IMG/VR virus record: IMGVR_UViG_3300010396_000016
Location: 1 to 47,734 of that record
Length of the DNA stretch: 47,734 nt
Direction: 5' to 3' (one strand)
DNA from: a virus
Shown: positions 1 to 47,734 of the stretch, piece after piece
Position numbering within the stretch: the first letter of the stretch is position 1
How the letters are laid out: every line of letters begins with the position of its first letter
The notes under the pieces: model-generated
Told to the model about the DNA's origin: nothing
The model's input: only the letters and a program-made list of their open reading frames with translations
The model's database searches: none
Translations under genes and position numbers: made by a program

Positions 1-123
1 GACCGTGACGGACGCGACGTATTTACCGAACCGCTGGCCTGGGCCGATCAGGTGGGTTCCGCCCTCGGCAAAGTCCGGCAGCTTGCCGTTCACCTTGGCA
101 TCGTGAGACCGGCACCAGCACTC
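1..123. repeat. Terminal direct repeat, copy 1
   Basis: The first 123 bases are identical to the last 123 bases of the window (47612-47734). An exact end-to-end repeat of this size is what an assembler leaves on a circular or circularly permuted molecule; a genuine short terminal repeat of a linear phage is the alternative. The reading frame of one gene continues through it, which favours a simple circle of 47,611 bp. Confidence 0.97.
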
Positions 124-495
124 GACCATCTCCTGGCGGGGCTGCCGCTGGCTCAGGACCGCGATCCCGCGGGCCGCTTCGTCCTGCAGACGCTTGAGAT
201 ACCGGCTACAGGCGTCGAGCGGGGCGGAGGTCCAGGGAAACTCTTGCAGCGAGCCTTCATGCATGTTGTCGATCGAGGCCGCGGTTGCCTGGTGGTTTGC
301 GCTGGCGGCCGCGACTTCCTTCCATGCGGCGTCCGTTTTCGCTACCGCTAGTTTCGCCTTCGGGGGCCTGCCACGGCGCCGCGGGGACGCGACGAGCTGG
401 TCGATGTCGATTTTGCCCCCGGGACCGGGCATGATGGCGGGCAAGGATTCCCGGGTTTCGGCTTGGATGCGGGCGCGTTCAATATCTGGGTGCAT
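1..495 (-). CDS. Hypothetical protein, N-terminal part (gene crosses the contig ends)
   Basis: Starts with ATG at 495 after a good ribosome binding site (AAGGGG, about 6 nt upstream) and stays open to base 1. Across the repeat it continues at 47611 and stops at 47498, giving about 202 residues. The N-terminal third is charged and carries a basic GRPPK-type stretch (RRRGRPPKAK), as found in DNA-binding tails. A later segment has Cys-x-Cys and a nearby His (CWCRSHD). I do not recognise a family. It lies directly upstream of the KTSC protein and large terminase in the same direction, so a packaging role such as a diverged small terminase is possible, but this is only context. Confidence 0.85.
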   Translation of the reverse strand, partial: MHPDIERARIQAETRESLPAIMPGPGGKIDIDQLVASPRRRGRPPKAKLAVAKTDAAWKEVAAASANHQATAASIDNMHEGSLQEFPWTSAPLDACSRYLKRLQDEAARGIAVLSQRQPRQEMVECWCRSHDAKVNGKLPDFAEGGTHLIGPGQRFGKYVASVTV

Positions 496-497
496 CG

Positions 498-767
498 TTA
501 TCCCCTTCCTTGGACAAAAAACTTGGTTCTCGACTCCCACCGCCGCATGTTGCGCTCGATCTGGCGGCGCTGATCCTCAAGTACCCGGTTCCGGCCGGCC
601 TGCTGGCTTGTGGGCTTGGTCCTGACGAATACCAAGAGACAGGTCTCGCAACCGAACGACCAGAAATCGGAGCCGGTCCCGGTGGTTTCGCGCAGCAGCA
701 CCACCTGGCTCCTGGGGCAGGTTCCACGCGTGTGGTTGGGGCATACGGGGTAGTCGTTGTGCGCCAT
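498..767 (-). CDS. Small zinc-ribbon-like protein
   Basis: 89 residues from ATG at 767; ends 2 bases before the next gene start at 495. The N-terminal half has Cys-x2-His near residues 9-12, a further Cys at 17, and Cys-x2-Cys at 40-43, a spacing that suggests a single zinc-binding knuckle. The C-terminal half is basic and helical (QRRQIERNMRRWESR). It sits in a leftward chain of small genes. Function unknown; zinc binding is an inference from residue spacing. Confidence 0.75.
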   Translation of the reverse strand: MAHNDYPVCPNHTRGTCPRSQVVLLRETTGTGSDFWSFGCETCLLVFVRTKPTSQQAGRNRVLEDQRRQIERNMRRWESRTKFFVQGRG

Positions 768-769
768 GG

Positions 770-1555
770 TCAGTACTCCAGGGACACGACGCCGTGGGGG
801 ACAAATCCCTCGGGCTCGGGTTGAGGCTTCGGCTTCTTTGGGTAATCTCCGCTTTGGATCTTCCGGGCCCGCCAGGTACACATGGCGTCGGCGTCGATCC
901 GGGAAATCATCCCCCGGGCGACCGCGACGTTCAGCCAATGGGACCGTTCCCTGTGGAGAATCTGCATCCTGAGCCAGCGGGGCAGTCCCTTCTTGAACTG
1001 GGGGTGGTGGTCGGGGGTTGCAAGCTGGGCCGATACCCCGACGAGCGAGGCATACAGGAGGGTGCCGGGTCCGCAGTCTCGCCCCGCCTCGGCGTGGCGA
1101 GCCATCAGGCGGGCGAGCTGGCGCCGGGCCTCCGGCCTGTACTGCGGGTCCAAGTGGCGGAACAGTTGCTTGGCGTCCTGGCTCGATTCCTTGTGCTTGC
1201 CGAATTTCCGGCGGTACGGCCGGCCAAATTGCGCCTGGTGCCGCTGGTTCCGGATGGCGGCCCGGTAGACCCCGGCTCCCCCGACGGCCCACGCGAGTTT
1301 CGCCTGCTCCCAACGGGCGCGGAATTGCGGGTATTTCTTGATGTCGTCGCTCGTGAGGAACCGGACCCTGGCGTCCGATATTTCCCGTCCCGCCAGAAGG
1401 TCGTCGAGCACGCGGCCCCGCAAAATGTCGAGGGCGCGGAAATAATCCGCGAAAATGATGCGGTAAATCCCATGGGCCGGCATCTTGAGGCCGCGGCGCT
1501 CGAACCACGCCTTGGCGTACGCGTGTTTATCGGTGATGTAGAGCGACTTGCTCAC
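770..1555 (-). CDS. Hypothetical protein, 261 residues
   Basis: The GTG start at 1555 overlaps the TGA of the upstream gene (GTGA at 1555-1552), typical of translational coupling in this genome; the frame stays open further upstream but only inside the neighbouring gene. The product is strongly basic, rich in Arg, His and Lys, with no membrane segment and a proline-rich C-terminal tail (KKPKPQPEPEG). Basic character suggests nucleic-acid contact. Not recognised as a known family. Confidence 0.8.
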   Translation of the reverse strand: MSKSLYITDKHAYAKAWFERRGLKMPAHGIYRIIFADYFRALDILRGRVLDDLLAGREISDARVRFLTSDDIKKYPQFRARWEQAKLAWAVGGAGVYRAAIRNQRHQAQFGRPYRRKFGKHKESSQDAKQLFRHLDPQYRPEARRQLARLMARHAEAGRDCGPGTLLYASLVGVSAQLATPDHHPQFKKGLPRWLRMQILHRERSHWLNVAVARGMISRIDADAMCTWRARKIQSGDYPKKPKPQPEPEGFVPHGVVSLEY

Positions 1556-1758
1556 AGGGCGCTCGGCTGTTCGGAGCCTTGGGGTCGCCGCAATGACCAT
1601 CGTTTGGCCCTGGCCTTAATGGCGTTGGCCCGGGCGGCCGCGGCCTTCCGCTCGGTGCGGGCCTGCCCGCCCTTGCTCCCGATGGCCGACATCACGTAGG
1701 AAATGGCCTCCGGGGTGATTTTCTCCAACCGCTCGTTGGCATCGCCAGTTCTAGGCAT
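1552..1758 (-). CDS. Small basic protein with KGG-like motif
   Basis: About 68 residues from ATG at 1758, overlapping the upstream gene by 8 nt. It has an acidic N-terminal helix followed by a GSKGGQARTERK segment and an Ala/Arg/Lys-rich tail. This resembles small KGG-type basic proteins that are widespread in bacteria and phages. The gene at 3454 on the other strand has a comparable GKRGAQKRW segment. Probably a DNA- or RNA-contacting accessory protein; function unknown. Confidence 0.75.
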   Translation of the reverse strand: MPRTGDANERLEKITPEAISYVMSAIGSKGGQARTERKAAAARANAIKARAKRWSLRRPQGSEQPSAL

Positions 1759-2026
1759 CGACCGTGGCCTCCTGGTTTTCGGTTCGGCTGGCAATCTGGC
1801 GCAGGATTTTCTCGGCGTCGTCCCGGGTGACGCATTTCCAAAGATCTGCCATCGACTCGCCCGGACCCAACTGGACCGAGATGACCGGTATATAGCCCTG
1901 GAGCTTTTCCATTACCCCGGCCTGTGTGACGAGGGCCCGGGCATCGATCCGGTTGGAATCGACGAACAGGATGTCGCCATCGTGCAGGTCGAGCTTGGCT
2001 AGGGCGCGGGCGATGTCGTTTTCCAT
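1751..2026 (-). CDS. Hypothetical protein, 91 residues
   Basis: ATG at 2026, one base after the stop of the upstream gene at 2028. The product mixes a beta-rich middle (GDILFVDSNRID, YIPVISVQL) with a helical C-terminal region containing DDAEKILRQ. The next gene upstream ends in a similar QDAEKILTQ segment, the only visible similarity between the two. No family recognised. Confidence 0.8.
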   Translation of the reverse strand: MENDIARALAKLDLHDGDILFVDSNRIDARALVTQAGVMEKLQGYIPVISVQLGPGESMADLWKCVTRDDAEKILRQIASRTENQEATVDA

Positions 2027-2027
2027 T

Positions 2028-2273
2028 TCAGGCGGGCTCCTGGGTCGCGGGCTCTGGCGACAACCCGGGTTGGGTCAGGATTTTCTCGGCATCTTGTACG
2101 CTGACCTGCGGCAATGCCTCCTGCGCACGATGCGATTCGTGGTCCAGGATCGCGTCCCGCGCGACCTCTTTAAACGCTTGGTTGATGGCCTGGACACACG
2201 GGCCCAACTCCTTGCCGTGGATTTGCAGGCCCGATACTTCCTCGATTTTTGCGATCAGGGTTTCGGCGGTCAT
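2028..2273 (-). CDS. Hypothetical protein, 81 residues
   Basis: The ATG at 2273 is preceded by a GGAGG ribosome binding site at good spacing, so I prefer it to the ATG at 2306. The product is mostly helical and acidic and ends in a Pro/Glu-rich tail. It is the first gene of the leftward transcript that continues through the contig junction into terminase, with a 449-bp intergenic region upstream. Confidence 0.8.
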   Translation of the reverse strand: MTAETLIAKIEEVSGLQIHGKELGPCVQAINQAFKEVARDAILDHESHRAQEALPQVSVQDAEKILTQPGLSPEPATQEPA

Positions 2274-2722
2274 GGTGCCTCCGGTCAATACTGTCGCGGA
2301 TGGCACGACCGTGATGATTTATTTTGCGGTGTTTAATTTGCGGACTGCTCCAAGCGGTTGGTGGGTTGTTTTTGGTGGTTTATAGGGAGGCAAAGTGGAT
2401 TGATCGTGGCGATCGGGAGACGCGGAACCACCCCGGGCTCGGGAAATCACCCCTAACTTCCCTAACGCCCTCCTGTACGGAAAAGACACCCCCCATGGGC
2501 GCGTAAGCCAAAAGGAACGCGCACGCGCAAAAGAAACAATGAACGCGCTCACGCCCACCCGGCAGCTTGGATCATCCCTATCCTTCTGCTTTGCCGTTGA
2601 CGCGCCCCGCGGGCCGAAACGCCCTGGTGCGCCGGCCAGCCATCGGGAACGAGCTAGGCGGCGTCCTGACGGCGCCGCTGGGCCGACAAGGCCGCGGGTG
2701 ACGCACCGGCCCGCTGGCGACG
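2274..2722. other. Intergenic region, probable promoter of the leftward packaging/late transcript
   Basis: No convincing gene in 449 bp. The part closest to the 2273 start is AT-richer than the rest and holds a TATAAA box on the minus strand near 2381-2386, but no good -35 element at 16-18 bp. A perfect dyad GATCG-TGG-CGATC lies at 2402-2414. Position and base composition suggest promoter and regulator binding for the operon that runs leftward into terminase; the exact promoter is not resolved. Confidence 0.4.
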
Positions 2723-3052
2723 CTACAACGCCTCGACCGCCGCCAAGGCAGCGGCAAGGTCGCGGGCGCGATCCCGAACCACGGCGGCATCGTGGGCCGG
2801 GAGCGCGGAATACAGCGAGCTCACCAAGCCGGAATACTCCCCGCCAGGCTCGACGCGCAGCAGTTCGATTTTTCCGCTCATGGCCGTGAAACGAACCCAC
2901 CGGCTGAACCGATACGTCCTCGTCTCGAACTCGAAAGCCAGGCCCTGGACCCGAGCCCCCACGGACCCGCCCGCCGCCGTCCACCCCAACCGCCCATCCA
3001 GTGTCTTGCGCTCCAGCGCCGCGATTAACTCCGCCTTCTCATCCGTAGCCAT
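2723..3052 (-). CDS. Hypothetical protein, 109 residues
   Basis: Starts with ATG at 3052. The product has a helical, acidic N-terminus, a beta-rich middle (FEFETRTYRFSRWVRF) and a strongly Ala-rich helical C-terminus. No recognised domain. It is isolated: 449 bp of non-coding sequence follow its stop, and about 400 bp precede it, so it probably has its own promoter in the 3053-3453 region. Confidence 0.75.
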   Translation of the reverse strand: MATDEKAELIAALERKTLDGRLGWTAAGGSVGARVQGLAFEFETRTYRFSRWVRFTAMSGKIELLRVEPGGEYSGLVSSLYSALPAHDAAVVRDRARDLAAALAAVEAL

Positions 3053-3096
3053 CGCTATACCTCCACTCTCTCGCCCCGCGCGCGCCCGACATCACG

Positions 3097-3300
3097 TCAC
3101 CTGCGTACGCGCCAAGCGGGCAGTTCTCCAGCGCGAATCAAAACTGCATCACGCCGCGACAGGTCTCGCCGTGATGTACTCAGGTCGCGATCTACCCGCG
3201 CGCGGAGGGAAGAGGAGATCTCTTCTTTGGGGATATATAGATTGCGCGCCCGAAGCGAGCTCTTGTCAAGATAAATCTTTTCGGTATAAGGAGAACTCAT
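3097..3300 (-). CDS. Doubtful small ORF, 67 codons
   Basis: A minus-strand frame from ATG at 3300 codes a Lys/Glu/Arg-rich peptide (begins MSSPYTEKIYLDK). It is in line with the gene at 2723-3052, 44 bp away. Against it: weak ribosome binding site and less biased third codon positions than its neighbours. Listed only as a possibility. Confidence 0.25.
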   Translation of the reverse strand: MSSPYTEKIYLDKSSLRARNLYIPKEEISSSLRARVDRDLSTSRRDLSRRDAVLIRAGELPAWRVRR

Positions 3301-3427
3301 GATCCGCCAGCACTCATAAACACCACAAACCCTACATCCGCCCCTAACGCCATCACCATGATGCCTCCAGGCCCAGCCGCGCAACATTTTTCTGCTATGT
3401 GAAAGATGCGGACAAGCGCCGTGGTAC

Positions 3428-3439
3428 TATGGCGCTATA
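3428..3439 (+). promoter_or_regulatory. Operator copy 1, TATGGCGCTATA
   Basis: Exact 12-bp TATGGCGCTATA just upstream of, and touching, the ribosome binding site of the gene at 3454. Its reverse complement recurs at 3717-3728 and, with one change, at 3656-3667. A bound repressor here would block transcription start or ribosome access. Confidence 0.6.
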
Positions 3440-3453
3440 AGGAGGCCGCAACT

Positions 3454-3642
3454 ATGGATCAACACGATGATGTAATTTCCGAGGTGATGCGCGCCATGGG
3501 CAAGCGCGGCGCACAGAAGCGCTGGGCGGCCACCGGCGAGGATGCCCGCAAGGCCCACGGAGCCATGCTGGCCAAGGCGCGGAAGCGCGCGAAAAGCCGC
3601 GCCAAACGCGGCGAAAATCATTCCACGCCACAAAAGCCTTGA
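3454..3642 (+). CDS. Small basic protein with KGG-like motif
   Basis: 62 residues; the ATG at 3454 follows an AAGGAGG ribosome binding site, which decides the start. An acidic N-terminus precedes GKRGAQKRWAATGEDARK and a very basic tail (KARKRAKSRAKRG). Similar in style to the gene at 1552-1758 but on the opposite strand. First gene of the rightward cluster 3454-4741, with operator copy 1 immediately upstream. Possibly a DNA-binding early protein; function unknown. Confidence 0.75.
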   Translation: MDQHDDVISEVMRAMGKRGAQKRWAATGEDARKAHGAMLAKARKRAKSRAKRGENHSTPQKP

Positions 3643-3655
3643 TCTATGCGCCTTT

Positions 3656-3667
3656 TATAGCGCCATG
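3656..3667 (-). promoter_or_regulatory. Operator copy 2, inverted, one mismatch
   Basis: TATAGCGCCATG is the reverse complement of operator copy 1 with 11 of 12 bases conserved. It sits 13 bp after the stop of the gene at 3454-3642 and about 37 bp upstream of the -35 box at 3704. Spacing from copy 3 (3717) is 61 bp, close to six helical turns, compatible with looping. Confidence 0.5.
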
Positions 3668-3703
3668 ACGGAAAAGCCGCATAAACATTGGCGAAAATAA
3701 TTC

Positions 3704-3732
3704 TTGACTCTAGCTATATAGCGCCATATAGT
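3704..3732 (+). promoter_or_regulatory. Strong sigma70-type promoter
   Basis: TTGACT at 3704-3709 and TATAGT at 3727-3732 with an exact 17-bp spacer, the best consensus promoter in the window. It faces rightward into the gene at 3766. An 18-bp near-palindrome (3714-3731) covers the spacer and most of the -10 box, so a repressor bound there would exclude RNA polymerase. Confidence 0.75.
3714..3731. promoter_or_regulatory. Operator copy 3, 18-bp near-palindrome
   Basis: CTATATAGCGCCATATAG: the two 9-bp halves are inverted copies with one mismatch. It contains the reverse complement of the 12-bp element at 3428-3439 and lies within the 3704-3732 promoter. The classic layout of a repressor operator; the binding protein is unknown. 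Confidence 0.65.
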
Positions 3733-3765
3733 GAGTATGTGAGCAGCCGCTGGGAGGCGGCGAAT

Positions 3766-3963
3766 ATGGCTTCAATTTCTGACGAATTTGGCACGATGTT
3801 AACAGATGGCCTCCAAGGCAGCGACACCTGCGACGAAGCGATTAAGGCCGCGCAGCAGCTTGCCGCGCAGCGCGGAAAAGCAGTGTACCTGTCGGATGAT
3901 GACGGCGACTGGACGGTATTGCCCGATGGCACAGCCGATCCCACCGCACTCGATCATGCCTAA
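3766..3963 (+). CDS. Small acidic hypothetical protein
   Basis: 65 residues. The frame is open from 3688, but an upstream start would lie inside the promoter; ATG at 3766 follows GGGAGG at about 8 nt and is 34 bp after the -10 box, so it is chosen. The product is acidic, with a helical middle and an Asp-rich turn (YLSDDDGDW). As the first gene of the best promoter it is probably an early-expressed regulator or host-takeover protein. No homology recognised. Confidence 0.7.
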   Translation: MASISDEFGTMLTDGLQGSDTCDEAIKAAQQLAAQRGKAVYLSDDDGDWTVLPDGTADPTALDHA

Positions 3964-4032
3964 CCAACCCCCGCGCCAGCCGGTAGCTGGCCTCACCCGC
4001 CGCGCCCGCCGGCCAAAGCGGGCAGAGAGGTG

Positions 4033-4482
4033 ATGGAGATGACGACGAAAATCAAAATCCTGGACATCCGCACGCTGGCCGTGACCAGCGAAACCGAGGC
4101 CGAGATCAACGACGAAATGGAAATCGTCCACGCCATGGATGCCGACGACATCAGCGACGGCTCCCTGATCGAGCTGCCGGACGGCAAGCGGTACGAGGTC
4201 GGCACCCATAGCTACGAGGGCGGCGACGGTACGCCGGTCGAGGATGGCGCGCCCGTCACCTGCTGGGCGAAGCTCACGCTTTTCGCTCCCGGCGCGTTTG
4301 CGCTGGTCCGCATCCCGAACGACGTGGACAAGAGCCTCACCCTTGGCACGTGGGTTCGCCCGACTGCCGACGTGGGACCAAACGAGGAAGTCATCCGGCT
4401 TTTCCCGACCGAGGCTGAGGCGTGGACCGCCAAGCGCCGGCTCACCCACGCCGAGTACCTCGAAAGCGAATTCGCCCGCTAA
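4033..4482 (+). CDS. Hypothetical protein, 149 residues
   Basis: Start taken at ATG 4033; ATG 4039 and GTG 4030 are alternatives. The product is acidic and beta-rich with no membrane segments, and has a C-terminal helix (TEAEAWTAKRRLTHAEYLES). Third gene of the rightward cluster. Not recognised. Confidence 0.75.
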   Translation: MEMTTKIKILDIRTLAVTSETEAEINDEMEIVHAMDADDISDGSLIELPDGKRYEVGTHSYEGGDGTPVEDGAPVTCWAKLTLFAPGAFALVRIPNDVDKSLTLGTWVRPTADVGPNEEVIRLFPTEAEAWTAKRRLTHAEYLESEFAR

Positions 4483-4525
4483 CCAAACCCGCGCCCGCCG
4501 GATAGCGGGCAGAACGGAGGGGCAA

Positions 4526-4741
4526 ATGTCCTGTACTTTTTGCGGCTCTCAAGGCCCGATGCGCGGAATCGTCAGCTGCGAGAGTTGCGCCAGAGCACTA
4601 ACGGAAATATCCAAACAATCGCACGCGGCGGCGAGCCAAGCGGCAACTGACAGCGAGTACGATGAGCTTTACCGGAGCGCCTACGCGGAACTCTGCGCGG
4701 CGGACGCCCGGCAGTCGGATGGATCGCTGATTACCGCCTAA
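4526..4741 (+). CDS. Small zinc-ribbon protein
   Basis: 71 residues from ATG at 4526, preceded by GGAGGGGC. The N-terminus has Cys-x2-Cys at residues 3-6 and a second Cys-x2-Cys at about 18-21 (CTFC, CESC), a four-cysteine zinc knuckle, followed by an acidic Ser/Ala-rich helix. Its 3' end overlaps the convergent gene at 4731-5138 by 11 bp. Function unknown. Confidence 0.75.
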   Translation: MSCTFCGSQGPMRGIVSCESCARALTEISKQSHAAASQAATDSEYDELYRSAYAELCAADARQSDGSLITA

Positions 4742-5138
4742 CCCTCAAATAGCACCGCCGCGCCAGCCAGACCTTCTCGGCGCGGCCTGCCTTCACCAGG
4801 GCACGCTGGGCCGGCGTTCCCCAATAGGGCCGTTCCCCTGCCTTGAGCCGCACGAACTCGGCCTCGATGGCCTCCGCCAGGGCCGCGCTATCGTCGGGCG
4901 CCACCTTGGCCTTGGGGCGCTCGATCCGCGGCCTCGACCAATTCACGAATCCCAGCCGCCGCAGATGGTAGTAAAGGTGGGTGCGCTTCACCCCCAGGCG
5001 CCGCTCCATCGCGCCAATATCCCCCTGGTACTCATGCCACGCCATCCGCACGGCCTCATCGCGGGCACGGCGCGCGGAGTCCGCGATCTCGGGGAGCGTG
5101 GGGTAGGGCGCGAGTGTGGGCGTGGACGCGGTGCTCAT
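4731..5138 (-). CDS. Fis-type helix-turn-helix protein
   Basis: 135 residues from ATG at 5138. Residues about 37-62 (GDIGAMERRLGVKRTHLYYHLRRLG) read as a Fis-like helix-turn-helix: acidic turn, helix, LGV turn, recognition helix. The C-terminal half is basic and mixed helix/strand. It is the last gene of the long leftward micro-gene operon and could be the regulator of the nearby operator set at 3428-3731, but nothing in the sequence proves that. Confidence 0.7.
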   Translation of the reverse strand: MSTASTPTLAPYPTLPEIADSARRARDEAVRMAWHEYQGDIGAMERRLGVKRTHLYYHLRRLGFVNWSRPRIERPKAKVAPDDSAALAEAIEAEFVRLKAGERPYWGTPAQRALVKAGRAEKVWLARRCYLRVRR

Positions 5139-5332
5139 GTCAGCTTCTCGATCTTGGCGGCTAGGTCGCGCATCTTCGCGCACGCTGCCTCTGCCTCGCG
5201 AAACGCCCTGGTAAATTCGGCAAAATCGGCGTGCCCAATATCCTTCACGGATGACTCAATCTCTCGTTGGCATCGTACCCACGCCATCGCCGCGTCGGCC
5301 AGTTCGGAGCGGAGGCGTTCGAGGTCAGTCAT
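5135..5332 (-). CDS. Small coiled-coil protein
   Basis: 65 residues, ATG at 5332; stop overlaps the next ATG (ATGA). Almost entirely helical with heptad-like Leu/Ala spacing (MTDLERLRSELADAAMAW ... MRDLAAKIEKL). Function unknown. Confidence 0.75.
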   Translation of the reverse strand: MTDLERLRSELADAAMAWVRCQREIESSVKDIGHADFAEFTRAFREAEAACAKMRDLAAKIEKLT

Positions 5333-5480
5333 AGTCGCCGTCCTTTTTGTACACTTCTCGCAGCATCTCGGCCAGCCGCCTAAGATCGAGCTTCCTTACA
5401 TGGCCGCGCTCGATACGCCTCCACTCCCGCCGAATTGCCTGGAGACGCTTCGCGTTGCCGCTCGGATGCGTGCGGCTCAC
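5325..5480 (-). CDS. Small basic hypothetical protein
   Basis: 51 residues from a GTG at 5480 that overlaps the upstream TGA (GTGA). Rich in Arg and Lys (RLQAIRREWRRIERGHVRK) with a charged C-terminus. The longer open frame upstream is a shadow of the neighbouring gene. Function unknown. Confidence 0.65.
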   Translation of the reverse strand: MSRTHPSGNAKRLQAIRREWRRIERGHVRKLDLRRLAEMLREVYKKDGDYD

Positions 5481-5713
5481 CGCATCACCTCCCGGCAGTG
5501 TTGCGCCGCCTCGATTAGTGCGCGGTGGTCGCAGTAGTAGGTCCGGTTGTCCCGGCTCGTTGCGTTCTCCACCGTCCCGAGCAGCGCCAGCAGCGCGGCG
5601 TGCTCCCGGCGGAGTCGGGCGAGTTCGTCCTGAGCCGCTGCCAGTAGCTTGAGTAGCCCCGCGTTTTCCGCCTGCAATTGTGATCCGGTTAAGCCTGGGC
5701 ACAGTTCACCCAT
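5477..5713 (-). CDS. Small coiled-coil protein
   Basis: 78 residues from ATG at 5713, preceded by AAGGAGGGG, a strong ribosome binding site that decides the start. The middle is a leucine-rich helix (LLKLLAAAQDELARLRRE) suggestive of a coiled coil, followed by a Cys/His segment (YYCDHRALIEAAQHC). Function unknown. Confidence 0.75.
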   Translation of the reverse strand: MGELCPGLTGSQLQAENAGLLKLLAAAQDELARLRREHAALLALLGTVENATSRDNRTYYCDHRALIEAAQHCREVMR

Positions 5714-6128
5714 TGGACCCCTCCTTGGGCATCTTTGGTAGTGGTCCAATTTCCCGGTAGTAGGTCGGATTTGTAAGCGTCTCCCAGTTCCACTCGCCAC
5801 CGTTCCTAAAAGGAAAAAACACCCACCGATCCGTATCGGGGAATCCATCTTCGATGGTCACGTACCACGCGTGACGGTTTTCAGGTGCATGATCGCTCAT
5901 CGCCGTGAAGCCGTTCAGCGGGTCCACGCGCGCGGCCTCGGCTATGGCGGCGTAGATGAACTCGTAACGCGCTTCCACGCCGCAGTTGCATGTGGCGTCA
6001 TCGCCGGGCTCAGGCAGGAACGCCGGGCAAGTGTCCGCGTGAGCCATTTGATCTTTAATGTGAGCCTGCGCCAGGGCCACCAAGAGTTCGAGTTGTGCTT
6101 TGGTCAGTTCGGCCTTATCGTTTGGCAT
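5706..6128 (-). CDS. DUF551-like protein
   Basis: 140 residues from ATG at 6128. A helical N-terminal half is followed by a domain with the layout of DUF551: a short opening strand (NGFTAMSDHAPE), a central strand, and a closing aromatic/Pro region (REIGPLPKMP). The gene at 13190-13561 has the same architecture with a more typical DUF551 domain, and both share a DPLNG(F/W) junction, so the two are paralogues. Role unknown in phages. Confidence 0.7.
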   Translation of the reverse strand: MPNDKAELTKAQLELLVALAQAHIKDQMAHADTCPAFLPEPGDDATCNCGVEARYEFIYAAIAEAARVDPLNGFTAMSDHAPENRHAWYVTIEDGFPDTDRWVFFPFRNGGEWNWETLTNPTYYREIGPLPKMPKEGSNG

Positions 6129-6366
6129 CGTCGTCTCCCTCCGGCCCGCGTTCGCGCTTGGTGAGGGGGCGCAAGCAGCACTCGCCGGTCCACCCGCCGG
6201 AATCGCATTCGGGGGGCGTAAGCCAATAGCCCCAGGCATTTTCATCCAGATCGGGGCGACAAGCACGCGCAGGGAAATGCCTCTTGACGATCCTGCCGTA
6301 GAGGTCTAACTCGGAGTTGTAGACCACCTGCCCCACGGCGAATTTAGGTTTCGATTTACTTGCCAT
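6115..6366 (-). CDS. Hypothetical protein, 83 residues
   Basis: ATG at 6366. The N-terminus (KFAVGQVVYNSELDLYGRIVKR) reads like a small beta-barrel of SH3/KOW type, followed by an aromatic, Cys-containing segment and a basic tail. Overlaps both neighbours by 11-14 bp. Function unknown. Confidence 0.75.
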   Translation of the reverse strand: MASKSKPKFAVGQVVYNSELDLYGRIVKRHFPARACRPDLDENAWGYWLTPPECDSGGWTGECCLRPLTKRERGPEGDDDAKR

Positions 6367-6685
6367 CGGGTGCCTCCGTTTTCTCTTTGGCCGGGTGGGC
6401 CTTGGCCATCGGGCGAGGATGTAAATACGCCCAGCCGTTTCCTGCATCTCCTACCTCAAACCTGCGTAGGATTGCGCGTTCATGACATCCCGGCCAAGAC
6501 GCCATTATCTGGGCACGGTATGGATGCGGACCATCTTCCCCGATGGTGCCTTGACAGCTCGCAAACGTTCTGACACCCGGAAGGCTGTTTAGCCATCGGA
6601 CGTGCTCGGCTATGCCTTTGTCCACATCGACAACCACGTAGACGGGCACGGTTTTATGCGCTTTTCTATGCCATTTTTCGACCAT
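6356..6685 (-). CDS. Hypothetical phage protein, 109 residues
   Basis: The ATG at 6685 follows AAGGAGAGAAAG, deciding the start. Pattern: a basic N-terminus, then VPVYVVVDVDKGIAEHV, WLNSLPGVRTFASCQGT and a later MASWPG segment. The WLNSLPGVRT-SCQGT stretch recurs in small hypothetical proteins I recall from phages; I know no function for it. Confidence 0.75.
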   Translation of the reverse strand: MVEKWHRKAHKTVPVYVVVDVDKGIAEHVRWLNSLPGVRTFASCQGTIGEDGPHPYRAQIMASWPGCHERAILRRFEVGDAGNGWAYLHPRPMAKAHPAKEKTEAPDGK

Positions 6686-6702
6686 CTTTCTCTCCTTGCG
6701 CT

Positions 6703-6822
6703 TCACGGTTTGGGAGCGTGGCGCGACCTGCATAGCGCTGCGCGCTTGAAAATCTGCCACAGACCACACCGCACGCATCTACCATTGCGGAACGTGTGCG
6801 CCCAACTTGATTTGTCAGCCAT
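6703..6822 (-). CDS. Micro-protein with two CxxC-like cysteines
   Basis: 39 residues from ATG at 6822, overlapping the upstream gene by 8 nt. Contains RCVRCGLW (Cys-x2-Cys), a third Cys and nearby His residues, consistent with a very small zinc-binding fold. The long open frame upstream is a shadow. Confidence 0.55.
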   Translation of the reverse strand: MADKSSWAHTFRNGRCVRCGLWQIFKRAALCRSRHAPKP

Positions 6823-7132
6823 TGACATTCTCCGTGGGTTGATGAGCCTTGATGTAATTCGCCGTGATCGTGGTTCTAATAAGCCAGCAAAATCTGTCGT
6901 ACTCACTAAGCGACAGCGCGGCGATAAACTGATTGGCAAGCCGAGGGTCGTTCGCGTGCCGAACCGCCTCGATTGCCGATTCAATGTCCTTCTCCATCTG
7001 CGCCCGCTCCGCCTCCTCGCGGATCTCGGCTTCGTGGGCCGGGAGCAAATGTTCAACCAGTTCAACGACCTCCAGCCTGTCCTCGTCGGCCCAGGTTCGC
7101 GTGCTCTCAATGAATTTCGTTAGCTCACTCAC
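6815..7132 (-). CDS. Hypothetical helical protein, 105 residues
   Basis: GTG at 7132, overlapping the upstream gene's stop at 7125 by 8 nt. Mostly helical and acidic (DRLEVVELVEHLLPAHE, ERAQMEKDIESAIEAV). Function unknown. Confidence 0.7.
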   Translation of the reverse strand: MSELTKFIESTRTWADEDRLEVVELVEHLLPAHEAEIREEAERAQMEKDIESAIEAVRHANDPRLANQFIAALSLSEYDRFCWLIRTTITANYIKAHQPTENVNG

Positions 7133-7304
7133 CCTTCGCCTCCTTGAGCTTGGCCTCACGCCGGGCAATCTCTTTTTGTATCCATCTCGCCGCCCTGAGC
7201 GCGGCGGATTGCTCGCTCTCGTCTCCCATGCACGATGCGTCAGAGGCTAGAAGCTCGGCAGCGAGTTCCAGATCGCTGATGGTGCAACGCTCGGATTTCT
7301 TCAT
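7125..7304 (-). CDS. Micro-protein, 59 residues
   Basis: ATG at 7304 preceded by AAAGGAGGCG, a strong ribosome binding site. The product is helical and charged, begins MKKSERCTISDLELAAEL and ends in a Lys/Glu helix. Start and stop are both tied to neighbours by short overlaps. Function unknown. Confidence 0.7.
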   Translation of the reverse strand: MKKSERCTISDLELAAELLASDASCMGDESEQSAALRAARWIQKEIARREAKLKEAKGE

Positions 7305-7702
7305 CCCTTCGCCTCCTTTAGCCTGGCTGCCAAAATAGCCTTCCCCTCAGCCGCAAGATCAATGTCGGCGTCGAGGCGGCGAAAATCTTCGAGGCTCGGG
7401 TTGTAGCGCGGGCTGCCTAACCGCGCGCGCCTCACATCTGCGTCCCATCCTTTTCCGATTGCCTGCAACTGCTCCGCCGTCAGCCGCGTGGTGCCCTTAG
7501 CGTCGCCCTCCACAAAGGCTCGGGCCTTGCGCGATTCTGCAAGATGCACCTCCAGGCTGGCGTTGTCGCCCTCCAGCGCGTCGAGGTCGTCGAGGAGGGC
7601 TGTGAGTTCGTGGGGCGCGACCCACACGACTGCGGTGGGTGAGCCGTCAAGCCCCGCCGCCAGCCGCCGCAGTTCCGCGCGTTGCCCTTTGGTTGTTTTC
7701 AT
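7301..7702 (-). CDS. Hypothetical coiled-coil protein, 133 residues
   Basis: ATG at 7702. Helical throughout, with an Asp/Glu/Leu-rich centre (LTALLDDLDALEGDNAS) typical of a short coiled coil. Resembles Ea22-like accessory proteins only in composition. ATGA overlaps on both sides. Confidence 0.7.
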   Translation of the reverse strand: MKTTKGQRAELRRLAAGLDGSPTAVVWVAPHELTALLDDLDALEGDNASLEVHLAESRKARAFVEGDAKGTTRLTAEQLQAIGKGWDADVRRARLGSPRYNPSLEDFRRLDADIDLAAEGKAILAARLKEAKG

Positions 7703-8061
7703 CGAATCGCCCCCATTTCCCTCAGCCAATCCTCAACCACTCCAAAGCTGTTCGCCAGCAGATAGCAGAAACCTTGCGCCTCAACCGTGCGCTGAAAATC
7801 CTTTTGGGCGTCGGATTGAACGCCGCCTTTTTGCCGCTTGACCTCGATGTAGAGCGGCACGACGAAGCGCGGCGCTCCGGGTTGCTGCACCAGCGCCAGC
7901 AGGTCCGCCGTTCCAGCCGCCGCCATCCTGACCGCCCTCCTCTTGCCGTTGTGCTCCGCCATCATGACGCCGGCGTTCAGGCGGTGGTACGGGATGCGGT
8001 AAATATCGAGCAGTTGGCAGATGCCGGACTTCACCGCGCCCTCTGGCGTTTGCTTCCTCAT
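7699..8061 (-). CDS. VRR-NUC family nuclease
   Basis: 120 residues from ATG at 8061. The nuclease pattern is visible: an N-terminal helix with Glu7, a GTADLLAL segment (Asp53), then PLYIEVKRQKGG with Glu73-x-Lys75, and a following helix with Gln82/Gln86. This is the PD-(D/E)XK core of the VRR-NUC domain, which acts as a structure-specific endonuclease; in phages of this size it commonly substitutes for a Holliday-junction resolvase. Length fits a stand-alone VRR-NUC. Confidence 0.85.
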   Translation of the reverse strand: MRKQTPEGAVKSGICQLLDIYRIPYHRLNAGVMMAEHNGKRRAVRMAAAGTADLLALVQQPGAPRFVVPLYIEVKRQKGGVQSDAQKDFQRTVEAQGFCYLLANSFGVVEDWLREMGAIR

Positions 8062-8738
8062 GGCTTGGCCTCGATCCGCCGGAACGTGATGGCCCACACC
8101 CATGGATTGACCGCCCATCCGAAGCCGCGCTTGGCGTTGATCGAGTTCCAGAGTTCATGGAACGCCTCGCGGGCGGTATTGCGGAATGGGCGGGATTCGT
8201 CGGCATCATGCCACGCGAGCGCCCCTTCCGCCTTCGCATCTTCCTCGCTGATCCCCTGCACCCGCTGGACCCGAACTTCCGTCACCTCCAGCGTGATTCG
8301 GCTGGCCCAGCTGGGAAGGTGGATCGACGGTCGCCAGCGCGGGACTGGATTCACCACGTCGGGCTCACCGTCGGCGCGGTAGATTATGCGCTTGCGCCAG
8401 TAGTCGAGCAGTCGGCGCTCGTCTGAGTTATCCGGCGCGACAACCGGGCCATCCCAGCGGTCCGGCTCTGTTTCGGTGGGATCAAAAAATGTCCACGCCT
8501 CCCGCACCCAAAGCCGGTCGCCGGGAACTCCGTATGGGCATTTCCATACCCTCGGCTGTGTCATGCGATTGTCAGGGAGCCAGAACGCCCACTCCGGCCC
8601 GTGATTGTATCGGTCGGCGTAAACGCCCGGCGCTGAGGATTGCGGCTGCGGCTTGATCGGCCTCCGCGTCTGCGTTTTGTCAACCCGCAGAATGGCCTGG
8701 ACCATGGCGGCGGAAAATAGGATTGGATGTTCTTTCAT
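8058..8738 (-). CDS. ASCH/PUA-like phage protein
   Basis: 226 residues from ATG at 8738. The signature start KEHPILFSAAMVQAIL-x-KTQTRR, then PYGVPGDRLWVREAW and a C-terminal region with conserved Trp, matches a widespread phage family related to the ASCH (PUA-like) fold, thought to bind RNA or modified bases. Its exact role in phage is not known. Coupled by ATGA overlaps to both neighbours. Confidence 0.8.
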   Translation of the reverse strand: MKEHPILFSAAMVQAILRVDKTQTRRPIKPQPQSSAPGVYADRYNHGPEWAFWLPDNRMTQPRVWKCPYGVPGDRLWVREAWTFFDPTETEPDRWDGPVVAPDNSDERRLLDYWRKRIIYRADGEPDVVNPVPRWRPSIHLPSWASRITLEVTEVRVQRVQGISEEDAKAEGALAWHDADESRPFRNTAREAFHELWNSINAKRGFGWAVNPWVWAITFRRIEAKP

Positions 8739-8917
8739 AAATCGCCCCACGCTTTCTCTCGCGTCCGCAGGATGTTGACGAGTTTCTCGCTCGTCTCCGT
8801 CCGCGCTCGTCGCCACCCAAAGCACAACCCACACCCGCACACCAGCGGACAATTCCCCACCCAGCAGCACGTGTGCTCGGTTGAGCCGCAGGTGCAGGGT
8901 GGGCGGGTAGGCTTCAC
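8735..8917 (-). CDS. Cysteine-rich micro-protein
   Basis: 60 residues from a GTG at 8917 that overlaps the upstream TGA (GTGA). The N-terminal half holds about eight Cys within 25 residues (TCGSTEHTCCWVGNCPLVCG), suggesting one or two zinc sites, then a charged helix. Function unknown. Confidence 0.7.
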   Translation of the reverse strand: MKPTRPPCTCGSTEHTCCWVGNCPLVCGCGLCFGWRRARTETSEKLVNILRTREKAWGDL

Positions 8918-9093
8918 TTCGGCACCTTCCCAAGATTCTCTAGAGTCGGCATGCGGAACGGACCCATCTGCGTCCGCATCTCGGCCCTGGTGCGCTCCGC
9001 CACGATGTCACCATTGCGGTCGATCACATCATCGAGCGTGAGGCCCGATTGGCAGAGTTTGTTCCAGATGGCGATCTTTTCAGCGCGGGTCAT
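8914..9093 (-). CDS. Micro-protein, 59 residues
   Basis: ATG at 9093, ATGA/GTGA overlaps on both sides. A helical N-terminus (TRAEKIAIWNKLCQSGLTLDD) is followed by a Met/Thr-rich C-terminus. Function unknown. Confidence 0.65.
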   Translation of the reverse strand: MTRAEKIAIWNKLCQSGLTLDDVIDRNGDIVAERTRAEMRTQMGPFRMPTLENLGKVPK

Positions 9094-9269
9094 GATTCGT
9101 CGCCCCCTCGGATAAACACATCCTCCACGGTGTCGTAGATCGAGCGCCCCCTGGCCAATTCCTCCGCTTCGTCGGCGGTCCTCGCGAGCCTTTCGATGGT
9201 CCAGACGCCCCGCACGTATTCGCCAATTTCGTACCGTGGGCGAGCGGCGGTAGAAACGGCGCGGGTCAT
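9090..9269 (-). CDS. Micro-protein, 59 residues
   Basis: The ATG at 9269 overlaps the preceding stop as ATGA, which decides the start over an earlier GTG. Pattern: beta-strand rich opening (RYEIGEYVRGVWTIERLA), then an acidic helix and strand. Function unknown. Confidence 0.65.
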   Translation of the reverse strand: MTRAVSTAARPRYEIGEYVRGVWTIERLARTADEAEELARGRSIYDTVEDVFIRGGDES

Positions 9270-9511
9270 AGCCACTCCCAGCTACTAACATTGCGCCAGT
9301 ATTCCTTGCCGCTACTGAACGAGCGCACCTTGATTCGTGCGCCGTAGCCATGGGCGACGACACCAACCCAGACGCTCGTGACGCTGTTGCGGCATCGACA
9401 CTGAGAGCCGACCGGGAGCAGCTTGTTTATTAAGGCGGCGTACCGGCGCTCAGCGTCGTGGATTGCGCCAACAGCACGCGCCAATTCAGTTTGTATGGTC
9501 TCGTTTTTCAT
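9266..9511 (-). CDS. Hypothetical protein, 81 residues
   Basis: ATG at 9511. A helical N-terminal half, then a segment with Cys-x-Cys (SQCRCRNS) and a beta-rich C-terminus (YGARIKVRSFSSGKEYWR). Function unknown; ATGA coupling to the methyltransferase upstream. Confidence 0.7.
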   Translation of the reverse strand: MKNETIQTELARAVGAIHDAERRYAALINKLLPVGSQCRCRNSVTSVWVGVVAHGYGARIKVRSFSSGKEYWRNVSSWEWL

Positions 9512-10239
9512 CCCTGCACCTCCTCCAGCATCGGCTGCACGGCTTGCGTCTCGGGCGATGGGCCGAAGTCCATTACCTGCTGGGAGAGGCGCTTGGCCGC
9601 GAGCGCGCAAAAGCGTTCTTCTATCTCGATCCCCGTGAACTTGATTCCGAGCGACCGGCAGGCCAGTGCGGCGGTTCCAGATCCCATGAATGGATCGATC
9701 ACGGAGGCGCCTCCGAACCATTTACACAGCCATTGCACATGCTGGAGCCGGCGCGGCGCTGGGTGCGGCATCTTGGCCGCATTGTCAGCGGTTCGGTTGA
9801 ATCGCTTCGCCGGTCCGTTCCAATTTGATCTGCGGAACATCGAATCATGCCTCGTACTAATGCACAGTCCCGGAATCAATTTGCGACCAGTCTTTGGGAT
9901 GGCTCCAAAAACATAGGCGATGTCGCCGCCGTAGATCAGGCGGCCCTTATAGCTGGGTTTCGCATAATCGAGGACACAGACCCTAATAAACGGCCATCGC
10001 CGTGGGACCGCCGCCAAAAATCTGGGGTCGGAATCGCAGCCAAGCTGCACCACCACGCGGTCGGCAGATGCGTACGCCAGAGATTCCTCCAAAAGGGCCA
10101 GCGGGTCGAGAACCTTTGGAAATATCGAGTTTGGCCACACCGGATCGGTGATGATCGCGTCGGCCGACATCCCCGGGAGAATCTCCCGGCAATCTCCCAG
10201 GTAAATCTCGATCCCGCCTTCGCTGTAGTACGGCGTCAC
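9508..10239 (-). CDS. DNA N4/N6 methyltransferase
   Basis: About 243 residues; GTG at 10239 overlaps the preceding TGA, with GTG 10242 as an alternative. The catalytic motif IV appears as TDPVWPN (residues 31-37), a variant of DPPY/SPPW, and the AdoMet-binding FxGxG motif as DPFMGSGT (182-189), in the permuted order of the beta class. Family enzymes methylate exocyclic amino groups of adenine or cytosine. No restriction enzyme partner is adjacent, so it is an orphan, probably protecting phage DNA. The Val in motif IV is unusual. Confidence 0.88.
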   Translation of the reverse strand: MTPYYSEGGIEIYLGDCREILPGMSADAIITDPVWPNSIFPKVLDPLALLEESLAYASADRVVVQLGCDSDPRFLAAVPRRWPFIRVCVLDYAKPSYKGRLIYGGDIAYVFGAIPKTGRKLIPGLCISTRHDSMFRRSNWNGPAKRFNRTADNAAKMPHPAPRRLQHVQWLCKWFGGASVIDPFMGSGTAALACRSLGIKFTGIEIEERFCALAAKRLSQQVMDFGPSPETQAVQPMLEEVQG

Positions 10240-10340
10240 CACTGCGCCTCCCACGCCTCAAACACCCAGACCGCCCATGGCTGGTATTCCGCCATCTTGC
10301 CGGGGTGCGCCTGCTTCCAGGCGCGGAGGTAGGGGTTCAT
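10236..10340 (-). CDS. 34-residue micro-protein between two methyltransferases
   Basis: ATG at 10340 overlaps the TGA of the C5 methyltransferase (ATGA), and its own TGA overlaps the GTG start of the next methyltransferase. Very aromatic (four Trp, two Tyr). The precise fit between two genes suggests real translation, but it may only serve to couple them. Confidence 0.55.
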   Translation of the reverse strand: MNPYLRAWKQAHPGKMAEYQPWAVWVFEAWEAQW

Positions 10341-11710
10341 GCCAGTACCTCGATGTACGCCCGGATGAACTCGGCGGCCAGCGGCGGAACGATGGCGTTG
10401 CCATAACCCCGCAGCCTCATGGTTCTGCATTTACCTTTCTCGATGAGCGGCGCATAGACCTCCATGACGCCAACGCGGCAACGTCCCAGGCTATCGGGAA
10501 GCCCATCAACCATCGGCTCAGGCTCGGGTTGAGTTGCCCGCTGAATGGCGCGCAGTTTTCCGTCCCGGCAGGGAATCCAGGCGGCATCGGCCCAGGCTCC
10601 GTTAACCGAGCTTGATGGCACAGTTGCGCCTGTCCCGGGCCGTTTCTCGTTCCCAACTTGGCATCCACGGTGTTCGGCGTCATCCATCCCGCCAAGCTCG
10701 ATTGCGCCGTCAGCGTGTCCGCCACGCCCCGCGCGTGCCGCATCCCCGACGATTCCACATCCTCCGCCCTCGGCGTTCCCCGTCCCGCCAGTTTCGCTTC
10801 GCCTGGAAGCCGGAGGTTTAAGGTGTAGGGCTTCCCGTCCGTGTTCCGGTTGCCGTAGCTGTACTCCACACCCCGCGAATCGCTCACTGTCGGCGTTCCC
10901 CACCCGGCCAACAGCGCGACCGTCTTGCGGCTGCTGTCGCTGCTCCCCGCGGCATTGTTCCCGTTCTGCGCCGGGGTCTGCGCCATCGGCGTCGGCCATC
11001 CCGCCAACATCGCCACATTCTCCAGGCACACCTGTGCTTTGCTGCCGTCCGGCTTCCGGCCTGTCGCCGTCGTCTCCGCCGGTTGCGATCTGCCGCCGTT
11101 CGGCGTGTTGGGTGTCGGCCACGACGCCAGTTGCGCGGCATCGTCCAGGTTCGACCGCTCCCCGTACCGCTGCGCTTGGCCTCCGCCGTGACCGTCCCGG
11201 CTCTGTGTGGTCGGCCACCCAATAAAGCCGCTTCCTGATGTGGGGCGCCCCGACACTGCAAGCCCCAAGTACCGCCGCCCCGCAGGCGTAACCCGCGGCT
11301 TCCAGGTCTCCGAAAACAAGATCGAGCCACCCGAAGCCAACCGCCGCTTCAACTTGCTCGCCAATGATTGCTGAAAACTCGCACTCGCGGATGAGCCGAA
11401 ACCACGTCGGCCAAAGGTGTCGCGGATCATCGAAGCCTGCACCGCCGCCGGCCGCTGAGAAGCTCTGGCAGGGGCATGACCCTGTTGCGATGGGCCTGTC
11501 ATCGGGCCATCCGGCGAGGCGCAACGCGAGGCTGAATCCACCGATGCCGGCAAAGAAGTGGTGCTGGGTGTAGCCGCGCAAATCGTCGGCTCGAACATCG
11601 GCAATTGATCGCTCATCCACATCTCCCGGCGCGATCGCGTGCGCCTTTATCAACTCCCGCAACCAGGAGGCCGCACCGGCGTCATGCTCGTTGTAGTAGG
11701 CGCGGCTCAT
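10337..11710 (-). CDS. C5-cytosine DNA methyltransferase
   Basis: 457 residues from ATG at 11710 with GGAGGG upstream. Motif I is HHFFAGIGGFSLAL (50-63), the catalytic PCQ loop GSCPCQSFSAAG (77-88, Cys81), motif VI is reduced to GEQVEAA, motif VIII is HIRKRLYWVAD, and motif X is GYGNAIVPPLAAEF near the C-terminus. Between VIII and X lies a long Gly/Asp-rich target-recognition region with repeated V(A/G)(D/N)A(D/E) units, which is dual-coded with the overlapping frame at 10417-11616. Function: methylates cytosine; probably guards phage DNA against host restriction. No cognate nuclease is seen. Confidence 0.9.
   Translation of the reverse strand: MSRAYYNEHDAGAASWLRELIKAHAIAPGDVDERSIADVRADDLRGYTQHHFFAGIGGFSLALRLAGWPDDRPIATGSCPCQSFSAAGGGAGFDDPRHLWPTWFRLIRECEFSAIIGEQVEAAVGFGWLDLVFGDLEAAGYACGAAVLGACSVGAPHIRKRLYWVADHTEPGRSRRRPSAAVRGAVEPGRCRATGVVADTQHAERRQIATGGDDGDRPEAGRQQSTGVPGECGDVGGMADADGADPGAEREQCRGEQRQQPQDGRAVGRVGNADSERFAGCGVQLRQPEHGREALHLKPPASRRSETGGTGNAEGGGCGIVGDAARAGRGGHADGAIELGGMDDAEHRGCQVGNEKRPGTGATVPSSSVNGAWADAAWIPCRDGKLRAIQRATQPEPEPMVDGLPDSLGRCRVGVMEVYAPLIEKGKCRTMRLRGYGNAIVPPLAAEFIRAYIEVLA
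10417..11616 (-). CDS. Overlapping gene inside the C5 methyltransferase; GW-x-TP repeat protein
   Basis: A 399-residue frame on the same strand, shifted by one base relative to the methyltransferase and almost wholly inside it. ATG at 11616 has its own GGGAG ribosome binding site 6 nt upstream. The N-terminal part is Ser/Pro/Ala-rich; then six copies of a motif like LAGWPTP (W at about residues 134, 166, 207, 239, 279 degenerate, 311), and a C-terminal QLNPSLSRWLMGFP block. I recall phage proteins with the same GWPTPT repeats and NP-x-SRWLMG(F/Y)P ending from other genomes, which argues that this frame is translated. Function unknown. Confidence 0.6.
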   Translation of the reverse strand: MSDQLPMFEPTICAATPSTTSLPASVDSASRCASPDGPMTGPSQQGHAPARASQRPAAVQASMIRDTFGRRGFGSSASASFQQSLASKLKRRLASGGSILFSETWKPRVTPAGRRYLGLAVSGRPTSGSGFIGWPTTQSRDGHGGGQAQRYGERSNLDDAAQLASWPTPNTPNGGRSQPAETTATGRKPDGSKAQVCLENVAMLAGWPTPMAQTPAQNGNNAAGSSDSSRKTVALLAGWGTPTVSDSRGVEYSYGNRNTDGKPYTLNLRLPGEAKLAGRGTPRAEDVESSGMRHARGVADTLTAQSSLAGWMTPNTVDAKLGTRNGPGQAQLCHQARLTEPGPMPPGFPAGTENCAPFSGQLNPSLSRWLMGFPIAWDVAALASWRSMRRSSRKVNAEP

Positions 11711-11729
11711 GCCACCCTCCGGCCTGCTG

Positions 11730-11743
11730 TACACTGGCCCGCA
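11730..11743 (+). promoter_or_regulatory. Possible leaderless start for integrase
   Basis: TACACT at 11730-11735 lies exactly 7 bases before the integrase ATG, as expected for a -10 box whose transcript begins at the start codon. There is no purine-rich ribosome binding site in front of the ATG and no clear -35. Only suggestive. Confidence 0.3.
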
Positions 11744-12819
11744 TGAGCACCTACAAGCGCCCCGGCTCCAAGCAGTGGTGGTACCGATTCAACTTCGGCG
11801 GCCATCGCATCCAGGCCAGCGCCAAGACCACCAACCGGCAGGCCGCCAAAGACATCGAGGCAGCGCACAGGCTGAGGCTGGCCCACGGCGTGGCCGGGAT
11901 CGTGGACCGGGGTGATGCCCCGACGTTCAAGACGTTTTCCCGGCTGTTTTTGGATGATGTCGAGCTTCGCCGCCCGCGCTCCCTCCGGTTCTACCGCCAG
12001 CAGGTCGCCTACCTGTTGGCCTTCCCGGCGCTGAACCGCGCCAACCTTGGCGACATCCGGGCGCCGCTGGTTGCCCGGTACATCGCTTGGCGGCGGAAGT
12101 CGGTCGGGATCGCCACCACCAACCGGGCACTGGCGACCCTGCGCCGCATCCTGAGGCTGGCGGCCGAGCGGGAGCTGATCGCAGCGGCGCCCGCAGTGAA
12201 ACTGCTGCCCGGCGAGAAGCCCCGCGAGTTCGTCCTGAGCCGCGCCCAGGAGGCCGACTACTTGGAGGGCTTTGGCGAGCCCATGCGCACCGCCTTGGTC
12301 CTGATGCTGGAGACCGGGATGCGCCCCGGCGAGGCCCTGGCGCTCCGGTGGGCCGACGTCCACCTTGGCCACCAGGAAGGCCCGTACCTCGCGGTGCGGC
12401 GCGAGACGGCCAAGCGCGACAAGGCCAGGGCTATTCCGCTGAGCCGCCGGGCGGCGGCGGCGTTGGAGGCGCTGGATCGCACCGGCCCCCATGTTTTCGG
12501 GGAGCGGCGCGCCCAGGCGTTGAGCCGCCTCCAGAAGCGCAGCCGCCGGGTCCGCAAGTCGCTGGGGCTGCCCGATTTGGTGCCGCACTCCATGCGCCAC
12601 ACGGGCCTTACGCGCCTCGGTGATGCCGGAGTCGATGGCTTCACCATCGCCAAGATCGCGGGCCACGCCAGCGTCACCACCACCCAGCGGTACGTTCACC
12701 CCGTACCGGAGTCCCTCCGGCGGGCCGTCGAGCGGGCCGAGTCCCTGGCTACAGTTTTGGCTACAGTGGGTGCGCCGAAGCTGCCGCGCAAGCGACCGTC
12801 CAAGGCTGCAGGTTGTTGA
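11743..12819 (+). CDS. int: Tyrosine-type integrase
   Basis: 358 residues. The N-terminal third resembles an arm-binding domain (YRFNFGGHRIQASAKTT), then a core-binding SAM-like domain, then the catalytic domain with Arg194 (ETGMRPGEAL), the HSMRHTG box (His282, Arg285), His308 (AGHASVTTTQRY) and the nucleophile Tyr317. All catalytic residues except the variable Lys can be placed. Catalyses integration and excision between attP and a host site; the attP follows directly downstream. Start at ATG 11743, since earlier in-frame codons lie inside the divergent methyltransferase gene. Confidence 0.95.
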   Translation: MSTYKRPGSKQWWYRFNFGGHRIQASAKTTNRQAAKDIEAAHRLRLAHGVAGIVDRGDAPTFKTFSRLFLDDVELRRPRSLRFYRQQVAYLLAFPALNRANLGDIRAPLVARYIAWRRKSVGIATTNRALATLRRILRLAAERELIAAAPAVKLLPGEKPREFVLSRAQEADYLEGFGEPMRTALVLMLETGMRPGEALALRWADVHLGHQEGPYLAVRRETAKRDKARAIPLSRRAAAALEALDRTGPHVFGERRAQALSRLQKRSRRVRKSLGLPDLVPHSMRHTGLTRLGDAGVDGFTIAKIAGHASVTTTQRYVHPVPESLRRAVERAESLATVLATVGAPKLPRKRPSKAAGC

Positions 12820-12837
12820 TTTTAGGATGTTTATGAA

Positions 12838-12884
12838 TGGAGCCGACGTCCGGGCTTGAACCGGAGACCTGCTGATTACGAATC
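12838..12884 (-). other. attP: attP core: 3' part of a tRNA-Thr(CGU) gene
   Basis: On the minus strand this stretch reads as a tRNA 3' half: anticodon loop TTCGTAA (12876-12882), variable loop AGGTC, T-arm TCCGG-TTCAAGC-CCGGA, acceptor strand CGTCGGC, discriminator T and an encoded CCA at 12840-12838. The matching 5' half is absent: upstream of the loop the pairing breaks. This is the usual identity segment that restores the host tRNA after integration. It lies between the integrase and the excisionase, where attP is expected. Confidence 0.85.
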
Positions 12885-12923
12885 TGAATCCGGGGGTTCC
12901 GGGCGGTAGTGGGGTGGCGCGGT

Positions 12924-13193
12924 TCATGCAGGAAATTCAATGGTTTTCGCGCGTTTCGGCTGATCGTCCCGTACGCCACCTTGCGCCACCGTTGCTACAG
13001 TTTTGGCTACAGGCGGTTCCGTGTGGGCCGCAATGAACCGCTCGATTTCGCGGGCGTCCACCCGTATGGCGTCACCGACTTTGACGAACGCGATATTCTT
13101 CCTGTCGATCCGCCAGTCCCGCAAGGTGGACTCGCGCATGCCGAGCGCTCGGGCCGCTTCCCCGATGGTTAGGAGTTGGGGGATTTCGATCAT
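12924..13193 (-). CDS. xis: Excisionase / MerR-type helix-turn-helix protein
   Basis: 89 residues from ATG at 13193. Residues about 7-55 (LLTIGEAARALGMRESTLRDW ... VKVGDAIRVDAREIERFI, shown in two parts) form a winged helix of the MerR/excisionase type, with the conserved GEAA-LG and final arginine-rich strand-helix. The C-terminal tail is Val/Thr-rich then basic. Convergent to the integrase across attP, so excisionase is the natural reading: it would bend attachment-site DNA and direct excision. Confidence 0.8.
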   Translation of the reverse strand: MIEIPQLLTIGEAARALGMRESTLRDWRIDRKNIAFVKVGDAIRVDAREIERFIAAHTEPPVAKTVATVAQGGVRDDQPKRAKTIEFPA

Positions 13194-13561
13194 TGGGGCG
13201 CCTTGGTGTCGCCGGCAACCGGCAGCGGCGGGAGTTCGCGCCAGTGGGTTACCGTGCGCCCGAACATACTGGAGTTGCTGATCCACCGCCCATCCATCAT
13301 GATCTGCGCGACGGCGCCCCCGCCGCGTTGCCGGTCTGAGATTAGCGTGCTCTCAAAGAAAACGAGAACATTTTGATGGAGGCTCGGCAACCGCTCGCTC
13401 ACCGGAATCCAGCCGTTCAGCGGGTCCGCGCGTTCGGCTTCGGTTATGGCGGCGGCGACGATTACACGCGCCTGAGCGTACTGTAGCTCGCTCAGTCCTT
13501 CGATACCATCGAGGACCACGCGCAGTTGTTTCGTGGTCAGTTCTGCGTTGCCGTTTGCCAT
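13190..13561 (-). CDS. DUF551 domain protein
   Basis: 123 residues from ATG at 13561. A helical N-terminus leads to a typical DUF551 domain beginning WIPVSERLP (about residue 52) with a central VLVFFES strand and closing HWRELPPLPV. Paralogue of the gene at 5706-6128; both share a (A/V)DPLNG(W/F) junction. The domain is common in phage and has no assigned role. Confidence 0.85.
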   Translation of the reverse strand: MANGNAELTTKQLRVVLDGIEGLSELQYAQARVIVAAAITEAERADPLNGWIPVSERLPSLHQNVLVFFESTLISDRQRGGGAVAQIMMDGRWISNSSMFGRTVTHWRELPPLPVAGDTKAPQ

Positions 13562-14232
13562 TACTGCACCCTCCCCATGGCCAACTGGGCCGCCAACCCC
13601 TCGGCAAGCTCACGGACGCCGCCACGGCCAGCCTGCAATGCGCGCTGGGCATCCTGGATCGCGTCCGCCAGCCGGTATTCCTCGCAGAACCGCTTCTGAA
13701 GCCAGACTTCCTCGGGGGTGCCCCAGGCGGACTGGATCGCGTCGGGTCCGCCGACGCGCCGGAGGGCCGATTCAGTGCGGGGTTGGAGTGGCTCGATGGG
13801 ACGCGGTGCCTTGCACCACGGCCCGTAGGAGGTCGCGTTAGTCCAGCCCAGGTGGCCGGTGGTCGGGTTGCGCAGCCGCGCCCGATACAGCGTCACCCAC
13901 GCCTGCACCGCGTCCCAGGCGGCCAGTTCTTCGGCCCGCACGGTCTCGGCAGCACTGGGAGCCGGACAGCCGGCGAACTCGCGGAGTTCCGCGACCGTGG
14001 GCATGAACCGGCAGGAGTTCAGCGCCTTGGAGGCTGCCGCCTTGAGAGCATCGGCGGGAAGCTCAGCGAGGCCACCAGCCATGAACTCCAGCGTCTCTGG
14101 GCTGAACGGCTTGCCGCCGTTCTGGCGCGGCAGCGCGTCACTTAGCGCCAGCAGCACTTGCAGCGCGAGTTTCGATCCGCTCAAGCGCGATTGCGGCGTT
14201 GCGGCGGTTTTGGTCAGCGACTGATTCGGCAT
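13561..14232 (-). CDS. Replication protein P-like / helicase loader
   Basis: 223 residues; ATG at 14232 preceded by GGAGGAAACC, which supports the start despite a 95-bp overlap with the upstream gene. The N-terminal half is helical and includes NSCRFMPTVAELREFAG, a segment typical of phage proteins that load the replicative helicase. The downstream half is helical with Glu/Arg. Pairing with an O-like initiator immediately upstream supports the call. Confidence 0.65.
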   Translation of the reverse strand: MPNQSLTKTAATPQSRLSGSKLALQVLLALSDALPRQNGGKPFSPETLEFMAGGLAELPADALKAAASKALNSCRFMPTVAELREFAGCPAPSAAETVRAEELAAWDAVQAWVTLYRARLRNPTTGHLGWTNATSYGPWCKAPRPIEPLQPRTESALRRVGGPDAIQSAWGTPEEVWLQKRFCEEYRLADAIQDAQRALQAGRGGVRELAEGLAAQLAMGRVQ

Positions 14233-14926
14233 GGTTTCCTCCACGGGGCGCGAACTTTGGGGCGTTTCTGAGCCATGTCCGAAGTGCGGCGGCCCAGTCC
14301 TTGAACACCGAGCCCTTGGCCCGGTGATAGTCAACAAATGCAACGAGTTGCGTGTCAAGATCGAGGCCGAGTTCGGCCGCTAGGCGTTCATGTGAAGCGT
14401 CGTGGTGAAACTCGGATGGAAGCGCGCTGGCGCGCCCAACATCACCACGTTTTTTGTGGTGTTGTTCTAATGGAATTGGAAATGGAAATGAAGAGGGCGG
14501 GGACATTCCGGGGACATCAATGGGGACATCGTGCGGACACGACGGGGAATTACTGGAGACATTCACAGTCTTGTCTCCAGCGCTTCTCTGCCCTGACTTA
14601 TTGCGCGCCCAACGTTCACGCTCAGCCTCGTCTCGTACCATACGCCGGCTAAAGATCACGTTCTTTTCCGTAACGCTTGGGACGCCGGCACGTCGCAACT
14701 CCGCCAAAAGGCGCCGTACCTCCGGGAGGGGCGCACCAACTGAGCGGGCGATTTCCACCTCGCTGAACGGGGCACCGCCGGTCGCCAAATGGCCGTAGGG
14801 GGAGCCATCGTTCATGTCACACATAATCTCCACCCAGAGGCCGCGCGCCGCGAGAGAGCAGCGATGGAGTGCAGAATCACTGCGCCAATCGGCAGGGCAG
14901 AACCGGATGAATGGGCGTTTAGGCAC
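14138..14926 (-). CDS. Replication initiator (O-like, DUF1376-type N-terminus)
   Basis: 262 residues from GTG at 14926. The N-terminal 100 residues (IRFCPADWRSDSALHRCSLA, then ARGLWVEIMCDMNDGSPYGHL) match the winged-helix region of phage replication initiators of the DUF1376 type. A low-complexity Ser/Pro linker follows, then a C-terminal helical domain (ALRTWLRNAPKF). In this family the N-terminus binds the origin and the C-terminus contacts helicase machinery; an origin is often inside the gene, but I see no clear iterons. Confidence 0.75.
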   Translation of the reverse strand: MPKRPFIRFCPADWRSDSALHRCSLAARGLWVEIMCDMNDGSPYGHLATGGAPFSEVEIARSVGAPLPEVRRLLAELRRAGVPSVTEKNVIFSRRMVRDEAERERWARNKSGQRSAGDKTVNVSSNSPSCPHDVPIDVPGMSPPSSFPFPIPLEQHHKKRGDVGRASALPSEFHHDASHERLAAELGLDLDTQLVAFVDYHRAKGSVFKDWAAALRTWLRNAPKFAPRGGNHAESVADQNRRNAAIALERIETRAASAAGAK

Positions 14927-15325
14927 CTAATTGACTCGCTCCTGTTGTCGGCACGTTTCCAGGTAGAAGTGAACCCGTGAGCAGTCGATACAGTACGGCG
15001 TTGTATCGGAATGGGAAATGGCCGGTCCAAACGCTGGGTACCCGCACGCCGAGCAGGTTGGAACCTTAGGCTTGTGAAGCGCGGACGAGCCAAATGTCTC
15101 TACTTCGTGGCAGCGCCGGCAGAGAGTCTCCAAGTCCGCGTCGATCTCGCGCCCTATCCTGGCGTAGCTGGCATGGTGGACGTGAAGATCCTGGTCGTAG
15201 GCAAGGACTGCGGCCCACCGTGGCATCTCGCACCGATTACATGCGTCATGTGTTGCGATAAACAGGCGCTTGCGCTCTCTCCAGACCGGGCCTGCAATGT
15301 ATTCCCTGTATTCGGTTTTTGTCAT
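14927..15325 (-). CDS. HNH-type nuclease
   Basis: 132 residues from ATG at 15325. Cys-x2-Cys at 29-32, the LHVHH catalytic His pair at 47-51, and LETLCRRCH (66-73) with a second Cys-x2-Cys give a complete HNH/zinc core. A second zinc ribbon (CSACGYPAF ... YCIDC) lies in the C-terminal half. It is within the replication operon rather than next to terminase, so it may be a homing-like or DNA-processing nuclease rather than a packaging factor. Confidence 0.8.
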   Translation of the reverse strand: MTKTEYREYIAGPVWRERKRLFIATHDACNRCEMPRWAAVLAYDQDLHVHHASYARIGREIDADLETLCRRCHEVETFGSSALHKPKVPTCSACGYPAFGPAISHSDTTPYCIDCSRVHFYLETCRQQERVN

Positions 15326-15505
15326 CTAACGTTTCACCTTTTCCGCCCCCGACTTGCACCCGGCGTGCAATTCAACAAACGCCGTCATGATCTTGGCCAA
15401 TGGCGGCAGTGCCATCGGCAGCTTGACTTGCAGCGTCCCTCCGCACCTCTCGCACAGGCCAACTTTGTCGCCGTCGCCCGGTGTGACCACCCAACTAGCC
15501 TTCAC
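15326..15505 (-). CDS. Micro-protein with CxxC
   Basis: 59 residues from GTG at 15505, inside the end of the upstream gene (11-bp overlap). Contains LCERCGGTL, half of a zinc ribbon, and ends in a basic tail. The long upstream extension in this frame is a shadow. Confidence 0.6.
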   Translation of the reverse strand: MKASWVVTPGDGDKVGLCERCGGTLQVKLPMALPPLAKIMTAFVELHAGCKSGAEKVKR

Positions 15506-15734
15506 AGACCGCCTCCTCGACCGCGTGCCGCCGCTGCGCCCGCTTGCACGGCAGGCAAACGCCACTCGCCGCCGTCCACACGCCGGTTTGTCCAGCGTCC
15601 AGGCGCGATACCCAGCCCTTGTGTGAGCGGCACCACACGTGGCCAGCCGCAACCTCGCGCTCATACTCGGCAGGCGTGATGCCGCGCTGGCGGGCGATCT
15701 TGCGGATGCGGTCATGGCGCATCTGGTCGTTCAT
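15495..15734 (-). CDS. Small hypothetical protein with Cys/His residues
   Basis: 79 residues, ATG at 15734. Basic N-terminal helix (RHDRIRKIARQRGITPAEYE), then WCRSHKGW and CLPCKRAQRRH, which could form one zinc site. Function unknown. Confidence 0.75.
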   Translation of the reverse strand: MNDQMRHDRIRKIARQRGITPAEYEREVAAGHVWCRSHKGWVSRLDAGQTGVWTAASGVCLPCKRAQRRHAVEEAVCEG

Positions 15735-16024
15735 TGGGTGCGCTCCACCAGCGCCATCCCCCGGCGCCGCACCCGCGCCCCCATCTCCGCATACCGGCGC
15801 CGCTGCTCAGTCGCGGCAGCGTCGATCCGCTCCCGGTCGATCCCGGTGACCGCGGGCACCACGGCTAGGGGCTCTACCGTGCGGTGGAAGGCCAGGGTTG
15901 CCCCGTAGAGGATATTGGGCCGCTCACGGCCACAGTTGGCGCACCGGAGGTGCAGGGTGCCGTCTGGGTGGCGGCTGGGGAGTTCTTGGACGTGGCGGCA
16001 CCACAGTAACGCGATCAGGTCCAT
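15731..16024 (-). CDS. Small zinc-ribbon-like protein
   Basis: 97 residues, ATG at 16024. Has Cys9-x-His, then LRCANCGRERPN (Cys-x2-Cys), the pattern of a four-ligand zinc ribbon, followed by a helical C-terminus rich in Arg. Function unknown. Confidence 0.75.
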   Translation of the reverse strand: MDLIALLWCRHVQELPSRHPDGTLHLRCANCGRERPNILYGATLAFHRTVEPLAVVPAVTGIDRERIDAAATEQRRRYAEMGARVRRRGMALVERTQ

Positions 16025-16026
16025 CG

Positions 16027-16470
16027 TTAGCGCCCCTTCGCGTCCACGCCGTCAACTAAGACGGTGAGGCGGTAATTCAGCGTTTCTCTGCCAGCGAAGT
16101 TCTTGAGCAGCGACACCGCCAGTTGTTTCGCCAGCGGGCTGTTCTTTTTTGAAAGCTCGGCGGCGAGGTGGGTTTCTAGTTTCCCGCGCATCTCGTCCAC
16201 CTTTGAGGTGAGGGCCTTTTTCACGGCATCGCGGATGACGCTGCCAAGCGCCCAATCGATCCAGCGCGGTGCGGCGTCCATCTGGTAGCGATCCGTGACC
16301 GGCGATCCGTTGGAGTTTACCTTGACGTTGAGCACCGACGCGATTAGCGCGTCAACGGCTGGCTTGTAGCCTTCGAAGGACCGGAGGACGGCATCGCGCA
16401 CATGCGCCTCGATGATCGGCTGGATCACGTCTTGCGGAATTTGAAGGGTAGGCAGTTTGTTGTTTTCCAT
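16027..16470 (-). CDS. Hypothetical helical protein, 147 residues
   Basis: ATG at 16470. Mostly helical: IIEAHVRDAVLRSFEGY, a basic/hydrophobic middle, and a C-terminal strand (YRLTVLVDGVD). No membrane segment and no known motif. Separated by 41 bp from the upstream gene, one of the few gaps in this operon. Confidence 0.75.
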   Translation of the reverse strand: MENNKLPTLQIPQDVIQPIIEAHVRDAVLRSFEGYKPAVDALIASVLNVKVNSNGSPVTDRYQMDAAPRWIDWALGSVIRDAVKKALTSKVDEMRGKLETHLAAELSKKNSPLAKQLAVSLLKNFAGRETLNYRLTVLVDGVDAKGR

Positions 16471-16511
16471 GTTGTCCTCGATGTTTTATTTTTCCCAGCG
16501 GCAGGAGATGC

Positions 16512-16754
16512 TCATGCGCGGCCTCGTTTAAGCGGGAGCTTCGTCGCTAATCTTCGTTCAATGCGGTCGAGCGTCTGCGCGATCCGCTCGAACGAGAGAA
16601 TGAAGTCGACGAAATAGCTTTCTTGAAGGTTGCGTATTGACTCCACCATTTCCGCCGTTGCCTGTTCGTGGCTCCGGTTGCCATCGCGCGGACCAAGGTG
16701 GTTAAACATCGGCCGCGAGAATTTCCCGTTGCGTTGGATGTCGCTGCGGCTCAT
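16512..16754 (-). CDS. Small helical protein, 80 residues
   Basis: ATG at 16754, ATGA-coupled to the gene upstream. A basic N-terminus is followed by one long helix (EMVESIRNLQESYFVDFIL) and a basic tail. Function unknown. Confidence 0.75.
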   Translation of the reverse strand: MSRSDIQRNGKFSRPMFNHLGPRDGNRSHEQATAEMVESIRNLQESYFVDFILSFERIAQTLDRIERRLATKLPLKRGRA

Positions 16755-17032
16755 ACCGTCTCCTTGATCCCGGTCAGGTCGTTGCCCTTGGCCAGGTGCA
16801 GGTCATGAATCGCCCGGATCGCCATCGCCGCGATCTGGACAAGTTCAACCCGCATGTTGTCCTCGTCGCGCATGGAGCGGCGCTTGCGGCACTGCTCCCA
16901 GAACTCGTCCAGTTCTTCGAGAATCACCGCGTAGGCCTCATGAGCGGAGTGCATGGGCGCGTGCAACGCCATCGCCCGCAGAAGCTCGTCCCTGACCTGC
17001 TGGATAGTGCCGTCTAAGACGTTGGTGTTCAT
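16751..17032 (-). CDS. MazG-like nucleotide pyrophosphohydrolase
   Basis: 93 residues from ATG at 17032. The helical pattern VILEELDEFWEQCRKRR with EExxE spacing, then RVELVQIAAMAIRAIHDL, fits the all-alpha NTP pyrophosphohydrolase (MazG-like) fold, in which Glu residues bind Mg. Such phage enzymes may clean up nucleotide pools or deplete alarmones. It is short for a full MazG and the second metal motif is not evident, so moderate confidence. Confidence 0.55.
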   Translation of the reverse strand: MNTNVLDGTIQQVRDELLRAMALHAPMHSAHEAYAVILEELDEFWEQCRKRRSMRDEDNMRVELVQIAAMAIRAIHDLHLAKGNDLTGIKETV

Positions 17033-17604
17033 GCTACCCCCTCGCTGTGCCACCGCTTGTTGTGCCTCGGCAGGCACTCAAAGCAGACGTTCACCTCGCA
17101 GGAGTCGGCGGGGCAGGGGGGAATCGTGCCCGTGGCCTTGCACTCGTAGCAGCGGGGCTCGGACGCGAACTTATCCCGGACCATTGCGACCACCTGTGGA
17201 GACGCCGCGTGGAACATTCGATGCCGTTCCTGGCACTCTCCCAAATGGAGAATCGACGCGCAGCGCGGCTCATGGCATGGGGCCGCGTTGTCGCTTCCCA
17301 GTACCGGGAGGCCGCAACCCGCGCAATGGCGCACCGCCGACGCGGTTGCCCCCATGGCATCAATCTCGGGCGCGTCGGTCCCGATCTTCGGCGTCCGCGT
17401 GCGCTTCTTCTGGGCCTCGGCAATGCGCTTTCGGCCGCTGGGTGATTGCGGCGCCCCCAGGGCCGTCATGGCCGCTTGCAGGCGCTCGATCTCGCCTTCG
17501 ATTTCGGGGACGCGCGATGCCGCTTCCTTGGCGGTCACAAGGTCCGCCTCGGAGGTCTGGAGGTCATCGCGCAGTTGCTCAATGAGTTTGGTTAGGTCTG
17601 CCAT
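17029..17604 (-). CDS. Coiled-coil plus zinc-ribbon protein
   Basis: 191 residues, ATG at 17604. Residues 1-50 are a Leu/Glu coiled coil (LIEQLRDDLQTSEADLV). The C-terminal two-thirds has many Cys and His: CAGCGLPV, CHEPRC, HLGEC, CYECKATG and CPADSCEVNVCFEC, enough for three or more zinc sites. Possibly a nucleic-acid or protein scaffold; no named family recognised. Confidence 0.75.
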   Translation of the reverse strand: MADLTKLIEQLRDDLQTSEADLVTAKEAASRVPEIEGEIERLQAAMTALGAPQSPSGRKRIAEAQKKRTRTPKIGTDAPEIDAMGATASAVRHCAGCGLPVLGSDNAAPCHEPRCASILHLGECQERHRMFHAASPQVVAMVRDKFASEPRCYECKATGTIPPCPADSCEVNVCFECLPRHNKRWHSEGVA

Positions 17605-17606
17605 GG

Positions 17607-18314
17607 TTAGCCTCGAAAGCTGGTGTTGGCGTCGGGGTAGGCTTCGACGCCAGGGATGTTGGTCGCGCCCTTCATGGCGCGAACGACGCCGCCGATCTTG
17701 ACCTCATCGACCATGAGGAACTCGCGCGGGATCAGCCCACCGTTGGTGATGCGGAATTTCCAGGTGGTCCGCGTGACCGCGCCCTGAACCTGCGCGACCG
17801 TGCTGGCCACGATGACCGGCGCAGCCGGCGGCATCTCGACAAGAGTGGGGGCGCTGACGATGGCCTCGGCAAGGTCATCGTCGCCAATCTCGGTAGCGGC
17901 CAGGGCTTCGTCAAGCTGGCGATCCTCGGCCTCCCGCCGGAGCCGCGCGGCTTCCGCCGCTTCCTTCTCGCGCTGCTGCCGGTCGAGTTCGGCCTGCAAC
18001 GCGAGCCGCTTGCGCTCTTGCGCTTGGTCGTAGCCCCCGATCGAGCCAGCCAGGAATCGCTTGGCCTTGTCGAGCGGCTCCCAGACCTCGGCCTTCTTGG
18101 CCAGGGCCATGCGGTGCGACGCCAGGGCGGCCGCGATGATGGGGTTGAAGGTCGCGTCCACCTGCTTTTGCACGGCGGTGATGGTTTTGCCCATCTCGGC
18201 GGCGGCGACGCGCTCGTCGTTGTTCGTGATCTTGATGGCAAGGGCTTGGGTCGCCAAGTCCCGAGATTGGCGCACGATTGCGGTATCGGGCGCGGGGATG
18301 GGTTGGGCTGCCAT
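17607..18314 (-). CDS. Coiled-coil protein of the recombination module
   Basis: 235 residues from ATG at 18314. A long charged coiled coil occupies residues 80-150 (ERKRLALQAELDRQQREKEA), followed by a small beta domain with WKFRITNGGLIPREFLMVDE, a pattern common in phage proteins encoded between exonuclease and replication genes. I recall this architecture as frequent and unassigned. Probably acts with the exonuclease/RecT pair. Confidence 0.7.
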   Translation of the reverse strand: MAAQPIPAPDTAIVRQSRDLATQALAIKITNNDERVAAAEMGKTITAVQKQVDATFNPIIAAALASHRMALAKKAEVWEPLDKAKRFLAGSIGGYDQAQERKRLALQAELDRQQREKEAAEAARLRREAEDRQLDEALAATEIGDDDLAEAIVSAPTLVEMPPAAPVIVASTVAQVQGAVTRTTWKFRITNGGLIPREFLMVDEVKIGGVVRAMKGATNIPGVEAYPDANTSFRG

Positions 18315-18321
18315 GGGTCTC

Positions 18322-18927
18322 CTATGGGTGGTTTTGCTTCCAGCACTCCAGCGCCAGTGCCCAGCGCCAGACGTGTTCATCGAGCGGGAAGATAAAGCTG
18401 AACGTTTTGAAGGTGCCGTCGCCGGGAAGATGAACCACAACGCGGCGGCGATGGATGCCGTCCTGCCGGAATAGCGCCAGTTCGTAGGCGGCAAGCTGAA
18501 TCGACCAAGAGCGCGACGGCTGGCCGGTCTTGATATCGAGTACGCATGGTGGCCGCGACCGTGCGCCAAGCTCCCCCTCGCGGTCCAGACACCAGCCGTA
18601 CCGCTGGCCGTCTATCTCCGCGACGCCCCGGTGCTCGATCAGGCGCGGGACAAACGCAGTTGTCTTGCGGAACTCGATCCAGCCCGCAAGGTAGGGCTCG
18701 ACCGCTGTGCCCGCGATACTTTCCCATTCGAGGTCATCCTGATCGTAGGCCTCGGTCGCTTGGTGGACCGCCGTGCCCAAGTCCTTGGCATACTGGAGTC
18801 GCTCGTACGGAACCATGGAGAAGTCGGAGACCCCCACCGCCTCAAGGACTTGGGTCACGCTCGGCACCGTGACACCATCGACGGCGTAGCGGTGCTCCAG
18901 CGGGTCGAAGGTGAACGCGATGGGCAT
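18322..18927 (-). CDS. PD-(D/E)XK exonuclease (RecB/Cas4-like)
   Basis: 201 residues from ATG at 18927. Motifs in order: GTAVHQ with His55, Asp115 (GWCLDREG), LDIKTGQ with Asp131-x-Lys133, and QLAAYELAL with the Gln144/Tyr148 pair of the RecB-type nuclease. Such proteins resect double-stranded ends and hand single strands to RecT, whose gene lies 270 bp upstream in the same operon. Confidence 0.85.
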   Translation of the reverse strand: MPIAFTFDPLEHRYAVDGVTVPSVTQVLEAVGVSDFSMVPYERLQYAKDLGTAVHQATEAYDQDDLEWESIAGTAVEPYLAGWIEFRKTTAFVPRLIEHRGVAEIDGQRYGWCLDREGELGARSRPPCVLDIKTGQPSRSWSIQLAAYELALFRQDGIHRRRVVVHLPGDGTFKTFSFIFPLDEHVWRWALALECWKQNHP

Positions 18928-19193
18928 TAGAGAGTCTCTGAAACGTAAAGACGGGCAAGGTCGCGCCAGAAGTCCCGTTCCGCATCGGTCGCGTAGTTCC
19001 AACCGCTAAATTGCAGGTCGGTAGTCGCTTGATGGTGGTAATACATGCGGGTCGCGGTTTCGGAGTCCAGTCGCGTGCGCATCTCGTCAACGTCGCGCCG
19101 CAGCCGCTCGCACTCGTTTTCCAACTCCTTGATGCGATGCGGCGCGTCGAACGCTTTCGCCAACGTTTTCTGGTCCATGGGGGTGCCCAGCAT
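18927..19193 (-). CDS. Small coiled-coil protein between exonuclease and RecT
   Basis: 88 residues, ATG at 19193 overlapping the stop of RecT by one base (TAATG); ATG 19178 is an alternative. Centre is a charged helix (RIKELENECERLRRDVDEM), C-terminus aromatic. Function unknown, but the tight position between two recombination genes suggests a role there. Confidence 0.7.
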   Translation of the reverse strand: MLGTPMDQKTLAKAFDAPHRIKELENECERLRRDVDEMRTRLDSETATRMYYHHQATTDLQFSGWNYATDAERDFWRDLARLYVSETL

Positions 19194-19915
19194 TAGAAGT
19201 CCAGTTGCGTGCCAGCGGGCGCGGCCACGGTCGCGGGCTCGGCGTCAAGGTTCTCGGGCTCGGCGGGGATGTCGATGACGGGCGCCGGCGCCGGCGGCGC
19301 GGAACGCCTCGCAACGACCGGGATGGCCGGTTTCGTCTCGGCGTCAGCCCGCTGAACGGCATCGCGCGCCTCGTCCTCGTCCTGGATGCCGCCGAAACCG
19401 AACGCGTACCGAGCGCACTGGCTCAGCGCCTTGTGCCGCATCATCCGGTGGGGCATCTGGCGCCAGGGCTCAGTGTCGCGCTTGCACTCGGCGTAGTATT
19501 CCGTGATCTCCATGGGCCGTGCCCGGTCCTTGCGGTAGATCGTGCAGGTCGCGGAGTACGGCTTGCCCGCCTCATCCACCTCCTCGGAGACCACGAAATA
19601 GTCGAGCTGCTCTTGCCGGTTGACCAGCTTCACCCAGCCATCAACCCCGACGATGGGCATGACGCCGCCGCCCTTTCCGGGAAAGGCGTAGATCTCTTTC
19701 AGGAAGGGGTTAAGGCCGTACTGGTGCGCCACTGCGACAAACGCGGCGAGCTGCTCATTGGTGGCCTGCCCGCTGGGGAAAATGGTTTTCTTGAGCGTGT
19801 CGGCCAGCACCACGCGATCCATGTGGTACGCGGCCGCCATCAGGCTCAGAATGCTGTTGTCGTTTACGGGCGCTGGTTGCGCCTGTGGCGTTTTTATCAT
19901 TTGTTGCGGCATCAT
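19193..19915 (-). CDS. bet: RecT/Bet family single-strand annealing protein
   Basis: 240 residues; ATG at 19915 follows AAGGAG. Core features: ATNEQLAAFVAVAHQYGLNPFLKEIYAF (in parts), a GGGVMPIVGVDGWVKL strand, and MPHRMMRHKALSQCARYAFGF, all typical of phage recombination protein Bet. The C-terminal 50 residues are Pro/Ala-rich linker. Function: binds 3' single strands made by the adjacent exonuclease and anneals them to complementary DNA. Confidence 0.92.
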   Translation of the reverse strand: MMPQQMIKTPQAQPAPVNDNSILSLMAAAYHMDRVVLADTLKKTIFPSGQATNEQLAAFVAVAHQYGLNPFLKEIYAFPGKGGGVMPIVGVDGWVKLVNRQEQLDYFVVSEEVDEAGKPYSATCTIYRKDRARPMEITEYYAECKRDTEPWRQMPHRMMRHKALSQCARYAFGFGGIQDEDEARDAVQRADAETKPAIPVVARRSAPPAPAPVIDIPAEPENLDAEPATVAAPAGTQLDF

Positions 19916-20079
19916 TTCTCCTTGTTCAGCGAATCCTCGTAATCAGGCGCATCCTCCGGCTCCGTCTTCCAGCACCTGCAAACGCTGAACGGCCTACCGC
20001 AAGTCCAGCAGCGGCTGGGGCCGTCCATCTCGTCATCGACGTGCTGGAGCGTGATGTGCTCGGGCAGGTTCCAGGCCAT
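19912..20079 (-). CDS. Zinc-ribbon micro-protein
   Basis: 55 residues from ATG at 20079; its TGA overlaps the RecT ATG. Contains CWTCGRPFSVCRC, four Cys in 13 residues, and an acidic C-terminus. Function unknown; probably coupled to RecT translation. Confidence 0.65.
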   Translation of the reverse strand: MAWNLPEHITLQHVDDEMDGPSRCWTCGRPFSVCRCWKTEPEDAPDYEDSLNKEK

Positions 20080-20333
20080 TACTTTTCTCCGGCGTCCCGG
20101 CGCAGCGAGACGATGACGGCGTGGTCGCCGTCTTTCCTGGTGTTAACGCGTAGTCCAGCCCGGTTGAACGCCATGTGGATCATCTGGCGGAGACTGTTAA
20201 AATTCGTTGCGTCGTCCTCAACGCGGATGCCCTTGCCGAATGGAGTGGCCTTAAGGCGTTCGATCAATTCTTTCCATTTCGAGCGCCGAGTTCCAGGCGG
20301 CGGCACCGCGACCTCAGTAAATGTCATTGCCAT
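20079..20333 (-). CDS. Hypothetical protein, 84 residues
   Basis: ATG at 20333; ends with TAATG overlap into the next gene. Begins with a strand, then a basic Pro-rich loop and mixed helix/strand (FNRAGLRVNTRKDGDHAVIV). Small DNA-binding-like character, no family recognised. Confidence 0.75.
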   Translation of the reverse strand: MAMTFTEVAVPPPGTRRSKWKELIERLKATPFGKGIRVEDDATNFNSLRQMIHMAFNRAGLRVNTRKDGDHAVIVSLRRDAGEK

Positions 20334-20369
20334 TCGATTTCTCCTTTTCTACGGATCAGGCGTTCCAGC

Positions 20370-20603
20370 TCATTGGATTGGCCCTGCCATAGTCGGTAAG
20401 GCGGCGTTCTGCAAAATCGCCTCGCCCATCCTCACGGCCTCGCTCACCACCTCGTTGAGGCACGCGCCCCGTCTGATGACGAGGGTCGCAGCAGATGCGC
20501 CCGCTGCAAACAACGCGGCATCCCGCAAACTCGTTTGCGAAAGGCCAGCCTCGGTTAGCCTCTTGTCGAGGCGCATCAACTCCTCGTACAGCGTGTTTGC
20601 CAT
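20370..20603 (-). CDS. Small helical protein, 77 residues
   Basis: ATG at 20603 shares its A with the preceding TGA (TGATG), which fixes the start. Helical, Ala-rich (LYEELMRLDKRLTEAGLS, AALFAAGASAATLV). Function unknown. Confidence 0.7.
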   Translation of the reverse strand: MANTLYEELMRLDKRLTEAGLSQTSLRDAALFAAGASAATLVIRRGACLNEVVSEAVRMGEAILQNAALPTMAGPIQ

Positions 20604-20713
20604 CAGCGCGCCCTCCGGTTCTTGCGCCGCAGATGCGGACAATCAGGGAACACCATGGCGTAGATCGAGAACGCTAGGCCGAGGGTGGCGAGGATCAGGA
20701 TTGTGAGGTTCAT
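20603..20713 (-). CDS. Single-span membrane micro-protein
   Basis: 36 residues from ATG at 20713. Residues 2-22 (NLTILILATLGLAFSIYAM) form one hydrophobic membrane segment followed by a basic tail (LRRKNRRAR) that should face the cytoplasm. Its stop overlaps the next start. Early expressed; could be a host-modulating or superinfection-exclusion peptide, but that is a guess. Confidence 0.6.
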   Translation of the reverse strand: MNLTILILATLGLAFSIYAMVFPDCPHLRRKNRRAR

Positions 20714-21147
20714 TCGAACCACCACCGACACGGCATCACTATCGCAACCGGCGTATCGCCCTGCGAGAAAACAACGGGCTCCTCTCGCCCCGCGACAAGA
20801 GCCTTGGAATCTGGGAAAAGGAAACGAACGAGTTGAAGTTTTTCCTTATTCAGCGCGGCTTCTCCAACGCGAACCATGGCTGAATCTTCAAACTGCGTTA
20901 CCATTTCAGCGGTGCGCGGTCTCGCCACTTCTCGATCCCACAGCTTGGCGATATTGCATGCGATCCCGCCGCCTTCGTTTGGCGTCAGGAGCGAGTTCCA
21001 CAAATAGGGCGCAAGCGCATCGAGCGCTGCCCTCGGAAAGAGAGTATGACCGTCGGTGATCCAGTCATCCTCCTGGGAAATGTTTCCCTGCCACGACCTG
21101 AAACAACGCAGATCGCGTACTCCCAATTCCGTCGTGAAGTCGCTCAT
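20710..21147 (-). CDS. Hypothetical protein, 145 residues
   Basis: ATG at 21147, ATGA-coupled downstream to the membrane micro-protein. Mixed helix/strand with an aromatic C-terminus (MPCRWWFE); no metal-binding or catalytic pattern recognised. Confidence 0.75.
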   Translation of the reverse strand: MSDFTTELGVRDLRCFRSWQGNISQEDDWITDGHTLFPRAALDALAPYLWNSLLTPNEGGGIACNIAKLWDREVARPRTAEMVTQFEDSAMVRVGEAALNKEKLQLVRFLFPDSKALVAGREEPVVFSQGDTPVAIVMPCRWWFE

Positions 21148-21341
21148 GGCTGCACCTCTGCCCGTTTCCGGTCCCGCTTCCTCGCCTCGGCCTGCATCGC
21201 CCGGAAAGCCGCGGTCCTGTAGGCGTACGTGCGTGTCGCGTGGAAGTTCGGCGGCTCGTAGTCCTTGCCATTGCGGTCAGTGCAGCGCTGGCCGGGGAAC
21301 GATCCGCAGAATGAGCAGTCGATGTCCAGCGGGGATTCCAT
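21144..21341 (-). CDS. Small zinc-finger-like protein
   Basis: 65 residues from ATG at 21341. DCSFCGSFPGQRCTD gives Cys-x2-Cys and a third Cys, with a His nearby (NFHATRTY), then a basic helix (RKRDRKR). This Cys-Cys-Cys/His layout resembles small phage zinc-finger proteins whose role is unknown. Confidence 0.75.
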   Translation of the reverse strand: MESPLDIDCSFCGSFPGQRCTDRNGKDYEPPNFHATRTYAYRTAAFRAMQAEARKRDRKRAEVQP

Positions 21342-21589
21342 TACGCACACCTGCGCTGACGCTGGGCTGCAATCCTGGCTTTCGCGCGGGCCTTCTTGCG
21401 GGCGAGACGCGCGCGCTTCATCGCCCGGCGCCCGAGCACGATGGGCTCGCCGTTGTTATGGCGCAGCTTCATGCGTTCGGGCCAGAACTTGCGTTTCAGG
21501 CCGGACGGCTTTTTTGATCCGCCCTTCGGAACAGACGGGCCGATAGCGAGCGCCGCAACCATCGAACGGAGTGAATCGATCATCTTCAT
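21341..21589 (-). CDS. Very basic small protein
   Basis: 82 residues from ATG at 21589. After a short N-terminal helix the rest is dominated by Lys/Arg (GRRAMKRARLARKKARAKAR), giving a histone-tail-like composition. Possibly nucleic-acid binding. Function unknown. Confidence 0.65.
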   Translation of the reverse strand: MKMIDSLRSMVAALAIGPSVPKGGSKKPSGLKRKFWPERMKLRHNNGEPIVLGRRAMKRARLARKKARAKARIAAQRQRRCA

Positions 21590-21873
21590 TACGCACACCT
21601 CGCCGGGCGACGCGGAGGGTTAGGACGCGCCGCCCGGATTGCCCGCGTCTCGGACTGAGGTAGGAATTTCGCCCCCGGCTCGCCAAGGGAACGAATTACA
21701 CCAATCGCAGCCTTCCAGTTCTTCCCGCACGCGATCCATGCTCCATGTATGGCGTCGAGACTTTCAGCCAACACGGCGGACGGGCACGCAAGCGGCTCCG
21801 CCTCGATGATTTCCGCCAGCTTGCGCTGGCGCTCGTCGTTGAGGGAGGTGCCGTACTTGCGCTGCGTGGACAC
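21589..21873 (-). CDS. Hypothetical protein, 94 residues
   Basis: ATG at 21873. A helical body (DERQRKLAEIIEAEPLACPS, AIHGAWIACGKNWKAAIGVI) is followed by a basic Pro-rich tail. Second gene but one after the RHH protein in the early operon. Function unknown. Confidence 0.7.
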   Translation of the reverse strand: MSTQRKYGTSLNDERQRKLAEIIEAEPLACPSAVLAESLDAIHGAWIACGKNWKAAIGVIRSLGEPGAKFLPQSETRAIRAARPNPPRRPARCA

Positions 21874-21874
21874 G

Positions 21875-22225
21875 TTAGACGGACTCCTTGGCGCGGTCGG
21901 CCTCGGCGGATTCGGCCAGGGCGAGCAGCGCGTTGGCGGCCCTTACCGCCGCCCTCGGATCAAGCCACTCGTCCGAGTGGTTGCACAGCTTCACCGCGCC
22001 CCAGAACACCCGCTCAGCCCGCCGTTCGGCAGCGTCGGGGCCGACAGCAGGCGCCGCGTTGACGGTGCTCATGCCAGAGACGAACGGAAGCGGAGCCGTT
22101 GGAGGATCGGGCGCGACGGCCTCGAAGCGGGAGCACCGGCAATCTGGCAAATAGCACATATGCGGTTCTGGCCCCCCGGTGTGGTCGAACGCCGTGTGCC
22201 CGCACTTGCAGAGCGGGAGGGTCAT
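21875..22225 (-). CDS. Zinc-ribbon protein, 116 residues
   Basis: ATG at 22225. The N-terminus has CKCGHTAFDHTGGP and MCYLPDCRCSRF, a Cys/His-rich zinc module typical of small phage proteins, then a Pro-rich linker and an Ala-rich helix. ATGA-coupled to the RHH gene upstream. Confidence 0.75.
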   Translation of the reverse strand: MTLPLCKCGHTAFDHTGGPEPHMCYLPDCRCSRFEAVAPDPPTAPLPFVSGMSTVNAAPAVGPDAAERRAERVFWGAVKLCNHSDEWLDPRAAVRAANALLALAESAEADRAKESV

Positions 22226-22392
22226 GCCGCCGCTCCATCCTTGGGCGCGACCGCCGCGAGCTTTTCCCGGATCGCCTTGCGGGCGAATTCCGAGAGCGTC
22301 AGCCGGATGCGCCGGGCCGCGCGGGCAATCTCGCGCTTTTCGGCCGGAGTGAATCGCATCGCCACTTGGACTGATTGTGTGTTTGACTTCAT
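22222..22392 (-). CDS. Ribbon-helix-helix DNA-binding protein (leftward)
   Basis: 56 residues from ATG at 22392. Pattern: SVQVAMRFTPAEKREIARAA (ribbon strand and helix A) then RLTLSEFARKAIREKL (helix B), the Arc/CopG-type RHH fold that binds DNA as a dimer through the strand. It is the first gene of the leftward early operon and faces a second RHH gene across a 90-bp gap. No CI-like repressor is present in the genome, so this pair is the likely lysogeny switch. Confidence 0.8.
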   Translation of the reverse strand: MKSNTQSVQVAMRFTPAEKREIARAARRIRLTLSEFARKAIREKLAAVAPKDGAAA

Positions 22393-22401
22393 GTCAGACG
22401 C
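22390..22401 (-). promoter_or_regulatory. Start-embedded operator, left copy (GCGTCTGACATG)
   Basis: Read on the minus strand, GCGTCTGACATG ends in the start codon of the leftward RHH gene. The right-hand RHH gene start carries GTGTCAGACATG, 10 of 12 bases identical and in the same relation to its ATG. TGTCNGACA-like core is itself palindromic, as expected for a dimeric RHH protein. Confidence 0.5.
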
Positions 22402-22402
22402 T

Positions 22403-22432
22403 ACGTTACACGCAGTGTTTGGCTGAAGTCAA
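22403..22432 (-). promoter_or_regulatory. Promoter of the leftward early operon
   Basis: On the minus strand TTGACT (22432-22427) and TAACGT (22408-22403) are separated by 18 bp, just upstream of the leftward RHH gene. The start-embedded operator lies immediately downstream of the -10 box, so binding would block initiation or translation. Confidence 0.55.
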
Positions 22433-22449
22433 GATAATTTTTGGAGGCG

Positions 22450-22467
22450 GCGCAATTATTTTTGCGC
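22450..22467. promoter_or_regulatory. Inverted repeat GCGCAA/TTGCGC in the RHH switch
   Basis: Perfect 6-bp arms with a 6-bp AT centre, located 16 bp before the right-hand RHH start and next to a TATGCT box (22468-22473). Candidate operator or part of the rightward promoter; no good -35 is visible. Confidence 0.4.
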
Positions 22468-22473
22468 TATGCT

Positions 22474-22485
22474 GTGTCAGACATG
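22474..22485 (+). promoter_or_regulatory. Start-embedded operator, right copy (GTGTCAGACATG)
   Basis: Mirror of the left copy at 22390-22401, ending in the ATG of the rightward RHH gene. Symmetric placement at both start codons suggests mutual or auto-repression at the translation or transcription start. Confidence 0.5.
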
Positions 22486-22674
22486 GGACGCGACTGGAAC
22501 CCTAACAAAACAGTACAGATAGCCTTCCGGGTTCCGGTCGCGGAGAAGGCGCAGGCGGAGTTGTTTGCCCGTGAGAGCGGCTACCACAGCCTCTCTGACT
22601 GGATTCGGACGCTCATGCGGGAGGACATCGCGAAGAGCGGCCAATCTAGAAAAAAGGGCAATCAGGGCCGATGA
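22483..22674 (+). CDS. Ribbon-helix-helix DNA-binding protein (rightward)
   Basis: 63 residues from ATG at 22483. KTVQIAFRVPVAEKAQAELF (ribbon strand and helix A) and YHSLSDWIRTLMREDI (helix B) give a second RHH fold. Divergent from the 56-residue RHH protein at 22222-22392. It is followed by short coupled frames and a membrane protein. A role as antagonist repressor (Cro/CI-like logic) is an inference from position. Confidence 0.8.
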   Translation: MGRDWNPNKTVQIAFRVPVAEKAQAELFARESGYHSLSDWIRTLMREDIAKSGQSRKKGNQGR

Positions 22675-22739
22675 GAGGTAAGCTGTTGGGATGGCCGGAG
22701 GGCAAAAAGCCATGATCGGAGTCGAGGTAACGACGTGAA
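22672..22739 (+). other. Chain of two micro-frames coupling RHH gene to membrane protein
   Basis: An ATG at 22672 overlaps the RHH stop (ATGA) and opens a 14-codon frame ending at 22716; an ATG at 22713 overlaps that stop and opens an 8-codon frame ending at 22739; the GTG of the next gene overlaps this stop. Three ATGA/GTGA-type joints in a row suggest a translational relay rather than functional peptides. Confidence 0.4.
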
Positions 22740-23004
22740 GGACCTGCTGAAGGAACTCTTGATCTTGGCGCTTTTCGTGGTGGCGGCGGTCCCGATGGCC
22801 TACGAGTTAAACCGCATGGGCGCATCCGGCTGGGTCGCTCTCCTTCTGCCCTGCGGTATCGAGACCGCCGTGGTCGTGGCAGTGTTTTTTATCCGCAGTG
22901 CCGTTGCGGACACGGAACGTGCCCTGGCGCAGACCGAGTTGTTGCGAGGCGACCTTAAGGAAATGAAGCAACGCGTTGACGACATCGCGCGCACGCTGCC
23001 GTAG
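22735..23004 (+). CDS. Membrane protein, two spans, coiled-coil tail
   Basis: 89 residues from GTG at 22735. Hydrophobic segments at about 8-23 (LILALFVVAAVPMA) and 32-54 (GWVALLLPCGIETAVVVAVFF) are followed by a charged helix (LLRGDLKEMKQRVDDI). Co-oriented with the rightward RHH gene, so probably made in the same phase, possibly during lysogeny; superinfection exclusion is one option. Not recognised. Confidence 0.7.
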   Translation: MKDLLKELLILALFVVAAVPMAYELNRMGASGWVALLLPCGIETAVVVAVFFIRSAVADTERALAQTELLRGDLKEMKQRVDDIARTLP

Positions 23005-23016
23005 GCGGCTCAACGG

Positions 23017-23056
23017 GCCGCGCCGCCCTATCCCAATCGCTGGAGCCGGGCGCGGC
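23017..23056. terminator. GC-rich inverted repeat between convergent genes
   Basis: GCCGCGCC (23017-23024) and GGCGCGGC (23049-23056) pair perfectly across a 24-nt loop, in the 70-bp gap where the rightward membrane gene and the leftward late operon converge. No T-run follows, so it is at best a weak bidirectional terminator. Confidence 0.3.
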
Positions 23057-23074
23057 GGAGGTTTGCAGGGCCGG

Positions 23075-23473
23075 TTAGGCGGTGGGCGTGGTGGCCTGCG
23101 CCGTGGGGATCGCCGCCGGTGCCGGAATGGCCCCAACCTTGCCGAACGTGGTCCAGATGTTCTTGAACGCCGACACGCTCACAGGATCGAGCAGGACTTT
23201 CACGCCCTCCGTCTGGGCGGCGGCAAGCCACGTTTCCAAATCCTGGCCGCTCTTGCTGAACGCCCCGAGAAACGAACCCATGAGGGCCGACACGTTGTTG
23301 GCCACGACCACCGCACCGCCACCGCCGAAAGCCCTAGCGATGGCTTGGCCGAGCGGCGACTGGATCACCGTGATGGCGTCGGCGGCGACGGTTTCAGCGA
23401 CGGGCAGAGCCTGCTTGACGATCCAGGCAAACGCGTGTTCGACCCCGGTGAATATTTTTCCGAAGAAGTTCAT
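23075..23473 (-). CDS. Hypothetical protein at the end of the late operon
   Basis: 132 residues from ATG at 23473. N-terminal amphipathic helices (NFFGKIFTGVEHAFAWIV), a Gly/Ala/Val-rich hydrophobic centre that may be a membrane segment (AFGGGGAVVVANNVSALM), and an Ala/Thr/Pro tail. Last gene of the late transcript, directly after the lysis genes. A lysis accessory role is possible; not recognised. Confidence 0.7.
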   Translation of the reverse strand: MNFFGKIFTGVEHAFAWIVKQALPVAETVAADAITVIQSPLGQAIARAFGGGGAVVVANNVSALMGSFLGAFSKSGQDLETWLAAAQTEGVKVLLDPVSVSAFKNIWTTFGKVGAIPAPAAIPTAQATTPTA

Positions 23474-23985
23474 GATGTGCTCTTTTCTACCGGCGCGGCC
23501 GGCGCGGTTAGGGTCTTGTGGGCATGGCGCAACTGCTGGATCAGCATGTATACGTCTCGGGGGGTGATGCGCTCAACCGGCAGCAGATTGGGGAGAGTCA
23601 GGACGCCCGCGACCTCCAATGCTCGGGCCTGCAACTCGGAGCAAAACCACGCTCCCGGTGCGCGCCAATCGCGCTGGCCGAGACCGAAGCTGAGGATGGC
23701 GCGCCAGTCGTAGGGCGCGCCAAGTTGATCGGCAAGGAATCGCCAGAACCCATCGACCTGATCAGGGGTCGCCGGGATCGTCCAGGTCTCGGACCATTTG
23801 ACGCCGCTGTAGCACGGCTCCGCCATGGACCGGACCCGGACCCCGCCCCTGAGCATCGCGCCCAGGGAGTCGCGCCCGTCGATCACGGCCTCGCAATGGC
23901 TCCAGCAACAACGCGTTCCAAATTGGATAACGCGGGAGTCCCACGCGCGGCCCTGCACAAAACGGAGTTGGATTTCAGCTTCCAT
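23470..23985 (-). CDS. NlpC/P60-like (permuted papain-fold) hydrolase
   Basis: 171 residues from ATG at 23985. His30 in WSHCEAVIDG comes before Cys115 in GAWFCSELQA, the reversed His-Cys order of the permuted YiiX-type NlpC/P60 family; the FCSEL box is typical. Family members cleave peptide or amide bonds, often in cell-wall peptides. Within the lysis module it may be a second endolysin or an accessory amidase. Confidence 0.7.
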   Translation of the reverse strand: MEAEIQLRFVQGRAWDSRVIQFGTRCCWSHCEAVIDGRDSLGAMLRGGVRVRSMAEPCYSGVKWSETWTIPATPDQVDGFWRFLADQLGAPYDWRAILSFGLGQRDWRAPGAWFCSELQARALEVAGVLTLPNLLPVERITPRDVYMLIQQLRHAHKTLTAPAAPVEKSTS

Positions 23986-24182
23986 TACTTGTTCACGGTT
24001 CTGCTTCCGATGTACTGGCTGAGGTCGCCACTGAGCGCGTGGAGTGCACCGTACAGCCACGTATACGCCAAGCTCGCGTTTGGGGGAGGATCGGGCATCG
24101 AGCTGACGAAGGCGCTGAAAATGTAGAATGCGATCAGCGCATCGGCGCCATGGGCTTGGATGAAATTGAACATAGCTGCCAC
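23985..24182 (-). CDS. Holin-like small membrane protein
   Basis: 65 residues, ATG at 24182. One membrane segment at about 15-29 (ALIAFYIFSAFVSSM), then a turn SSMPDPPPNASLAYTWLYG, which I recall from small phage lysis-region proteins. Size and position next to the lysozyme-like gene suggest a holin; the C-terminal part is polar. Confidence 0.65.
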   Translation of the reverse strand: MAAMFNFIQAHGADALIAFYIFSAFVSSMPDPPPNASLAYTWLYGALHALSGDLSQYIGSRTVNK

Positions 24183-24557
24183 CTAAAGCTCGCAAAACAT
24201 GGTCGAGACCTCGCACCCCAGCGCCCTTGCGAGTGCCGCCGCGTAGCCGGCTGGGTCGTTGGAATCGCTCGCGGGAGCGTAGCCGGGCCAGCCGCGGGGC
24301 TGCCCATCCCCGGCGATAAAAGCCGCGAGTGACTGGCCTGGCCAGCGGGCCGCATGGTTGGCGAGGTCCATCTCAAGCTTGGCGCGGCCAGTTTCATAAT
24401 CAGGGAAGACCGAGAAACCCCCATCGTCAACCGGATAACCGGGCCAGTCGCGCAAATCTCCGGGGTTGCAATTGCGCGTCGGCCGCGCTTCTGGAGGGCC
24501 GTAGCCTTCCTCGTGCTGAATCGCGTCCGCGAGTTTGCGCAGGTTGTCGTCGATCAT
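24183..24557 (-). CDS. Lysozyme-like endolysin
   Basis: 124 residues from ATG at 24557. The pattern AIQHEEGYGPPEARPTRNCN then PGDLRDWPGYP, a FSVFPDYETGRAKLEMDL helix and a later GW/GY region match the compact glycosidase/transglycosylase-like domain (NPGDLR box) common in phage endolysins. The catalytic Glu would be in the HEEG segment. Located among membrane genes, as expected of a lysis cassette. Confidence 0.7.
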   Translation of the reverse strand: MIDDNLRKLADAIQHEEGYGPPEARPTRNCNPGDLRDWPGYPVDDGGFSVFPDYETGRAKLEMDLANHAARWPGQSLAAFIAGDGQPRGWPGYAPASDSNDPAGYAAALARALGCEVSTMFCEL

Positions 24558-24558
24558 G

Positions 24559-24837
24559 TTATTTCCTGCGCCGCCCGAACCCCAGCTTGCGCCTGATCTC
24601 CGCTTCCTCCAGCTTCGCTGGAAACCCGAGAGCTGCGCGTACGTGCGCTTCCGTAGGCTTTTCCCCATGGGCCATGTGGTTAAATACGCTAGCGCGCAGC
24701 ACGTCCAGATCTTGCCGGATGGGTTCAAGCTCCTGATGGATAACGGCCCGGAGCACCCAGAGGCAGACTGAGCCAAGCAGCGTTGCGAGTGCCACCAACG
24801 CCCCGACGCCAGCCCAGAATGTAACCGTGAAGGTCAT
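24559..24837 (-). CDS. Small membrane protein, possible holin or i-spanin
   Basis: 92 residues, ATG at 24837. One N-terminal span (FWAGVGALVALATLLGSVCL) and a charged helical C-terminus with basic end (RRKLGFGRRRK). This N-in, helical-tail layout fits an inner-membrane spanin or holin in the lysis cassette; no outer-membrane spanin lipoprotein was found nested in it. Confidence 0.6.
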   Translation of the reverse strand: MTFTVTFWAGVGALVALATLLGSVCLWVLRAVIHQELEPIRQDLDVLRASVFNHMAHGEKPTEAHVRAALGFPAKLEEAEIRRKLGFGRRRK

Positions 24838-24838
24838 G

Positions 24839-26950
24839 TTAGTTTTGTACCCAATTGACCGTGCTGGTGTCGGTGCCGCTCGTGCTCGTGATGGTGAAGC
24901 CCGTTCCTGCAGTCTGCGAGCTAACGCGAAGAAACCCCGGCGTGCCCCCTGAAGTCCCGAGCGTGAGGGCGATAACCCCGGTGGTCACGCACGCGTTTGA
25001 GACCGTGACGGCACCCGCGACCATGGCGGCGGATGTGCCGGAACAGCCGTTCGCGAGCACCGCAACCGTGGTCTTGCCCGTCAGTGTGGGGCCAGCCGAA
25101 GTGACGAGCGTCCCGCCGGTGCCCGTCTGCCCGGTGAGCGCGGTGCCACCGTTGATCGACACGCTTGGGGCCGACACCGCGCCACCAAACGCCGCCGCTA
25201 GCGTTGTTGGGGTGAACGTCAGCGCCGATGTGTTCGTGGAAAAGTCACACAACGACGAGGTGTTTTGATTGAGCAGCAGTGACCCGCCGGAGTTGACCAG
25301 CCGCCAAAGGCCACCGACGCCGCACGCGGTTCCGGTGCTCCGGTCCCACAATCCAGCGTTCGCGTTCGCCGAGATCTGCGGATCGCCGTTCGTGGCGTCG
25401 AACACTAACGGCGCGGGCGACGTCAATAGGTCGTTGTCGTTGCCGTACTCCCGCACGTTGGTTGCGGCCCCGATGTTGTACTGGCCGGTGGTGTTGCCCT
25501 GGGACTTGTTTCCGGCGAGAAGGATGTCATCGCCAGCGTTCAGGTTGAAGCCGTACCGGCCGCAACCTTCGGCCGTGTTGCCGGTGAAATTCACATTGCT
25601 GATTGATGTGGCGTCGCCGCCGCCGTTCCATGTGAAGTAACAATCCTGGGTCGCCGCGCCCGTGCCGGTCACAACGCTGCCGGTGACCTGAACGTTTTTG
25701 GCCGACCGCACCATGATCCCGGTGCTGCCAGCGGTGTTGCCGGGCTGAACCTGGTTGCCGGTCACCGCGATGTCATGGGTCGCCTGCCCGACCTCGATCC
25801 CGGTGTCCGCGTTTCCATGTACGCGGTTGTGGGAGATGACGCCGTAGCCGGTGCCGAACGTGCCGCTACTCAGGCTCCCGATGACGAAGATGCCGTCGGC
25901 CACGCCCGAGCCGCTCACGTCATTGTCGATGATCGAGAAATACTGCACCTGTGCGTTGGGCGGTGTGTTCCCGAGGATGATACACGACCCGTGGACCGCG
26001 ATGGCGATGACGTTATGGGCGATCAACACATTGGAGCTTGTGCCGAAGACCCCAATGCCGTGTGTGTAGCAGTTCTGAATTGTCGCGTTCTCGATGCGAA
26101 CGCCCGTTACCGAGGTAAGGGCCACGCATGACCCGGAGGTTTCGTTGGCGTCGTTCCCGTCGATCGCAAGGTTCGACAGTTCGATATTGCTGGCGCTGGA
26201 CGCGGTGACGAAATCGGCATCTACGCCGACGTTGGCCTTTAGGGTGCTGCCGAGCAGGCCGCCGAAGCCGGTGAGCTTGCAGTTCGATGGGATGGCAATC
26301 GCCGCGCTCATCGTAACGCCTGCGGGCAGAATCACCCAGCCGGGCGCCGTTCCGTTGCAGGCGGACGAAATCGCCAGCGCCAAAGTGGAGAATTGGTCGG
26401 CAAACCTCACCTTCTCAATATTTGGCGACAGTATGCTGGAGCCGGCCGCGCCGCTTAAAAGTCCATGGTTGACGGTTGTGCCGAACAGGTCGCCGTTTGT
26501 CATCTGGTTGGTGCCGGTGGACGGCAACGCAATAGCGCTCGCGCTCAAGGTCGCGCCAATGTTTTGGCTCGCTCCCGTCATCGTTATGAGGACCGTGAAG
26601 CAAACCGACTGCTGGCCACTGATGCGCTGCGAACAGATCGTCCACTGCCATTGCGATGGCGCCGGGGTGATTTGGTTGTTGTCCGCCACGACCGTCGTAA
26701 ACTGGCCTGCCGAGTTCATCGCGCCCACAACGGTCGTTTGGAAGGTCGAGCCGTTTAGGAGCGGCAGTTGGCTGATCCCGGATTGGTTAACCCAGACGCC
26801 TTGAAACGTCCCGTTGGCATAGGCGCGGCCAAACGGGTCAACGACCGTCGCCGAGACATTAACCTGCTGGGCGTAGCCGAGCGACGAAAGCAGCGCGACT
26901 CCGAACGCGATACCGCGAAACGCCCGTAGTGTCTTTTGTTTGCGGTTCAT
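24839..26950 (-). CDS. Beta-helix tailspike-like protein with signal peptide
   Basis: 703 residues from ATG at 26950. A basic N-terminus and hydrophobic stretch (RGIAFGVALLSSLGYA, then QQ) look like a cleavable Sec signal. The centre (about 180-520) is a right-handed parallel beta-helix: regular Asn/Asp/Gly ladders such as IENATIQNCYTHGIGVFG and IEVGQATHDIAVTGNQV, as in pectate-lyase-fold tailspikes. The C-terminal 150 residues are Thr/Ser/Gly-rich repeats. Likely binds or degrades host surface polysaccharide. The signal peptide is unusual for a virion protein. Confidence 0.8.
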   Translation of the reverse strand: MNRKQKTLRAFRGIAFGVALLSSLGYAQQVNVSATVVDPFGRAYANGTFQGVWVNQSGISQLPLLNGSTFQTTVVGAMNSAGQFTTVVADNNQITPAPSQWQWTICSQRISGQQSVCFTVLITMTGASQNIGATLSASAIALPSTGTNQMTNGDLFGTTVNHGLLSGAAGSSILSPNIEKVRFADQFSTLALAISSACNGTAPGWVILPAGVTMSAAIAIPSNCKLTGFGGLLGSTLKANVGVDADFVTASSASNIELSNLAIDGNDANETSGSCVALTSVTGVRIENATIQNCYTHGIGVFGTSSNVLIAHNVIAIAVHGSCIILGNTPPNAQVQYFSIIDNDVSGSGVADGIFVIGSLSSGTFGTGYGVISHNRVHGNADTGIEVGQATHDIAVTGNQVQPGNTAGSTGIMVRSAKNVQVTGSVVTGTGAATQDCYFTWNGGGDATSISNVNFTGNTAEGCGRYGFNLNAGDDILLAGNKSQGNTTGQYNIGAATNVREYGNDNDLLTSPAPLVFDATNGDPQISANANAGLWDRSTGTACGVGGLWRLVNSGGSLLLNQNTSSLCDFSTNTSALTFTPTTLAAAFGGAVSAPSVSINGGTALTGQTGTGGTLVTSAGPTLTGKTTVAVLANGCSGTSAAMVAGAVTVSNACVTTGVIALTLGTSGGTPGFLRVSSQTAGTGFTITSTSGTDTSTVNWVQN

Positions 26951-26975
26951 ACTTGGTTTCCGTTTGACGTAGTGC

Positions 26976-27899
26976 TCATTGCGCGCAGGTCCCCGCAATC
27001 GGCGCAGCGGTGAAATTACCGCTGCCCATCAGATACTCGGTCTCGCCGGTCATGCAGCTCGTCCATTGGGTCGCGGGGGCGGTTCCCCCGAGTTTGGCCG
27101 CTACGGGCGCGGCAGTGGCAAACCACGTCTGCGCATACTGCCCGGTCACGGTCGCGCCGGCGTTGGTGATCGAGTAGGCGCACGCGAGCTTAGGCGCGGG
27201 CGGCGGGCACGGCACGGTTGCCACCGGGGATCCAGTGACGCGTGCGGTGGCCATGAGGTCGAGCACCACGGCGTCAATCGGGTAGCCGGCGTTGGCGTTC
27301 GATCCAGTCGCGGCCCCGAGCGTGAGGCCCGCGACAACCGGCCCGCTCGCGTAGAGCGTCCTGACGGTCGAGCCGAGCGCGGTCGAGCCCGACGGGACGG
27401 TCCACGTCTGCCCGACCGCCGCGTTGAAGCAGGCCAGTAGAAGATCATCAGGATTGAGATTGACCAGCCCTGCCGATGGGCTCGGCGTGGTGCTCACGGC
27501 CACGTTGGACACCGCCCCGATGCCCGCCGCCCCGCTGTACTCCAGCGCGACGGCGGAGAGGTCAACCCCGCAGCAGGCCGCGACCTTGATGGTATCGGCA
27601 CCGCCCTTGATCGCGGCCGCGTGGAAGGCGAACAGGTAGGCCCCGGTGGCCGTGCTGCCGAGCCCGGCGGCATCTTTGACGTAGACGTTCCCCTGAGTGT
27701 CGCTCAGCGCCGTGGGACCGTAAGTGATTGAGGTCCACGAGATGAGCACCACGACGGTATTGCCCGCAGTGGTGTTGTTCGGGAAAACGAGCGTTCCTCC
27801 GGCTCCAGGCGTACCGGCAACGGACTGCACCAGCACGGGCGCGGCCGCGCACCATGCGGCGAGGGCGACGGCCAACAGGATGGTCTTGAGCGCCTTCAT
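26976..27899 (-). CDS. Exported beta-sandwich protein
   Basis: 307 residues from ATG at 27899. Residues 1-20 (MKALKTILLAVALAAWCAAA) are a clear Sec signal. The rest is a Gly/Ala/Val/Thr-rich beta protein (GNTVVVLISWTSITYGPTAL, then SDTQGNVYVKDA, VALEYSG) like adhesin/carbohydrate-binding sandwich domains I recall from secreted proteins of soil bacteria. Four Cys may form disulfides outside the cytoplasm. Lies between two other signal-bearing genes. Confidence 0.75.
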   Translation of the reverse strand: MKALKTILLAVALAAWCAAAPVLVQSVAGTPGAGGTLVFPNNTTAGNTVVVLISWTSITYGPTALSDTQGNVYVKDAAGLGSTATGAYLFAFHAAAIKGGADTIKVAACCGVDLSAVALEYSGAAGIGAVSNVAVSTTPSPSAGLVNLNPDDLLLACFNAAVGQTWTVPSGSTALGSTVRTLYASGPVVAGLTLGAATGSNANAGYPIDAVVLDLMATARVTGSPVATVPCPPPAPKLACAYSITNAGATVTGQYAQTWFATAAPVAAKLGGTAPATQWTSCMTGETEYLMGSGNFTAAPIAGTCAQ

Positions 27900-27951
27900 T
27901 AGTTCGACCCGAACGTATCCGGCCCCAGCAATTCCAGCGGGGCCTCCGGCC

Positions 27952-29016
27952 TCAGTGCGCGGTCAGGCCGATCCATGTCACCTTGCCACTCGTCGCCGCT
28001 AGCGTTGGCGGCGTGATATTGGCCGGGCATGTTCCACTCAGTCCCGTCTCGAAGGTGTAATTGATATAATTGGCAGGATTCCCAATGCCGTTAAAACCTC
28101 CAGCTTCCGCCGCTGTTAGGCCGCCGCCAGCGCTCGTCACCACGCCGAAAAAATAATCTCCGGCGCTGACACTGATCGGGCCACCTGTGACCGGAATCCA
28201 GTCGATTGCGTCGCCCTGCGTAGTGCGCGGAGCGGCTGCAACGAGCGTTCCAGTCGCGTTGAATAGACAGACCGACCACGCCGCATTTCCCGCTCCGGCT
28301 TGCGCATCCACGGCAATCTTGGAGAGCGATATCGCCGCAGGGAGCGACACCGAGAACAGGGCGAGGGCACCATCCGTGAAGGCCGTCGGCGTGCCGTTTC
28401 CGATGGTGTCGTTCTGCATGAAGCCTACGGTCGAGCCTCCGCCGCTTATCGTGGCCCATTTGCCGTCGCCTTCGAGGTAGGTGTTGCTGCCGGGCGTTCC
28501 GGTCGCGCTGATGCCGCTCACCGGAAGCCCCGTCGCATTGGTCAGCGTCAAGCTGCTCGGCGTGCCATAGGCTCCGTTCTTGGGCCAGCAGCCGTCCGTG
28601 GTGGCACAGGCGGTCGCGGTCCCGGCGTTCCCGGAGGTCGCGTTGCTGATCGTTCCAGCGCCCAAACCCGCCGCCGGGACGCTGGTCGCTGCAATGGTGC
28701 CGCTGCCCGCCGGCGCCACGCTGGCTCCCGATCCCACCACCATCGTGGCCGAGGTGTTCGTGCCACTGCTGAGCGCTGACCACGCCGTCGAGGCCGTTCC
28801 CGCACAGCTCGAACTCAGCCACTTCCCGGTGCTCGAGCTATAGACCAGACACGTCCCATTGCCGGGCGCGGCATTGTCCACCGGCACGCCCTGCAACGCC
28901 GTGGCATTGCCGGAGCCGGAGCCGCCGCCGCCAACCCCTGGATTACCGACGGCTACGCTCTGGCCAAGCGCCGCGCATGCAAACAATAGAGCCGCAAATA
29001 GTGCCCGTTTCGTCAT
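27952..29016 (-). CDS. Exported tail-fibre-like protein
   Basis: 354 residues from ATG at 29016 (TGATG joint with the previous gene). N-terminal signal (MTKRALFAALLFACAALG). The middle carries collar/fibre-like text TYLEGDGKWATISGGG, typical of the shaft-to-tip transition of phage fibres, and low-complexity Thr/Ser/Gly; the C-terminal third is a beta domain with paired Cys. A fibre with a signal peptide is unexpected. Confidence 0.75.
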   Translation of the reverse strand: MTKRALFAALLFACAALGQSVAVGNPGVGGGGSGSGNATALQGVPVDNAAPGNGTCLVYSSSTGKWLSSSCAGTASTAWSALSSGTNTSATMVVGSGASVAPAGSGTIAATSVPAAGLGAGTISNATSGNAGTATACATTDGCWPKNGAYGTPSSLTLTNATGLPVSGISATGTPGSNTYLEGDGKWATISGGGSTVGFMQNDTIGNGTPTAFTDGALALFSVSLPAAISLSKIAVDAQAGAGNAAWSVCLFNATGTLVAAAPRTTQGDAIDWIPVTGGPISVSAGDYFFGVVTSAGGGLTAAEAGGFNGIGNPANYINYTFETGLSGTCPANITPPTLAATSGKVTWIGLTAH

Positions 29017-29393
29017 CACCGCCCCCACATCACGTACGCCTTTTCACCGTTGGCGCTGGCGTCCACCGAAAGGGTTGAGAGGTCGATGCCGCCAACCGTG
29101 AACGGCGGCGTGATCGATTGCCCAGGACTGGCCACGAGCCCGATGTTTCCGCTTGGCCCTTTCAGGTAGATGTAGGACGCGGCGGTATTGGTCGGGTCCG
29201 CCTGGATGACCAAACTGTGGGCGATGAAACTGACCCCGCCGTTTAGCGGGACCGGCGTGCCCGCGGTCGTGACCGTGATTTCGGCGGTTGCGTCAATCGT
29301 GTTCAGGGGCGCGGGGCTCCACGTCATGAACGCGGTCGCCATCAGCAGGAGCGACATCAACGCCGCGATCCATAAGAGATATTTATTCTTCAT
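29016..29393 (-). CDS. Small exported or membrane-anchored beta protein
   Basis: 125 residues; ATG at 29393 follows GGAGG. N-terminal hydrophobic segment (YLLWIAALMSLLLMATAFM) preceded by two Lys: signal peptide or anchor. The remainder is a compact beta domain (HSLVIQADPTNTAASYIYLKG) like small decoration or fibre-base proteins. First of four consecutive signal-bearing genes. Confidence 0.75.
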   Translation of the reverse strand: MKNKYLLWIAALMSLLLMATAFMTWSPAPLNTIDATAEITVTTAGTPVPLNGGVSFIAHSLVIQADPTNTAASYIYLKGPSGNIGLVASPGQSITPPFTVGGIDLSTLSVDASANGEKAYVMWGR

Positions 29394-30109
29394 TGTGCTT
29401 TGCCTCCAATTGCGTGATCCCTCGACATCCCGACATCCTTCAGCGGATAAGAGTCCGGGGGAAGGTCGTAAACGGTTCCGTCGGCCCCGAGGTGTGAGCA
29501 GACGATCCCACCATCCATCAGGACAGGGAAGCCCGCGTCCGCCAGTTTCCGGCAGAAATAGAAGTCCTCGCCGTAGTGACCGCCGCTATCTTGCCCAACC
29601 TGAAACCATGGCTCGGGAATCTGCCGCACCGTCGCCATGCGGACCAGCAGGCAGCCCGCCGGGGCGTAGTAAACGGGGAACACGTCGCCCAACTTCCATT
29701 TCCAATGGGGCCCGGCGTTCTCCCGGACCCAGACAAGCGGCTGGGGCGGCGTTTCCTTGCTGACCTGGACCGCGCTGACGGCCCCGCAGTCGGGGTTCTG
29801 CTGCATCGTGTAGAACAGGTTGCACAGCGCCACGGCTGGCGGCACAACGTCATCGTCAACGAACAGGACATATTCGAGGTTGTGCTCGATTGCGGCCCGC
29901 AGGATCAGGGTCCGGGCCTTGCAGATGCCATTGATCGTGCAGGCCAGGACCGCCCGCTTCATCCCGACCGGAACCGCGAGGTTCATCATGGCGACCTCGT
30001 GCTCTGGCCAGACCTGACGGCCCGGCATGTAGCAGAGCCCGATCCCAACCCCGGCCCATTGGCCGTGGCCGCCCGCTTCGCTCCGTGGTTTCATTTGGAC
30101 AACCGCCAT
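29390..30109 (-). CDS. Glycosyltransferase (GT-A fold, family 2-like)
   Basis: 239 residues from ATG at 30109 (TGATG joint). Features: an N-terminal MAVPVG-like nucleotide strand region, the metal-binding DDD at 85-87 inside YVLFVDDDVVPP, a GCLLVRM strand, and GEDFYFCRKLADAGFPVLMD (180-199) with the ED motif that in GT2 enzymes holds the acceptor-activating acid. It would transfer a sugar from an NDP-sugar, to an unknown acceptor. Direct neighbour of four exported proteins, so virion or surface glycosylation is a reasonable idea. Confidence 0.8.
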   Translation of the reverse strand: MAVVQMKPRSEAGGHGQWAGVGIGLCYMPGRQVWPEHEVAMMNLAVPVGMKRAVLACTINGICKARTLILRAAIEHNLEYVLFVDDDVVPPAVALCNLFYTMQQNPDCGAVSAVQVSKETPPQPLVWVRENAGPHWKWKLGDVFPVYYAPAGCLLVRMATVRQIPEPWFQVGQDSGGHYGEDFYFCRKLADAGFPVLMDGGIVCSHLGADGTVYDLPPDSYPLKDVGMSRDHAIGGKAQ

Positions 30110-30300
30110 CACGCCCTCCGTCCGCGCTTCCGGTCGCGCCGCGATTTCGCCTTCTTGTCCACGGCGCGGCCGCTATGGATGACCTTGTGCTCTTTGCCCG
30201 CGACCACCACGTCCCGCGCGGTAAACGGGATGTTGTGGATATGGCGATACGCCAGGCTCTTGCGATACGCCTCCCGGCTTTTAAAGTGTTCGACCGGCAT
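30109..30300 (-). CDS. Small conserved phage protein (AYRKxLAYRHIH)
   Basis: 63 residues, ATG at 30300. Begins MPVEHFKSREAYRKSLAY then RHIHNIP, a segment I recall as recurrent in small phage proteins encoded next to virion genes; the C-terminus is basic (KKAKSRRDRKRGRR). Function unknown. Confidence 0.75.
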   Translation of the reverse strand: MPVEHFKSREAYRKSLAYRHIHNIPFTARDVVVAGKEHKVIHSGRAVDKKAKSRRDRKRGRRA

Positions 30301-32702
30301 TACTGGCCCCCTCCCGCCGCGAGAATCGGCTGCGCTGGCGTTGCCGGGTTGGCACCCGGATACGCCTGCTCAAACTGGTGGAGCTGGCCGCCCGCCTGAT
30401 ACCGCTGCATCAGTTGCACCCCAATGGCGGTGGCGCGGGCTGCGTTGGCGGCGGCGGACCGCATCAGAATTACTTGCGCGGGGCCACGCGCCGACGCCGA
30501 CTGAACCGAGTCCTCGACCGCCTTGAGCATGTAGCGGGTGGCGGTCGGGGACGTGACAATCGACGCCATAGTTCGGGCGATCAAGAAACCGCCGAGCGCG
30601 CCCGTGGCGTAGGTCGTCATGAAACTGGACGGCCCCTTCGATGATGTCTGGAAAGGCGCGGTCAACGCGGCCCCGATCCCCATCATCACGGGATAGTGGG
30701 CCCAGCGCAGAATCTGGGCCGATTTGCTCGGGGTGATCCGGTTTACGACCTTGCCGATGTCAACGAGATTGTCGAATGCCTCGCGGGAAGGGCCATGCGC
30801 GCCGAAGATCGCGTCGATTTTAGACGGCGAAATTTTCTCAACGCTCTCCGGCAGCTTCGCCAGGTCCGCCATGCTCCACCCGACCGGCGCCTTTTCCGCG
30901 CCATTCGATAAATATCCGCGCGTGGCAAGTTCGGCCCCCTGGGGATTGCCGAGTAACTGCTGGGTCATGGCGACCCGTACCTTGTCCTTGGCCGCTTGTG
31001 CCGCCAGTTTTCCCGCGCGCCCCGAGTGGCCAAGTTGATCGAATCCGTTAAACAGGGATTTCACATCCTCGTCCGTGACTGTCGGGCTCGCGACGGTCAC
31101 GCCAACGTCATCGAGGTTGCCTTCGAGGATCTGCTTCCCCAGCCCGTCCCGGAAGCTGCTGGCGTTGTGGTAGAACTGGCGCGCCTCTTTCCACGCGGTA
31201 TTGCCTTTGGTCCCGGCGGTTGCCTTATCGATATCTCCAAACAGCTCGTTCGACAGCTTCGACGCCCACAGTTTCTGCATCGCGGCGTCGGGGTCGCGCG
31301 GGTCGGGCCGGAACTCCGCGAGGTCTTTCAGGGTCTGGTCCGCCACCGGGAACGGGATCGACGGGTTGCGGCGCGCCTTGCTTAATACCGCGAGAAAGTC
31401 GCCAATATCGCCCCGAAGAGCCGCGAGCCCATTGTCCGCCGCAACCGCGATGCTCTTGCCGGTCCGGGGGTCGATCAAGGTGCTGGCAGGGGCCGGAGCG
31501 TTGGCAAAATCCATCAGGGACTTGGCCGCGGTCTGCATTTTCTTCATGTCGCCAGACCGCATCGCGGCTTCGAGTTCCGGCCCAAACTTTGCAAGCTGGG
31601 CGTTGTTGCCAAGAACCCGGGGGTCCGTGAGGGCGCGGGCGACCTCATCGGCGACGGCGTTGGCCTCAGGGGCTGCCTGCTGCGCGGCCGCGCGGTCGAT
31701 GCTATCGATGAAGCTCCCGGCGATGGCCTGGACCTTCGACATCGCGGGGGTTTTGACCATCCCGGCGGTCGGGCCAAACAGTTTGCCCTGCAGGGCCGAT
31801 TCCACGGTCGGCATGGATTTGCCGAGCGGCACGTTCACCTTGCCGTTTAGTTCGTTGGCAGTGTCCCACAGGGAGTTCGCCCGGGCGCTGAACTCGTGCT
31901 GGGCGCCGGTCACGGCATCCCGGAGCGCGTCGCGCGTTGCCGCGGTATCGAGTTGGCGCGGTCCGATTGCCGCCATCTGGTCCCGCGCGGCACCGGCGGC
32001 GGCGTCCTGGATCCCTTTGGTCCGGGCGAGCGGGCCGAACCCCTCGACCAGCGTGCGGAACTTTCCCGCGATCTCGGGTGGCCCGGCCCCGAGGCCGAAC
32101 TTCTCCGAAATGGCGGCGATCGCGCGGTCCGCTGCCGTCATGGCCCCGCCACTCATGGCCTTTTTCAGCAGCGCCTTGCCGCCGAACTGGAGCCCTTGGC
32201 CCCCAACCTCGAACAGCCCCTGCTCGGCCCCGGACTTGAGAGCCGTCTTTGGCGAGAACCTGCCGCCTTGAATGACCTGCTGGGCCGAGTTCCCGGCCGC
32301 TCCCCCGAGTGCCGCCCCAATCACCGGGATGGCAAACGACGCGCCGAAGGTTTCGGGCGCGAGCGCGCCAGCCGCTAGAGAACCGCCGATCCCCCCGAGC
32401 ATCGCGCCGATCCCGCTGGAACTATGGGCGGTCTTGTACGCCTTGGCCCGGGTCGCCAGGGTATCGACAATCTCCTGCTGGTCCTTCGGGTCAAGTCCGG
32501 TCCATTGCGGGTAAAACGCGACGCTGGCGAAGGTCCGGATACCCTTCGGATCGTTCTCGGCATTGAACCGGACGATGGATTGCACGGCGTTCTGGGCCGC
32601 TGGCGAAAGCGGGCGCTCGGAATCGGGCACCGGGGCCTTCGGCGGCGCGGGCGCGGCTGCTTTTGGCTTTACGGACGCCAGCGCCGGGATGATGATTCCC
32701 AT
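30300..32702 (-). CDS. Large internal virion / ejection-type protein
   Basis: 800 residues, ATG at 32702. Ala/Pro-rich N-terminus, then Gly/Ala-rich hydrophobic stretches (SSGIGAMLGGIGGSLAAGAL, AIPVIGAALGGAAGNSAQ) that could insert in membranes, followed by a long helical body with many charged residues and a second hydrophobic patch near 690-740. Size, place after neck genes and membrane-active stretches fit the DNA-ejection proteins of short-tailed phages. A tape measure protein is the alternative but no tail-tube genes exist. Confidence 0.65.
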   Translation of the reverse strand: MGIIIPALASVKPKAAAPAPPKAPVPDSERPLSPAAQNAVQSIVRFNAENDPKGIRTFASVAFYPQWTGLDPKDQQEIVDTLATRAKAYKTAHSSSGIGAMLGGIGGSLAAGALAPETFGASFAIPVIGAALGGAAGNSAQQVIQGGRFSPKTALKSGAEQGLFEVGGQGLQFGGKALLKKAMSGGAMTAADRAIAAISEKFGLGAGPPEIAGKFRTLVEGFGPLARTKGIQDAAAGAARDQMAAIGPRQLDTAATRDALRDAVTGAQHEFSARANSLWDTANELNGKVNVPLGKSMPTVESALQGKLFGPTAGMVKTPAMSKVQAIAGSFIDSIDRAAAQQAAPEANAVADEVARALTDPRVLGNNAQLAKFGPELEAAMRSGDMKKMQTAAKSLMDFANAPAPASTLIDPRTGKSIAVAADNGLAALRGDIGDFLAVLSKARRNPSIPFPVADQTLKDLAEFRPDPRDPDAAMQKLWASKLSNELFGDIDKATAGTKGNTAWKEARQFYHNASSFRDGLGKQILEGNLDDVGVTVASPTVTDEDVKSLFNGFDQLGHSGRAGKLAAQAAKDKVRVAMTQQLLGNPQGAELATRGYLSNGAEKAPVGWSMADLAKLPESVEKISPSKIDAIFGAHGPSREAFDNLVDIGKVVNRITPSKSAQILRWAHYPVMMGIGAALTAPFQTSSKGPSSFMTTYATGALGGFLIARTMASIVTSPTATRYMLKAVEDSVQSASARGPAQVILMRSAAANAARATAIGVQLMQRYQAGGQLHQFEQAYPGANPATPAQPILAAGGGQ

Positions 32703-33748
32703 TAGGCACCCCCTCCGTACAGCAGCGATGTTGCGCCGCCGCCGTTCGGGGATGCCGCCGCCGGGCTCGCGAGGTAGCCGATGAGGTCGTCGATGGCCTT
32801 GACGCGGGCGCGGCCCGTGCTGCCGGGGATCAGGCCACCGGCAGGCGTTTGGACGGCCTTGAGAAGCGCCGTGAGGGTCGGGCCGCTCTTGCCCGTGACC
32901 TTTGCGAGGTCGGCGGCGATCCCAAGGAGCGCGCTGGTAAACGCATCGTTTCCCGGCATGTTTTTCGCCAATTGGGCCGCGTTCGCAAACCGGTCGTAGA
33001 TGGGTCCTGTTTTGGCCGCAATGGCCGCGTCCACGGCGGCCCGGTACTTGGCCGGTACATCGGCCTTCGGCATCGCGCCCGAGGCCACCCGGTCGGCAAG
33101 GCCCTGGATATAGGCCGAGCCCGCTGGCGTCGGGGAGCCGCCGGGATTCGGTGCGGCGGGCGCGGACGCGGACGCGCCGCCCCGCTGGGTTGTGCGCTTC
33201 GAGGTCGTGACCAGCCCGTTCACGGGATCGACCGACTGGGTGGTGCTGACCGTTGGGGCGGTCGCGAGTGCCTGGGGCGCAATCGTGACGCTGCGGCCAA
33301 TCTCGACGTGGCTGACGGGCGTACCGGCGGGATCGTTGGGGTCGTACGCGTCCATGTAGTTGACCGTGATTTTTTTGCCGTCGGGCCCTTCGGTGACCTC
33401 GCTCGACGGTTTGAAAATCAGCTTGGAATCCGCGCCATAGCCAGCTGGGATCGGCACCTGCACGGTCTGGTTGGTCCGGTTGTTCATCAGGACCACGCCG
33501 TTTTTGCCAGCGGAAATGCGGCTCCAGACGCCCGCTTGCGCCGCCTCCTGTTGCGCGTTGAACCGTGCCTGTTCAAGCTTTTGGGCTGTATCGGTCTGGC
33601 CAAGTTGCCGCGCCTGGAGAGCCAACTGCCTGAGCTTTTCCTGGTTGTCGAATTGCTGCTGGGCCTGGGCGGACTTCTCCTGCCGCGCCGCCAACGCGCC
33701 TTGCGCGAGTTGGGATCCCATTTGGCCCAATGCTTCGAGGAATGCCAT
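32702..33748 (-). CDS. Virion-associated protein, 348 residues
   Basis: ATG at 33748, overlapping the previous stop by one base. N-terminal 75 residues form a Gln/Ala-rich coiled coil (QQQFDNQEKLRQLALQARQL), the middle is beta-rich, and the C-terminal half is Ala-rich helix. Composition and position match internal or ejection-type proteins of podoviruses. Not recognised as a named family. Confidence 0.65.
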   Translation of the reverse strand: MAFLEALGQMGSQLAQGALAARQEKSAQAQQQFDNQEKLRQLALQARQLGQTDTAQKLEQARFNAQQEAAQAGVWSRISAGKNGVVLMNNRTNQTVQVPIPAGYGADSKLIFKPSSEVTEGPDGKKITVNYMDAYDPNDPAGTPVSHVEIGRSVTIAPQALATAPTVSTTQSVDPVNGLVTTSKRTTQRGGASASAPAAPNPGGSPTPAGSAYIQGLADRVASGAMPKADVPAKYRAAVDAAIAAKTGPIYDRFANAAQLAKNMPGNDAFTSALLGIAADLAKVTGKSGPTLTALLKAVQTPAGGLIPGSTGRARVKAIDDLIGYLASPAAASPNGGGATSLLYGGGA

Positions 33749-34380
33749 CAGAACAGCCCCCCGAGAACGGAGTTGAGCCATCCAGGGTCCGCCGCGATCC
33801 CGGGGTTTGTGCTGCCGGGAATATTGGGCCAGGTTGTGTACGGGCCGGTCGGCGTGCTCGACTGGGGCGGGGTTGCGCCCGGTTTGTTGGCGGTGGCCGG
33901 CGCGCCCCCAAGGATGAGTTGCCACAACGCCGAGGTATTACTCGGCGCGGAGAAAAGGCCGGGATTTTCCTGCGACGACAGCATGGATTCGTACTCGGAC
34001 GCGGCCTGCTGTTGTTGCTGCTGGAGGTATGGGGCGAGCGCTTGGCTCACGACTTCGGTTGTGACCGCGGGGCTCTCGTTGAGCCCGCGCTCCCCAAGGT
34101 ATCCCTGGGCCTGGTTCTCGACGCCGGAAATGAGTCCAGAACTCAGCGGTTGCTCCAGCCCGTGGATCGCGGCGGCGGTTGATGCGGGCGTTTGACCCAA
34201 AATCTTGTTTCGCAACGCGTCCTGTTGGCCCTGCTGGAGATAGTTCGAGATGGTCCCGGCGCCCGCGAGGCCCAAGGCAGCGGCCTTGAGCGGGTCTTTG
34301 GTGATGTCGCCAAGGAGCGCACCACCGCCGCTGCTCGCGGCGGATCCAATCGAGCTCAAAATGCTGCCAATCGAGTTCAT
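33748..34380 (-). CDS. Virion-associated protein, 210 residues
   Basis: ATG at 34380. Gly/Ala/Ser-rich hydrophobic N-terminus (LLGDITKDPLKAAALGLAG), a Gln-rich helix (LAPYLQQQQQQAASEY) and a Pro/Thr-rich tail. Same style as its neighbours; likely one of three small ejection-type proteins. Confidence 0.65.
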   Translation of the reverse strand: MNSIGSILSSIGSAASSGGGALLGDITKDPLKAAALGLAGAGTISNYLQQGQQDALRNKILGQTPASTAAAIHGLEQPLSSGLISGVENQAQGYLGERGLNESPAVTTEVVSQALAPYLQQQQQQAASEYESMLSSQENPGLFSAPSNTSALWQLILGGAPATANKPGATPPQSSTPTGPYTTWPNIPGSTNPGIAADPGWLNSVLGGLF

Positions 34381-34865
34381 TACGACCCTCCCGCGATCTG
34401 CGGCTGCGATTCACCGCCGCTAAACAGGCTCGTCAAATCGAACGATGATGCCCCGCTGCCCGGCGATGACGCGCCAAGGCCGGGGCCTCCAGGGCTTGCC
34501 GCCTTACTCGCGGGCGAACCCCAATTCGGGAGCGGCTGACCCGACAGGATCGACGCGAACAACAGGTCGGCATCTGGCGATAGCGACCCGCCCGTGAGAG
34601 CCTGGGCATTGGCGGACCCGAGCATGACGGCCCGCTGGCCGGGAGTAATCAGTGAGGGCGCCGACGCGGCTTGAGGCGGTGCGGTTGGGCCCGCCCCTTG
34701 CGACGGCCCGGTCACGGCCCCAATAACGGACGGCGCGATTGCCCCAAGCGCGCTTTCCAGCGCGGTCGATCCGCCGATGGCGCTGGCGGCGGACCCAACA
34801 CCACTGGCGATTGCCCCGCCGGCGGTTCCGAGTGCCCCCATGATTGCCGGGATGATTTCGGGCAT
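34380..34865 (-). CDS. Virion-associated protein, 161 residues
   Basis: ATG at 34865. The first 50 residues are a Gly/Ala-rich hydrophobic segment (IIPAIMGALGTAGGAIASGV) followed by Pro/Ser/Gly linkers and a short C-terminal helix. Probably a small membrane-active virion protein. Confidence 0.65.
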   Translation of the reverse strand: MPEIIPAIMGALGTAGGAIASGVGSAASAIGGSTALESALGAIAPSVIGAVTGPSQGAGPTAPPQAASAPSLITPGQRAVMLGSANAQALTGGSLSPDADLLFASILSGQPLPNWGSPASKAASPGGPGLGASSPGSGASSFDLTSLFSGGESQPQIAGGS

Positions 34866-35356
34866 CAGGCCGCCCCCTGGCGAATAAAGCGCGGCTGAGG
34901 CGCGGGCCGTACGTCCGGTGGCCGCGTGACCGCATGGATTGTTTCCCGTGGAACACTTTCGGCGTCGGGCTGACCGCTGAATTTCAAGCTGCTCCACACG
35001 CCGGTGTAATTGACCTCCGACCCGCCCGCCGCCGCGATCATGGTCCGGATCTTCTGTTCGGCTTCGGTGTCTTGCAGGAAAACAGTGAAGCCCCTGAGCC
35101 CCAGCGCCGCGAACTCCCCAAGCATTGCCCGGACCAGCGCGAGCGCGATGGTCGGCTCAGAGCCTTCCCGCACTTTCAGCCGCAGCAGCCACGCAATGTC
35201 ATGCGCGACGGCGGCAAGAGAAAACCCAAACGCCTCGCCATCATCCCGGACCGCCACCCAGCAGGTCTCGGGCGACAGGCGAAGATCGCCTACCTCCTGC
35301 GCGATTTCCGCGCACAATCGATCCCCCGCGACGTAATGGCGAACCTGGTAGTTCAT
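34865..35356 (-). CDS. GNAT-like protein in the virion operon
   Basis: 163 residues, ATG at 35356. Residues 1-110 read as an alternating strand/helix fold of GNAT type: YQVRHYVAGDRL, CWVAVRDDGEAFGFSLAAV, the helix IALALVRAMLGEFAALGLRG and FTVFLQDTEAEQKIRTM. The R/Q-x-x-G-x-G/A acetyl-CoA loop is not clear. Similar proteins occur in podovirus structural regions with no proven role. Confidence 0.5.
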   Translation of the reverse strand: MNYQVRHYVAGDRLCAEIAQEVGDLRLSPETCWVAVRDDGEAFGFSLAAVAHDIAWLLRLKVREGSEPTIALALVRAMLGEFAALGLRGFTVFLQDTEAEQKIRTMIAAAGGSEVNYTGVWSSLKFSGQPDAESVPRETIHAVTRPPDVRPAPQPRFIRQGAA

Positions 35357-35358
35357 GG

Positions 35359-35550
35359 TTATTTGCGGCGCCCAGCGCGCTTGCGCCCACGGGTCGCGAG
35401 CTTCGCCATGGTCTTGGCCCCGTGGGCTTTTCTCCCGATGGCCGCAGCCGCCGCCTTGGCGCGTTCCGGCGAATAGCCCTCGCGTTTCTCGATGGACTCT
35501 TTTAGGTTGGCGAACCTCTTGCCAGACCCCAGCTTTGGTTTCCTCGCCAT
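35359..35550 (-). CDS. Small basic protein, 63 residues
   Basis: ATG at 35550. The segment GKRFANLKESIEKREGYSPE recalls small phage proteins that begin with a strand/helix and end in a Lys/Arg tail (RGRKRAGRRK). Could be a head-completion or DNA-binding protein. Function unknown. Confidence 0.7.
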   Translation of the reverse strand: MARKPKLGSGKRFANLKESIEKREGYSPERAKAAAAAIGRKAHGAKTMAKLATRGRKRAGRRK

Positions 35551-35555
35551 GGTCC

Positions 35556-35720
35556 CTACTTTCTGCCGCTCTTGCGGCGTCCGCGGGTCCAGGCGGACCG
35601 CGGGGTTGATCCCGAGATGGCGTTGGCGTTGCGGGCCGGGGCCTTCTGGGTGTCGGGTGCGCATTCGATTTCGCGGCTGTCGTTGCCGACGGCGCGCGCG
35701 TCGCTTGGCCGTTTCTTCAC
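35556..35720 (-). CDS. Small basic protein, 54 residues
   Basis: GTG at 35720 with AAGAGG about 7 nt upstream. Charged and basic throughout, ending TRGRRKSGRK. No RNA or tRNA gene fits this stretch. Function unknown; moderate support only. Confidence 0.5.
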   Translation of the reverse strand: MKKRPSDARAVGNDSREIECAPDTQKAPARNANAISGSTPRSAWTRGRRKSGRK

Positions 35721-35722
35721 CG

Positions 35723-35827
35723 TTACCTCTTGCCGCTTTTGCGGCGGGTCTCGTGCTTCTTGGCGGTTTTCGGTTGGTTCATCGGGTGATGGACCCGCCC
35801 GTGGCTGAGTTTGGTTTTGCTCTTCAT
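35723..35827 (-). CDS. Very basic micro-protein, 34 residues
   Basis: ATG at 35827, preceded by GGAGAACC. Lys/Arg/His-rich (KTKLSHGRVHHPMNQPK). Stop lies 2 bp before the next start. Short, but position and ribosome binding site support it. Confidence 0.5.
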   Translation of the reverse strand: MKSKTKLSHGRVHHPMNQPKTAKKHETRRKSGKR

Positions 35828-35847
35828 GGTTCTCCTTTCATCCGGAC

Positions 35848-38112
35848 CTAGACGCTCGACGGCGGCGACACGATTGTCGGGACTCCGCCGCCGGAATTTT
35901 TAGGCTCGACCTCCCAATCGACGGCTTCGACCTGTATGCGGCCACTCCCGGCGACAATGGCGCTGGCGTTCATCGCGATATTTCGGAGCGCCGCCACTAT
36001 CTCGAATGCCTGCAATCCGAACCCTTGGGCCGCGCCCGCGTACATGCCCGCGTTCGCGGCGGTTGCCGCAAGCCCCTGGTACTGCGGCGTCACCGTCAGG
36101 CTCGGGGTGTCGAGGTAGCCGCCCCGAAGTTTGAGACCACGGAAATACAACCGGGTGTCGCCGCCGTCCGCGAAAACGTTGGCAGTTTGGAACGACCACG
36201 ACACCTTCGTCCCGTCAAACGTAATGTCACCGGCAAAAAGTCTCCGCAGCGTGCCGTCAGTGTCGCCGCACACCACCGTGATCGGGATCGTGCCCTCCGC
36301 CCGGACCTGAATCCCAGCGCTCACGTCGAACGGCAGGTCCAGCAGGGTCCACACCTTGAGCACCAGGTCGTAGCACGCGACACGCGACAGCCTTCCGTTG
36401 GCCGTGGACAGCAGCGGAAACGCCACGCAATACATCGGCGGGTTGGCCGACTGCCACGCGCGCGAAAGATGCACGTAGGACCAATCGAGCGGCGAGATGT
36501 CGGTCGAATCCGGGTCGGGGAACAGGTAGGGCCTGATTTCCTCGCTGATGACCCGATCCCGCACCCCGTCATATACCGCGACCCCAAGGTGGGTCATCCG
36601 AACAATTCCAAACCCCGGCACAAACAGGATTGTGCGGGGCGCAACGCAGCCCATGTCGGTCTGGGCCTGTTGAATCGAAAAATCGGATGCGCCGAAAACG
36701 CCCGTGATCTCGTAGGTTGAGAAGTCCTTGAAAAGGACCAGTGTTCCCTGGGGCGCGATCCCGGCTTCCGCCACCGTGAACGTCGCCATCCCCATGCCCT
36801 GAGTTCCGTCCGATTTGTTGACGAACGCGGTATTGAGAGGGTTCCACGAGTTAGGGTTATCGGAATCCGACATCTTGAGGCAGCTCGGCCCGTCAAGCCC
36901 GTCGGTCGTGTTGGTCGGGTATGTGTTCCAAAGCCATAGGGAGCCCGCGTAGACGATTGCATGGGCGGCGCCGCGCGGCGCCACCGCCGACGCCAACCCA
37001 CTGTTCTGCCAAATGGCCGTTCCGTCGGCATACTGGTCGCCAAGAAACTCGGTCCACGTGGGCGCGGACGAGCCGGTGACGCCACCTTGAATCGTGGTGA
37101 AAACATACGCGGTCGAGCTTACCGACGCGGTGATGACGCTACCGACCGGGAACGCGGTTGCCGCCGCCCACGCGGGCCATGACGCCGTGAAATGGTTTGC
37201 CAGGGGCGTCGCAGTGGTGCCGTCGTATTGTTGGGGCGGCACGCCGTTTGAGAGGGCGAAGATCGCCTCGTTCACGAACGGCACGATCTGGGGAATTTGA
37301 CTCGATACCCCGACGATCCCGCCCGCCGGGTTGATCGGGCCACTCCCGGTGTTGGACCCGCCGTAGCCCCCAATCGTCTGGGCGTCCATGCCGCACGGCG
37401 TTTTGACCGTGGAGGGGAACCGCGCCACAATGTCTCCGGGTCCGGAATACGAACTGCCCGTGATCTTCCAGAGCCACATCTGCTCGGTGGTGTTTTGCGT
37501 CGGCGGCAACTGCGAGCCGCGTCCATAGCCGGTGTCGATGAAACTGACGGTCGGGATCAGGACTTGGAAAATCAACGCCTCGGACCCGGGGCTCCCGTTC
37601 GCGTCGGTCCGATAGATGTTGTAGGCGTACGCGTTGGCCACCGCGTCCCATGAAAGGTCTGCCTTGTGGCCAGACGCCCCGAATGTGAAACTTACCTCGG
37701 CGCTGGGGGTGGTCTCGCCGTTGATGTCGAGCGCGGTGATGACCCAGCGGTACGTCGCGGCGGTCAGGGATCCGCCGGTCCCACCGTCCGCGACCGCGAG
37801 GGATCCGGGAGCGGCGAGCGGATCGGTCGATTCGCTCTGAAGCGCGAGATAATACGGCGGCGGTGCCGTCTGGGTCGATGGCAGCGCGACCGGCTGGAGG
37901 GTGCCGAGACCCCAGAAAAAACCCGTGGCCGTGGGGCCGGCGCCGTTCAGGGAACTGATAATCTTGGACCCATCGCACGTTCGCAGCGCACCACGGCGCG
38001 TAAAGACCATGTTGGAGATGGCCTTGACGATGCCTTCCGGCTGAGAAAAGATCGAGGCGGCCGCGTTCACGCCGCGCAAGAACTTGTTCTGCGTGATGAC
38101 CTTGAAAGCCAT
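35848..38112 (-). CDS. Large beta-rich neck/tail protein
   Basis: 754 residues from ATG at 38112, sharing its A with the preceding stop. N-terminus MAFKVITQNKFLRGVNAAAS followed by long, evenly spaced beta-strand repeats (YRWVITALDINGETTPSAE, MRVYDGVRDRV-like blocks), with immunoglobulin-like and propeller-like texture. Place and size match the tail hub / stabilisation proteins of short-tailed phages (gp10-like) that follow the adaptor. Exact family not certain. Confidence 0.7.
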   Translation of the reverse strand: MAFKVITQNKFLRGVNAAASIFSQPEGIVKAISNMVFTRRGALRTCDGSKIISSLNGAGPTATGFFWGLGTLQPVALPSTQTAPPPYYLALQSESTDPLAAPGSLAVADGGTGGSLTAATYRWVITALDINGETTPSAEVSFTFGASGHKADLSWDAVANAYAYNIYRTDANGSPGSEALIFQVLIPTVSFIDTGYGRGSQLPPTQNTTEQMWLWKITGSSYSGPGDIVARFPSTVKTPCGMDAQTIGGYGGSNTGSGPINPAGGIVGVSSQIPQIVPFVNEAIFALSNGVPPQQYDGTTATPLANHFTASWPAWAAATAFPVGSVITASVSSTAYVFTTIQGGVTGSSAPTWTEFLGDQYADGTAIWQNSGLASAVAPRGAAHAIVYAGSLWLWNTYPTNTTDGLDGPSCLKMSDSDNPNSWNPLNTAFVNKSDGTQGMGMATFTVAEAGIAPQGTLVLFKDFSTYEITGVFGASDFSIQQAQTDMGCVAPRTILFVPGFGIVRMTHLGVAVYDGVRDRVISEEIRPYLFPDPDSTDISPLDWSYVHLSRAWQSANPPMYCVAFPLLSTANGRLSRVACYDLVLKVWTLLDLPFDVSAGIQVRAEGTIPITVVCGDTDGTLRRLFAGDITFDGTKVSWSFQTANVFADGGDTRLYFRGLKLRGGYLDTPSLTVTPQYQGLAATAANAGMYAGAAQGFGLQAFEIVAALRNIAMNASAIVAGSGRIQVEAVDWEVEPKNSGGGVPTIVSPPSSV

Positions 38113-39005
38113 TACGGTACGATGATTCCCCCGGAGACCGAGCCGTAGAACGTCTCGCGTCCAGAAACTCCAGATCCCAACTGTTGCGGCCCAACCAGCA
38201 CTTGGTCCTGATTCCCAAGCGTCGCGGACGCCTGAATGAACTCCTTCTTGAGGCTTGCGGCTTCCTGGCGCTGGGCTTCGGACTCGCGGAACCGCGCCAA
38301 CATCCAATCGGTCAGGAGCGATTCCCACTCCATCGGGATCGCAATGACCAGACCGGCGTCGCCTGCTCCATAAGACGGCGGCATCCGGCGGCCCGCGAAC
38401 CGGATATTGAGTTCGGTCACGGCGGCGCCGGTTGATGTCGAGGCGGCGACGGTGCCGCCGAGCCCGCGGGTGCAACCGTAAAGCGTGGTCGGGGTGAATC
38501 CCTGGTAGTTGACGATTTCTGACCCCACCATCGCGAGGCCGAACGGCAGGACAAACCCGCCGGTTGACGCCACCGGAATCGTCGTGGTGGTCGTGGAAAT
38601 AGGAGCCGACGTGGTGGTCTGGCCGCTGGTGCGGGGCGGCTGAGGCCACATCTCTACGATCTGTACATTGGAGCCCTCGCTGAGGGTCGTGAGCGCCGAG
38701 ATGCCCGTAACGGAGTTGTGGTAGAAAATCTCCCGGTGCTGCACCAGATTGACGGTGTAGCCGTCGTACCAACAGTCGGTGATCTCGCGCCAGTACCCGT
38801 TGAATGTATAGAGCGGCTGGCCCGTGACCGAACCGATCCCGGTCTCGGACCTAATGCCGTTCGACGCCTGTGCGCAGAGCTTGAGGGCCTCGTTGAGCCA
38901 GCGGTAGCACGTTGCGGCGCTGACTTGGAGGCCGTCCGCATCCGCCGTCGCGGTAACGTCGGGGAAGAGGTCGCGCGCGCTCAGGATGATGTCGCCTACG
39001 GTCAT
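38112..39005 (-). CDS. Head-tail adaptor protein
   Basis: 297 residues from ATG at 39005. Begins TVGDIILSARDLFPDV and RWLNEALKLCAQASN, the helical opening of phage adaptor (gp4/TTPA-like) proteins; the middle is a Thr/Ser beta insertion and the end is helical (MARFRESEAQRQEAASLKKE, first letter illustrative). Lies between capsid and neck genes, as expected for a portal-to-tail adaptor. A terminator sits immediately before its start. Confidence 0.7.
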   Translation of the reverse strand: MTVGDIILSARDLFPDVTATADADGLQVSAATCYRWLNEALKLCAQASNGIRSETGIGSVTGQPLYTFNGYWREITDCWYDGYTVNLVQHREIFYHNSVTGISALTTLSEGSNVQIVEMWPQPPRTSGQTTTSAPISTTTTTIPVASTGGFVLPFGLAMVGSEIVNYQGFTPTTLYGCTRGLGGTVAASTSTGAAVTELNIRFAGRRMPPSYGAGDAGLVIAIPMEWESLLTDWMLARFRESEAQRQEAASLKKEFIQASATLGNQDQVLVGPQQLGSGVSGRETFYGSVSGGIIVP

Positions 39006-39016
39006 GGTCCATTCCC

Positions 39017-39057
39017 AAAAAAAATCGGGCCGCCAAGTCCGCCCTGACAAGCGGCCC
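39017..39057 (-). terminator. Rho-independent terminator after the capsid genes
   Basis: On the minus strand, GGGCCGC (39057-39051) pairs with GCGGCCC (39033-39027), with further GTC/GAC pairing inside, and the hairpin is followed by GA and eight Ts (39024-39017). A textbook terminator for the leftward transcript, placed after the decoration/capsid pair and ending 12 bp before the adaptor start. Readthrough would be needed for the downstream tail genes, or a promoter overlaps it. Confidence 0.85.
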
Positions 39058-39101
39058 CAGAGGCCCAGTCAATGCCCGCTTGCAGGAGGTATCGCGTCGT
39101 T

Positions 39102-39509
39102 CTACGGGTTGGCCGCTACGTCCACGTCCACGTTGGCGGTGGCGGCCGCTCCCGTAAGGGTGACCGCGACCGAAATTGACGTCAGGTTCAGGTCCGTAAT
39201 GAACGGCACCACGACGTTGGCGTTGCTGGCGGACCCGAGCGCCGTGAACGTGAGGGCCGGGGACAACTGCTCGGTGGTGGTGCCGTCGGTCCCCGTGATG
39301 TCCACAACCGCGACCGGAGCGCCCGCCGTGCGGGTCAGCCGCACATGGACGTACCCTCGGGACGCGTAGGTCGGGGAAAGCGAACCGCTCGCCGGAACCG
39401 TAATCGTGGTGGTGGCGGAAGCGGACGCCGACGTTGCCAGCACCTGCTGGTTGACGGTGGCGGCGCCAAATCCGGGCGTGATCGAAGCTGCGAGGTTGAG
39501 GATTGCCAT
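39102..39509 (-). CDS. Head decoration-like protein
   Basis: 135 residues, ATG at 39509. Entirely beta and Thr/Ser/Ala-rich (ATTTITVPASGSLSPTYASR), with a pattern of alternating hydrophobic residues like small phage head-decoration proteins. Directly follows the major capsid gene. Confidence 0.7.
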   Translation of the reverse strand: MAILNLAASITPGFGAATVNQQVLATSASASATTTITVPASGSLSPTYASRGYVHVRLTRTAGAPVAVVDITGTDGTTTEQLSPALTFTALGSASNANVVVPFITDLNLTSISVAVTLTGAAATANVDVDVAANP

Positions 39510-39522
39510 GATGCTGTTCTCC

Positions 39523-40506
39523 TTACATGCCGGTGATGCAGACCTGCATGCGGGGGCTGAGACAAATCAACTGCCACGTCAGGTACATCGTGGTGGTGAT
39601 GACCCGCTGGTTGGACGGCTTGAGCCACGGGTCCGCCGTGAAGTAGTCGGCGATGTGGTACACCGGGTACAGATACTTCGTGTTCAGCAGGAACCCTTGG
39701 GTCGCCGTGACAAACGGGTCAGGCGTCACGATGGCGTTGTTGAACAGGAAGTGGTAGCGGAAGCCGGCCTGGAGCGCCTCGGTGTCCTGCTTCTGGGCCC
39801 CGTCGTTCGGGATGAACCTGGGGGTCGCGGTGAACTGGGTCTTGAACCCAGCGTACGACGTGTTGGTCATGGGGAACAGGTCCGGCTCATCGAACCCGAG
39901 CACCACCGACTGGTACGCGGATTCGGCGTTCGCGATGGTTAGGGGCGCGGAGCTGTTCGAGACGTTGGCGGCGGGTTGCCACGCGGTCACGCTGGAGCGG
40001 TTGATCCCGGCGATGGTGTTGGTGGTCTGGTAAACCCAAGCCGGGATATTGTCGATGTCGAGCGAGGTGTTCTGCGGCGCGGTGCCCCACATCGCTCGGC
40101 TGAGTTTCTGGAGCAGCGACGCGGACGCGATCTGAAACTTGGTTTTGACAATATCGACCGAGTTTCCGCCCCGGTTCAACTTGATGTCGTTGATCGGGAT
40201 CGTGACCGCCTGGTAGTAGCTGCGCCATTGCTGCTCGGCGGGCTGCACCGAATCGGTGACCGCGGTGTTGAGCACCTGGTCTCCCCAGAAGGCCCCGCCG
40301 GTCAACTCCTCCTGCGTGATGATCGGGTAGACGATGGCGCCCTCCCCGAACTTCTTGCCACGCCGGTTCATCGCCCAAAATACCGGCGACGGCTTGAACG
40401 TGACATCCCCAAGGGTCCGCAGAATATGCTTCTGCGTGATCGCGTCCATCGTGTTGATGAGCGTTACCGGGGGCTGAAATAGGCCAGTACCGATTGTCCC
40501 TGCCAT
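39523..40506 (-). CDS. Major capsid protein
   Basis: 327 residues, ATG at 40506. N-terminal arm-like segment, then LRTLGDVTFKPSPVFWAMN, GGAFWGDQVLNTAV and IPINDIKLNRGGNSVDIVKT, typical of HK97-fold phage capsid proteins; the end is a beta/aromatic domain. Preceded by a scaffold gene and followed by a decoration-like gene, the usual order. Capsid function is the clear reading by position and size. Confidence 0.85.
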   Translation of the reverse strand: MAGTIGTGLFQPPVTLINTMDAITQKHILRTLGDVTFKPSPVFWAMNRRGKKFGEGAIVYPIITQEELTGGAFWGDQVLNTAVTDSVQPAEQQWRSYYQAVTIPINDIKLNRGGNSVDIVKTKFQIASASLLQKLSRAMWGTAPQNTSLDIDNIPAWVYQTTNTIAGINRSSVTAWQPAANVSNSSAPLTIANAESAYQSVVLGFDEPDLFPMTNTSYAGFKTQFTATPRFIPNDGAQKQDTEALQAGFRYHFLFNNAIVTPDPFVTATQGFLLNTKYLYPVYHIADYFTADPWLKPSNQRVITTTMYLTWQLICLSPRMQVCITGM

Positions 40507-40525
40507 AGCGTTTTCTCCCTAAGAA

Positions 40526-41320
40526 CTAATTGACCCCTCCGACCGCACCAGTGCGGATCGCGGAGTCGAGCCTGTTCATCAAATCCTGGTCGCCGTGGAT
40601 CGCGTCGAACGCTTCCTCCAGCGAGCCGTACGACTTCGATCCCGGGACTGCCCCAACGGCCCCGCTGTTGGGCCGGGGCGTCATGCCGGCGGCCCCTTGG
40701 GCGCGGGCTTCTTGCAGGCCGCGCTCGTACGCCGCCTTCTCCCGGGCTTCCACTTGGCGCTGCGAGGTCATGTCGTTGTAGGCGCGCCGGACATCGGGCA
40801 CGCCATCCTCATCGAGCACCCGGTTTTTTCCGGCATACTCAATGACGGTCTTGAGGTCCACGTCGGCGAAGCGGTCCGGGATCGCGTCGAACTCCTGGCG
40901 CAACTCGCGGTTGAGCAGGCGGCGCGTGCCGAACTGGAGCGCCTGCTCCAGCTTGGTGATGCGGTCGGTTTCGAGGGCCGCGACCTTCTTCTCGGCGGCG
41001 GTCAGCTTTTTGAACAGCGGCCCGAGAATCTCGTCGTTCTCGTACCGGCTGTAATCGTCGGCGGTGGTGGTTCCGGAACCGGCCGGCGCGGCGGCGGGCG
41101 CAGCCGCAAGCCGCTCCTGGAGGCTGCCGTAAACGCGGGTGACTTCGCTCGCGAGGGTGTCGAGCTCCTGCTGCTTCTGCTGGGCCTTGTGCTGCTCGGC
41201 GACCGATTCGGCCTGAAGGGCCCGCATCTCACCGAACGTGATCTTGCCGCCGTCGGCGAGCGGGATCTCCACGGTGTCATCGAATTTCGTTTTGTCAGCG
41301 AGCATTTCCTTGAGCGTCAT
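40526..41320 (-). CDS. Scaffolding protein
   Basis: 264 residues, ATG at 41320. Highly charged helical protein (QHKAQQKQQELDTLASEVTR, RLLNRELRQEFDAIPDRF) with an Ala/Pro/Gly linker, typical of the internal scaffold that directs capsid assembly and is then lost or cleaved. Immediately upstream of the capsid gene. Confidence 0.8.
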   Translation of the reverse strand: MTLKEMLADKTKFDDTVEIPLADGGKITFGEMRALQAESVAEQHKAQQKQQELDTLASEVTRVYGSLQERLAAAPAAAPAGSGTTTADDYSRYENDEILGPLFKKLTAAEKKVAALETDRITKLEQALQFGTRRLLNRELRQEFDAIPDRFADVDLKTVIEYAGKNRVLDEDGVPDVRRAYNDMTSQRQVEAREKAAYERGLQEARAQGAAGMTPRPNSGAVGAVPGSKSYGSLEEAFDAIHGDQDLMNRLDSAIRTGAVGGVN

Positions 41321-41329
41321 GGCTTAACC

Positions 41330-41791
41330 TCACTGCGGATTGGGCGCACCGTTCATGCCGCCGCCGGTTGGCGTATTGACGGCGGAATGACCAATTTGGG
41401 CGGCGCCGGGCGCGGGGCGCGGCGGCGTCAGCGTCGAGAGCGTCTGCTGGGCCTTTTCGGCCTCTTTGATCGCGCCGTCAAGCGGGCGCAAAAGCGACGC
41501 GACATTGGTCGCGACACCGGGGAGCCGTTCAATCGTGAACGGAAGCATCCGGGCGAACACGGTCCTGATCTGCTTGAGTTGGTTCAGGATCATGCCGGGG
41601 TCTGCGCCCTGGAGCTCGGACATCTGGGACGCGAATTGCTGGCCCGCCGGTGTCGTGGCGCTGGGGGCGCCGCTCGGTCCCATTGCGGGGCCACCCTGCG
41701 GGCCCATGGGGCTCGCGCCTCCTCCGGCCATCGCCTTGCGCAGCATGGCGGCCTGGAGAAACTGGGCCAGAGGATTGGCGGCGGTGCCCAT
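41330..41791 (-). CDS. Hypothetical structural-operon protein, 153 residues
   Basis: ATG at 41791. Helical N-terminus, then Gly/Pro/Met-rich low complexity (GGGASPMGPQGGPAMGPSG), then a long helix (ADPGMILNQLKQIRTVFARM). Low-complexity Gly/Pro texture similar to proteins between portal and scaffold in podoviruses. Function unknown. Confidence 0.7.
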   Translation of the reverse strand: MGTAANPLAQFLQAAMLRKAMAGGGASPMGPQGGPAMGPSGAPSATTPAGQQFASQMSELQGADPGMILNQLKQIRTVFARMLPFTIERLPGVATNVASLLRPLDGAIKEAEKAQQTLSTLTPPRPAPGAAQIGHSAVNTPTGGGMNGAPNPQ

Positions 41792-41795
41792 CTCG

Positions 41796-41969
41796 TTAGT
41801 CTTGGTCGCCCTTGTCGGTGGCGGTCGCGCCGCTCAACAGCCCCAGCGGGTCGGCGGTTTGGCCCATCTGGCGCGGCAGATCCTCGACCGGGTAATTGGA
41901 ATCGCGGGGGTTGTTCTCGTACATCGGCGATGCCAGTTCAGGCTCGCGTTCGCTGTTTTTCCGTGCCAT
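41796..41969 (-). CDS. Small acidic protein, 57 residues
   Basis: ATG at 41969. Polar and acidic (NSEREPELASPMYENNPRDS), largely disordered by composition, ends near the start of the next gene (4-bp gap). Function unknown. Confidence 0.65.
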   Translation of the reverse strand: MARKNSEREPELASPMYENNPRDSNYPVEDLPRQMGQTADPLGLLSGATATDKGDQD

Positions 41970-41996
41970 GGGATGATCCTCGAATCTCAAAATGGT

Positions 41997-42027
41997 GGGC
42001 AGCCGCCTCGCAAGCGGAAGGCTGCCC
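41997..42027 (-). terminator. Hairpin, possible terminator/processing site
   Basis: GGGCAGCC and GGCTGCCC pair with an inner CCGC/GCGG helix. On the minus strand the stem is followed by ACCATTTTG, only a short T-run. Lies between the micro-gene at 42053 and the scaffold-side genes, so it may tune expression between the packaging and capsid genes. Confidence 0.4.
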
Positions 42028-42052
42028 GGAAACTGTGGTCACCAGAAGGGGA

Positions 42053-42106
42053 TTAGTCCTTCTTGGTGTGGCGCCGGCGGCTCGCCTTTTTGTGCGACTT
42101 GGCCAT
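42053..42106 (-). CDS. 17-residue basic micro-protein
   Basis: ATG at 42106 with GGAAAGGA upstream. The peptide (MAKSHKKASRRRHTKKD) is almost wholly Lys/Arg/His. The longer open frame upstream is a shadow of the adjacent gene. Very short, so only possible. Confidence 0.4.
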   Translation of the reverse strand: MAKSHKKASRRRHTKKD

Positions 42107-42141
42107 TGGTCTCGTCCTTTCCGCGGCAACCCCAGAGACTC

Positions 42142-42366
42142 CTACGGGGCTTGTCGCTGCGTCCGGTAATCGCCGTACTGATCGATCAGGCCCTTCGATT
42201 GGCGGACCAGGTAGGCAATGAACGCATCGTCCGTTGGGAAGCTGCGCCTTGTCTCCTCCGGTACTTCGACCGGACACGCCAGCACGCCATTGACGGCTAA
42301 CTGGGCCAGTGTCCACTCGCCGCGCCTCGTTGGCGCCATCACAAATTCGTAACGGTCGTTTTCCAA
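42142..42366 (-). CDS. Small hypothetical protein, 74 residues
   Basis: ATG at 42366. Mixed helix/strand, begins MENDRYEFVMAPTRRGEWT and contains a helical middle (DDAFIAYLVRQSKGLIDQY). Function unknown. Confidence 0.7.
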   Translation of the reverse strand: MENDRYEFVMAPTRRGEWTLAQLAVNGVLACPVEVPEETRRSFPTDDAFIAYLVRQSKGLIDQYGDYRTQRQAP

Positions 42367-42436
42367 GACACCATGACCATGCGCCCTCGCCTAAATGCTG
42401 GCAAGGGGGTATGTTGGAGAATTTGGAGGGTAATGG

Positions 42437-42462
42437 ATTAACTAGCCAAGCGGTTAGTTAAT
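42437..42462. other. Perfect 8-bp inverted repeat over a stop codon
   Basis: ATTAACTA (42437-42444) and TAGTTAAT (42455-42462) pair across a 10-nt loop, AT-rich against a GC-rich background, covering the stop codon of the gene at 42454-42672. No T-run; could be a regulatory hairpin or RNA-processing signal. Confidence 0.5.
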
Positions 42463-42672
42463 TGGGACCGCGATCCAGTGATGCCCGAATTGGTCACGGT
42501 ATAGACGGAATCCGAAGTCAATGACCGCGCCGTTCGCGCACGATTGACGCGCCCATTCCGGCGTCCTGTTGTAGATCTCGGAAAACTCTCTCACTGTGAC
42601 CCAACGAACTTTACCAGGGGCCTCGGTGGCCCACGGGGGAAGCGGAGCGGTCGGTGTCGCCATCGGGCTCAT
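42454..42672 (-). CDS. Small excisionase/MerR-like helix-turn-helix protein next to portal
   Basis: 72 residues from ATG at 42672, ATGA-overlapping the portal stop. After a Pro-rich start, RWVTVREFSEIYNRTPEWAR and a WI-ending strand form a small winged-helix like the excisionase family. A DNA-binding protein between portal and downstream capsid genes is unusual; it could be a packaging cofactor. Confidence 0.6.
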   Translation of the reverse strand: MSPMATPTAPLPPWATEAPGKVRWVTVREFSEIYNRTPEWARQSCANGAVIDFGFRLYRDQFGHHWIAVPIN

Positions 42673-44390
42673 TTGCGTTTCAGCCGCGCGATCGCCGCGA
42701 TCTTTTGATCGGTCTCGATCAACTCCGCGATCCGTTCGGCGTTGGGAACCTGCAAAAACTCCAGCGCGCTCTTGGTGTCGATCATCCCGAGCTTGCGGAG
42801 GTCCGGCACCATGCGGCGCAATACCGACGCGGATTGCGGCCGCACTGATCCGGGGTCTACCCACACGTTCCAGCCCGACAATTCCTTGTCGCCGATGGCT
42901 TTCCAGTTTTGAATCGCGGCTCCATTGTCGCCGTCCGGCACGATGAAGCTTTGGTCCTGCGAAAACTTCGCCATCATGTAGAACATCTGCTCGGCGAGAC
43001 GCTGGACCGAGCGGGCAAGGAACATGCCTTTCAGAACCGTTAGTTTCTGGGCCTGCCCGACCGCCGCGTCGAAGAGGTCGCTCCCAACGTTACCCGCCCC
43101 GGGGTTTCCCTGGCGAGACTGCGTGTAGCCGTGAAGTTCTTTCTGGAGTGCGAGCAACTGCATCGGAAGGCCAACGAGATGTTGCGGCATCGGGGCGGGC
43201 CATTCAATCTTGGGCGGGGTGCTGCCCGCGTTATAGGTCAGGATTTCGCCCGGGAGCCCGAGGTAGGTGTCGGCCCCAATGCCCGAGCTTTTGTCGATCA
43301 TGACGGTCCCGTTGTTCAGCCGGATGGCGTTCTCGTACGTCATGGCCATCATCTTTTGCGCGATGGTCTGGAGGTCGCGTGTATAGCGGGTCGGCGGAAC
43401 GCCCCAGAACCCGGTCAATGGCGGGAGCCCAAGGAACCTGACGATGGGGAAACCGCGGTGCGGAACCCAGTTGTCTCCGTCGAACAGGACAACGCCTTCG
43501 CAATCGATGATGAGGCGGCCGTTCGGCCAGCGCGGCACTCGCTTGGGCGCCACGACCAAATCGGAAGCCGCAAGCTGAACCTCCCGGTCCACGTCCTTGA
43601 CGGAACTGTCGAAGATGAAGGCATACCGGACCCGATACCGGCCATCGTCCTGGCTCTGGGATGAGGAATCGGGCGTGTAGCCGCCGCCCCCATACCGCAT
43701 CGGCCCGGGCGTCATCTGGAGGGTGAACGCGGGGCTCCCGGGGGTCGGGGTGTCGGAGTTGGCCGCGCCCCGTCCTTTACGCTTTATCGCCGCCGCCGTC
43801 TCACCCCAATGGGCCTGAATCTGGTCGAGGTACATCCGGTCCTCGATGATCAGGTAGGTCAAATCCTTCTCACACGAGGCCGAGGGATCGGGGAAGATGT
43901 CGGCGGGGTTTCGGCTCGCAACCCAAGTTTCTCCCGCGCCGTTGCGGGCGCTGGCGTCGTGGCCAAACTGGAGGATGCCGGTTCCACTGAGGTTCGCCCA
44001 CAACTCCGCCATGAAGATTTCTAGGTTCCAAAATCCCTGGCGCCACTCAGCTTGAATCGCCTTCTCGCGGGCCTCATCGCGCGCGTCGCGCTTGGCGATG
44101 TAGACCAGCGGCTGCATGTCGGCCAGATCGGTCGCCTCCGCCAGCATCAGGGTCTGGAGCTGCGGGATGTCGATCTGGGGCCGGTAACTCGGGGCCTGCA
44201 TGATCTTCTGGCGCAGCGTGTAGAACCCCTCGATTTCGAAGAAGTAATCGTCGCCGTCGAGGCGTTCGCGCCGATCCTCGGCGGACAGGCGCTGGAGCGC
44301 GTCGATCTGCTCGCACCGCTCATCCTGCGACGGGCGCGACTTAGCCGCGGTCACGATTTCCATGCGGGGCGTTGGGATGAACGTCGCCAT
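42669..44390 (-). CDS. Portal protein
   Basis: 573 residues, ATG at 44390. Helical, with the features of a podovirus portal: a DMQPLVYIAKRDARDEAREK segment, the FWNLEIFMAELWANLSGTGI helix, FPDPSA turn, and a long crown helix (LFDAAVGQAQKLTVLKGMFL). Forms the dodecameric ring at the head vertex through which DNA is packaged. Sits between the terminase genes and scaffold in canonical order. Confidence 0.85.
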   Translation of the reverse strand: MATFIPTPRMEIVTAAKSRPSQDERCEQIDALQRLSAEDRRERLDGDDYFFEIEGFYTLRQKIMQAPSYRPQIDIPQLQTLMLAEATDLADMQPLVYIAKRDARDEAREKAIQAEWRQGFWNLEIFMAELWANLSGTGILQFGHDASARNGAGETWVASRNPADIFPDPSASCEKDLTYLIIEDRMYLDQIQAHWGETAAAIKRKGRGAANSDTPTPGSPAFTLQMTPGPMRYGGGGYTPDSSSQSQDDGRYRVRYAFIFDSSVKDVDREVQLAASDLVVAPKRVPRWPNGRLIIDCEGVVLFDGDNWVPHRGFPIVRFLGLPPLTGFWGVPPTRYTRDLQTIAQKMMAMTYENAIRLNNGTVMIDKSSGIGADTYLGLPGEILTYNAGSTPPKIEWPAPMPQHLVGLPMQLLALQKELHGYTQSRQGNPGAGNVGSDLFDAAVGQAQKLTVLKGMFLARSVQRLAEQMFYMMAKFSQDQSFIVPDGDNGAAIQNWKAIGDKELSGWNVWVDPGSVRPQSASVLRRMVPDLRKLGMIDTKSALEFLQVPNAERIAELIETDQKIAAIARLKRK

Positions 44391-44713
44391 CAGGGTAAGT
44401 ATAGACCCGCGTTTCTCGCACGCTCGGCGGTTAATTCACGGTCCCGCATAATCGTTCTCCAACCGTCTCGTGACCTGGTTCCGTCCGGGTTGATCGTCAG
44501 GAGGCGCTGGCGCACAAGCTCTTTTTCTACCGATTCCCGCGACATCCCCATCGCGCTGGCGATCCGGCTTACGGTCAGGCCATCGCAGAATTGTTGAGCG
44601 ACCTGTTTTTGGCCGGCGTCGGATAGCTGCTTGGCGACCGTTGGGCAACCGGCCGCCATCGCCCGCAGTTTGCGCCAAACGCCCCCGGCCTTGCGCTTAC
44701 GTCCGTAACTCAC
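44390..44713 (-). CDS. Helix-turn-helix protein, possible small terminase
   Basis: 107 residues from GTG at 44713, overlapping the preceding TGA (GTGA). Basic N-terminus, then VAQQFCDGLTVSRIASAMGM and RESVEKELV: a LuxR-like helix-turn-helix. Small terminase subunits are HTH DNA-recognition proteins, but this one lies after the large subunit, so it may instead be a late regulator. Confidence 0.6.
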   Translation of the reverse strand: MSYGRKRKAGGVWRKLRAMAAGCPTVAKQLSDAGQKQVAQQFCDGLTVSRIASAMGMSRESVEKELVRQRLLTINPDGTRSRDGWRTIMRDRELTAERARNAGLYLP

Positions 44714-44979
44714 GGTTCCTCCTCCGGCTCCGACATGATGCCCTTGCCGGTCATGAGCCAATCCTTCAGGGCGTCGAGCGGGCTTTGGGTGGTGCCGTGC
44801 TCCCCGCCCTTAACCCGGTCCTCGATGTCGCCCAAGATTGATTCCGCCATTTTGACCCGGTTCAAATCGTCGAACGTCAACGCCCCAATGGAACACGCGA
44901 CATCGGACCCCATCTGCATCCACGCCCGGTTCCTCCCAGTCTTGCGATTCTGCCGGAAGTTCTTGAATATCTGGCCCAC
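44710..44979 (-). CDS. Small helical protein between terminase and portal
   Basis: About 89 residues with the GTG at 44979 as chosen start; ribosome binding site is weak, and the frame is open much further upstream (to 45255) only across another gene. Contains GQIFKNFRQNRKTGRNRAW and helical C-terminus (LDALKDWLMTGKG). Function unknown; start uncertain. Confidence 0.55.
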   Translation of the reverse strand: MGQIFKNFRQNRKTGRNRAWMQMGSDVACSIGALTFDDLNRVKMAESILGDIEDRVKGGEHGTTQSPLDALKDWLMTGKGIMSEPEEEP

Positions 44980-45020
44980 CAGTTGGCCCGAAACCAGTGC
45001 GGTGCCGTCCGGTATCCCGG

Positions 45021-45494
45021 CTATTTCGTCGGCGCCTGGGGCTGGAGCCGCGCCAATTCTTCGAGCGCGGCGGCCGCCTTGGCGCGGGCCTCCTGGATCC
45101 ACTGCCGACGTGGCTCCCGCGACACGTCCCGGCCCTGTGCCCTGGCCTCGATTGCGGCCTGTTGAAGGTCGTCCGCTGTCGAACGCGGGGATGGCGGTTG
45201 AGTCGCCCCTGGGTTCGGCTGGAGCTGCGCCGCTTGGTTGATTTCCGATTGCCATGTGGTCTCCGCTGTAAACACTTGGGACGCGCTGTACTGCGGGCCC
45301 GACACCAGGACAAGTTGTTTTCGGGTCTCATCCCACGCTTTAGTTACCCGGATGGGCGATGAAGCTGCGTCGAGCAGGTGGTCCCGGTCGATCCTGAGTT
45401 CGCCGGTTGGGCCGAACTGCCGGACCAACGCCGCCAGAATGGCCAGCAGGTAATCGGGGCCGCTGAGTGTGCCTTTGTCTTGTGGGTAGGGCAT
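45021..45494 (-). CDS. Hypothetical protein, 157 residues
   Basis: ATG at 45494. N-terminal 70 residues mixed helix/strand (GPDYLLAILAALVRQFG, ELRIDRDHLL), then Pro/Ser/Gln-rich linker and an Ala-rich helix at the C-terminus. Between the large terminase and the portal; no family recognised. Confidence 0.7.
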   Translation of the reverse strand: MPYPQDKGTLSGPDYLLAILAALVRQFGPTGELRIDRDHLLDAASSPIRVTKAWDETRKQLVLVSGPQYSASQVFTAETTWQSEINQAAQLQPNPGATQPPSPRSTADDLQQAAIEARAQGRDVSREPRRQWIQEARAKAAAALEELARLQPQAPTK

Positions 45495-45507
45495 TACCAA
45501 ATCCTCC

Positions 45508-47286
45508 TCATGCCGTGAGCCCCCGGAGACGCGCCATGCGCTGCTGGTTGACGTGCCAGTTCTCAATCTTTTTCGTGTGGGCGATGGCGCGGGCCCGAGT
45601 CACCGATAGGACGTTATCCAACTCGTTCAGATGCTTGGGCATCGGGCGCCGCTCGCCGAACTGGCCGCGATCCATGGCGTCCTGCTCGGAACCGGCGGCG
45701 GGAGAATCGGGCGCGATCCGGCTCTGCTCGTAGCCTTCCCCCGCGATGGCCTCGGGGGTCGCGTATTGGTGCCGCGCAATCCAGCCGAACATCCCGGCGC
45801 ACAGAACATCGTCGTGGCCGACCTCGACGGTCCAGCGGGCGCTGTCGTTGTTTTTCACTTTCTCCATCTGGGCGACAAGGGCCTCGTGGTGGGGCCGGAT
45901 GATGTGCTGCCGTACCCCCACCCGGTAGGCCGCAAACATCAGTTCCCGGGTGGTCGTGGTGGTCTCCCACCCGATGGTCTGGGATCCGGAGTTCCGCTTG
46001 CGCTTGTCGTCCCGGCCCTTCCAGCGGTACAGGTTCCAGTAGTTGTACTTGTCCCGCAGGATGGTTTGGGCGTGTCGTCCGTACCCTCCGGTCAGCTCGA
46101 TGTTGAGCATGGCCTCGTTGTACCAAGTCCCGACCGCGTAGAGAAGCTCCGCCAGCAGTTCCGGGGCCAGCCGTTCCTGGTAGGCCGCGACCTGCTCGCC
46201 GTCGGCCCGCCACACGCAAATCGAGGCGTAGTCTCCGCCCTCGACCCCCTTGGCCGCATCGGCCCCGATGAAGTATTCGGCCCTGGGCTGGGGCTTCTCC
46301 CAGACCATGAGGCCCCCGCGATCATGGCGCCGGAACTCCGGACGCCCGTTCGTGACGTCGATACTGCCGCGCCATACCGGTGGCAACACCAGGGACCGGA
46401 CGTACCGCAGTTCGTCGGGCTGGAACGCCGGGTCGCCCGTCGCGATAAAGGCGGTCTGGGCGGCCCACGGGTACTCCCGGTGAAACGTCAGGATGTCACC
46501 GTTGCAGCGGGTCGCGATGGCCCACCGCATCCACGCGATCTGGGCGCGGTCCGCGTGAAAATCCTCCATCACCTCGCGCTCATCGTCATCGAGCGGGGCA
46601 TCGGGGGCTTCGAGCGGGTCGCGCCGGCACGCGGGATCGTCAAGCCAGGAAAGAAAAACCGGGAGAAACTCGTTTTTGCCGCTCTCGGCGTCCAGCCAAT
46701 ACTGGTAGAACGCCTTGCCCTCGCCGTCCATGCCGTTCGCGGTGGACTCGATGCACACGATGGAGCCGGGCTTGTACGCGACCGCATTGATCAGGGACGT
46801 GAAGATCCCGGAGTTCTTGTAGTAGCCGGCCTCGCTGAGGTGGACGGCATCAAGGGTGAACCCCCGGCCCGCCTTGACATTGCCCGCGGTCTTGATCTTG
46901 AGGGTCGATTTCCCGGTGCCGTGGGGGATCGTGATCATAGTCTTGGTCGGCTTCCCGAAGTCCATGTTGGGCATACTCTCCAGCAGCGATAACGGCACGT
47001 CGAACAGGGCGTCGGAAGACGATTGCTCGTGGGCCACGACAAGATCCCGCATCCCGGGGTACGCGATGCAGTGGGCCAGCATGAGGCCGTCGGTAATGGA
47101 CGAGACCCCGACGCGCCGGGCCTTGAGCGACATGAACCACAGCGGCTTGCCTTCATCCTCCAGCCGCTGGAGCTTCCGCAGCAGGATTGCCTGGTTGGGG
47201 TTCAGGATGAACGGGACGCTCCGGTTCGTGTCGCGGTCACGAATCGACAGGCGCGAGAGCAACTTGACTGCGGCGTCGAGCTTCAT
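45508..47286 (-). CDS. Terminase large subunit
   Basis: 592 residues, ATG at 47286. ATPase: a Walker-A-like MSLKARRVGVSS (52-63), a second phosphate-loop-like PHGTGKST (121-128), and a Walker-B/DE region FTLDAVHLSEAGYY (143-156). Nuclease: IGADAAKGVEGGDYASI (Asp343 region), the NIELTGGYGR Glu397 segment, and VGHDDVLCAGM (Asp492/493), the acidic triad of RNase-H-like terminase nucleases. Cuts concatemers and drives DNA into the prohead. The strongest functional call in the late operon. Confidence 0.93.
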   Translation of the reverse strand: MKLDAAVKLLSRLSIRDRDTNRSVPFILNPNQAILLRKLQRLEDEGKPLWFMSLKARRVGVSSITDGLMLAHCIAYPGMRDLVVAHEQSSSDALFDVPLSLLESMPNMDFGKPTKTMITIPHGTGKSTLKIKTAGNVKAGRGFTLDAVHLSEAGYYKNSGIFTSLINAVAYKPGSIVCIESTANGMDGEGKAFYQYWLDAESGKNEFLPVFLSWLDDPACRRDPLEAPDAPLDDDEREVMEDFHADRAQIAWMRWAIATRCNGDILTFHREYPWAAQTAFIATGDPAFQPDELRYVRSLVLPPVWRGSIDVTNGRPEFRRHDRGGLMVWEKPQPRAEYFIGADAAKGVEGGDYASICVWRADGEQVAAYQERLAPELLAELLYAVGTWYNEAMLNIELTGGYGRHAQTILRDKYNYWNLYRWKGRDDKRKRNSGSQTIGWETTTTTRELMFAAYRVGVRQHIIRPHHEALVAQMEKVKNNDSARWTVEVGHDDVLCAGMFGWIARHQYATPEAIAGEGYEQSRIAPDSPAAGSEQDAMDRGQFGERRPMPKHLNELDNVLSVTRARAIAHTKKIENWHVNQQRMARLRGLTA

Positions 47287-47495
47287 CCTGTTTTCGAGAA
47301 TGGGAACTGGGCTTTAACGTGGGCCGCGATGAACGACCCGATGGAACCGGACCGCATCATCGCCCTGTAGGTTGACTCCGGCACTCCACGGTAGCTGTAG
47401 GTCGCGCCCGAGTTGAACCGGACCCGCAACTCCTGGGTCGCGGGGTCATACCCGACGGCCGCGACGTTACGGCTTGAGACTGGCCGCATCTCCAT
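47283..47495 (-). CDS. KTSC domain protein
   Basis: 70 residues, ATG at 47495, coupled to terminase by an ATGA overlap. The pattern VGYDPATQELRVRFNSG, YSYRGVPESTYRAMM and the final SIGSFIAAHVKAQFP matches the KTSC domain, a small fold found alone in phage and bacteria and in proteins of RNA/DNA context; no defined role. Directly upstream of the large terminase. Confidence 0.85.
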   Translation of the reverse strand: MEMRPVSSRNVAAVGYDPATQELRVRFNSGATYSYRGVPESTYRAMMRSGSIGSFIAAHVKAQFPFSKTG

Positions 47496-47497
47496 CG

Positions 47498-47734
47498 CTA
47501 CCGCCCCATCAGGGCGGGCAAATCCCTGGTCCCGTATTTGCGCTGCTGGAATTTCAGGTAGCAGAGGGTTGTGGCAAAAAACAGGTTGACCAGTTGGCTG
47601 TCGGCGGTCCTGACCGTGACGGACGCGACGTATTTACCGAACCGCTGGCCTGGGCCGATCAGGTGGGTTCCGCCCTCGGCAAAGTCCGGCAGCTTGCCGT
47701 TCACCTTGGCATCGTGAGACCGGCACCAGCACTC
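47498..47734 (-). CDS. Hypothetical protein, C-terminal part (continues from 495)
   Basis: C-terminal 78 codons of the protein that starts at 495; the stop at 47498 lies 2 bp before the KTSC start. This part is beta-rich (GPGQRFGKYVASVTVRTAD) with an aromatic/basic end. The 123 bases 47612-47734 are duplicated at 1-123, so the full gene is about 609 bp. Confidence 0.85.
   Translation of the reverse strand, partial: ECWCRSHDAKVNGKLPDFAEGGTHLIGPGQRFGKYVASVTVRTADSQLVNLFFATTLCYLKFQQRKYGTRDLPALMGR
47612..47734. repeat. Terminal direct repeat, copy 2
   Basis: Exact second copy of bases 1-123; see the first copy. When the ends are merged here, the minus-strand gene starting at 495 continues without interruption to its stop at 47498. 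Confidence 0.97.

Follow-up and report, generated by a model that had tools for sequence, protein, structure and literature searches.

A temperate phage C5 cytosine methyltransferase gene, lying in a DNA stretch of 47,734 nucleotides that was analysed as a whole (hereafter the window), contains a second gene read in the +1 frame of the same strand over 1.2 kb. It is close to certain that this nested frame, which we call H, is a real gene and that the DNA it shares with the methyltransferase frame, M, is dual coding. Both frames are kept by selection, H is selected as a protein, and both products are presumably made.

Results

Layout of the locus

M extends over positions 10337..11710 of the minus strand (457 aa; ATG at 11710, alternative GTG at 11734, stop at 10337), and H (10417..11616, minus strand, 399 aa, ATG at 11616) lies wholly inside it. 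Position 1 of each H codon is position 2 of an M codon, the M wobble position is H position 2, and M position 1 is H position 3. The Shine-Dalgarno (SD)-like GGGAG that had been predicted for the hidden frame is present at 11627-11623 (minus strand), 6 nt 5' of the ATG at 11616, and a second in-frame ATG at 11622 abuts it. The window belongs to a temperate phage, with integrase, excisionase, portal and terminase genes found. Directly 3' of M, an N4/N6-type methyltransferase (PF01555, 6e-10) is encoded at 9508-10254 (minus strand). A PADLOC scan of the neighbouring ORFs identified only this second methyltransferase and no endonuclease near M; the M/H locus is an orphan methyltransferase, with no recognisable partner endonuclease beside it.

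M was assigned to phrog_363 (1.8e-72) and to PF00145 (2.5e-15, residues 83-176, as far as motif VIII), and it aligns to M.HhaI. The catalytic-domain motifs I (FAGIGG, 11537..11554), IV (the catalytic PCQ, 11465..11473, placed by sequence and by the M.HhaI alignment), VI (GEQV where ENV is standard) and VIII (GAPHIRKR, 11228..11251) are present, all on the minus strand, and M matches Pfam, NCBIfam and PDB entries no further than motif VIII. Motif X (GYGNAIVP, 10385..10408, minus strand) also belongs to M and lies 3' of the H stop, outside the overlap. M has no motif IX in its own chain; a motif-IX-like block is found only in H. H has no match in Pfam or NCBIfam and was assigned to phrog_1008 (2.1e-25) and phrog_31772 (1.7e-20), so that the proposed search of the hidden frame against phage proteins did return homologues. 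The predicted SRWLMGFP-type ending is likewise there, seen in the window as NPSLSRWLMGFPIAWD. All three PHROG families carry the label "DNA methyltransferase"; phrog_363 and phrog_1008 are separate entries, and those returned do not mention the overlap. The record of phage K1ind2 annotates both nested ORFs, each named DNA methyltransferase, and many other records annotate just one of the two. Our search of the open-access literature found no paper treating the overlap as a general feature, which is no proof that none exists.

H has several recognisable parts. Its core, a helix followed by a β-hairpin (SSASASFQQSLASKL...SETWKPRVTPAGRRYL, 11248..11388, minus strand), is supported by AF2 and codon lock and overlaps M motifs VI-VIII; the conserved helix-hairpin reads SSASAxLQxSL...LTWKxxxTPSGR. 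The cassette array (10540..11217, minus strand), supported by cassette families and H-frame substitution phases, holds six W-x-T-P units beginning at 11217, 11121, 10998, 10902, 10782 and 10686; they correspond to the six predicted GW-x-TP repeats, in the looser form W/R-x-T-P/T. The motif-IX-like block GQLNPSLSRWLMGFPIAWD (10483..10539, minus strand), identified by hhalign and codon lock, follows, and its DNA read in the M frame gives ...EPEPMVDGLPDSLGR. AF2 modelled H with a mean pLDDT of 48 (66 for a compact homologue), rising to 91 in the core block (83-90 in the compact homologue); only the helix-hairpin and the C-terminal helices were well predicted. Foldseek found no match for the H models among solved folds, the PDB profile search was negative, and no recognition-domain fold was found in H with these weak models.

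Both frames are kept open, and start signals are enriched in the H frame

Among 89 viral relatives (80 fetched with M and nine with H), an H homologue was found at the same +1 offset in all 89. Both frames were present at this offset in 250 of 250 loci, which comprise these 89, 80 genome loci, 80 viral loci found with the H profile and the window. Loci retrieved with H are ascertained for H, and the cleaner figure is that of the 80 M-fetched loci, 78 of which have both frames intact across the overlap. The prediction that both frames are open for 1.2 kb withstood codon shuffling: H is open in 179 of 180 deduplicated loci, when only 4.6 would be expected from M-synonymous shuffling within each locus, so that stop codons are not common in the hidden frame of relatives. 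Conversely, M is open across the variable region in 174 of 174 loci (18.8 expected from H-synonymous shuffling). An SD sequence with an in-frame start near the expected start of H occurs in 104/180 loci against 26.8 expected, which extends the start signals of the window to its relatives; 76/180 have no obvious SD plus ATG/GTG for H.

Canonical C5 methyltransferases, from the same and from other hosts, have 6-25 stops in the +1 frame and no full-length H, the sole H match among them being a 39-codon fragment (L264). In genomes that also hold canonical enzymes, the phage-type methyltransferase genes all have H. M is broken in a few loci (L009, L087, L099, L148 and L187), in each case within the overlap and with H still open; the breaks may be natural decay or sequencing errors. 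An insertion of ~540 nt lies in L087.

Selection acts on different frames in different regions

Substitution phases were determined from 36 independent locus pairs that are 74-97% identical. Upstream of H, the rates at M positions 1/2/3 are 0.090/0.068/0.317, a position 3 to position 1 ratio of 3.53. Over the overlapped catalytic motifs they are 0.102/0.059/0.202 (ratio 1.97), in the C-terminal overlap 0.126/0.077/0.144 (1.14) and beyond the end of H 0.179/0.132/0.299 (1.67). In the variable region the order is inverted, with 0.283/0.136/0.113 and a ratio of 0.40 (95% 0.33-0.49), M position 1, which is the H wobble position, being the fastest. Outside the overlap, then, selection acts on M only; in the motif and C-terminal parts it acts on both frames, and in the variable region on H only. 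Since substitutions there follow the H frame, the GWPTP cassettes are the selected product; the VADAD repeats of M are an unselected, stop-free spacer whose amino-acid sequence is not conserved. The original prediction thus stood that one stretch of DNA, read in two frames, gives both the ADAD-type repeats in M and the WPTP repeats in H; what did not stand is dual coding of this stretch in the sense of two selected products, because M is kept open there without being conserved. The idea that the repeats are an M-coded target-recognition region was discarded, M position 1 being the fastest and the M amino acids unconserved there.

Codon usage in M gives the same picture of suppressed synonymous change, which had been proposed as a test. 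Synonymous information per M codon is 0.141 (near background) before H versus 0.804 in the overlap, where individual codons are locked (for example GTT in 163/165, CCT in 169/177 and GGG in 140/145), most strongly over the H core. In the C-terminal block, M codons are fixed as GTT (134/134) and GCT (122/122), and each of the H residues W, M and P is conserved in 154/155 at sites where M is variable.

H cassettes are exchanged between near-identical genes

H carries 0-9 cassettes of ~36 aa, each starting with W-x-T-P. Twenty-four cassette families occur in at least five loci, at differing places in H, and 25 pairs of families were seen in both orders. Within a family, cassettes resemble one another more closely in H than in M (for example 0.74 versus 0.49), and their substitution rates at H positions 1/2/3 are 0.23/0.19/0.49, mostly position 3. 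Cassettes are swapped between near-identical genes: L026 and L061 are 99-100% identical over the overlapped motifs, have no cassette in common and return to 93-96% identity at the end, and the main difference between L026 and L051 is the first cassette. Because the DNA flanking L026 bears no relation to that flanking L061, the methyltransferase gene may be transferred from prophage to prophage as one complete module.

The motif-IX block is found in one frame at a time

The H ending LNPxxSRWLMGFP matches methyltransferase motif IX, weakly so for canonical enzymes. Its stretch LNPAHSRWLMGLPPEWD was aligned by hhalign (E 1.1e-7) with LSPVFVEWMMGLPRGWV, which in a single-chain actinophage methyltransferase sits between motifs VIII and X; actinophages JKSyngboy and Fushigi both have the motif-IX-like block inside a single-chain methyltransferase. 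Against canonical motif IX, the match of the H block is in the right place and weak (E 0.03, hhalign probability 1.6%). A further 178 viral loci, drawn from three distant clades, were examined for the frame of the block. Of the 167 that could be scored, 147 had it in the +1 frame alone and nine in M alone; none had it in both, and in 11 it was undetected. We base the view that H supplies motif IX to M chiefly on the finding that the two frames never both carry the block. In these distant-clade loci, openness of the +2 frame is not conserved.

The arrangement extends to distant phages

The H profile matched the +1 frame of methyltransferases from phages of Paenibacillus (5.5e-27), Gordonia (2e-11), Mycobacterium (2e-8), Stenotrophomonas (1e-4), Bacteroides (4e-14) and Lacticaseibacillus (7e-12), and from phage C75C1 (4.6e-16). 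Several of these phages are at 41-45% G+C, and H of C75C1 has 460 codons. The M/H arrangement is real and is conserved among phages that infect many bacterial phyla.

Several loci depart from the common layout. In Gordonia phage Upyo (L252, 1797-3066), M stops soon past motif VIII, and the +1 frame alone holds LPTP cassettes together with motifs IX and X, so that the enzyme is split in a different way. In EBPR siphovirus 2 (L254, 1504-3999), an intein-like insertion splits M within motif IV (CPC|...HN|CQPF) and brings many +1 stops, so that H would there have to start downstream or lose its N terminus. In L064 (3480-4808), the H frame continues into the HNH-type sequence CEFCG...HHVDED...CDSCHKSWH, which suggests that the overlapped gene has received a homing endonuclease. 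Edwardsiella phage eiAU has been described with two methyltransferase ORFs and phage eiDWF with one larger ORF (PMC3025963). The 412-aa eiDWF protein E7EKU9 matches the H model, eiAU is among our loci (L291), and a difference of frame at this locus may be the cause of the discrepancy.

Discussion

The explanation that we consider likely is that M and H together form a two-polypeptide C5 methyltransferase of the M.EcoHK31I type, of which H would be the modular recognition (β) subunit. M (α) would contribute catalytic motifs I-VIII and motif X, while H, translated in the +1 frame from a ribosome binding site of its own within M, would contribute the helix-hairpin, the exchangeable array of ~36-aa cassettes and motif IX, and the two chains would associate into a single active enzyme. 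The cassettes occupy the target-recognition position of C5 methyltransferases and would probably determine which DNA sequences are methylated; their exchange would retarget methylation and so protect the phage from different host restriction enzymes. The complex, the subunit and recognition roles of H and the anti-restriction benefit are proposals. The conserved C-terminal block of M itself, EP...DGVPxRVGRL, could also act as a recognition element.

The strongest of the other explanations, which we nonetheless think unlikely, is that H is a real overlapping protein and not a methyltransferase subunit, for instance an anti-defence or regulatory protein that shares the DNA. H matches no Pfam or NCBIfam family and no PDB fold, and its cassettes are of no known function, all of which would suit such a protein; it does not account for the complementary distribution of the motif-IX block between the frames, nor for its place within a single chain in JKSyngboy and Fushigi. 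Moreover, H was never seen without M in the loci retrieved. Absence of homologues beyond methyltransferase loci had been put forward as a reason to doubt the hidden gene; no such homologue occurred in the loci retrieved, and this fits an obligate partner, not an artefact. Somewhat less probable still is a programmed +1 frameshift from M that yields an M-H fusion in place of separate initiation of H. The constant +1 offset would agree with this, as would Upyo, in which a shift from the early-ending M into the +1 frame would give a complete enzyme. However, motif X stays in M in the family of the window, SD sequences and starts are enriched in the H frame, and the H core over M motifs VI-VIII, which is the part most strongly selected, would be left untranslated by a downstream shift.

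The last two explanations are very improbable. That H is a by-product of a conserved methyltransferase read off by one in G+C-rich DNA has in its favour that the window is G+C-rich and that DGVP of M can read MGFP in the +1 frame, forcing some resemblance among H sequences, but such a chance ORF is refuted by the synonymous-constraint and phase tests (locked M codons, a variable region evolving in the H frame), and also by the long H frames kept at 41-45% G+C, the canonical methyltransferases without H and the +2 frame that is not conserved open. An RNA or DNA element in place of a protein could produce high constraint across a defined stretch, but is rejected on the codon periodicity of the H frame, both in the cassettes and in the variable region where M position 1 is fastest.

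The two-polypeptide reading, which we prefer, has a precedent. The β polypeptide of M.EcoHK31I is reportedly translated from another reading frame inside α, according to the original paper. As in that enzyme, the small chain is nested in the large one in another frame (250/250 loci), a likeness of layout. The large chain has motifs I-VIII and X and the small one motif IX in both, with the caveat that the match of H to motif IX is weak (E 0.03). Unlike M.EcoHK31I, which belongs to a restriction-modification system that has a single target, M/H is an orphan in a temperate phage, has no cognate endonuclease beside it among the neighbouring ORFs scanned by PADLOC, and bears a variable, swappable cassette array in H. 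The expectation of a new type of phage locus is thus reduced to that of a new variant, M.EcoHK31I being an earlier case of an overlapping two-polypeptide enzyme. Among plasmid matches we looked for an EcoHK31I-type restriction system and found none in the four inspected: one was a prophage-like copy that is broken, another a fragment next to an integrase, and the rest were canonical genes for single-chain enzymes.

Recognition modules in series are familiar from Bacillus phages. The multispecific C5 methyltransferases that SPbeta, phi3T and rho11 encode (Trautner et al. 1996, a reference given in PMC12707154) reportedly carry serial target-recognizing domains. These modules are ~40 aa. Like the ~36-aa cassettes of H, they are exchangeable, lie between motifs VIII and IX, and belong to phage-borne enzymes with no partner nuclease; the difference is that they are in the same chain, whereas the putative recognition modules of H are in another frame and polypeptide. 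As regards two-polypeptide enzymes, M.EcoHK31I (YGGCCR; Lee et al. 1995) has only motif IX in its smaller polypeptide (PMC3404938). M.AquI is a split C5 methyltransferase cut into I-VIII and IX-X subunits (PMC3404938), which, like M and H, jointly give the full motif set; it is divided at the variable region, whereas H overlaps most of M. A hidden out-of-frame HNH endonuclease has been reported in the phage DNA methylase of the ShiLan type (PMC11855218). This too is an out-of-frame ORF within a phage methylase gene, but it is a homing endonuclease inserted as part of a short element, whereas H is co-extensive with the methyltransferase and present throughout its family.

We regard as evenly balanced the wider proposal of a pan-phage class of two-frame cytosine methyltransferases, spanning phages of Proteobacteria, Firmicutes, Bacteroidota and Actinobacteria. 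In this class, the +1 frame would encode a modular multispecific recognition subunit with swapped cassettes and the catalytic frame would serve as a passive open spacer. Several independent tests of selection here back a 1.2-kb overlap of two genes, one that is present in hundreds of phage sequences. This turns M.EcoHK31I from an isolated oddity into what is apparently a widespread rule for phage cytosine methyltransferases. How one stretch of DNA can accommodate a catalytic gene together with a specificity gene that recombines rapidly becomes directly testable. Finally, our findings suggest a frame that often goes unannotated as the place to look for what determines target choice in these orphan methyltransferases.

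Follow-up and report, generated by a model that had tools for sequence, protein, structure and literature searches.

The window, i.e. the whole stretch of 47,734 nucleotides analysed in this work, corresponds to a complete 47.6-kb soil phage, the ends of which are direct terminal repeats. Comparison with P22 indicates that late genes are arranged in the podovirus order, namely terminase, portal, capsid, gp10-like hub, three ejection-like genes, spike genes and lysis genes, and the head genes look ordinary. Past the ejection-protein genes of the podovirus late operon, the slot which holds the tailspike in P22 is occupied by four consecutive genes, called here g1 to g4. The features of the region are the following:

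45508..47286, minus strand: terminase large subunit (phrog_2)
42669..44390, minus strand: portal protein (phrog_156)
39523..40506, minus strand: major capsid protein (phrog_9953; 57-61% identity in relatives)
35848..38772, minus strand: tail hub protein, P22 gp10-like ('stabilization'; phrog_3287; 42-46% identity in relatives)
30300..34380, minus strand: three genes at the P22 ejection-protein position (800, 348 and 210 aa), assigned by gene order versus P22, from position and size only
29390..30109, minus strand: glycosyltransferase-like gene, directly upstream of g1 (sub-threshold Pfam GT2 matches)
29016..29393, minus strand: g1, small protein (125 aa) with a putative N-terminal signal peptide or signal anchor (codons 29331-29393; ORF; score 6.14)
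27952..29016, minus strand: g2, fibre-type protein (354 aa), predicted signal peptide MTKRALFAALLFACAALG followed by Q (codons 28963-29016; score 6.10)
26976..27899, minus strand: g3, beta-rich protein (307 aa, 8 Cys), predicted signal peptide (about codons 27843-27899; score 5.99)
24839..26950, minus strand: g4, tail-spike-like protein (703 aa; Pfam, AlphaFold model), predicted signal peptide MNRKQKTLRAFRGIAFGVALLSSLGYA followed by Q (codons 26870-26950; score 5.86)
26516..26869, minus strand: g4 N-domain (residues 28-145), transthyretin-like beta-sandwich with a C106/C117 pair (pLDDT about 95; alignment with relatives)
25511..26431, minus strand: g4 right-handed beta-helix, about residues 174-480 (PF13229 Beta_helix; fold comparison)
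24848..25045, minus strand: g4 C-terminal K1-lyase_C domain (PF24146; E 6e-15; 55.9 bits versus a cut-off of 27)
24183..24837, minus strand: probable lysis genes, just downstream of g4, for a 92-aa membrane protein and a small endolysin-like protein (ORFs, weak phrog matches)

The first-pass annotation had reported four consecutive genes with N-terminal signals at this place, and had indicated signal-peptide prediction as a check. The observation was borne out: all four ORFs lie between 29393 and 24839 on the minus strand, and all score at least 5.45 with a home-made scorer of n-, h- and c-regions. Values above 5.1 were obtained for 17 of 17 E. coli signal peptides; in control phages, lambda lom, a spanin and other membrane genes were flagged, and none of the fibres. 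Among the approximately 77 called genes of the window only g1 to g4 reach 5.45 at their own start, and only these are predicted to begin with a Sec-type signal peptide. Across the six reading frames, 1.2% of open start codons score as high, and four such genes of 77 in one run would occur by chance with P = 5e-5. The predicted N-termini exhibit a positive n-region, a hydrophobic h-region and small residues at -3 and -1. The three proteins at the ejection position lack signal peptides, and those of 800 and 348 aa contain no cysteine.

Translation of g1 starts at ATG 29393, preceded by a GGAGG ribosome site. g1 features neither a glutamine at +1 nor cysteines, and the N-terminus, MKNKYLLWIAALMSLLLMATA, may represent an uncleaved signal anchor. 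The protein is weakly similar (37% over 49 aa, pairwise E 5e-5) to gp34, a 'tail fiber' devoid of signal peptide in the cultured phage Tunturi_2; a likeness to L057, seen by eye, was not reproduced by BLAST. The ATG of g2 at 29016 overlaps the stop codon of g1 (four extra residues would come from the GTG listed as start, at 29028), and the predicted N-terminus is MTKRALFAALLFACAALG followed by QSVAV. A near-lipobox (LFAC) is found in g2, yet most sites are of the signal-peptidase-I type, and a lipoprotein reading was discarded. g2 carries the motif GTPGSNTYLEGDGKW, found also in a signal-peptide-bearing protein of L055; however, the fibre motif GTPxSxTYLxGDGxW occurs in just 2 of 59 proteins with signal peptides, and is therefore not a general marker. 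Relatives of g2 include late proteins of phage G014 endowed with signal peptides, and a protein without one, from the fibre region of a viral contig of 332 kb. g3 starts at ATG 27899 with MKALKTILLAVALAAWCAA, and no family match was found in profile searches. g4 starts at ATG 26950 (16 residues are added by the listed TTG at 26998), and MNRKQKTLRAFRGIAFGVALLSSLGYA is followed by QQVNV.

Related phages were reached via capsid and hub searches, the hub serving as anchor. Of the 27 related records in which the spike region is readable, 25 carry predicted signal peptides there, whereas head and hub genes never do; phages with unrelated heads also carry them at this position. Predicted signal peptides on spike-position genes are thus a lineage trait; none was found on control tailspikes and fibres. 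The two exceptions (G025 and G026) host in the same slot spikes the first residue of which coincides with the mature residue. In two further genomes (G024 and G027) fibres with and without signal peptides reside together. Two cultured phages of acid-soil Acidobacteriota behave similarly. In the podovirus Tunturi_2 signal peptides are predicted on gp12, 13, 14, 16 and 17, annotated among others as tail fiber, pectin lyase and virion structural protein; in the siphovirus Tunturi_4 on gp113-114, besides a tail fibre devoid of signal. In both phages the genes are located in the structural region, and their signal peptides are undescribed in the main text of the original report (PMC11924767). Tunturi_3 shares its host strain with Tunturi_2 but encodes no fibres of this type, hence infecting that host does not depend on export. 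Acidobacteriota are the likely host group of the window phage. Searches of GTDB genomes for the hub and the N-domain gave no relative, and hence no prophage that would reveal the host. A weak match to a Granulicella plasmid mainly covers the signal peptide, and is uninformative.

Cleavage would occur in a conserved context. Glutamine directly follows the predicted signal-peptidase-I site in 57 of 62 signal peptides, and in 14 of 18 sampled secreted proteins of the acidobacterium Granulicella. In shuffled tails, which are Gln-rich, glutamine at +1 averages 55%, and the contrast between the real rate (92%) and those of Asn, Asp and Glu (5-13%) is a better measure. Cleavage before glutamine is taken here as a conserved signature at the level of sequence.

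The cysteines at columns 66 and 109 of the N-domain occur together or not at all (18/0/0/26, P = 1e-12), and a second pair is found in 29 of 29 cases. The putatively exported proteins are 3.7-fold richer in cysteine (1.99% versus 0.54%), and an even number was counted in 51 of 61 (P = 5e-8) versus 45 of 77. Paired columns and even counts make up an apparent disulfide signature. Spikes of G025 and G026, which lack signal peptides, still have high and even counts, and the cysteine signature alone is thus no proof of export.

The anatomy of g4 is that of a tail spike. The N-domain is a module common to related fibres, which share it and have variable C-termini. Its fold is similar to the beta-sandwich of a lambda-type side tail fibre (Ur-lambda tail-tip chain 9e7m_Ta, Z 7.0) and of the tail and neck fibres of cyanophage A-1(L) (Z 8.0-8.1) over 86-91 residues, but is common outside phages, and unrelated transthyretin-like folds score equally. 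In lambda and A-1(L) the domain begins at residue 1, in g4 after the 27-residue signal peptide. A lambda-like fibre N-domain is found among BFVD fold matches; no Pfam match to the lambda-like tail-fibre N-terminal domain was obtained with E up to 1, nor were sequence families matched. No match to g1, g2, g4 or the N-domain was found in GenBank phages, and g4 as direct query gave zero matches in viral contigs. The beta-helix, modelled by AlphaFold with moderate confidence, resembles PL6 alginate lyases (Z 10.9) and, with high rmsd, the tailspikes of Sf6 and P22 (Z 11.6 and 9.6). The K1-lyase_C domain is also present in seven other records.

Export of proteins of the g1-g4 type is well supported by these sequence features, and we infer that the exported spikes attach to virions. 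On the whole, we assign a probability of roughly 0.6 to the hypothesis that g4, and probably g1 to g3, are receptor-binding spike or fibre proteins, made as Sec precursors in contrast to their counterparts in described tailed phages, folded in the periplasm and joined to virions at or after lysis. Late in infection each spike chain would be threaded through SecYEG and cleaved before glutamine by signal peptidase I. Periplasmic oxidation may then link the conserved cysteine pairs, as suggested by their all-or-none pairing and even counts, and the protein would fold into a beta-sandwich and a beta-helix, presumably as a trimer. The N-domain may eventually dock onto spike-less virions leaving the cytoplasm at lysis. 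P22 tailspikes bind finished particles in vitro. A likely benefit, and the suggested reason for export, is that exposed adhesins would acquire disulfides, unavailable in the reducing cytoplasm, which may help survival in acid soil. Chances are about even that several lineages of Acidobacteriota tailed phages complete their virions outside the cytoplasm, heads and hubs being formed inside, and the whole receptor-binding module being Sec-exported, cut to an N-terminal glutamine, stabilised by periplasmic disulfides and captured at lysis.

The first-pass annotation had proposed exported adhesins or enzymes, fibres assembled in the periplasm or outside, or lysogenic-conversion genes. The first two readings are compatible with the data, the second being the best. 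The main rival holds that export does take place, yet the proteins stay apart from virions and act on the host envelope or matrix as secreted enzymes or adhesins which, for example, open the exopolysaccharide around the lysing cell, block superinfection or coat debris. The Sec signals look functional, and the domains of relatives (GH18 chitinase and CBM5/12, plain enzyme domains found in G004, and lyase-like domains) fit secreted enzymes; the set with signal peptides might moreover be an extra in G024, G027 and Tunturi_4, which also encode fibres devoid of them, and signal-peptide genes of Porphyromonas phages obeying the Q-rule have been interpreted as envelope modifiers (PMC10367356). Yet no other receptor-binding candidate is left among the late genes of the window, Tunturi_2 and most relatives, g4 has tail-spike anatomy, a common N-domain with variable C-termini is the usual plan of virion-docked fibres, and forms devoid of signal peptide occupy the same slot. 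A role outside virions is regarded as rather unlikely.

It is very unlikely that the hydrophobic N-terminus is no working export signal, either because kept as a membrane or virion anchor, or because translation begins after it. The segment is absent in two genomes and g1 has no clear cleavage site, but the Gln+1 signature, the n/h/c anatomy, the coupled start codons and the paired cysteines speak against this view. Downstream starts, contemplated by the first-pass annotation, find no support, since g1 and g2 have coupled or well-positioned start codons, the predicted site of cleavage is shared across relatives, and those without signal peptide start exactly at the mature residue. Least credible are lysogenic-conversion or moron genes, which would alter a lysogen as lambda lom or P22 gtr do. 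Lom, adjoining the lambda tail genes, carries a signal peptide (PMC12309495); however, g1 to g4 lie in the late operon, their counterparts in Tunturi_2 and Tunturi_4 in the structural region, whole runs of such genes keep their position across lineages, genes at the spike position repeatedly carry signal peptides in related phages as well as in unrelated ones, g4 is built like a tail spike, and most genomes have no further receptor-binding candidate. The hub search of GTDB genomes, moreover, gave no sign of integration.

The exported-spike reading has partial parallels in known systems. g4 shares with P22 and Sf6 tailspikes the place after the ejection-protein genes and the beta-helix trunk, both tailspikes being among its best fold matches, and its N-domain is likewise proposed to dock on the tail. 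In contrast to P22 gp9 and other control tailspikes, which lack signal peptides, g4 is a predicted Sec precursor with paired cysteines, and several such genes lie in a row. Lom, spanins and superinfection-exclusion lipoproteins are phage-encoded, carry Sec signals and are close to tail genes, but are single genes, not involved in receptor binding and outside virions. The coat proteins of filamentous phages belong to the virion, carry signal peptides for export and are assembled once they have left the cytoplasm; those phages, unlike the tailed phage described here, are extruded through the membrane. The P. gingivalis phage genes expose glutamine as well, matched to host secretion habits, but have unknown function, reside in temperate Bacteroidota phages and have no tie to tail spikes (PMC10367356). 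In Bacteroides phage crAss001, signal peptides are absent from the tailspikes. Runs of cysteine-rich tail or structural proteins with signal peptides are shared with Tunturi_2 and Tunturi_4 (PMC11924767), the mature proteins of which have different N-termini.

Searches of freely accessible journal articles gave no account in which the spikes of tailed phages carry signal peptides as a system. Textbook accounts place the assembly of tailed phages entirely in the cytoplasm, and a step in which particles pick up spikes from the periplasm at lysis would be new to this scheme. A missing signal peptide has served as a criterion for assigning a protein to phages (PMC6199706). If spikes are exported, this filter overlooks a class of receptor-binding proteins, which annotation pipelines would label as bacterial secreted proteins. 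Both Tunturi_2 and its host are cultured, which makes the exported-spike reading immediately testable.

The window carries 123-bp direct terminal repeats at both ends of its 47,734 bases, is classed as a virus record by the search tool, and is a complete phage. The late genes lie in this order:

minus strand: terminase, portal, capsid, hub (P22 gp10-like tail hub protein; 974 aa, phrog_3287 match), ejection-like genes, glycosyltransferase-like gene, g1-g4, lysis genes

Each of g1-g4, the last of which encodes a tail-spike-like protein, starts with the n/h/c anatomy of a signal peptide (SP). By our home-made scorer, run on home-made gene calls, they are the only genes positive at their own start among the 77 of the window. 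Translation most likely includes the hydrophobic segments, since the ATG of g2 overlaps the stop of g1, and a GGAGG site is found at g1. In the control genomes (P22, T7, lambda, phiKMV, SP6, two distant capsid relatives and the Bacteroides phage crAss001) the positives were small membrane proteins, lom and spanins among them, and no spike or fibre was flagged.

Searches with capsid (57-61% identity) and hub (42-46%) retrieved about 40 viral loci. Counting the window, 27 records cover the spike region, and 25 of them have large SP-bearing proteins, of up to 2,478 aa, at or near the spike slot; records from one collection may share ancestry, and protein counts are not fully independent. Upstream genes score in 10 of 212 cases, all in an alternative fibre cassette of the capsid-hub interval (loci L041, L046, L048, L049 and L051). 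The spikes of two related records, G025 and G026, are SP-less, and begin with M-A-[QG]-Y-T exactly at the cut position of SP-bearing relatives. In the hub tree both fall in a single clade (100/100 support) beside SP-bearing kin, so a single change explains both. Since their cysteine counts are still high and even, the data suggest that the SP was lost recently, or that export follows another route.

SP-bearing fibres are not confined to this lineage. Records G016 and G018-G022, also retrieved by a search with the N-domain (the module that follows the SP in g4 and is shared by related fibres), have no capsid or hub match, and all carry such fibres; head genes of G018, G020 and G022 differ from those of the window lineage. 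SP-bearing fibres occur also in G014, found via g2. Among cultured phages of Tunturiibacter, Tunturi_2 is a podovirus infecting T. psychrotolerans (PMC11924767, in the main text of which a search finds no "signal peptide"), and has

9802-22744 (locus L127): run of SP-bearing tail genes

The SP genes are gp12 (1190 aa), gp13 (675 aa), gp14 (918 aa), gp16 (149 aa) and gp17 (1280 aa). Gp13 scores just below threshold, yet reads MKWLSRLGLILLWPVAGFA up to the cut and QTT after it. Mature gp12, gp13, gp14 and gp17 contain 20, 10, 20 and 34 cysteines, the gp17 figure being from the full protein. In the siphovirus Tunturi_4, gp113 and gp114 bear SPs, and Tunturi_3 has none.

Cysteines make up 1.99% of mature SP proteins versus 0.54% of other late genes, and their number is even in 51/61 of the former (P = 5e-8) versus 45/77 of the latter (P = 0.09). 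Among 44 distinct N-domains, columns 66 and 109 are both cysteine in 18, neither in 26, and one alone in none (P = 1e-12). For a second pair, both members are present in 29/29; in g4 it corresponds to C106 and C117, which the AlphaFold model puts at the termini of two consecutive strands. Pairing and even counts plausibly represent a disulfide signature.

Gln immediately follows the signal-peptidase-I site in 57/62 large SP proteins; the same rule with Asn, Asp or Glu gives 5-13%. The pattern is known as the Bacteroidetes Q-rule (PMC5837995). Though described as Bacteroidetes-specific, the preference is seen in secreted proteins of the acidobacterium Granulicella tundricola, where 14 of 18 SP-like proteins, a small sample, from 250 kb of the plasmid pACIX901 (L118-L122) fit. 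Together with a GC content of 52-65%, this points to Acidobacteriota as the likely host group.

Pfam matches of g4 are Beta_helix and K1-lyase_C, the latter found in eight records on both SP-bearing and SP-less spikes. In the model the N-domain (residues 28-145) is confident (pLDDT about 95), the beta-helix less certain. Fold matches of g4 include the tailspikes of Sf6 (7ukj_C, Z 11.6, rmsd 17.5) and P22 (2xc1, Z 9.6, rmsd 13.1), and PL6 lyases (Z 10.9, rmsd 4.1); BFVD matches include phage tail fibres. Fold matches of the N-domain include cyanophage A-1(L) fibres (8kec_b, Z 8.1; 8keg_a, Z 8.0) and, with Z 7.0, an Ur-lambda tail-tip chain (9e7m_Ta), but non-phage transthyretin-like folds score equally. 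In those phage proteins the domain begins at residue 1, whereas in g4 it spans residues 28-145.

Signal peptides, conserved cut site, paired cysteines, spike anatomy and spike position are established at the sequence level. Plausibly, Sec would take spike chains out of the cytoplasm, the exported spikes would be oxidised and fold in the periplasm, and virions may capture them at lysis. We infer that virions incorporate the exported proteins, mainly because the late genes of the window and of Tunturi_2 offer no further candidate for receptor binding. Alternatively, the proteins may be only secreted, and never be part of virions. This hypothesis is kept alive by the coexistence of SP-bearing and SP-less fibres in some genomes (G024 and G027), and by enzyme domains: SP-bearing spike-region proteins of G004 (L022, 2363-7281) feature a GH18 chitinase domain and a CBM5/12 module, hence enzymes are among the exported set.

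In the window, the glycosyltransferase-like gene (29390-30109) abuts the spike genes, and could modify the host surface or the spikes. The protein encoded at 23470-24216 strongly matches phrog_1128 (E 1e-21), but the family name (enoyl-CoA hydratase-like) looks wrong, and residues judged by eye resemble papain-like/YiiX hydrolases. Two direct repeats of 67 nt (5893-5959 and 13395-13461), 79% identical, lie within early-region ORFs.
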